Shown here one piece after another: positions 1 to 64,000 of a DNA stretch of 64,000 nucleotides (position 1 is the stretch's first letter; every line of letters begins with the position of its first letter). The stretch comes from Mya arenaria (lineage: Eukaryota > Mollusca > Bivalvia > Myida > Myidae): NCBI RefSeq assembly GCF_026914265.1, contig NC_069130.1:39859306-39923305 (forward strand). Reading direction: 5' to 3'. Made by a program: the position numbers and the translations under genes. The notes under the pieces were generated by a model. The model did not search any database, was not told the origin of the DNA, and saw only the letters and a program-made list of their open reading frames with translations.

Positions 1-275
1 TTGACTACATACAGGCTAAGGGTACAAATCCGTACACTTTTTAAGTGTTTTTTTCACACTTATCTTTTTTGTTGTAAGTTAAAATTTCGTATGAAACATC
101 TTTGGTTAATGTGACAACAGATTCCCGTCCTAATATTTTTTTATGTAAAAAAATCGTTCATTTTGGAAAGAAAAACACCATAAAATTATGCTATGGAGGG
201 CACATATACTGTTTCCTTGCATGGTAATACAATTATAAATCATACGTATGCTATTTTGAATAAACACTACTGTAA

Positions 276-566
276 TGCACCAGTCAATTGTAACCACGGC
301 CCCCCTAGGTCCGGGGGGGGTGGGGTATATACCAGGGATAGCTGGGGAAATGGGCCGTGTTTTTACCTTTCAGGTGGCCCCACAGTGCCGGGTGAATGCG
401 GTGGTTTTGTCTTCGTGGGTCCCTGGGGACGGGGGCATTTGGCGGGGATCTTACCATCTGTTTGTGCCCGCAGGGCGGGGATTTTAGCTGGGTTGGCTGG
501 GCTGAAAGTCAAAATCCCCGCTATCCCCCAGAAAGGGGGGGGGCATGGTTACAATTGACTGGTGCA
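276..566. mobile_element. GC-rich MITE copy 1, TAA target duplication
   Basis: Terminal inverted repeats TGCACCAGTCAATTGTAACC and its reverse complement bound a 291-bp GC-rich element with poly-G runs. Direct TAA repeats flank it (273-275 and 567-569). The 3-bp TAA duplication suggests PIF/Harbinger. Open frames inside it are not genes. Confidence 0.8.
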
Positions 567-834
567 TAAGCCTCACTCAAGTTATTTATTGTTTCAAATG
601 TTTTTTGGAACAATTGCAATTCAAATGTTAAGATTATTTATATTTATAAATATCTTGAAGTTAACATAACCACAAAACCTCAAAAATGCACATGAATCTT
701 CTGAGGTCATTCCCGCGTGTGCGTACATTATGATTTTTAAGCGTATTTACATTAAATGGCATTTTTTTTTTAAAAAGTACTCAACAAACAAGATGAAATT
801 AATGACCAAGGCAAGCCCTGTATTCATCAAATAA

Positions 835-1116
835 TGCACCAGTCAATTGTAACCACGGTTCCCCCAGGTCTGGGGTATACCGGGGAAAAGGGCCGTGTTT
901 TTACTTTCCAGGTGACCCCGCAGGGCCAGGTGACCGTGGTGGTTTTGTCATAGGGCCATATTAAGCCGAGATTGGGCGTTATTTAGAGTCTCTGGGGTGC
1001 GGGGGCATTTGGCTGGGGTTTAAACATCAGTTTGTCCCCGCAGGGCGGGGATTTTACCCGGGGTTGGCTGGACCGAAAGTCAGACCTTGTCGGGCTGGTT
1101 ACAATTAGTAGGTGAT
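835..1116. mobile_element. GC-rich MITE copy 2, right end degraded
   Basis: Same left terminus (TGCACCAGTCAATTGTAACC) after TAA. The internal sequence is shared with copy 1 (GGCCGTGTTTTTAC, CCCGCAGGGCGGGG). The right terminus is mutated (ACAATTAGTAGGTGAT). Confidence 0.7.
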
Positions 1117-1514
1117 CAGTATTTGTGCCCTGTTTGGAAATATACCACGTATGGTCAACCAGTAATGTCATAATTATTCTTTAAGCTGCCCTTCTATAAC
1201 TCCTGTTTGAATTCTTTTCATCTCAGTAAGTTATTGTGGGGCTATTAGAACAGGTTATATGAAAGTTGACGTCACGGTATGTGAATTTCATCACCAACAT
1301 CAGAATCTTCTATTTAGAAGTAAGAGCCACATTGTTGGTTGCTTGTCATGTAATGGGACAAAATAAAACAATTTATCATGAGGAAATAGTTGTCAAACAT
1401 TTAAAATGCTCCAAAAAACTGATGTTTACAACCATGTACACAGGAGTTAAGAAATGAAAAAGACATGTTTGTGAATTGTCACAGTAAATAAATACTGCCG
1501 GTAGATATCTATAA

Positions 1515-1830
1515 CTGTCTCCGATGCCCAGTTGTAAAGTTGTCCGCCTAAGGAGTTGGAGGTCAGGGTTCAAACTCCCAAGCCACTTCTTACTGAAATA
1601 CTTTAAAAGTTGGTACAAGTACATGTAGCTCCCTTGTCTGGTGCCTGGCAGTGTAGTGCTTGAAAAAGTGGTATTCAGTACTGGTTTAGTCTAGGTAAGT
1701 TGCACCCTGTGTATCAGTGCTTCACACCTAGCCCGTGAAGGAACTAAGGGGTCTCTTCGTAAAAGAGCTAGGGTATTGCACCTGGACTCTTGTTTCCCAC
1801 ATCTGCCTTTTGCTACATCTTTTTCTATTT
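1515..1830 (+). mobile_element. tRNA-derived SINE
   Basis: A tRNA-like head (CCCAGTTGTAAAGTTG as degraded A box, GGGTTCAAACTCC as B box) is followed by an unrelated body containing CTCTTCGTAAAAGAGC, a small hairpin, and a pyrimidine-rich tail near 1820-1850. Confidence 0.55.
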
Positions 1831-1998
1831 TTTTCTATTTTATAAGGTGGTTGTCTCAAGGTGTTCATGTTAAATAAAGCATTCGGGTTGTTTATCTTCC
1901 AAGTCTAATTTCAACATGTAAACATGACGGTATTTTTCATGGTCTCTGCACAATTGCCTCCGAATATGACAATTCTGTCTCATGGAAGTGGCATGCAA

Positions 1999-2068
1999 TG
2001 CACCAGTTATTGGTTACCACGCTTTTCCCCCCAGACCTGGGAATTTGTTGTTACAATTGACTGGTGCA
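1999..2068. mobile_element. GC-rich MITE copy 3, internally deleted
   Basis: Only the two ends remain, TGCACCAGTTATTGGTTACC and TTACAATTGACTGGTGCA, separated by about 30 bp. No target duplication is visible. Confidence 0.6.
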
Positions 2069-3052
2069 ATTTAACTTGTGTGATCATCTTTTTCAAAAAT
2101 TTAATATTGTCACTCTTCAGACAGTTTGAGGGACGAATTTCTCATAGTATACTATACATGACAAACAGAATACTTGAAAAAAATGTCTGTTTTTCAGCCT
2201 GTCTGTGAATTTGTTAAAATTCACAGCCGAAAAATGACAGGCGTGAGCCTTGCATACGAGAAAGGCTAAATACCCTCTAGGGTTATAACATTGAAAAGTC
2301 AAAAGATAGTAATAGTAATCTTTTCTTTTTTAAAAAAAATGTCCACACACACTTCAAACATGAATAATATTGATATCAAGTCATAGGGTACCTATATATT
2401 GCTTTTAGTGAAACAATGTTTATACTCCTTTTCACTAGCTAACGACCAAACTAGTTTGTTCAAACAGTTGGAGAAATCCATCAAAACAGACACATATTTA
2501 GTAAACAAAAACACTATTTTATACACCTAAATCATACATTTTGGTGTCAGTGGTATTCATTATATGACAGTACTGTTTTATTAACAGCGTTGATACAAAT
2601 CCAATACCTAAAAGAATTAAGTACTCTTACTGGAGCATGATTTAGATATGAAACTATTAATCTTTTAAAGGGACACCGCATAATACAATTGCACACAATT
2701 AAAAATATTGTCTAGAATTTACATAACTTTTATATATTGTTGTGAAAAAAAAATGAATTACAGATCAATACATACCCTGCTGTAAAAGTCAATAAAGTGG
2801 TCCAGTGAACTCATGGTTCCAATACCCAATTATGGGAACTATTATTGCTTTGTCTTTGGGTACAATTAGGTTTGGTGTTTCTATACAGTGTCAGCAGGTG
2901 CTCTAAAATGGCAGCCAAAGGAATGCTTTTCATCTATATAATTTGCATATATTATATATATAATATCACAGATTTGGTTAGTATACTGAAAGGCTAGTCA
3001 CGACATAGACACAGTGAAGGTCAACTCTGCTGAAAGTCACAGCAAATAGTTG
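2069..3052. other. AT-rich sequence, nothing recognised
   Basis: No splice-framed coding similarity, RNA gene or structured repeat seen. Short open frames lack coding character. Confidence 0.4.
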
Positions 3053-3245
3053 TAGCCCGGAATTATAGCTATTCTGGTTTACCCAACCTAATCCTCCGGT
3101 ACAAACAAAATTAAACCGTTGTAATATATACACGTTACTTTGGAAACAATAGAGTCATTGGACTGTTACATGCATTTCAATAGCTTGAAATTCACCTTTT
3201 ATTTGTACCGGCATGGGAAAACTCAGTTATGTTAATTCCGGGCTA
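3053..3245. mobile_element. Small MITE with TAGCCCGGAATTA termini
   Basis: The termini TAGCCCGGAATTA and TTAATTCCGGGCTA are inverted. A second inner inverted pair (CCGGTACAAA and TTTGTACCGG) gives about 50-bp imperfect arms around a roughly 90-bp centre. Confidence 0.65.
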
Positions 3246-3692
3246 TATGTATTGCTACAATGCTTTAAAGTTGAGTTTAAGATATGAAATGATCACATGA
3301 CTTGCAAGGTCATATCATTCCATGCTTTTTTTAACTGGGAACCCATTATGTGCTATTTCTAAATAGGTAAACTGTGCTGATGTCAGTGATGTGACATAAT
3401 TGTGTGTTTATCTTCATTATAAATGATCTGCCTCATGGTAGCTCACAAGGACATTTCTATGCTGTTTTTGAGAAGTTACTGGGTTTTTTGACCATCTGAT
3501 GTCTGGACAATTATCGAATAGAATGTGTAACGCTTTGATATAAAAAAAAATGTGTCGGAGACTGGGTTCAAACCCGCGTGGCCAAATTTGAAACCCAGCA
3601 TCTTACTTTTCTTACGTGAGAAAGCCCTTGAAAGCCAAAGTTTAAGCCACTTTCACTGATACTCAGTACCTTGATTTTGTAAATTGACTTAA

Positions 3693-4034
3693 AGCTGCAC
3701 TCTCACAGATTGAACGTTTTGACAACTTTTTTATTTTTGTCTTGGAACGAGCAGTTTTTGGCGTAAATATCAGAAAACCAGTAATAAAAGACTGATGACA
3801 AAAGATCAGATGGCAGATTTTCATATTTCCTCTCCAAAATTGATGTTTATGCATTTTTTTAAATCGTCTAAGCCATAAAACATTAAATTTGGAATGGAAA
3901 TATGAAAATCTGCGATGTGACATTTTGCCAACGGTCTTTCATCACTGGTTTGCAGATATTGACACAAAAGTTTGCTAATTCCAAGACAAATAATAAAAAA
4001 GTTGTAAAAACGGTAAATTTGTGAGAGTGCAGCT
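3693..4034. mobile_element. MITE with TTAA target duplication (AGCTGCACTCTCACA termini)
   Basis: 342 bp bounded by AGCTGCACTCTCACAGATT and the inverted TTGTGAGAGTGCAGCT, with TTAA directly repeated outside (3689-3692, 4035-4038). TTAA duplication points to a piggyBac- or Kolobok-type source. A fragment of one end recurs at about 12883-12905. Confidence 0.75.
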
Positions 4035-4109
4035 TTAAGTTGTAATATTTTTGAATTTGTAACTCCAGTCCACGGACATTGAATGATGATTGTTAAAAAG
4101 TTTCTGATT

Positions 4110-4560
4110 TTATTCCCCCGCAACAGAGTGGGGAGAGGATTATAGGAATGCATTTCGTCTGTCTGTCCATAACATTTCGTGTCCGGGCTTTAACTTACTT
4201 ATGCATTAATGGATTACCATTTTCCTTGGTACAAATGTTGTCCTTATTGAGACGATGTGCAGTGAACTTGATCCGGGTCCATATTTCAAATGCATTGATG
4301 GGTACCATATAACTTTTTACAAATGTTGTCATTGAGATGATGTGGAGTGACCTTGACCCAGGTCCAAACCTCAATGTTCAAGGTCACATCTGACATTTAA
4401 AGGCCATAGTACACATGCTCGTGTCTGGGTATAACTTGCAGGAATGGATTACCATATTACCTGGTAGAAATGTGTCCTCATTGGGATGATTTGCAGTGAC
4501 CTTGACCTGTGTCCATAACTCAATGGTCAAGGTCACATCTAACATTTAAAGGTCCTACAC
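4110..4560. repeat. Degenerate tandem-core interspersed repeat
   Basis: Two to three diverged units sharing AATGGATTACCAT, GTCCTNATTGNGANGAT, GCAGTGACCTTGACC and AAGGTCACATCTAACATTTAAAGG. It starts near CCCCGCAACAGAGTGGGGAG, which forms a short hairpin. Confidence 0.5.
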
Positions 4561-5577
4561 TTAGTACACACAATATGAATAACAAATATCGTTATGTTCA
4601 GATATCCGAGAATGTTATTTGCAGGGGATATAGCTGTCCTTTGGATTGCCTTGTTGTACATTCAGGCACTGATTTAATTGTGTCTTTGAACAGATCTTGA
4701 AATGATGCCCCACCCCAATTTAATATTATAGTTGTAAAATTTTGTTTTGAATTGTTACAGGCCCATTGTCCGCATTTCCAGAATGGTGAAAGCCAAAGTA
4801 TGTTCAGGATGGAACATCACAGGAAAGATCCAGGGATATGCTCACAAAGGCAAGGTTGATTTTTACAGAAGATTACATTTGGAGCCAATTATCAATATGA
4901 GTTCTTTTCAATGATTATTTACTTGTTTAGGTACTTACTTTTGTGTTAAGGCAATGACTTATTTGCATCTATGATAACAATAAATATTTGACATGGAAAG
5001 CCAAAATATTGAAAGCAATTCAATGGTATAGTTTCAAAACTATTTTATCCCATCAAGCCTTAAGTGAAAATGAATGGACACTGCAATTTTGTGAAGAATA
5101 TGAGTTTCAAAATGACTTTCAAAATACAAACAATTTTTCTATGGTCATATAAATATTATTTATTTTCTCTTAATTGTGCTGAAATTGGCCCGTTTCAAGC
5201 CATGTTTCATGTAGTTAGTGATAACAATGATTAATAGACATGTATCATTCCTGTATACAGTGCATCAGAAGGGACAGTACACATCTTTCATTCCCACCAT
5301 TCTTTGTGAAGAGGAATCCAAATGTTCTTTGGCCTGATCGAGTTCTTATGGGTAAGTTAAAGTAAAACCAATTTATCTCACTGATTTCTGAGGTGTATTT
5401 TTTATGCCCCCGAGAGTGAAAAAAATTAAAATCGCACTGTCCTTTCCTGTGTCTAGCTCAACTTCTCGTTTACAGTTATGTTCAAAGCTATCTGAAAGTG
5501 AGATTTCTATATTTGATTTGACAAAATCAAAGATGGTTGCTAACTTTATTGAATCACTCCTATGCATTTATATTCCT

Positions 5578-5640
5578 TGATGAGCATTGTCTCTTGTGAG
5601 GATAGTAACTGGCTTACTGCTATCCTAAGAATGCTTATCA
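5578..5640. repeat. Short fold-back
   Basis: TGATGAGCATT...GAGGATAGTA pairs with the inverted TGCTATCCTAAGAATGCTTATCA, making a hairpin of about 63 bp. Confidence 0.5.
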
Positions 5641-5849
5641 TTTATGTAAAGTACTTGTATGTTTTTCTCTTAAGTTTGCTTGTAAACTTTGAAAAAAAAT
5701 CTGCATGATAAACTAGGCACACTCTTTCTCCCGAATAAGATTTATCACAATTGACAATTGTTTTTATATACCAAATGTATGAAAAAATGTTTAAATCTAT
5801 GGTTTTCATGTATAAAGTACCAAGTTTAATTAACAGAAAGGTGCAGAAA

Positions 5850-5998
5850 TCACAGTATTTCAATGAGACCATAGTAGATCACAGTTAATCTTTAGCACTC
5901 ACCATAAATGCATTATTTAGAAGAAGATAAAGATTTATCACTTAGAATTTATTTTTGTTTATACATGCGTTTGTATTGATTTTGAATAAGAGTGTTAC
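5850..5998 (-). mobile_element. Truncated copy of the second TTAA MITE family
   Basis: Reverse-orientation match to the element at 12117: it ends TTTTGAATAAGAGTGTTACT then TTAA, and shares the inner GTAGATCACAGT and AATGCATTATTTAG segments. The far end is missing. Confidence 0.5.
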
Positions 5999-8900
5999 TT
6001 TAAACATTAAAATATATAGTAGTAACAGAATTAATCTCCATAGAATTTGAACTTAAATGGCTTGCATTAATTCAATCTTTCTTTTTTCATTTTTTGATGA
6101 ATTGATCAGATTGTTGGATCAAAGAAGACAAAAATAAAAACCTAAAATTCTGATACAAACAATAATTGCACTCAGATGTAGTGCAAATCAACTTTATTGA
6201 CTGACCAACATATTTGCAAAATAGTACTGGTATATTGCCCTCAGTATACGATCAATGTATACAAGAGGATGTTTTCCGATGGGATTTAGATGCATTTGTA
6301 AAAACGTGGGAAATACAAGGGATTATGAATGAGATTCATACCACACAAAATTGAAAATGGTTTTACAGTAGGTGAAAATTATAACCTGTCAAAGCTGATA
6401 ATATATTTGATTATTACTGGTAGCAAAAATGTTACAAGTAAACCACATGTATCTATTTAACAGCTAGAGTAGATGTGTCAAGCTAATTCAAATATTTTAA
6501 TGATGTGTAATGTGCACTTAATTTTATTTTAAACTTTGTTGCATAAAGAAGAAAAGGAAAAAAAGTTAATGACTGTTCTCAGCTTAAAGTCAAGAAGAGG
6601 TACTAGTATATAACACTGGCTGATCTTTAGGGGATGGGGTATAACTGGAGTGCTTGAAATATAGCCTATATTTCATCATTCTCGTACACTAGTGATAATG
6701 CAATGTTTAACATTGTCTTAGATTTATAATTATCAATCCTCTGATGAAAAAGAAGGTATTTCATTAAACAACAGTTAAGTACTTTGTATTTTTTCACAAG
6801 CAACAAGAAAAATCCCACCTGTTGTCTGATTGACAGAGTATTTTTATTCCATACATTTGTTTATTTCAGTAATTGACAATGAGACTCTAACCAATGTGTC
6901 CAAATATTGCCAAATTAACTTTGTCTGCTTACAAACTTTCAAGAGGATTTCTTATCAAATCCTTAAGTTTCAGGTTGCCTTGTTTATGTGCTTTATATGG
7001 ATAAATATATGTTGGAAGATCTTTAAAGATAAACCTAATGTTTATCATAAAACTATGGTATTATATTTGGTCCAAATAGTGAGATAAAAAAAGAGTGTAT
7101 AAACCAATGTTTTATCTTTGAATGCATATTCTATCTGACAAGTATTGTTTCTCTGCAGGTGCCTTGAGCCATCCTAGGAGGCATCCCAAGTAACAACATT
7201 AAGAACGTATAAATGTTTGAACTGTGCAGACTTCTTCTTGTGAGAAAAAAAGGTACACATACATGTAATGACTTACAAATATTTTTCAATTAGAATTGTG
7301 ATTATCATTTTTGTCCTTTGAAGAGAACCTTTCATCAAAAGTAATAGAAGAACATTAGATAGTATACTGTCATAACTGCATATAATAATAACTGAAGTTA
7401 ATATTAATTCATTCCACCTTCTGCCAAGTGGCTATGATGTGCTAAGCAGACTAAAAAATTTCAGCCTGCAGCCAATGAGATAGAAATGGAGAGAAGGGCA
7501 ATAGCAGCTTGCACATGTCAAGGATCTGCAGCACATGAAACCCCTTAAACTGAAGATGATGGTGGGTCCCTGATGCAATGTAAATTATATGGAATGTTTT
7601 GTATATAACCAGTTATTCAATCATCATCAGTGCTGTACACAGAGTATTAAGTATATAACATTTCGATTTCTGTATCTTTCTTTTTCTGATTTATATGAAC
7701 CCGAGCCGATTTCATTGAAGTAGAAGTTACTTATAATTGCAACCTCCTTAAATGTATCGTATATTAGTTTAAAAACAAAAGTACAGGTCACAGCCTTTTC
7801 CCACATGCCTGAAAAATGTGTTGTTTACCAAATGATATGCATTGCGTGATTCTGGGCCTTGCAAAAGAATTACCGGTACTAAAAATGAAATAATCATGTT
7901 TTTTTCTATGTATATAAATTTCTTCCAAACTTCTTTCTTTTAAAGGATTGTCATTGGCACACAATTTTTTGAATGATTTATGTCCCATTACTTTTCTCAT
8001 GTTTTCAATGCAACTACATACTTCAACCCTACATAATTTGACTACATTCATTGTAAGAAAGAACACTGGATTAAAAATTCAAAATGTATGAACACTACTT
8101 TCTTAATTTCTTTTTCATAAAGAACATGAAGAATCTGTGGTAGGAAAACAAGTAGTATTATAAACTTGTTGTAATGTTGATATGATAATTCTGTATGTCA
8201 TTTCATTCATGTGTTCAATCATTTACTTACAAAAGGAATTTTTTTTTATTCAAAATGCCTTATACATGGCGCCGCTTGTAAACATGTATCTTGAACAAAA
8301 ATGTGCGATGCACCTTTTGCATTGATATTGGGTGTGCTCCAAACAAGAACTGAAACAGGAATGTAGGGCATAGTTTTATTTTATTACATGGCATATGTGT
8401 TCAGTACATAATCTAGTCAAAATCTGATTACAATTTTTGTAATACAGTTAACTTCAGAAAGAACAAATATTATGTGCCCATTTTTCATGATGAATTCTTA
8501 CAAATGTGCAGATTAATGAAATTTGGACAGTCTCTCAATATATATGCTTATTTATAGTATTTGTTTTTGCTGTCATGTTTATACTTTAAAAGCAATGACA
8601 TTATGTTGTTTTTTTAAATCATTAATGGGAAAAAACATAAATATACAAGAAGAATTAATTTCAATTAATTTTCTGAATCAGTTCCTGAAGCCTAGAGATG
8701 TCAGCACTCGCAGTCAGCCGCTTTATCATCCATTGCTCCATTAACCTCATCCATCTGGTCAACACAATTCAAACATACCAGGTAATGGTAAATTTAGAAA
8801 TGGGCTGAATTGACCATTTGAACATGTTGCGTCATTTAATTTGAATAACAAACGTTACAGCAATTAAACCCAAAGAATAATATGTTTATTAACTGGATAT

Positions 8901-9084
8901 TTAATTCCTAACAAGTTTAACATGTTAAACAACCATGAGCTTGTGCAATACATTAAATGTTGACTGAACATTACAAATCATATAATTTAATTATTCAACT
9001 AATGGACTGGTTTATTGTTTAGTCATTTAGTCTTATGCGATGGTAGTGTGTACGTAGTATGTGCCTCCGTGCGTCTGTAAACAA

Positions 9085-9720
9085 TTCCTCTTTAACATGA
9101 TACAGCCTTCAGTTTTGATTGTATCTTGATGAAACTTGTACAGTATCTACATATCCATAAGAGCTCGGTTCCTTTTGAAAACCAGCCAGATCCGCCCATG
9201 CATGCCTAGATTATGGGCCTTGATAGTATAAAAAATCAGTGTGTCAGTAAGCAGTTGCTCGTTAACATGATACAGCCTTCAGTTTTGATTGTATCTCGAT
9301 GAAACTTGAACAGTATCTACATATCCATAAGAGCTTGGTTCCTTTTGAAAACCAGCCAGATCCGCCCATGCATGCCTAGATTATGGGCCTTGATAGTAAA
9401 AAAATCAGTGTGTCAGTAAGCAGTTGCTGGTTAACAAGATACAGTCTTCAGTTTTGATTGTATCTCGATGAAACTTGAACAGTATCTACATATCCATAAG
9501 AGCTTGGTTCCTTTTGAAAACCAGCCAGATCCGCCCATGCATGCCTAGATTATGGGCCTTGATAGTAAAAAAATCAGTGTGTCAGTAAGCAGTTGCTGGT
9601 TAACAAGATACAGTCTTCAGTTTTGATCGTATTTTGATGAAACTTGTACAGTATTTTGATATCCATTAGAGCTTGGTTCCTTTCGAAAAACCTTGAAATG
9701 ATAAGATTATGGGCCTTTAT
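9085..9720 (+). repeat. Interspersed element with about four 169-bp tandem core units
   Basis: Units share ACAGTCTTCAGTTTTGATTG, CTCGATGAAACTTG, CATATCCATAAGAGC and CATGCATGCCTAGATTATGG. The left flank (CTTATGCGATGGTAGTGTG, TACGTAGTATGTGC) recurs inverted at the end of the array at 33.9 kb, so the two are copies of one element. Tandem cores inside short flanks recall the bivalve pearl or Helitron-like elements. Confidence 0.7.
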
Positions 9721-10015
9721 GAAAAAATGAGTATTCAGAATCCATAAGGGGTTGGTTCTTTTCAAAACAGTGATGTTGACCACACAAACCCAGCCAGTAG
9801 AACATAGGCCTCTAGTTTATTATAAGTGCATGTTTGTCTTCATAGCATCATTATATATTTCTTTATTACATGAAGCTAATTTGTATGTGAAGCTTTGATT
9901 TTATGCACTCTTTTCAGATACAGTTTCAGTTTAACTTTTAACTTTCAGTTAAAACAGATATGGGTGCAAGTCATGACACTTTTACAGGTAATGTTTATTA
10001 AACATTCAGTATTTA

Positions 10016-10035
10016 TATATATATATATATATATT
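10016..10035. repeat. AT dinucleotide microsatellite
   Basis: An uninterrupted run of alternating A and T, about 20 bp. A similar short run is at 17660-17676. Confidence 0.8.
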
Positions 10036-10559
10036 TAAAAAAGATGTCAATTGTAAAAGGATAGTATAATGTAGATGGATTAGATGCAATGAAGATGACA
10101 GAAGTCAAAATCATCTTTATAATAATTTGATATTATTTGTACTATTATTTAATTGCCATAATGATGAAATACATAAAACTGAAAATGGAAATAATTTCTA
10201 TGAAGGATCTTCTTTCTATTTCCAATAGATTAAAGATGTCCGAGATTCACGATGAATGCTGTTTGAAGAAGAATGAACAGAATCACATTTTAATTTAATC
10301 TCACTGCCAATGTGGACTTAAAGAGGACAGGCTCTTGTTATGACAACTGTATTTTTAAGTAACAGAGATAAGGGTGTTATTGGAATCATTTCAATAAAAT
10401 ATGGGAGTACCGGTACATACCAGTTTGATATCTTGATTAGACTGGGACTTAAACAAAAATGGTAGATATTGGACCTCTCTAATACACATTATAAACATCT
10501 CATGTCTTAAGTCAATAACAAAGCTGTAATAAGGCGATATTTAGTGTAATTAACACTTA

Positions 10560-10733
10560 GGGCTATTCTTCTAAAACATATAACCACCGGGTTTGGCAGA
10601 TTTTTAATAATATATGGTTGGGCTTTTTTGCTAATTTGCACCCCAAAAGGCACATTTGCTTTTGTATGGGGTTGGCATAAAAACTTAATAAATGCCTTCC
10701 CTCCAGTGGTTATATTTTTAAATGGAATAGCCC
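10560..10733. mobile_element. Harbinger-type MITE with TTA duplication
   Basis: 174 bp with termini GGGCTATTC and GAATAGCCC and longer imperfect arms (ATATAACCACCGG with CCAGTGGTTATAT). TTA is directly repeated at 557-559 and 734-736 of the 10-kb block. GGG-starting termini with a 3-bp TTA duplication fit PIF/Harbinger. Confidence 0.75.
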
Positions 10734-11154
10734 TTATCAACATTTTTAGCTGGACTATTTGAATAATAAGGAGGGTTATACCACTCGCCTCAGCATCTGC
10801 TTTGGCTTTAGCGTCCGGTTAAAGTTTAAGACCAAGTTGGGATTTTCACTCATAACTGCAAAACCCTTCATTAAAGTCACTTAATACTCCATACAGTTGT
10901 TCAGGGCCATTACATAATGATGTTAATACTTCAATAGCCTTCATTCAATGGACTTAATACCTTGCACAATTAATGATGAACATCTTACAATAAGGTGACA
11001 TAACTCCATTTTAACTAAATACAAATTATTGCCCTTTTTTCATTTTTATTTCTTATGTCAGGCACATTTATATATTCTTAACAGGGTTTTTGAAAGCTAA
11101 TTGTTTGGGCGGGCTGGTGGAAGGGTCTTCAAAGTCACCTTATGTGTAAAATAA

Positions 11155-11690
11155 TTTTAGCTAGGTTTGACATATAGTGACCAAACTTCGTATGTAGGAA
11201 GCGTTTATGAAGACCTTTCATGAGATTGCGTTTTAGGCTTCTGGGATCAATATAAAGGTCAAAGTTACTATTAAAAGCAAAAGAACTGGTATTGATTAAC
11301 TTAAAGGTCGACATATTGTGACCAAACTTGGTTTATATGAAAGTTCATACAGACTTTTTTATTGTGTTTTGGTTATGATCTAGGTCAAAGTCAGTATTGC
11401 TGAAAAGTACAAATATAGTTAGTACTGAATAAGTAAGGGGTGACAATGTGTGACCAAACTTGGTATATATGACAAGTTAATGGAGAGCTTTCATTCGAAT
11501 GCCTTGGGCCCCTTAGGGTCAATGTCAATGTTACTAAAAAAATATTACTTTTTGGTACTGAATAACCTAAGTTATGGTTGATATACTGTGACCAAACTTG
11601 ATATATAGGAAGAGTTTATTGAGAACTTTCATGAGATTGTGTTTTGGGCGCATAGGATCTAGGTCACTGTTACAAAAATAGTAGACAGCA
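11155..11690. repeat. Degenerate tandem repeat, units about 125-140 bp
   Basis: Four diverged units, each with GTGACCAAACTTGGTATATA, TTTCATGAGATTG(T/C)GTTTTGG and GATCTAGGTCA(A/C)NGTTACT. Probably another tandem-core interspersed element. Confidence 0.55.
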
Positions 11691-12116
11691 GTTGAAACTG
11701 AACTTCTTCTGCCAATCATTAACAAAACAACTATTGTCACATCACGATTACTGTTCTTTTAAATTGATTTTTCTATTGCTTTTGACAAGCACATATTACA
11801 TCATAATGTAAGAAGATACATTGTTAAAAAAAAACAGAAAATGTTAATTTGAATAAGAGTGTCCTTCTTTTAAATTTGTAGCTGTTTACTTACCATGAAT
11901 TTATCTTTAAATACAACTTGTACTTTTTATGTGTAGGGTTACGAGTTGGACCATATTGAGAGATTGTTTTAAATAGCATATGCTAAAACATACTGTGACT
12001 GTTGTTGCTGCCTTTTAATTTTATGAAAAGTATTGCTTTATTATTTTTTTAAATTCCATATTCTTAAGCTCCTTCTAATTCTTGTCAGGTAATTTTTAAA
12101 TCAAATTAATTGTTAA

Positions 12117-12486
12117 AGTGACACTCTTATTCAAAATCAATGCATACATATGTATAACAAACATACATTTTGAGTGATAAACCTTTAACTTCTTACTAAA
12201 TAATGCATTGATGGAACATATTTATTACTGGTAGCAAGTTTGTAACCCTGTATTTAATAACAGAAAACGCAAAAATATTTAATGATTGATGAATGCTAAA
12301 AGATTTACTGTGATCTACTTTAATAGTCTCATAAGGTAGATACACCATGTTTTATGCACATTTCTTTCAAATCAAAATCGGTATCCTTCATGAGAACCAT
12401 TGCTTTCAACATTCATTTATCCTTTTCGCAATATTAAAACAATAGTATTAGTAGTGGTAAACCTTTTTGGGAGTAAGAGTGCATCT
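12117..12486. mobile_element. MITE with TTAA duplication (second family), full copy
   Basis: Termini AGTGACACTCTTATTC and the inverted GAGTAAGAGTGCATCT. TTAA repeats at 12113-12116 and 12487-12490. The interior is AT-rich. Confidence 0.7.
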
Positions 12487-12906
12487 TTAAAAAATGTGTT
12501 TAATGTGGATATATTATGATCTATGTGTCATTGCATGTATGCACTTGCTAGTATTGCCTAAGAATTTGACCTCTGATATTTTATGTAGTAGTTAGATAAT
12601 ATGAAGTAAATTCTGTCAGAGTTAGTGGAACTAATGATCCATTCTTAATCATTGAAATGTACTAACAAGGCATCTCACAGTCTTATGTCTTTGTATGCCT
12701 TTGAGGTTATGTCTCCACAAATCTTTATCATGGCCTGACAGTCTGCTTTCTTTAATTTGTGTCTTTGTATTAAAAATATGTATTATTTTTAATACATATT
12801 TTATTTATAGTACTGCATTTATCTCCTATCGATTTTCATGTTTTATGTAACTTGAAACTTTCATTAAGTTGTAAAACATTAAATCTGTGAGAGTGTAGCT
12901 TTAAGA

Positions 12907-15900
12907 GAAACATTAGTGATTTTAGCATCAAACTTGTTTTATATGTTCTTTTTAAGTTCTAGGTTATTCTGTAATCATTAACCATCATTGTGCCATAGAT
13001 AGACCTGTGAAAAATTATTATAATGTACTATGTTATATTATTGAATAAAATACTGAACATGTTACGGTATGTTTGAATTTGGCTGATCATTGAGTAGTTG
13101 AGGGATTTTTATAGTCATATTTAGATTCCCACTGAACCTGAAAAGGTATACCATGAGGTTTTTTCATATCTACATTGTATATAACAGCGAGTGCTTTCCA
13201 ATGCTTTAAAAAGATATTTCATGAAATAAAACAGATATCTGATCATCTCAAACAGTGCACATATAAAAGATAATTTTTCGAAAATTTTCCTGTTCTCGCA
13301 TTATATTGAACTTTCAGTATGTACAGGGCTGGGACACAATATCATCGGTGCAATTTCCTTAATAAAATCACTTTCATATAGAATGTACAATCAAGTCATT
13401 TTATAGCCATCTTTTTGTGGATATAGTAAAAGAAAAATGTTTATTTCAATATCATGCTGCATGATGTTTCACCTTGTGAAAGAAGTGAATTTTGAGAATA
13501 TCATTTGAATATGATATTTCATTGTTTGAGAAAGTGACAATATCAAAAAATATTAAAAATATTTCCATTTTTATGAAATTCAATCCCCTCAGTGACAATT
13601 AAACAGTGCAGTGATACCTATTAATTGGTGACACACATTATTGAAAGAAGAAGAGAGGTAAGCACAGAGCTTAAACACAATGTCGATGACATAATTTCTG
13701 AAATGACACTACAGTTTCTGCATACGAATTGCTGCCTTTATCTATAAAAGTGATTAAATGGCATTCAACTTAAACCCCCGTTTCAATGTAAGAAAGCAAT
13801 ATTGTACCTATGGCTACATGAATTTGGCAGTCGAACGTTTTTACTTATAGGTACAAATTTGACTGACAAATAACAATTTGCAAATCATAGACTAATAGAA
13901 TATTTTATTTAAAAAATAAGGTAATGTAATGTAACTTTGTGAAAAGTTGTGTATACAGAACCTCATTTTATAATTCTGTCGGCCAATTCATCATGCGAGT
14001 ACGCTGAGGGTCGATCTAACGTGGAATTATATTTTGTATAATCTTTGCTTGACCGACCACAGCCTTTCCATTGAAATTTCCAGCAGAACAGAATAAAACA
14101 GATTTTCATGATCTTTTTTGACACCGAAAAATATAGAGAATTTCCGGTAAATGTGTATAACCCGGTTCCCGTAGCAGTTGTTACTCCAAGAGAAAGTGGC
14201 ATTCATGGTAAAACTCATTGCACTTTTTTTCTGCAAAATCCATAACGGCGGATTTTCTAGCGTCCAAATGACCTTTCTGTCGGCATTGGATTATCATATC
14301 TATTAAGACCTGGCAGTTTGTCCAAATCCAGGTGTAAAATAGTGAACAATATTACAAAAAAGGGTTTTCATCCAGCCGCAGTCAGCGTTGAAAGCCTATT
14401 TTACTCGTACAGACGGACGACCGCACTTCAATTAAGCAGACATGAACGTTTTTGTAACATGATGTTGTTTTTTTCTCAGAGAAAATGCCAAATATTATAG
14501 CATTTAAGGCTATTTGGGCTTTCATCTTTTGTCCAATGTGTTCTTAACCGCTCTTGAATACGCACCGAGATGGTACATCGGTTTAAACCGTTTCTACTCT
14601 TTAGCTGGTGCCTAGGAAAAGCGGATAGCCCTCACTCAGTTGTTATTAGCTGTAACCATTCCGATAGCATATGACTGATTAGCCTTAAACTTCTTTATGA
14701 GTTAAACGATACATTTCCAAAATGCCCATTCCCCCGTTTATTGGCCAGGTTTTAGAACCCGCTCTTGAACCTTTCTGCACGATCCGGGTGTTCACGACTT
14801 TTAGCAATCTACCATTCGAAGCATCTTGTAAGACCATACTTTAGCCCATTTAATTCGTGGGTTTATCCCTCAAATTGGCCATAAAAGGTAAAAACCGTTA
14901 TCGGGACTTTGCCGTGTATGTCAATTATACCGACACAAGACGTAAAAAACACCTTTTTCTCAATATTTTAAAGCGGCGGCACCTGAGATGACACGGATCA
15001 AGAGTGTGCGTCCGTCCACAAGTCTTGAGATCAAAATGGCCATATTTGAACAGTGCAAACCTTATAGGTGAACAAATTTCCAACCAGCAGAATTTAGTTA
15101 GTACAAAATATACACTTGGATCGAAGTCTGATTTTTTTTAACGTGGGATATTTAACATAAATATGGAAGTTGGTCAGGGTCACGAATGTTGTCATGGTCA
15201 AGTTATATTGACCTTCACGCATGACCACAGCCATTACTTTATCTGATCGAGGGTCTAGTTTAAAAAAAAGGAGTTAGTCAAATATGACAAATCTACCACA
15301 AAGCGGGAAGTTTACTCGGATCGAAGTGATTTGCGTGACTTTAAGGGTCGAGAAACCCTAGATCTACCTCCCTATGGTAAGTTTCAAAACAATCTCTCGA
15401 GGGAACAGACTGATCAAAACGGACATTGGGATATCAATTTTCAGAATTTGTACCTTGCTAAAATCATATGTAGCTTGTGTCAATAACTTGTTGAATTAAG
15501 TTTGATCCAGAATTAGGTATATTGTAAAATCACCACTTTGCTTTCCTAGTTATTTCGTTTTTCGTACTAGCTTTGCATTTATGTGTGTAATTATACCTAG
15601 GAATAGAGGGCTGCTCTAAATCTAAATATTTCTTACCAATGCTTAATTTTGTTATCTTTCGAGAGTACTTGATATTTTATTCTGTTTGTCTACTTGCGTA
15701 CATAATATGCATGTTTGGTTTACTCGTATTGTTTGAATATTATTGTGTTAAATGTAATTCATAATATGTGTCATTATTAGTATATATATCAATGTTTGCT
15801 CTTCATTTCATGGAGGAATAAAAAGTATCTATCAGGCTTACCTTTTACCTTTTGTGTATTAGCTTTTGACTTTGGCCAATGAGGCATTTATTACATTTTG

Positions 15901-16756
15901 TTACCATAAACGACTGAAAGTTTGTAATAATTAGCATTTTCATTTTTTTTCAATAATGAACATATCGGGGCAATGACTGTTTGATGTTAGCCAGCCTAGA
16001 ATTATCTACTCGCTCCAGTTTCTTTGCACGACTCCATATTCTAACTATTGTGCTTTGCTGGCAATGTTAACAGACATTGCGATAATAAACAATGGTACAT
16101 TCTAATTCTAAGGAAAGAATTCCGTCTGAAAGTCTCCAAACAGCAAATCTCATACATCACAAACATTACAGAAGGTTCCATACACATGTTCGTGTGAAAT
16201 TCATTAATTATGAGGCAAAATCAGAGACGTTCACTCAACAATGCTACAACGAACAACTAGACCCGTAATAAAATTTTATTATAAGATCATAAAACATGAC
16301 TTCAAGCATTTGATTTATAACAAATTATAACAAAACAGGAATTAAATGTTTTTTTATAAAATGAGTCCAAATAAAACAGTGTAATATATGTACTGTAACA
16401 TGTGTTCTCAGTAGTTACATAAGATGTTGTGAAACAGCACGTGAAGGTGTACTTATAAGTGTGTGTACAGCTTCCATTCAGTTTACTGCCGTCTTTTACT
16501 GCAATTATTTTAAAATCGTATATTATTCATACCTAGCTTTCATTATGTGCAAGGGGTACCCAGCATGTACACATACAAGTGGTATTTAACAATATCTTCA
16601 ATTACTTATGCAATATAGATTGTTATATCATACTTAAGAAACAATTTAAGTTAACATTCCACATTGATAAAATGTGTATAAGCGAATGTATGACCTTAAT
16701 TATTTGTACAGAATTGGGCAATTTCAGTTTCTTCTTCTAACATTTTTAGCTAAAAT
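12907..16756. other. AT-rich intergenic DNA, no gene recognised
   Basis: No exon chain or conserved protein block seen on either strand. Frames near 13963-14236 (minus) have no recognisable similarity. 14990-15430 contains short phrases common in bivalve interspersed repeats (GTGCGTCCGTCCAC, GGTCACGAATGTTGTCATGG) but no clear borders. Confidence 0.35.
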
Positions 16757-16761
16757 CTTTC

Positions 16762-17078
16762 AAGTGACTCTTATTCAAAATCAAAATATACACATGTATG
16801 AAACATACATTTCGACTGATAAACCTTTAACTACTTACTAAATAATGCATTTATGGAAAATATTGATTCCTGATAACAATATTGTAACTGTGTATTTAAT
16901 TCCTAAAATTAAAAATATTAAATGATTGGCGAGTGCTAAAAGATTGATTATGATCTTTATGTTTCCTGCAACCTTCTTTCAAATTCAACTCTGTATCCTT
17001 CATAAGAATCTTATTTTTTTATATAAAAAACAATCATATAAACTGTGGAATATCTAATTTGGGAGTAAAAGTGCATCT
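16762..17078. mobile_element. MITE second TTAA family, second copy
   Basis: Starts AAGTGACTCTTATTCAAAATC and ends GGGAGTAAAAGTGCATCT before TTAA. Interior shared with the copy at 12117. The left TTAA is mutated. Confidence 0.6.
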
Positions 17079-17489
17079 TTAAGCATAACAGAGATTGGAT
17101 TCCTATTGTAATACTTTAATCAGAATCATTCCTTACATTATCAAAATCTAGATATTGCAACAAATAATGGAATTCACCAGTTGAACATTTACAGTGTAAA
17201 CATAGTCTCTGCCTTATCTTTTAAAATCCACAAATGTTTCTTTTGCTGTTCTACAATTAAATAACAAAACTTGATATAAAGGGTTATACGATAATTGTAA
17301 ACATTTATCAACACTTAATTGATTATTATACTACATATAATACAATACATACTGTTCACTACAGGCACTAAGAAGAACTGATCAATCAAAATTATATTGT
17401 TTGACACCAACAGATTTATGAAAAGAATGTCTTTAGATCGATCCTTCTGGTTCCCTTTTGTTTATCCACATAAAGGATGAAGCACTGAG

Positions 17490-17830
17490 CTACAATTCCC
17501 TCCAAGCCTTCAGATTAAGTAGTTGCACATGCCGACACAAGTAGATTGGATGAAGACGCTGTGGAAAATCTGCCTCAAACCTGAAAGAGGGATATGAATT
17601 TCTATAACAAACATATTAATTCATAGCTTTATAGACAATCAACATTTTTCTTATGTAATTATATATATATATATATAAGATATTTATGCTTTGAACTTTT
17701 AGTTACAACCATGTAAATAATTATTAACATACATTAAAATCAAGACGTGATGTATTTCTGGTGGAACTTCTGGTGGAACTTGTTGACCTTTCTCAACAGC
17801 AAAGCTGGAAGCCAAAGTTGGAAGTCTGTG
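17490..17830 (-). other. Possible extra 3' exons of the SGNH-KDZ locus
   Basis: Two stretches follow good acceptors on the minus strand. TTTCAG precedes FERTDFQLWLPALLL (about 17838 downward), and TTTCAG precedes FEADFPQRLHPIYLCRHVQL ending WREL-stop (17490-17582). They share an F-E-x-x-F/D-F start, hinting at related C-terminal exons. No frame link to the upstream core can be shown. Confidence 0.25.
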
Positions 17831-18031
17831 CGCTCAAACTGAAACATACTAACAAACACAGCAGAAACCGAAAACAATTGCAGATGCAGTGATAATTACT
17901 AGTCAAAAGTATACGCAAATGAGAAAGTCAAACAAATATATATAAGAAGGTGAATGAAATATAAATTAAACATAGTTCATTTGATCATTTTATGATGCAC
18001 AGCTCTCTGAAAATCAAAGTTGTTATACATT

Positions 18032-18475
18032 TCATAAAAGCCCAGCTAGTGCAGTGCTGATTTTCCTCTTGTAAGCAACTCTTTTTCTCCTGTTCCACTC
18101 ATGAATAAAGAACTGAAGATAGAAACAGAAATGAGATTGTGTCATTTGTCTTGCTGATTTCTTCAGAATCTGGATGAAGCTGTTGAACTGTTCGCAGATT
18201 TCTGAGTTCACACTTTCAAATCCTTGAAGTCGAGAGCTTCTAAAAGAAGTAGAGCATTTGTGTGAATAACCATGAAAAATATCGTGAAAAAATCTAACAT
18301 TCTTGTAGTACCCACTCTCTCTGTTGAGGCAATATTCCTGTAAGTTACAGGCAAAGTCATAAAACACTGCTTGTGGAGGTTTGGCTAGATGAGAGTATAA
18401 TGAAGCTGATGGATCTTTTCTGCCTTCAGCCACTGTCATGTGGAATCCATAGCAATGACCAGTGATCTGGACAAA
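18032..18475 (-). pseudogene. SGNH-KDZ locus: transposase C-terminal catalytic half
   Basis: Open segment with GHCYGFHMTVAEGRKD, FYDFACNLQEYCLNRESGYY, FHDIFHGYSHKCS, and NSEICEQFNSF. The Asp of YDFACN (codon near 18358) and the Glu of EICEQ fit the second Asp and the Glu of an RNase-H-fold D-D-E core. The D-x-F-H-x3-H-x-C cluster is like that of KDZ transposases. Family naming is from memory of these motifs, not a search. Stop at 18032. Confidence 0.65.
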
Positions 18476-18489
18476 ACCAAAGAAACAAG

Positions 18490-19405
18490 TTAGATGTGCC
18501 GGGTGCTGATTGTTGTATTTTTAGAGTAAATCTTTCTGCATCGCTCAAAGTCCATAGCTTCATCATCATGGTCATTGTTTCTGCCTGCTCGGTCCTCATC
18601 TATCTGAAATTTGCGTACATTCCTCAGTTTAACACCATGTTCATTGAAGTAATAAGCCCGGCCCAGCTTCTCAGGGTTGTATGTTCCGAATTGAAAAGTA
18701 GCATCCTCTGGGGCATAAACTGGTAAGTTTAGAGACTCATTAGTAAGATGAACTAGAAAAAGTTTAATGTCATCAGGTAGAATGTTGTTATTGTTCAACA
18801 TTGATCTCCTGCAATCAAGTCCCGTATTTCTGGAGCAAATGATCTCATCTCATACATCTGTCTGTTAAACTCAAAATCTGAAAGATTTTCATTAGTTAGA
18901 AATTCCTGCAAGAAAGTGCATATTCTGGTGACAAAATGCTTGTCACAGATGCTGTTGTAGCCAACATCTTAAGGACAGATGCATAAGCTACTCTTTCAAA
19001 TTCTGACATCCCTCGAGTAAATCGCTGGAATGATTGATGAGCCTCCTCAGGTAGAGCCTGCATAAGTAAATTAATTCTATCATTATTTTCTGGAATATCT
19101 AACGGTTCAAATTCTGCAAACTGTAGTTCGGGCTATATTATCCAATGCTTCACGATAAGCAATCATCTGTCTCTTTTCAACTCCAGGCTTATTCTTCAGG
19201 TAACATCTGTCCATCCGTCGATGCAATGTTTGCTGTGTCTGTAAAGAACTATCAGGTGTACTTATTTCTGTGAAATTTGAATGACGGAAACCTACGCCAC
19301 TCTGGTTCCATCACAGCACAAGTCTATTAGGCTCATACCTACAAATGTCACATGGTTGTCTGAAATCAATGTTCATATTAGCTGCCCAACTAAACCACCA
19401 TTTTA
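18490..19405 (-). pseudogene. SGNH-KDZ locus: transposase core, frame-broken
   Basis: Similarity continues in changing frames: WWFSWAANMNIDFRQPCDIC, then a DGT at 19310-19312 (presumed first catalytic Asp), VGFRHSNFTEIST, EFEPLDIPENNDRINLLMQ with ALPEEAHQSFQRF, FLTNENLSDFEFNRQMYEMR, then NNNNILPDDIKLFLVHL. Frame breaks lie near 19405, 19315, 19288, 19125, 18905, 18805 and 18535. Nearly all are single-base slips rather than nonsense changes. Consistent with a decayed, not very ancient copy, or with assembly indels. Confidence 0.55.
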
Positions 19406-21300
19406 AAAAAAACTGTTGCATCCATAAACTTGGCCTTTGGGTCACGAGTTCTGTAAAGTTCATCCTTCATCTGACAGTATGCTGAAAAAGTGCAACCAGT
19501 TTTCATTACTGATGATGTAAACTCCCATCCTATTTCGTCACCTGCAGCTGTTTTACTACTAAAAACATGAATTGATTCACTCTGGCCTTCATTCCATGCA
19601 AGTTCACAGCGACTGTCGTCTATCGGGTTGTAACAGACTCTTTTGTAAACATCACACTGCACAGGCGCAAACTGTGTGTAAACTGTAAGAACTCGACCTA
19701 AAGGAATCAATTTCCCGTTTTCAGAGTAATCTGGATCATCATCTCGCTTCAACCATCCAGATCCACAGCAGCATGTATTGTCTGGCATATCTGGATAGAA
19801 ATTGGGACCCTTCAATGAACCATCAGCCTGCCTACTTAAGGTCAAATCATTCCATCCGTCACGTTTGATGATGTTACGCCTCAACATATCACTCTCTCTA
19901 GCTGCTGCTGGATGGCTGCTCTCACACTTATACTTCCATAGACCTGTTTCAGGATCAAAATTGTCATTAGTATCAACAGGATCACCATCACCAGCATCAT
20001 CATTTGTTTCATCATCTAGTAGTTGGTCATCTAAAAAAGTTTCATTAGTGGCATTTCTTTCATGCAAATCAATCCAGGATTCTGGATTATGTTTCAGCAC
20101 AAATAAATGTCTGCAAAGATTGGAAGAATTCAAGTTATTTAAATATCGTTTGTGTCCCTTCTTTGATTGACACTCGCCATTGTGACAGGTCACAGTATAA
20201 TTTGCTTTGGCCTTGTTGTGACTCAGTGATAAAAAAACAGGTTTAGTCTCTCCTTCTGCCAAAACTGAAAATTTCCGTGTACCATTAAAGTCACTTAATT
20301 CAATCAAATCCTTGCCAGCACACTGCTTTCCCTCCTGAACAAATTTACGGGTTTTGGTTTCTGTAGCCCTTTCATCTATCTGTAGATTTGGAAGAACAAT
20401 ACACTTAAGGAATGTACAGTGCATGCAGCTATTCCTGTTTGAATAATTTAGAGTTTGGCTATGAGCTATATCAAATAAAGTTCTATATATACTGCAGGTA
20501 CAATGGAAGTAGTCTCCAGATTCTTGTTTTAGCCAAGTGGTATAAACATACACTTCTTTTCTTAAAGAACCAGAATCATTATAATCATTCATACAACATA
20601 TCATGGTGTCTTCCTCAGCTACCTGAATATATATCTTTCCATCCTCTATTAAATCAATAGAAAATTGTTCATACATAGATTTTTTTGATTCCTGCATAAC
20701 ACTCAATGGCTCCACATCTTTTGTCACCTTCACAGAGGCTGTGCTTTTCCTCTTCTTAGATGGCCTCTCTAGTGCAGGAATTTCTAAAACCTCACATTGA
20801 ACCGCATTTAAATCTGGGTAATATGTTCTATACTTAGTGAAAATTGTATTAATTTCATTCTGCAGAAAGAGACTGAAAGTAAGATATCTAAGTGATGTTC
20901 TGAGTCGAGGTTTTTTCTTGTTTATGAAGTTGGATGCAAATTTTGGATCACCTTTGAATAGTTCGGTTTTTCTTTTGACGTCACCTGGTAAACAATTTAA
21001 TGCCTTTGACTGACTTAAAAGGGTTTCTTCTCCTTCATATTGCTGCTGAAATATTTCCCTCGAGTTTCGAGGAACCTGTTCCAATTTTGAGTGCCTAAAA
21101 TCTAAAAGCAAAGCTTGAAGACGGTCTTCCTTTCCTGCAGTACAAGCATCCATAAACTTGGCAGTTGAGGTTGAAGAAAAGGGCAAAATTGATACTGCAA
21201 AGGATAAACAATTAATATTATCAGTGTCCTTCATTTGTCTTGTATCAGCAATACCTGGAATGAATTTTTGCTTAAAGAAATCATTAAGTCTGCTGCTGGC
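19390..21300 (-). pseudogene. SGNH-KDZ locus: SWIM and Cys-rich domains of transposase
   Basis: Open for over 600 codons. Counting from the Met at 21234: a nuclear-localisation-like PSKKRK near 158-163; a SWIM motif C245-x-C247 with C270-x-H272; a second SWIM-like set C350, C355, C374-x-H376; an acidic linker (405-425); and a Cys-rich module (CCCGSGW at 488, C527, C534, C543) of the sort found before KDZ transposase cores. It ends at a frame break in a T8/A4 run near 19405. The following frame reads WWFSWAANMNIDF, a conserved-looking continuation. Confidence 0.65.
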
Positions 21301-22100
21301 TTATATGTATTCGGCTTTTCCTTTTTATCTTTTATATGATCAGATTCCATGTTCTGTATATCTTCCACTGTTAATGTATTATGCAAAAACATATTATTGT
21401 CAGTGTAATGAAATGTATCTTTGATTTCTTGCAAATATTTCTGTTCCATTAGGCCAGCATACACTCCAGACTCAACATAGCGGATGTACAGATATTCAGC
21501 ATTGTCTACAATGATTTTAAATACATGACAAACAAAAACACCTTTGGTGCAGGTTTTGGCTGATGCTAATAGAGCAGTGTCATATTCTAACTTAAGAAAA
21601 CTTAGTTTTTTGCAATCAACAATTCCTTCTTCTAAAATCAAATTCAGAAATAAGTTCTGCATAGTTATGGCATGAGAACAGAATTGTAAATTTGTCAGCA
21701 AGATACTTGACCATTCATTTGGAAATGTACAGGAAGCTTTTCTTTTTACAGGCTTTAACTTAGTTCCAGAATGAGAATTTGAACTTAATTCAGGACGTGA
21801 AGTTTGGACAAAGTGGAATTGATATTTTCCACCATGGAACTGCCTGTGCTTGCGGACTTTTGGATCTGGACTTAAAAGTGAATCAGTGTCATTTTCCTCA
21901 AATTTACCATTATAATCTGACCAGTCTTCACCTAACAAAAGTCTTTTTTCAAGAATTTTTTTCTCAATATTTAAGAAATTTTTAGTATAATGATTACTTT
22001 CCAAATCCAGTGTACACAGGTGGTCGCTCATTGTGTAGGATTTGTTTGTCGGCATGTCCAGGTAGTCCTCATCAAACAGTAACAACTTCAGCTTGCTTCT
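21231..22100 (-). pseudogene. SGNH-KDZ locus: N-terminal part of transposase region
   Basis: Begins after acceptor TTTTACAG at 22101 with SKLKLLLFDEDYLD and stays open to a stop at 21231. It contains a region rich in Leu and acidic residues and a predicted beta-rich stretch (GVFVCHVFKIIVDNAEYLYI). Near 21231-21297 the similarity moves to another frame (RLNDFFKQKFIPGIADTRQ) that leads into the next segment. No short intron I tried rejoins the two frames, so this is scored as a frameshift. Confidence 0.6.
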
Positions 22101-22200
22101 CTGTAAAAGACATTGAATATTTGTGAGTGAAATATTGCTGAAAAAGACTCCTTTATTTCCACATTGAGTTCAAATATGGAAACTATTGAAAAGGTCTTAC

Positions 22201-22302
22201 CAGGTGTTTTGGACAGAAGCGTAAATCAGTGGTTTCTGGGTCGATTCTTTTTTCTGGGAGATATTCCAGCCAATCATCTAGGGAAGGAAAGGTGATTCTG
22301 TC
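22201..22302 (-). CDS. SGNH-KDZ locus exon 14
   Basis: Thirty-four codons: RITFPSLDDWLEYLPEKRID, then TTDLRFCPKHL. Phase 0 at both ends. Acceptor TATTTAG, donor GTAAGA. No named domain, but a D-D-W-L-E-Y-L-P segment leading into the transposase looks like a conserved element linker. Confidence 0.65.
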
Positions 22303-22520
22303 CTAAATAAAAAATCATTTGGGAAATAAAATTGACAGAAAGATGTCTAACAGTGTCATACATGAACACAAGGGAATGAAACAGCTAATTATTTATTGCT
22401 CAGTAGGTTAAGGAGATCATCATGGCTATTGATAAACCCTGTCATTACATTTTTAATTTTCTATTTAGTGTTATAAACATGCAAAAAAGTTAAACATTAC
22501 AAAAAATTTTTGCACCATAC

Positions 22521-22697
22521 ATCAAAGAAGTGGTCGTGTATAATGTGTAACTCCAGGTCTTCGTAGCTCGTTCGCTGAAATCCATTGCATTGCGCCCATT
22601 TGCATTCCTCTTCTCGTCCATGTTGTCGCAGGTGTTGTCCCATTCTGGTTGTTGTTAGCCCGATGAATCCACAATTATTCCATTCACAGTGATAGGT
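22521..22697 (-). CDS. SGNH-KDZ locus exon 13: two C2H2 zinc fingers
   Basis: Fifty-nine codons. Finger 1 is TYHCEWNNCGFIGLTTTRMG followed by QHLRQH: C475-x4-C480-x12-H493-x3-H497. Finger 2 has CKWAQC then LELHIIHDH: C503-x4-C508, H522, H525 or H527. The wide x4 Cys spacing recalls GLI-type fingers. In frame directly after the 2A motif, so it would form the N-terminus of the downstream product. Acceptor CCCCAAG, donor GTATGG. Confidence 0.8.
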
Positions 22698-23008
22698 CTT
22701 GGGGACAAAAACAGAAGAAATTTGTTTATATGGTAAATAAATCATTTAATTTTTTCTGAATTATTACCTTCATTCAGACCATAGAAAATGCAAAATTTTT
22801 ATTACAAATCTGTTATATTGCATGTTTCTTAATATTAGTCATTAAAGCAAGACCAGTTTAAACTGTTTTATTTTTTTAAATGTCATAAACAAACTTTAGG
22901 ATAACATGCAGAAGATGAAGGTTGGCACTTAACTTAATAATAGTAACTTTATATTTCATAAATTTTGATCTCTTCATTATTTTCATGTTAACATATTTTA
23001 TAACTCAC

Positions 23009-23091
23009 AGGTCCAGGATTTTGCTCAACATCATTTGATAAAAGTAATTTTAATTTGGAGAAATCGGCGTGATCTGCGATATCCAATTCAT
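23009..23091 (-). CDS. SGNH-KDZ locus exon 12: 2A-like ribosome-skipping motif
   Basis: Encodes ELDIADHADFSKLKLLLSND then VEQNPGP. The tail DVEQNPGP fits the 2A consensus D-(V/I)-E-x-N-P-G-P, preceded by a Leu-rich stretch as in known 2A peptides; the residue before the Asp is Asn rather than the common Gly. 2A motifs make the ribosome skip the Gly-Pro bond, giving two proteins from one mRNA. The exon ends exactly after the final Pro codon, with an excellent GTGAGT donor. Predicted break between G470 and P471. Activity is inferred. Confidence 0.85.
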
Positions 23092-23241
23092 CTGTAAGAA
23101 AATCACAAATTTCTGAATTCATGTACACTTGAGCCTTAATAACTTTTATTTTTACACAGATATTAAGTTGATAAGTAAGTGTTGACAAAAAGAAGCATGA
23201 ATAACATGAAAAAATTATATAAACAATGTTTGATTTAGTAC

Positions 23242-23356
23242 CCAAGAAAGAAATTAAACCTTGATGGGGAGGTGAAGTTTTTTCTACAGGGTTCAGGCTG
23301 GATGTTGAAATGGTGCTCTTCGAGTTTGGCTGACTTCTGCTGCTCTTCGTTGATTT
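23242..23356 (-). CDS. SGNH-KDZ locus exon 11
   Basis: Ser/Lys/Pro-rich linker (KSTKSSRSQPNSKSTIS, then NPVEKTSPPHQGLISFL). Acceptor GAACAAG, donor GTACTA, phase 0 in and 1 out, which joins exon 12 as FLDELDIADH. A second frame (EINEEQQKSAKLEEHHFNIQ) is also open but meets a stop when joined to exon 12. Confidence 0.6.
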
Positions 23357-24402
23357 CTTGTTCGTAAATTGTAATAAAATAATTTCATTAAACATTAATA
23401 TCCATTTTTATTATTTTAACATTAAAATTACCCTAATGGAAAGTTCATTATATATAGATGATGCTTGTTTTGTTTTTCAATGTAATATTGTAATTTATTT
23501 CACTGAACGAGCAAGATAAATGTCATTTCAGAAAGGATATCATAAATTTATAATTTGAGTTCCTGGACCCTGTTTGCACTAAAGTATGGTTTTGACATTA
23601 AAACTGACTAAAATTCAGAACAGTGTAAATAACCATTTTGTTTTACTGATAAATTTCTTTTATTAGACAGAAAGCACATAATGAATATTACATATTAATC
23701 TGTCATTTTTGGCATTAATTCAATTAAATTTGATTAACATTACAATGAATTGACAATTATTGACAAGCAAGAATCATTGATTATCTAATGAGCATTAAGA
23801 TTCAGTAAATAAACAAAACTAATGCATATATACAATTATAAACATATCTTTCACTGGGGATGAGGGGAATGTCACATAGAGAAAGTAGACAATCCAATGT
23901 ATCTTACGCCAATATAAATTTATTGCCACATTTTCATCAAATTCTTGTTTTAAATAGTGGTTTGGGTTGTGTGTTTTTTATAAATGACTGTATCACATTT
24001 GGATATGTGTTCATGGCTCTGTCTTATTGCATAACACAATGTAACAATCCTCCCTTTTTACATGTAAATGTTTACATCAACACCAGCTGGTATCAATTTA
24101 AACTGTTTCCAATGCCTGACAAATATGCAAGACGGTTAGACCCGTGTTGAGCATTTTTATATCAGTCAATAAATTTAAGGGGCCAGGGGGAAATTTCCGA
24201 AAAGGGGGTGGGGGATCAAAATATACCAATTTAATCATAGCCACCTTATTAAAACTTACAAAGTAGTCATGTAAGAAATGAAGATGCCAATGACTATGAA
24301 AAATTTATTATACAATGTATAATTATAAACTAAGAGGTAAAACTCATTCACTGATATAAAAAAAACTTGTTTACCGTACTACTCAGTAAATATCTAACAT
24401 AC

Positions 24403-24537
24403 CCGATGACAGAAAGAATTGTCAGTGTTCTTCTTGTATTTGGTCCCTCCAGGTACATGGCGTCGACAGAAATGGTCCAGTAGGAAATCTTCTCTAGAAC
24501 ACTTCACTGGGCATAGGGGGCAGTCAAACCATGTCTG
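24403..24537 (-). CDS. SGNH-KDZ locus exon 10: C2H2 zinc finger
   Basis: Forty-five codons with FDCPLCPVKCSREDFLLDHF and CRRHV: C366-x2-C369, then H382-x4-H387, a C2H2 finger likely to bind nucleic acid. Phase 0 at both ends. Acceptor ACTGTAG, donor GTATGT. Confidence 0.75.
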
Positions 24538-24901
24538 CTACAGTTAACGGACACAATGCATTCAATATTTCTTGCTTCAAGTTATAAAATGAGGTTTTTA
24601 CAATTCACTTCGTAATATTGCACGTTAAAACATTTCAACAGAAAGCATCAAAGCAATACACCAAAACATTCTTAGAAATAAATAGAAAAAAAATATGATA
24701 ATAATAATAATGCAAACTCAAGGGCTATAACTCTGATTTTACTAAATGAAGCTGGGAATGAAATCCTCATAGATTAACAAAGGCATTGGTTTTGCATTTG
24801 CCTACCCTTTTTTTATTAAATTATTGGAAAACTGAATTGTATTTAATTTAAATGATGCTGCAATTTGTTACAAATTGCAATTTCATGTAGCATGTTCTTA
24901 C

Positions 24902-24982
24902 CTTGTTTATCTTCTTAACTCCAGTCATTGTAGAGCAGACAGGTAGGCGCTTCTTTGTGGTAATGGCGTCTTCTTTCGTGCA
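24902..24982 (-). CDS. SGNH-KDZ locus exon 9
   Basis: Twenty-seven codons, CTKEDAITTKKRLPVCSTMT then GVKKINK, phase 0 at both ends. Acceptor ATTTAG, donor GTAAGA. Basic linker before the first zinc finger; no domain recognised. Confidence 0.65.
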
Positions 24983-25177
24983 CTAAATATGCAAGATATC
25001 AAAGCATTTATTATCCATAACCACCATCAAAAGTGTTTCTTCTCTCTATTTCAAGAACACATCAGAACACTAGGACATTGTTATGGCTCAGAAAATGATT
25101 AGGATTAACTTTGATAATTATGTTGATTTTAATCTTCTTTGAAGAAACTACATCACTACAGGAATATTGTAACTTAC

Positions 25178-25261
25178 CATCCAGATGCTATGTACATTGT
25201 CTGCCTTCACCTTTACTGTTACATCAGATGTCAACGGAATTTCAACGTGATCTTTATACTG
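25178..25261 (-). CDS. SGNH-KDZ locus exon 8
   Basis: Encodes QYKDHVEIPLTSDVTVKVKA then DNVHSIWM, donor GTAAGT. The obvious acceptor (TTTGTAG, exon start 25268) adds a partial codon plus SE but needs phase 2; the inner AG (exon start 25261) keeps phase 0. The coding frame itself is clear and joins exon 9 in phase 0. Confidence 0.55.
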
Positions 25262-25368
25262 CTCAGATCTACAAATATACATGTGGAAACATAATTGTAA
25301 CATCAATTAATTGATTTGACAAGTAAATTAAACAGAAGCTTTAACATCAGTAAATATATTTCATTTAC

Positions 25369-25434
25369 CTTTGAACTTTCAGCTGTCTGTGTTGCGTAAA
25401 TTTTCTTCGCCTTGCCCTTCAATGTTTGTTTGAT
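25369..25434 (-). CDS. SGNH-KDZ locus exon 7 (acceptor uncertain)
   Basis: With acceptor AACCACAG/ATC it reads IKQTLKGKAKKIYATQTAES plus SK, a basic linker, donor GTAAAT. A stronger acceptor (ATATTTAG) lies about 64 bp upstream, at 25498 or below depending on exon start, but reading from it meets a stop in each frame. Treat the frame here as unproven. Confidence 0.4.
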
Positions 25435-25843
25435 CTGTGGTTACATGGTCTGGCTGATCTAGCACATTCATCAACCTAAATATTAATAACAAAAAACGTT
25501 GGCTACCTTCTGGGTATAAGTCAATCAGGATATATAAAAATATAGCAAAATATGGAAATGTTTCAGGTTGTTTAACCCTTGTCCCTACCAAAGGTAGACA
25601 AGAAACAGACATGCTTTAAATGTTTTCATCAATGAATGTATTTAAGTTTAGTTATGTAAATGCTCATTAAATTTTATTAAAATTGTTGCATTGCCCATCT
25701 GAAACAGCTTAACAGGCTTTCAAAAAGAACACCAGCACAGGAATCTCAGATTGACATAAGTTTTTTTTTGCACTATTACCTATATTTATTAAATAATTAT
25801 GTTATAATATATATTTTAAGTACAAAACAAACATAACAGAGAC

Positions 25844-25909
25844 CTTCAATACATTGCGCCTTGGTAACTTCACATTATGCTGCACTGAGGGTAACATCTG
25901 GAACTTCAG
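25844..25909 (-). CDS. SGNH-KDZ locus exon 6 (acceptor uncertain)
   Basis: With acceptor CCAGCAG/CTG the frame is open (LKFQMLPSVQHNVKLPRRNV), 22 codons. The more canonical acceptor just upstream (TTCTTACAG/CCA) would read PAAEVPDVTLSAA and then an in-frame TAA. The exon is therefore either slightly re-spliced or carries a stop. The donor GTCTCT is weak. Confidence 0.4.
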
Positions 25910-26536
25910 CTGCTGGCTGTAAGAATAAAACAAATGTTCCTTTTGCGGTCATAATATGAAGTTCAGTTCATCCGTTTTATGAAGTCACTATAATTAAGAA
26001 TAACCTTTGTTATCTCCTCTGAATAGAGGCATTTTCAAAATAAAAGAACAGTGGTACAAAATAGGAATTAAGGCAAAAAAACACACAACATATTTGATTC
26101 TTCCATGCTAAGGTTAAAACACTTGACATTGACCACTTTTGCCTTAGTAAATAAGTGTTAATTTACTTTCGACACAAAATAGATAAAATATATATTAGCA
26201 CAAGCCCCATCCATGCACTGGTAAAATGTGTTTTGGCTTCCTCAATTTCTGGGTTTTATACTGCAGGGCTTGTTAAAAAAATCAAATGCCAAGCATTTAT
26301 ACATGAATTCGGGCTTGTTCATCCGAAAGACTAACTTGATGACTGACCAAATGTTACGAATATCAAATTAGAAAAGGTTCATAATTGTTTGAATTACCTG
26401 TAAATGATAACTTATGAATGAACATCCTATATCTACCAACCAACACAAGCATCTTATCAGAGAATTCAATGCTTTTGATAAATTATAACTATTCATCTAG
26501 CAAATGCCATCCATTTAGAGCAAGTGTTGTATTTAC

Positions 26537-26636
26537 CAAACGGACTATTTCCGAGTACAAAGGCTGCTTGCTGGCCTGGACATTCTGGTCACTGACTGGT
26601 TCAACAGCAGCTGCCAGGCTTTGAAAATAGTCAGAG
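26537..26636 (-). CDS. SGNH-KDZ locus exon 5
   Basis: Thirty-three codons of linker (SDYFQSLAAAVEPVSDQN and so on to SEIVRL) with no recognised domain. Acceptor TTTTTAG, donor GTAAAT, phase 2 in and 0 out. Clean frame. Confidence 0.6.
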
Positions 26637-26994
26637 CTAAAAATAAGGCACCAGGAAAATATTGTTTTTAGTATCTCAGACGTAGGGAGTTAGGAACACC
26701 ATATGAACTATAATTAAATGGACATCCTTCTTTTAACTGACTAACATATTACAAACCGAACAAGAGTCATACTTAACCTTGCATCATACAACAAGCAATT
26801 AAGTGAGACAGTATCGAACAATGCCAACATTTAATATAATTCTTATCATTGTAAAATATTTCATGTTAATTCATCAACACGACATGTTCATCTTATACCC
26901 TTAAACAACACTGAGGTAATGACAATATTCGGATATTTTACACAGGCAAAAACTAATTAACTCAGCTGAATTGAAATGTATTTGAAACAAATAC

Positions 26995-27182
26995 CACTGG
27001 TCAAAGCTTGATGCATCAATCTCTGCTGAATGTGGTTGGCGTATGTCTTCATTCCAATGTACATCCTGCTGATAGGCTATTTCACTCCAGGAATACACAT
27101 CCTCCTCAATCACCTGACTACAATGTCTACCACCAACACGACTCAGATGAAGTCCATCACGACCCAACACATCAGCACATTC
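26995..27182 (-). CDS. SGNH-KDZ locus exon 4: SGNH block V
   Basis: Begins ECADVLGRDGLHLSRVGG. D174 and H177 form the D-x-x-H of SGNH block V, completing the Ser-Asp-His triad. It continues into an acidic, aromatic linker (EEDVYSWSEIAYQQDVHWNE). Acceptor ATTAAG, donor GTATTT, phase 2 out. Confidence 0.7.
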
Positions 27183-27351
27183 CTTAATTGTATATAAAAA
27201 CAGAATGCATGGTTTAACAAACTTTTCAATCATTGGAATATTAAGTCTTCATCTTTGCTATCTTCAATATACTATCTTGTTAACCGAGATACAGAAACAA
27301 AAATAATGATATTGCTCATATACTGTTTTTGAAAAAGTTGGTGAATATTAT

Positions 27352-27494
27352 ATAAATATTGCATGCCTTCCAGTGTGACAGTACATATTGTTAACATGAG
27401 GGAAATACTGTTACCCGAGGAGAAGCCGAGGGTAACAGTATTTACCCGAATGTTGACAATATGTACTGTCACACTGGAAGCCATGCAATATTTA
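27352..27494. mobile_element. Long palindromic fold-back element in intron 3 of the SGNH-KDZ locus
   Basis: Arms of about 63 bp, from ATAAATATTGCATGCCTTCC to the inverted end GGAAGCCATGCAATATTTAT, almost perfectly paired through GTGTGACAGTACATATTGT and ATACTGTTACCC, around a short GAGGAGAAGCCGAG centre. Confidence 0.8.
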
Positions 27495-28039
27495 TTTTAT
27501 TATACCGAACACAGTTACATTTATATACATGATATATAAGATTTTTACCATAACACAACTTTCAAGTTTAATCTATTTATTCTGTAATTATTGTTTGTTT
27601 ACTTTAGCTGTCATTTTGTTGCAAATGTTGTTTAGAAATAAGGCAAACACCGGTTGTAACCAGATTCACAATACATTTTAATAAGCGCTTACCACTTCAG
27701 ACTTGGGAAACCAAAAAATGCCTATTTTAAGATGTGCGTGCTATGTGACAGTATCATGTCAACCGGTCAAAACGATACTGTCAGTGTGTGACAGTACGAA
27801 ATTGCCCATGATGGGAATATGAGAAATTAACATGGGCAGGTCACGTGACTTATAATAATGATATATGTATACCAATGAAATAAACAATATCATTATGACA
27901 ACCCATATCCACAAAGGCATAAAAATGCATTACAGTTACATATTTCTACCTGTCTATATAAATAAGGATCATCTTAAATTTGCCAAATACCTACAACTTT
28001 TATTTCTGTATTGCATAAACTTATTTTGTTGATTTATAC

Positions 28040-28250
28040 CTGAGCTCCATATCCAAGGAATCTGATGTATGGGATGGCCTCTGAAATGTCCATTAGCATG
28101 GTGTTAGCATTCTGGATCCATCTGTTGAAGACTCTCGCTAATGTTGAAGATACTCGTCTGTCATTCTTTTTTCGTGGCAGAATAGAACATAAAACAATCT
28201 CAGTTTCCGGACTCGTCTCGTGGATACTATCACATACCTCAGTGACTCTC
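28040..28250 (-). CDS. SGNH-KDZ locus exon 3: SGNH core
   Basis: Encodes VTEVCDSIHETSPETEIVLC then SILPRK and a tail ending RFLGYGAQ. The hydrophobic strand followed by S-I-L-P-R is typical of the region between blocks III and V in SGNH hydrolases. Acceptor TTTCAAAG, donor GTATAA, phase 2 in and 0 out. Confidence 0.7.
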
Positions 28251-28565
28251 CTTTGAAATAAGCATACATTATTAGACTATTAATAAAGCCAAGGCAAACA
28301 AGTAGTGACTTCTTCAAATAAAGCATTATAAAGTCGTAATAACACTTTGTCATAACTTTCTTGAATCAGGCATATTTCATAACATTAAAACTTGAGGAAA
28401 AGGAGATTAAATAAAATTTCATAAATTGTTTTGTTACTTAGTAGACAAAATGTGTGTCATAGAACTAGAGTACGCCAAAGGGAGTTTTTAAAAACTGGTA
28501 CCTTGACGAAGCTTATTGAAAAGACTGCTTCGTACGTAATAGAATCAAACATATTTAATGTGTAC

Positions 28566-28698
28566 ATATAAAACACATCCTCTCTGGCTTGAACATCATT
28601 GGAGCTAAGATGAATATAGACACATGGGTAAAACTCCTTCTTCAATGAAAGCTGCAGAACTGCCACAAATCCCTTCTTGTCATTCACAAACTTGGCTC
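28566..28698 (-). CDS. SGNH-KDZ locus exon 2: SGNH block III
   Basis: Continues the hydrolase with YPCVYIHLSSNDVQ. N84 and D85 sit where block III (GxND) of SGNH hydrolases has its oxyanion Asn, but the usual Gly is Ser here. I place the donor at TATAT/GTACAC so that phase 2 joins exon 3. The frame stays open beyond it to a second possible donor (GTACCA), which would not fit the next exon's phase. Confidence 0.6.
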
Positions 28699-28751
28699 CT
28701 ACAATTGAGGTAAACTGAACAATGGTAGCTTTTGTTTTTATGTTTTCTTTA

Positions 28752-28919
28752 ACCACGACCCCCCCCCCCCTTTGGGTCCAGAATACCGGTGACTTTGACT
28801 CTCGGTCCAGCAAATCCCGGGTTTAACCCCAGCCCTGTGGGGACAAACTGCTAACCCTAACCCCGGTAAGGACCATTTCTTGGGGGGGGGGGGGGGCCTG
28901 GTTACAATTGACTGATGCA
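28752..28919. mobile_element. GC-rich MITE copy 4, left end lost
   Basis: Right terminus GGTTACAATTGACTGATGCA. The left begins at AACCACGACC with a C10 run; a G14 run is near the right end. It lies in intron 1 of the SGNH-KDZ locus, about 55 bp upstream of exon 2. Confidence 0.65.
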
Positions 28920-29174
28920 TTAATAATATTATTTTGGTATTGGATGGTTCAAATCAATCAAGAAACATTTGATTCAATAATTAATATGGAATGGAATATG
29001 CAGTACCATATCTTGTGATATGATTGGCGCATGGAATTTAATTGGTATTAAATAAAAAAACATTTTTCCTTTTCTTTTCACATAATACACTGTTTAAAAA
29101 GTGGTCGTGTGGAGTTCTTGTTTGTCCATATACATAAAAAATTTATTCAGTTTAAATATAAACAGTAAAAAACA

Positions 29175-29320
29175 GTAAAAATAAAATTTATGGTCCAGTG
29201 AAACAGCCTTGAGAAGCCTTTGCACAAAATTAATCACTGGAATGCCATGCTAGTGCAATCATGGGTTCAAGCCACACACAGGATGCACTCTTTCTCGTAG
29301 ATAAATGTGTTAGCTTTGTA
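29175..29320. mobile_element. SINE-like fragment
   Basis: A B-box-like CATGGGTTCAAGCC follows TGCCATGCTAGTGC. The phrase AAACAGCCTTGAGAAG recurs near 55797. Borders unclear. Confidence 0.3.
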
Positions 29321-30004
29321 ACAGTACCTTGTTTGTTAAAATCGGTGCATAATTAAGGGAAAAACAGCGGTCAGATTAATGTTGGTATCATTTTCCCATA
29401 CATTGAGTTGTTTACCTTTCAGTATATTATATATAAAAATAGATAAAAAAAAATTACCACACGCTAACCACCTGTGATCGTAAACTTCAATCTGCCAAAT
29501 AAAATTTGTAAAATAAAAATCGTTTATTACAAAAAATCCGAATCGGGATTTCCGAAATATTGCTACATGCGCAAAAAGCCATTCTCAGTTTTAACACATT
29601 CTATTAACTTTAAAAGTAGCGTTTCGGGAGATTCTCTTAAAACTAAATAGCAAATATACCTTTAAATCGACGAATCGATGTTTTTAGAAGTTGGTGGTGG
29701 TCGTCTTTTTCCAATACTCGTTTATTAATCTTCGTCGTCTGTCATATCCGGATACGAACCATCCGGATACATGTTTCTTATTGTCCGATCGGAAATTTCC
29801 GTAATCACCCGACGCTATCTTAACCAATCATATAGCTCGATTGGCAAGATGTAAATAGGTTCGTTAATTTCCGGCTTTACACTTCCGGAAAACTCACCTT
29901 TCGTACCCATATTGTTCGAACATAACTCGAATCGCTCCCTATACCCATCCCTCCCTAGAAAAAACTCAACGGATTTACATATATATATTAAAATCGATCT
30001 GTGG

Positions 30005-30218
30005 GGCCTTAAATCCGGAATTCCGGATTAATCCGGAATTTTAACATCCCTGGACTCTACATAAAGCCCAATCTCGGCTTAATTTGGCGCTATGACAAAA
30101 ACACCGCAGTCACCCGGCCCTGCGGGGCCACCTGGAAAGTAGAAACATGGCCCTTTTCACCGGCTATCCCTGGTATTCCCCCGGACCTGGGGGGGGGGGG
30201 TTACAATTTACTGGTGCA
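30005..30218. mobile_element. hAT-like terminus abutting truncated GC-rich MITE copy 5
   Basis: CCGGAATTCCGGATTAATCC with a following TTTTAACATCCCTG resembles a CAGGG-type hAT end (minus orientation). Immediately after it, from about 30052, is a GC-rich MITE matching copy 2 in inverted form, ending TTACAATTTACTGGTGCA before TAA. One element probably truncated the other. Confidence 0.5.
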
Positions 30219-30460
30219 TAACATAGCGTTTACAGTAATAACCATCAAATATATCAGGGAAAATTGGATACTATAAGGAATAAGGTCTTCGGGTTGATGA
30301 AATATGTCGTCTGCAAAACTGAAGGAGACTATAAGTTGAATATTGTGGCAGATTATTTGGGTCATAATACATTCACTAACATCTTTATGCAATATTGAAG
30401 CAAAATAGTTCGCCATAATCATTTAAATAACATCCATTTGCCTTTTAAAAATGTGTGTAC

Positions 30461-30611
30461 CTGATACTGGGAGGCATCGAATAGTGGACCAATTTGGAAT
30501 CGCTGCTTGGATACGATGTACGTTGGAATCACCTGCCACAAGCGCACTACCAAGACATCCACTTGAATCTGCAATGGAAGAAAACACACGCTCCTCGACC
30601 TGGATGTGCAT
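30461..30611 (-). CDS. SGNH-KDZ locus exon 1: SGNH block I
   Basis: Opens at ATG 30611 (MHIQVEERVFSS) and encodes LGSALVAGDSNVHRIQ. GDSN at residues 27-30 matches block I of SGNH/GDSL hydrolases, with S29 as the presumed nucleophile. Donor GTACAC, phase 1 out. A second acceptor (CCATTGCAG) inside the exon is in the same frame, so an upstream first exon is possible. The frame at 30729-30920 is a candidate I cannot connect. Confidence 0.65.
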
Positions 30612-30719
30612 CTCGACAGAAAAGAAAATATAGACAAATACTGCTGTTTTTTTTTAAATAAAGTCGCGAAATCAAATGACGATTCACAATACAAGCGAAA
30701 ACGCGATAAATAATTCTAG

Positions 30720-31380
30720 GAACTTAATTCAGTCACAATTATATTCAAAAAAAAGGCGCGAGTAGTATTTTGATTTAAATCTCAGTTTCAATCTCAAGAA
30801 ATTCGAATCAAATCTCTCTCGTGAGCTTTCCGTGACAGAAAGCATCAGTTTCCGGGTCATTTCTCCAGAAGTGTGCGTAGATCGTAACCTTTGCAATACG
30901 TCATGTGCTATTTTAAGCATTTTCCATATAAGGTAATCCTCTACTTCCGATACCGAAAAACTTACAACAGGCCTCTCTTACAACTCGGCTTTCTCCGGCA
31001 AGATTCAAAATAGACCACATACACACTCAAAATTGGCCGTCGGTCGCTTTCATTGGGTGGCTGGGTGAGCCGTAGGGTTTACATCGTTTCTGCCTGGCTT
31101 CTCGAAACTTATTGAAGACATTCCGAACAAATCGTAACAACTCGGCCTACTCCGGCAAGTTACGAGATAGACATCCTAAATAGTAGTAAGGATGCACGAA
31201 ATGTGATGAGGTCGCCGGCGAATAACACAATTTTTAATCCGCGTAAAGAAGGCTCGCTGTGCTATCAAAACAACAAGGAAATGGATTTGGGTTGTTATTA
31301 CTTGTTTCAGAAAATATATTTATTCAAATATCAAAGTATTTCCGCATCTTAATGTTTAGAAGTTCTTAAACTTCTTTACA
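30720..31380 (-). promoter_or_regulatory. Presumed upstream/promoter region of the SGNH-KDZ locus
   Basis: Sequence before exon 1 is locally richer in CG than its surroundings. It includes two related segments (near 30978 and 31137) sharing an AACTCGGC...TCCGGCAAG pattern followed by a purine-rich AGATAGAC/AATAGACC. A 63-codon open frame starts at 30920 (MLKIAHDVLQRLRS) but no donor connects it. Promoter status is inferred only from position. Confidence 0.25.
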
Positions 31381-31383
31381 AGG

Positions 31384-31564
31384 AGCACTGTAAGACCTTA
31401 TTATTATTCCTAGATCATATTCTTCACAAGTCTGTGAAAAATAGGGTCTTATTCTTCACAGTTTCAAACTGTGACATATATGATTGACCAAAATGGTGGT
31501 AAGTAAGAGAATCATTTTCTTCACAGCTTGTGTCGACGACATTGCTGTTTGGTAAAATAATAAA

Positions 31565-31605
<41 letters not shown>

Positions 31606-32630
31606 CAATAATAATAATAATAATGATAATAATAGCATGATAAAAGAAATAATAATAATAATAATAATAGAAGAAGAAGAAGAAGAAGAAGAAGAAGAAG
31701 AAGAAGAAGAAGATGCTTGGCCATATCAGGCAAGCTCGGAACAGAACTATCTTAAAACAAAGCTCTTCTAGCACTGTGGTATTCACTGCCTGTCCGATAA
31801 ATAGTGTACATTTCTCAAATATCTCTGTCAATGTTATTTTTGTTAAGAATGACACTTAATAAATGAATTCAAAGTTTGTTTGTTTAGTGAATGACACTTG
31901 AACCCCGTAATAAGACTACAACACCTTTTTCCAATATGTCTATATTGGCTGCGCAACCGCTGCGTTTTCCCTATATGTTTATATTGGCTGCGTTAATCGC
32001 TGCGTTTTATACCGACACGAAATTTAGCTGTTGAAATACCTTTTCCAGTACATCTGTCTATGCCACCACAACTCACTCTACCTTTACTAGGCATACACCA
32101 ACTATTACGGTGCCAACAAGAACCAATACTTATCCTACTTATACCACTTATACCCGTACACTGGCGTACAGCAACAACATTAAACTCAAAAAACAACAAC
32201 AACAAAACTACTATCTCTTCAACAACCGCCACTGCGCCTTCAACTGCAGCCAACTAACAGCATCAACAACAACAGAAACGACAACAACATAATCAACGAT
32301 TCTTTTTGACTAGAATATATACGCATACATGTATATTTACAAAATATATCTGCAATACTGGAAATAGCAATCTGTGACAAATGTGACTCAGTTGTAATAT
32401 TTACTCTTTTTTTATAAAAAATGAGGCAATTTTTTACCTGTGAGCAATGTGATTTCATGGTACATAAAAAACGGCTTCGATCACAAATTTCCCAGGAGCT
32501 GTGACATATATGTTAGAAATGTGTGACGAATGAGATCTTATTTTTTTCCCAGCTGTTAAGAATATGATCCTATTTTTCCTAAACGGGAAGAATATGATCT
32601 GGGAAAAATAGGATCTTACAGAGCACTGAG
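31384..32630. mobile_element. DNA transposon with long imperfect inverted termini
   Basis: The left end AGCACTGTAAGACC...CCTAGATCATATTCTTC pairs with the right end GAAGAATATGATCTGGG...AGGATCTTACAGAGCACT. The interior holds trinucleotide microsatellites, a twofold 45-bp repeat (TATATTGGCTGCGCAACCGC, then TATATTGGCTGCGTTAATCG) and no transposase. Exact ends are uncertain. Confidence 0.5.
31554..31712. repeat. AAT and AAG trinucleotide microsatellites
   Basis: About 100 bp of AAT repeats with small interruptions, followed by about 14 AAG units. The poly-Ile, poly-Phe and poly-Leu frames here are artefacts. Confidence 0.95.
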
Positions 32631-32874
32631 TAAATGTATACGACAGAATCGAAATGAATATATAGTTCATGCATAAAGTAATACATCTGATTAATTGAAT
32701 GTATTCATTCTGGACTAGATATTGATCAGCATTTTCTCAGTCCAAGTAAGTTTACCTTACGGAATGTGATACTTTGCTTATTTATTTCAGCCTTTTCCCC
32801 CATTAAAACAAAAAACTATTCAATCTGTAAAAACCATTGCTTGCACTGTGTAGAACTGTGTGAAGTGTGGCTGG

Positions 32875-33150
32875 GGACGAGAGTGCTGGTGAGCTAGCCG
32901 CCAAGTTAGCTATCAGTTGATTGCCGTTCATGCCTCTGTGTCAACGTTGTGTAGGGGGAGGCTAGCCACGGGCGCCAAGTTAGCTATCCGTTGATAGCCT
33001 GTCATGCCTTGGTATCAAGGTTGTGGAGGGGGGAGGGGGCGAACCATCCAGTTACCTATCAGTTGATTGCATTTCATGCCTTTGTTTTAATGTTGTGGAG
33101 GGGGAGGAGAATAGCCGCCCAGCAAGCTATCATTTGATCGCCTTTCATGC
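32875..33150. repeat. Tandem repeat of about 75 bp, four units
   Basis: Units share GCCAAGTTAGCTATC(A/C)GTTGAT, TTCATGCC and a G-rich GTGTAGGGGGAGGCTAGCC. The phrase GAGTTCGAGCCAACGAGG follows near 33265. Confidence 0.7.
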
Positions 33151-33319
33151 CTTTCTCGGACTGGGTGTAAATGACCGAATTCTTTATACTGTCCCAGAGT
33201 GTAAGCCTTCCTGCTTGGCACGAATTTTTCGAGGCTTGAGGTATCTTCGCTGGTCCATTGGAGTTCGAGCCAACGAGGTTCGACTGTACTAAATGTTGTG
33301 GCTGCATGCTTATTAACTA

Positions 33320-33925
33320 CAAACAAGAGGCCCAAAAGGGCCTATGCTCTACTGGCTGGGTTTGTGTGGTCAACATCACTGTTTTCGAAAAGAACCAACC
33401 TCTTATGGATATCTGAATACTGTACAAGTTTCATCGAGATAAAATCAAAACTGAAGACTGTATCATGTTCGCAAGCATTTTTGTACACAATAGCATTTTT
33501 TTATACTATCAAGGCCCATAATCTAATCATTTCAAGGCCCATAATCTAGGCATGCATGGGCAGATCTAGCTATTTTTCGAAAAGAACCGAGCTCTAATGG
33601 ATATGTAGATACTGTACAAGTTTCATTGAGATACAATCAAAACTGAAGACTGTATCATGTTAACAAGGAATTGTTTACAGGCACACTGATTTTTTTTATA
33701 CTATCAAGGCCCATAATCTAGGCATGCATAAGCGATCTGGCTGGTTTTCGAAAGGAACTGAGCTCTAATGAATATGTAGATACTGTACAAGATTCATCAA
33801 GATACAATCAAAACTGAAGGCTGTATCATGTTAACAAGGAATTGTTTACAGACGCACGGACGCACATACTACGTACACATTACCATCGCATAAGCTCTTC
33901 TGGCCTTTGGCCAGTAGAGCTAAAA
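33320..33925 (-). repeat. Second copy of the tandem-core element, inverted
   Basis: Three diverged core units reverse-complementary to the 9.1-9.7 kb array (ATAATCTAGGCATGCATG, CAATCAAAACTGAAGACTG). Flanked by hairpins AGGCCCAAAAGGGCCT on the left and TGGCCTTTGGCCA on the right, with CAGTAGAGC/GCTCTACTGG at the two ends. Confidence 0.7.
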
Positions 33926-35817
33926 ATGATAAATTTGTTTATTTAAACAGCTGTTTATTTACCAATACCAATACACATCCGATTGTTGACACTTTCTTAA
34001 ATGTATTAATATATAACATAAAACCCTCTAAACACTACACGGTGTAATGTACAAGGTCTACAGACCCAGTCACAGGTTTGATTCATGCTGCTGGCATTTT
34101 CATTCATGTTTAAATTACTTCATCATTAGAACTATATTCATAAAACTAACTTTTATGTTTGTAAATTGTCACCTCAGTTAATTGAACATTTTAGATTTTT
34201 TTACAATTGATTACTTTAAAAAAGCTACTGTGCCTTTAAGTTTAACATTAAGAGTACATATACATGTAAGTGCATTATGCATACACCTATGATACACAGG
34301 GTAGTGATTCTTTTCAAATAGATGTTTCTTTCCAAATAAATGTTTAGGTAGTCGATATTATTTACTTGAAGGGAGAGAGTGGGTGGTTCCTGTTTCATCA
34401 CAAGTAGTTTTATTTTAGTTTAAAATCACAGAAAGAGGAGGGCGAGGGAGGGAGGACGGTTACTGTTTTATCACACAATTTTATTCAAGTTTACAGTCAT
34501 AAAACATTAAATGATGACTATGATACAATGTAGCATAATAATATAAACTTATCCTTTCTGAAAGAAGCTGAACATTCTTTTTTATCTCAGTCATTTTTAC
34601 ACAGAGCACAAATCAATGCACATACATTAAGGCAATACTGTCATAATAACATTTCTATGTGTTTTCTTATATCTGTAAATCCATTCTTATGTACAAATAA
34701 AATGTGTACATTGTAACTAGAAATAGGATAATTGCTCATTTTACCGAATGAAGCTTTTCATTTTGAACCGAAGGCATCACATTCAATGCAGACATCACAT
34801 TCAACAAGATTTAGGGATGCTTACATGCATCTCTTTCTTTGCTATTCATCGTAACACATCCATTAAAATATAAGAAGTTCTGTCGTTTCTTCCCATACAT
34901 TGCAGTTTTTCCTTCAGAGGTCATCACTGTCTTCTACACACCATGCTTTTCATGTTGTACTACCACCATATTTAGTTATGTAATTCAATTGTCCTCTGAG
35001 CAATAATACTCTTCCACTGAGTTACATCCCTTCACTTGTTCTAAAACTGTTGTTCACTAATGTCAAACTAGTTCGCCCTTTTCTATACACTTTTTTACAA
35101 TATCTCGTAGGTCCATTGGTCATAAAAGATGGTATGTAACCTTACCCACCGTTAAACAGGCAAACGCCAATACCATGTTGAAAGTTATCCCCATTATCCC
35201 AGTAGAGTTATCTCCCTTAACGGCCAAATGATTGTAAGCACCTAAAGTTCATTTGTCCAGGACACATAGTAGGTTGACCCCCGACATTCCAAGATTCACT
35301 CTCCTGAAAAAAGAGGGAGTAACGATCGTTATGAAGGTAAAAAGAGGGAGTAACGATAGTTATGAAGGTAACTATGATCAATTGACTAAGCTAGTCTCAT
35401 TGACAAAGCTAGTCTACTTTTCTTGGTTGGTCAGGGGACAAAACTTAGTAGGGATATTTACCAAGGTAAAACAGCGTCCAACATTATGTGTATTTATATT
35501 GTTAATATTAACATTTGAACTAATTTCTATAAGCAAGAGTGCAGCAGGACAATTGCCGACACAGGGGCATAAATCAACAATAATTGTTGCCAGAGTTACG
35601 TACCTTGCTACACATTTTGCCTGTCAACACGTGTACTAAGTTTCATTTGAATATCTTGAATGGTTTAAGAGATTTTGTCAAGGTTGGCGTTTTTGCACAA
35701 CGCTGACTCATCCAATAATACTAAGGCTACCACAATACCGTGACTTTTTCTCGAGCTTTAAACTTCAATACAACATAAATACTTATTTTTATCTTTAAAT
35801 ACTTTACCATAGTAACA
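33926..35817. other. Intergenic/3' flank, no gene recognised
   Basis: AT-rich, with a degraded B-box-like CACAGGTTTGATTC (about 34072) and two AGGGAG-rich patches (34370-34460). A repeat phrase (AAGAGTGCAGCAGGACAA, ACACGTGTACTAAGTTTCAT) at 35532-35665 recurs at 37240-37390, 41520 and 56988. The minus-strand AATAAA near 34480 could end the TMEM209 mRNA. Confidence 0.35.
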
Positions 35818-36080
35818 CATTGGACAGATTGTTCAGAACATTGTTACAGATAACAACGTGATTATCGACATCGTTGTTAACTTTCAATCGTTAACAGTTT
35901 GATGACTGCTTATATGATTATAAACAAGAACAGTGGAAACAGTTGTGACAAATCTTGTTAGAAATTCAGCAGATCACAAGTGTATCCATTAAACTTCCTG
36001 AGCAGTTATTTTGAAAGTTTACAACAACGAAGTTAACAACGTTGTTAATTTTAACAAAACTCTGAACAATCGGCCCATTG
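35818..36080. mobile_element. MITE with GATTGTTCAGA termini
   Basis: CATTGGACAGATTGTTCAGA at the left and the inverted TCTGAACAATCGGCCCATTG at the right, plus further inner pairing (AACAACGT and ACGTTGTT). It sits in the putative TMEM209 3' UTR or flank. Confidence 0.65.
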
Positions 36081-36310
36081 TTTTCAGTATGCAATGAAAA
36101 TGACATGCACCAAAGTATTACAACTACTGGCATGTTAGATGAGTGGGGAAAACTATTTCTGTACAGTCATTGAAATCAGACTTATGGATGAACAAATGTA
36201 GACTTCTGTTTGTGAGCCTTAGTCAATAATCTCATTGAGTTTCATATCACACACTTATTATGGAAATTACCCTTAAATGAAGGACATTAAATATGAACAG
36301 CCTAGTAAGC

Positions 36311-58119
<21,809 letters not shown>

Positions 58120-58333
58120 CTGCCAAAAGCAAAAAAAAGGTAACCACTTTTGTAATGTTTATTGTTATTTGAATGTCAAGCTAGACTAGCTATATTCTAT
58201 CTATCTTCTATTAATATCAAACCCCTACTGGGGATCTAAACATTCGCGCGTAAAACTGCAAGAATGTTAGTTAAGGTTGTGAAAGAAACGGAATTTTTAA
58301 AAACAAAGTTAAAATGAGGAGGTACAGATTAGG

Positions 58334-58620
58334 TTAAAAAAGTAAAGAGTTTTGATAGCTCATAGATGGCGAGACATGTTCAATCCGGCAGACAGCCTGA
58401 TTGAACTGCTCCAGGGTAGGGCAGGCCACTATGTTTGGTGGGAGGTTGTTCCAATGGAAGACAGCTCTTGGGTTGAAAAAGAATTTGTATTAGTTGTTGG
58501 TGGCAGATATTAATCTGTAAGAGCTGTGATAATGCATAGATGGTCTTGTCAGAGGGATAAGGTAGCCAGAGATAGGGATTGCTATTCGATATATTGGCAC
58601 AGCCTCCAAATAGTTTGATA
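58334..58620 (-). pseudogene. LINE reverse-transcriptase C-terminal relic
   Basis: Minus strand reads RPSMHYHSSYRLISATNN, a stop, then FFNPRAVFHWNNLPPNIVAC with TLEQFNQAV and a terminal stop at 58334. N-P-R-x-V-x-x-W-N-x-L-P-P is the hallmark end of CR1/RTE-like LINE polyproteins. Truncated and broken. Confidence 0.75.
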
Positions 58621-58780
58621 GGAGTTCACTTCTCTGCTAATGGTATATAGCAAAGATGTAATTTAAGAAGTATTGTAATGTAATTCAAAGAGATTATTTA
58701 GGCATTTCGAGATTTTCTGACTTTGTTAAAGTGCAGTAATTGTTAGTATATGCTAGATAGTTGGTATGAGTGACCCCTAG

Positions 58781-58872
58781 TCATTCTAAAATGCCGTCCA
58801 GGCTTTTTTATTAATGATGATTAGCCTGGACTAACCATCATAAAAAAAAGCCTGGACGGCATTTTAGAATGA
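58781..58872. mobile_element. Short fold-back element
   Basis: TCATTCTAAAATGCCGTCCA with GGCTTTTTTA pairs with AAAAAAAGCCTGGACGGCAT and TTTAGAATGA, leaving a loop of about 30 bp that itself contains TAGCCTGGACTAACC. Confidence 0.75.
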
Positions 58873-59550
58873 ATAGAGTGACCCCTTGGATGAATCTGTA
58901 GATTTTTTTTTATATTTTAGGTTAAATGTCACTGAATTTTGTACAGGTCAAATGACACCAAAGCAGGAGCTCATTCCCACCAAATCACTGTGAACTTTTC
59001 AATATTCGGCCCCTAGACAATGATCTTAAAAACTTTTTCACATATCTATACAATACGATAACACGACCACATAATAATCGTACATTTCAAGTTTATTGAT
59101 AGTCATACAAAACGAACAAATTCGCTCAAAAGTGCAAATATTTTAATTTTCGAACCTTGCTGATTTTTTTAATCTACGACATAAGGCGCTTTGCTAAAAG
59201 GGTTACACTACACGAAATGTTTGGTCGATGACCCGGAACTGTCGAGATCACGATACTCAACGCAGCGGTAGCTTCCCTTTGCTGTACAATATTTCAAGAT
59301 AGTAGTTCTTAACCATATCTAAACCATTTAAAGTGTAAGCTCACGAACTTCAGCATAATCAGCTTACTTCCTAATTTGTGTATTGAATTCATAGAAAATG
59401 AGGATTTGAACAGAATTAAATCCACAATAATAGACCATATACTGTAAAAAGTTTTTTTTCTTTTGTCTCTTTACTTTGAAGGCCATATTGAAAATTAGAA
59501 TTTATGTTCTCATAATTATGTCTAAATGTGTAACCTTTGGAAAATAAAGC

Positions 59551-59610
<60 letters not shown>

Positions 59611-62050
59611 CATACATTTTAAAAATCTATGTACTGTAAACCATAAAGTAACAGTCATTGTAATTTTGTTCTTGTGATAATTTACTGGTATTCGTTTTTA
59701 GTTTCATAACATGTCTGAATACTAAAAACTCTATTAAATTTATGTTAACATGGCTAATACATGACATTTTCCTATGCTAAGAATCTATACATACATATAC
59801 AAGTGTGGTATTCAGATGTCGAATATGCTAATCTGACCTTTTCATTAGAAAGGTGAAGGGACTTATCATTATTTTAATAATACATATGTCATCTGAAAGA
59901 ACCCTAGCTACATGTATAACCTTAGAGTTTAGGCCCACTTACGACCCAAACAACCGAATGAAAGAACCCTGCTGTATTGTTATGTGTTAAGTATAATAAA
60001 AACACTCAGACACTTGTGTATGTAAAGGGGTAAGTCAGACCCGAAACGGGATTTGTATTATAGGTAAATTCTGTACAACAGTTAAACATAAAACAAACTA
60101 TGATTCTTGAAATACATTATCACAATGCATATGATTGATGGTTCGTATAGGCGGAGCTTATCAGAGCATATCAGAGACCACTACACATACATGTATAACC
60201 TAAGGTTTATGGCCACTTGTGATGCCAACAATCAACTGAAAGAACCCTACATGTATAACCCAAGGTTTAGGGCCACTTGTGATGCACAAAATCATCTGAG
60301 AAAACATTAATTGTATGGGTATGCAAGACGTCTGTCCAGTTTATGTGAGCAAGCTATCTATAGCTTTATAAAGATCACTGTTTACTAACCATGGATTAAC
60401 CCATGCTATCTTTTCGGGAATTTGAAGACATGATAGAGGGGAGATAAATAACATATAATTTATGAAAGATAATATTTTATTGTAAGCACATAACGTCATA
60501 TTATATATTCTGAGCAGTCTGAACCACCATTATGTGGTAATCTAAAGATGTGGTATACATACAAACAACATTGGCAGCTATTTACATTCAATGCATTCTG
60601 TTAACTCTACACTCTTTCTGTTGAATGTAGTTAAACGGAATGGGTCAGTCGTTGGTATCTGACCATGAACTAACAGTGACATAAAAAATTCACATTATTA
60701 AAGGAAACACAGCAGTAACAACAGTCTTCATTATAAATCAGGAAATAATTTTTGGGGGTCATCTTACCAAGTTACCAACAATCATTTGATCATATGATCC
60801 GAACAATATTTTTGTTAACCTTTATTCTTGGCAACTTTGAGAAATATTTTGAAACAATAATAAAAAGTAAATAGGCTGATTGAAAAAGAATCTAGCATGT
60901 TCATATAAACTTGCAAATTTGAATCTTCATTTGATTTCCAAGCACACATGTTATATTTGTGATGTAGACCCAATGATATGATGGCCCCAATTGCCAACAA
61001 AAACAAAAACTACAACAACAACAACCAATTAAGTTCATGGTTATGACATTTTTGACAATATTAATCAATTTTGTGGTGTCATAATTTTTCTAAAGAAAGT
61101 ACTAAAACTACATAAAAAATAAACATATACATGTATATCAAATAAGACAAAAATTAACAACTAGGGTTAAATCATGTTAACACGCACGCTACAAATGACT
61201 GGGGCCGATTAAATTTTGACTCAAGGTTTTTCTTCATAAAAATCTATACAGCTGACATTTTCTTTTTTTGGTAACCTTGAATATGTTTGTTAATAATTGG
61301 CATAGGTTAATTTAATGATCTGTTGTGGATGACTTGATGTGAAAATCTAGCTGTTGCCATTACTGACTAGTGACATTAGTGTATTGCAGATGATCGATTA
61401 TAATCGAAAAGGCCCAAGTTGACGACAATCGATAGTGAAATTTGAACAATCAATTATAGAAACAAGGGATGTAACTGCTATAGACTATATTTCTTTTCCT
61501 GGTTAATGCTAGTTAATGATGAAACGTTAAGGTGTTACTTTGTACAGTTATCTAGTCATATTTTTATCAGGTCAGTAAATCACTACAGAACCTTATTACA
61601 AGTTTTCTTTGTAATTTAATTGCTGAAGGATTGGTTCTCAACTTTTTATGATTGTGGTTAAAAGCAATTTTTAAAACATGTTACCATTAACTTCTTAATA
61701 TGTAAGAATTTATTTTTCTAAGTTTTCTGAAAGAAAGTGTTCTTTTAAAAAATATAGAATTCAACTGCTTGTTGTTCTTGTTAATCATTAAAAAGAAATT
61801 GATATTTTATAATCTTTGTCTTTATTTTACATATGTATACACCACTAAATGTAAGGCAAAAATGAGAGCCTGTGGTCTCATGTTCTGTGATAGTAACTTG
61901 TAAACACTAAAAGATAGTTCTGTTCGGAATAAATTATGTTATTTATACAAACAAATGTACAAACAATATTAAAAGGGAACATTGGTGCTTTAGACTGGTG
62001 CATGTACTGTTTCTGTATGGCTCAATGTGATTACAAAAGATTAATAATAA
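58873..62050. other. Upstream flank of TMEM209, no gene recognised
   Basis: AT-rich. 59190-59300 is locally richer in CG and could hold the TMEM209 promoter or untranslated first exon, judged by position only. A (TTA)n microsatellite lies at 59553-59610. A twofold direct repeat (ATGTATAACC(T/C)AAGGTTTANGG) lies at 60190-60290. Confidence 0.35.
59553..59610. repeat. TTA/ATT microsatellite
   Basis: About 19 uninterrupted trinucleotide units. The poly-Ile frame on the minus strand is an artefact. Confidence 0.97.
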
Positions 62051-62190
62051 CTGTCATGTGTTCCCGTTCTGGATAGAAAAATCCGACCCGAGGGCACCTG
62101 CGTTGCCAGGTAACGAGGCTTGCCGAGTAACCGGCTACGCAGCGTGCCCAAGGGTCGGATTTTTCTATCCGGAACGGACACACATGACAG
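62051..62190. mobile_element. Long palindromic fold-back element
   Basis: CTGTCATGTGTTCCCGTTCT with GGATAGAAAAATCCGACCCG and AGGGCAC pairs with GTGCCCAAGGGTCGGATTTT, TCTATCCGGAACGGACACAC and ATGACAG. Arms about 48 bp, loop about 45 bp. Confidence 0.85.
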
Positions 62191-63915
62191 ATATTTTTTC
62201 TAGCATACATTAAATTACATTTTTTGTGAAGAAAATACATAAAATAACGCATTTTTATACGTATCACCAAAAAGTGTGTGCGATGATGTTTACTGACGTC
62301 ATGACGCGCAGTAATTTGTATTCACTGCATACGTCAATAAGTTCCTTCGACATCACGTCTTTTAACGGTTATTTTGTTTTATTTTTTAAAGTTTATTTTT
62401 CTAAAGTTAATGTTAATGGAACTCATCTATTTAAATATCATAATTATGATTACATAAAGTGTATTATAAAAGAAATTGAAATTATTACGTCACAGCGCGT
62501 GACTCATCTGGCATGGGGGGATGCCAGATGGAGTTTTCCAGCACGGCTAAATTCACCGGAAATGCCTATCCAGTGTGCTAGAAAATTAAATAATGATTAA
62601 ATCAATTAATAATCGATCATTGATCGGTTTCATAAACCGATTATCGATAGTATTTTTTCTGTTCGATTCCCAACACTAAGTGACGTTCCTATCTTAGTTA
62701 AAGTTTAAAGTTGAGACGAAAATCCTCAATGAAAACTGGCCCCAGTTGTGAACTATAAAAATAATGGAAACATGTAAAAAAACACATACCAAAAACACAC
62801 AGAAAAATTGCATAGTAAATGTTTCAACTAAATATCTTGCATTTCCATAAATATAATAAGTTTACACTGGTGATTTCTCATATAACCAAAGGTAAGAAAT
62901 ACAAACATAAAAGGTAGGAGAGCAGTGTCTGGCAGTATTAGTTTTTTCACATAAGTATTGACAGGCTTTTCAAGAGATTTTGATGAAACAGAACAGCTAT
63001 TGATGAAATAATACTTAAAACTAACTGAAACAGGGAGTAAAAGTTGTATGACGGTCTATTATTAAAATTTATGACGTCATTTAACTCGCACCAAATTAAA
63101 GCGCCATAGGGGGAAATCAATCAGGGCCCAATTTATGGTATGTGAGAGTAACACCAAATTAATGTGTTTTTGTCAAGTTGAATTGACTTCTATTTCGACT
63201 TGAGTATCAACACACTCAATCCTAGTAAAAACAAATGACATGGTAAGCATGTTTCAATTAAAATTATTTCATAATCATGATGTCATTAAAAATCGGCCGA
63301 TTTCTGTGTTTAAACATCTGACAAATAAAGCACTAGTTATTGCCTTTTTGAAGCTGTGATGAGCCTCGCCATACTAATAGAAAAGTTGAGCACATGTTTA
63401 TAAATTTTGAGTTATCTCCCATGGAAAATGAAATTACTGATATTAATCGGTGTTTATTTTTTTTTTAAATATGGAAATCAGTATTAATTTTGCATTTATT
63501 TCATTCAACTGATTTAATAAAGGTCCGTTTTTTGCAGCTTGTAACATGAAAATTAATACAAAACTGATATTGCTTTCAGGGCAAAATAAACCCATAGCCC
63601 ATCGCAGTCAAATAAGCGTGACTATGTTCCACATGAAAATCTGCACATTTTATGAAAGTTTCCTATTTTTTCAAGACAAACATACAAATGTTTTTGCATA
63701 TTTTTTTTGAAATTCGAAGCAAAATTACAAAATTTCAAAATAACATTTAAAGTCACCATGAAAAGATGTGTGTAAATATAATTTGCTGGCTACTGCTTTC
63801 TGCTGGCAACTACTCTCCATTTAGTACAAAATTTTAAAATAAAGTAACATCACTCTTTTATATGATTAAAATATTCAGCAGTACCTGTTTGACAACTTGA
63901 CATCAAGATAAGTAG
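62191..63915. other. AT-rich flank, no gene recognised
   Basis: A small hairpin CATCTGGCAT(GGGGGG)ATGCCAGATG lies at 62508-62531. Nested ATCGAT palindromes lie at 62604-62660 and at 61392-61440. The 124-codon frame at 62226-62600 has no similarity I recognise and covers repeat-like sequence. Confidence 0.3.
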
Positions 63916-63956
63916 CCCCCCCCCCCCCCCCCCCCCCCCGCCCCCCTTATAGCAGC
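63916..63956. repeat. Poly-C tract of 34, then G, then six C
   Basis: An uninterrupted C34 run (63916-63949), the longest homopolymer in the window. The minus strand is a G-run able to form G-quadruplexes. Length is likely unstable or imprecisely assembled. Confidence 0.95.
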
Positions 63957-64000
63957 CAATCAGTCATTTGGCTATTGACCTCAGAGTCAATAGGGTTAAA

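Follow-up and report, generated by a model that had tools for sequence, protein, structure and literature searches.

The KDZ (Kyakuja-Dileera-Zisupton) DNA transposons are among the closest described systems to the element reported here. Zisupton is described as having a multi-exon gene (PMC9297572), and PMC12730594 gives the target duplications as 8 bp long in Zisupton and 7 bp long in Kyakuja. The same source describes DNA transposons with an accessory enzyme, the TET/JBP dioxygenase carried by fungal KDZ and other DNA transposons. SGNH esterases have been acquired by LINE, LTR and Penelope-like elements, and their role there is only speculated on in the accounts cited (PMC3905857, PMC5408684). 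The esterase of the LINE ZfL2-1 is encoded in ORF1 of a retrotransposon, described with a coiled coil and without a transposase (PMC3905857), and the GDSL/SGNH enzyme taken up by a bdelloid LTR retrotransposon is described as a separate ORF, ORF3 (PMC5408684). A DNA transposon can also mobilise an SGNH hydrolase: the texim gene is presented as associated with a fish Helitron, not as part of a polyprotein with a DDE transposase (PMC4021074). 2A/StopGo sites have been reported in viruses, non-LTR retrotransposons and sea-urchin NLR proteins, and in the retrotransposons the motif D(V/I)ExNPGP lies within the mobile element (PMC4981915).

The locus was studied in a window of 64,000 nucleotides from Mya arenaria, by which we mean the whole stretch of DNA analysed. 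It shares with the KDZ group a PF18758 transposase with a DDE triad, Cys/His pairs recognised by motif, and terminal inverted repeats, and with Zisupton a multi-exon gene, but it has an SGNH domain and a 2A site upstream of the transposase and is about 30 kb long. Unlike the TET/JBP enzyme, its accessory enzyme is an SGNH hydrolase and is joined in one reading frame to the transposase via the 2A site. Unlike the 2A sites of the non-LTR retrotransposons, the site links an accessory enzyme to a DDE transposase. No description of an SGNH-2A-KDZ layout was found in the literature among the matches listed, and the element would be a new variant of KDZ transposon. We put the probability at roughly 80% that it is a cut-and-paste transposon of the KDZ group whose one multi-exon gene encodes an SGNH-2A-transposase polyprotein.

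Window positions 1..30977 (minus strand) belong to one DNA transposon copy of 31311 bp. Both ends were located, the far one at C9:39858972, 334 bp beyond the window. At the left terminus the homology between copies begins abruptly in all six copies examined. The left terminal inverted repeat GAGAGGCCTGTTGTAAGTTTTTCGG (30953..30977, minus strand) is matched by the right end at 19 of 25 bases, the inner 13 being identical. Exact 4-bp target duplications flank copies B (ATTT/ATTT), C (CAAT/CAAT) and D (TTGT/TTGT). The window copy also has a 4-bp duplication, shifted by one base: its left TAAG (30977..30980, minus strand) includes a G that is also counted as base 1 of the terminus, and one G may have been lost here. 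Neither 7-bp nor 8-bp duplications could be fitted to the flanks of copies B, C and D or of the window copy. The element is therefore filed as KDZ, and not as Zisupton or Kyakuja. Four copies were measured, at 30-35 kb; for copies A and E a right end was sought and not found, their similarity to B stopping at B 32718 and B 32796, respectively. Terminal repeats with 4-bp duplications support a cut-and-paste DNA transposon. The sequence-only reading had proposed a DNA transposon, to be checked by terminal repeats and target duplications around intact copies; both were found, the repeats being imperfect. The limits it gave to the locus, 18032-30611, were far too small.

The 3' part (1..17980, minus strand) contains tandem repeats and only short open frames, of up to 128 aa in copy B and up to 124 aa in the window. 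A second gene in these 17 kb was rejected on this ground and by the lack of a Pfam match in ten frames of copy B. Rfam returned no match in the window and no tRNA was found there. Among the exons and 3' frames run against Pfam, none matched a reverse transcriptase; the termini, for their part, are inverted repeats.

The gene lies on the minus strand and has 15 recognised exons, with an AG acceptor and a GT donor at every internal boundary and the start of exon 1 set at an ATG. Its predicted product reads in the order SGNH hydrolase, basic linker, C2H2 finger, 2A/StopGo site (LLLSNDVEQNPGP), two C2H2 fingers, Cys/His pairs and KDZ DDE transposase. In the usual numbering of SGNH blocks, exon 1 (30461..30611, also in gene model P0052) carries block I (GDSN) and exon 2 (28566..28698) the glycine of block II and block III (SSND). 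Exon 3 (28040..28250) holds the SGNH core with VLCSILPR and exon 4 (26995..27182) block V (DGLH). Linker sequence follows in exons 5 (26537..26618, P0052) and 6 (25844..25916). The Arg/Lys-rich exon 7 (25369..25475) looks to us like a nuclear localisation signal, and after exons 8 (25178..25268) and 9 (24902..24982) a C2H2 finger is encoded by exon 10 (24403..24534). Exon 11 (23260..23356, P0004) is a Ser-rich linker and exon 12 (23009..23091) contains the 2A/StopGo sequence LKLLLSNDVEQNPGP with DVEQNPGP. Exon 13 (22521..22697), which ends at the junction GAT|gtatgg (22521/22520), encodes two C2H2 fingers and is followed by exon 14 (22201..22302). Exon 15 (18032..22100) encodes the Cys/His pairs, recognised by motif, and the transposase. 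The motifs listed by the sequence-only reading were thus confirmed in exons 1, 2, 4, 10, 12, 13 and 15. Its statement that the exons are in phase throughout did not stand for the window copy.

The window copy itself is inactivated. Its exon 6 carries one extra base relative to copies B-E, which shifts the frame, and its exon 7 has a TGA that is absent from B-E. Exon 15 is broken into several frames, in contrast to a single frame of 1380 aa in five other copies, and the CDGT in which the first catalytic Asp lies has fallen out of frame. The SSND of exon 2 replaces the GSND of copies A-D with the Asn kept. When six copies were examined for exons 1, 2, 4, 6, 7, 12 and 15, two passed all checks.

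The SGNH half was recognised by Lipase_GDSL_2 of Pfam with values of up to 7.4e-11 in relatives and of only 0.15 for a window exon, exon 3 taken alone. The relatives have the catalytic Ser (GDSN), the Gly, the Asn (GSND) and the Asp-His (DGLH). In a profile search against the PDB, the best sequence match was the ORF1-encoded protein 4c1b (E 0.0012), which we take to be the ZfL2-1 protein. The predicted model has an SGNH fold. Instead of an enzyme, the domain could be a binding or dimerising module like the OSK domain of Oskar, with a structural protein as the product of the 2A site. Such a role would suit the basic stretch and the C2H2 motif in the upstream protein and the weak OSK matches in Pfam (0.0089 and 0.024, below the cut-off). 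Against it, no alignment row that covers the catalytic residues of blocks I, II, III and V (Ser, Gly, Asn, Asp, His) has lost them, and the predicted fold is matched best by PAF-acetylhydrolases and other esterases. We regard a non-enzymatic module as unlikely.

In the transposase, Pfam KDZ (PF18758) matched 18032-18517 at 2.6e-11, above the cut-off, and the open frame P0001 at 2.9e-09, so that the SGNH and KDZ profile matches expected by the sequence-only reading were both obtained. The DDE catalytic triad is present on a predicted RNase H fold. A first Foldseek search with the predicted transposase model gave nothing below 0.001, and a second fold search matched DDE transposases and integrases; when the transposase alignment was used as a profile against the PDB, only chance-level matches came back. 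The CxC and CxH pairs are conserved and are here called SWIM-like. The C2H2 and SWIM modules claimed earlier are present as motifs, but the Pfam matches of the fingers in exons 10 and 13 stay under the cut-off, leaving them assigned by motif alone, and no SWIM/CxC profile was matched in the window part searched.

The family is multi-copy and has spread recently in the clam, so that population data could reveal activity. Genome-wide, 40 of 74 candidate left ends were scored, and 26 of the 40 were identical across 148 bp. The upstream-half protein P0052 matched 45 places, 28 of them followed on the same strand by a KDZ place at a distance of 3.7-10.8 kb, and its SGNH part matched 43 places, 26 of them with a downstream KDZ place on the same strand. 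The multi-copy homologues in the same order that the sequence-only reading proposed to look for were thus found. Of the 17 SGNH places without a downstream KDZ, a single one was opened (C8:16736432). There, the loss of about 12.8 kb from the interior has joined B 8578 to B 21406, which makes it a deletion derivative and not a separate SGNH gene; copies with the two halves as separate genes did not appear among the places examined.

A diverged subfamily F in Mya keeps the order SGNH, first finger, 2A and transposase. Seven of the 14 exon peptides were recovered in order at 31-75% identity (exon 10 at 63%, exon 14 at 52%), and synonymous sites are saturated between it and the window-type subfamily. 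In Mactra, the single protein model P0017 contains SGNH, 2A and transposase in order; it ends inside the KDZ core and had no match in a Pfam search. These ordered peptides in subfamily F and P0017 show that the layout is not due to chance. Fingers of the exon 13 type were found neither in subfamily F nor in P0017. A Mercenaria model joins half an SGNH domain, 2A and KDZ, and the Dreissena models agree with SGNH before 2A-KDZ.

The core (D/G/C/N)(V/I)ExNPGP was present in 11 of 58 proteins, and visual comparison with section 10 of PMC12846837 indicated suitable residues upstream of the 2A site. The transposon might alternatively carry two adjacent genes, SGNH/zinc-finger and transposase, with their own promoters and a vestigial NPGP. 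In Mya, each half has a gene model to itself (P0052, P0002), and in Mactra P0055 and P0010 bear the numbers 012233 and 012236 on equally long contigs, as two genes would suggest; the Mya models that do fuse the halves skip exons. Nevertheless, the 2A octamer is identical in subfamilies saturated at synonymous sites, the open frame runs through the 2A in the Mactra and Mercenaria models, and the exon phases fit on either side of it, which makes two genes improbable. That the esterase is passenger DNA, from a transposon that lately captured or inserted in a host SGNH gene, is very improbable and largely refuted by SGNH before 2A-KDZ in the saturated Mya subfamily and in the Mactra, Mercenaria and Dreissena models, with catalytic blocks conserved at the amino-acid level across these lineages, even though fish Helitrons are described with the texim SGNH gene (PMC4021074) and SGNH exons persist in an internal-deletion copy.

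For the fused gene, the most likely reading is that a nuclear hydrolase and a transposase arise from one mRNA. The multi-exon gene would be translated as a polyprotein, as in viruses, whose chain the ribosome would interrupt at NPG|P within the 2A motif. The upstream product would consist of the SGNH hydrolase domain, the basic stretch and a C2H2 finger, and would probably be a nuclear accessory enzyme made together with the transposase. The downstream product, with two C2H2 fingers, SWIM-like Cys/His pairs and the RNase H-fold DDE core, is expected to bind to the terminal repeats and to mobilise the element, with 4-bp duplications as the result. More tentatively, and with less than even odds, this bivalve lineage may release by StopGo from one mRNA, beside the DDE transposase, a catalytically active nuclear hydrolase that is needed for transposition; perhaps it removes an acyl or ester mark or acts on a nuclear lipid.

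If this is true, the element would be a DNA-transposon counterpart of the esterase-bearing LINE ORF1 proteins and the TET-bearing fungal transposons, and would place 2A/StopGo in a cut-and-paste transposon for co-expressing an accessory enzyme. A DDE transposon is expected to move without an RNA intermediate or particle, and an SGNH domain in it would argue against a purely particle- or RNP-related role and offer a new system for testing the role of the esterase.

In a KDZ protein tree of 39 rows, the 2A label was not clustered against shuffles; P0001 was scored without 2A since it is the exon 15 frame only. The five 2A rows fall in a clade of 17 rows, the named members of which are all bivalves. 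As a minor observation, the left flank of copy B presumably resembles a Polinton polymerase.

The gene was read from its splice boundaries as 15 recognised exons on the minus strand of a Mya arenaria chromosome (C9), running from window position 30611 down to 18032. By motif, the SGNH blocks lie in exons 1-4, a single C2H2 motif in exon 10, the 2A core DVEQNPGP at the extreme end of exon 12 and two C2H2 motifs in exon 13; exon 7 carries a basic stretch in its sequence and exon 15 the long transposase region. When the window exons were compared with Pfam, the transposase region matched KDZ at 18032-18517 (2.6e-11), as the sequence-only reading had proposed. The zinc fingers are present as C2H2 motifs in exons 10 and 13 but score below the Pfam cut-off, and no SWIM profile match came up in these exons. 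The window copy seems by its sequence to be the locus annotated MAR_004888, and the protein model P0005 agrees with the copy's frame-shifted letters at 112 of 112.

The window copy is defective. In its exon 2, SSND stands in place of the GSND of the Mya arenaria copies A-D; a word search did not find GSND in copy E. Compared with copies B-E, exon 6 is 1 base longer and exon 7 contains a TGA that they do not have. Exon 15 is a single 1380-aa frame in A-E and is spread over several frames in the window copy; the claimed in-phase reading does not hold throughout the window copy. Copy A is without exons 3-12 and exon 1 of copy B is 1 base short; the remaining two, C and D, passed all checks made (exons 1, 2, 4, 6, 7, 12 and 15).

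The genome search with the transposase exon listed 101 matches, which were collapsed by hand to 56 places. In six copies (A-E and the window) the homology starts at the identical base and the sequence outside is unrelated. The right terminus was located in B, C, D and the window copy, and was not found in A and E among the six examined. The termini are imperfect inverted repeats with 19 of 25 bases matching, and the expected target duplications were observed as 4-bp repeats: ATTT/ATTT around copy B (30306 bp), CAAT/CAAT around C (34834 bp), TTGT/TTGT around D (33478 bp) and TAAG/TAAG, shifted by one base, around the window copy (31311 bp). The element is a transposon. With a 148 bp left-end query, 40 of 74 candidates were scored and 26 of the 40 were identical; copies B and C share 99.8% identity across 18.5 kb. 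Its spread is recent.

The linkage of the two halves was followed with P0052, the Mya SGNH-half model. Of 532 candidates, 91 were scored, and the 92 rows obtained were grouped into at least 45 places, the SGNH part being matched in 43 of the 45. A KDZ place on the same strand lies at most 25 kb downstream in 28 of the 45 (26 of the 43 SGNH-matched), which bears out the predicted multi-copy arrangement in the same order. One of the 17 KDZ-less places was opened (C8:16733287-16741700) and is an internal deletion, a near-identical derivative of the element that keeps the left end and the SGNH exons and is without exons 7-15. The other SGNH-only places may be of the same non-autonomous form. Among the 56 KDZ places, 28 had no scored P0052 place upstream, including copy A, which is without the region equivalent to B 5559-11488, and the diverged Mya subfamily F, where the SGNH exons are present and diverged. 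The SGNH, 2A and transposase parts belong together.

In F, an exon-peptide search for 14 exons recovered seven in order ahead of the transposase (1, 2, 3, 4, 10, 12 and 14) and did not find 5-9, 11 and 13; the transposase frame is split in two. Outside the transposase, the only DNA likeness to copy B lies in short repeats and in the 2A core. Synonymous differences are saturated in both domains (SGNH pS 0.85, pN 0.40; KDZ pS 0.75, pN 0.30). The hydrolase has therefore been under protein-level selection within the element lineage.

In other species, 49 transposase-like proteins were found, the named sources being Mya, Mercenaria, Dreissena, Mactra, Mytilus, Argopecten, Hydra, Hydractinia, Clytia and Lineus. 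Of 58 proteins scanned, 11 contain the 2A core (6 Mya, 2 Dreissena, 1 Mercenaria, 1 Mactra, 1 other); none of the cnidarian or Lineus models among the 58 showed it, but these may be without their start. GDSN is also present in 6 of the 11, together with GSND and DGLH only in P0017 of Mactra, a single model that continues through 2A into most of the transposase and in which a motif scan found no C2H2 motif. The protein search gave no further full-length model: fused Mya models omit exons, and P0052 and P0002, the Mya transposase-half model, hold one half each. Mercenaria P0007 begins within the SGNH domain (35% identity to Mactra P0053 over 139 residues) and continues with a finger, 2A, two fingers and KDZ. 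In Dreissena, P0056 carries SGNH and P0009 carries a finger, 2A, two fingers and KDZ; the two have a common linker with 52 of 60 residues identical. P0018, from the mussel-like part of the tree, shows the order finger, 2A, two fingers, KDZ in a model without SGNH, which may lie beyond its contig because this is short. The C-terminus of P0052 (isoform X2) reads into the intron ahead of the 2A exon and would give the upstream-half protein alone, and other Mya models (among P0003, P0004, P0013 and P0019) skip from exon 3 to exon 11; both are possibly alternative products or prediction artefacts.

We propose that the whole gene would be expressed as a single mRNA, on which nascent LKLLLSNDVEQNPG would stall the ribosome and be released, with translation restarting at the proline. 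The downstream protein would cut and join the ends, and the upstream protein, with its basic stretch and finger, is probably nuclear. The residues upstream of the 2A core appear to resemble the LLLLSG-like class, and PMC12846837 describes a motif sharing features with this class as active in assays. Most Mya, Dreissena and Mactra sequences have N immediately ahead of the core, and Mercenaria and P0018 have G, the favoured residue in the viral set according to the same source (PMC12846837). No description of the SGNH-2A-KDZ layout was found among the matches listed, at the level of titles and abstract openings, in the literature on KDZ/Zisupton, 2A-like sequences, SGNH/esterase transposons and Mya elements.

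Tandem repeats of 169-171 bp form one family in inverted orientation, with one array inside the element (window 9092-9689) and the second about 2.6 kb beyond its left end (33532-33851); similar arrays lie near copy A. A short dispersed repeat, CAATTGTAACC followed by a C run, sits both in introns of the element and in its 3' part (copy B 3408, 5127, 31707 and 31985) and also in subfamily F (L053:2416-2456). Large minisatellites lie outside the element at window 40050-41481 (19 bp x 75) and 42754-45414 (55 bp x 48). About 15 kb past the window element's far end, a further KDZ exon copy with a shorter open frame of 275 aa was observed on the same strand (C9:39843801-39844268). The left flank of copy B (L034, 1810-2421) contains frames that by eye we take to be like a Polinton-type DNA polymerase. 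Sequence beside copy C (L037/L056) is like a dispersed repeat near exon 1 of F (L053:1988-2050; GGGATACAA...GTGCGATACCCTAGCT), which possibly offers an empty-site comparison.
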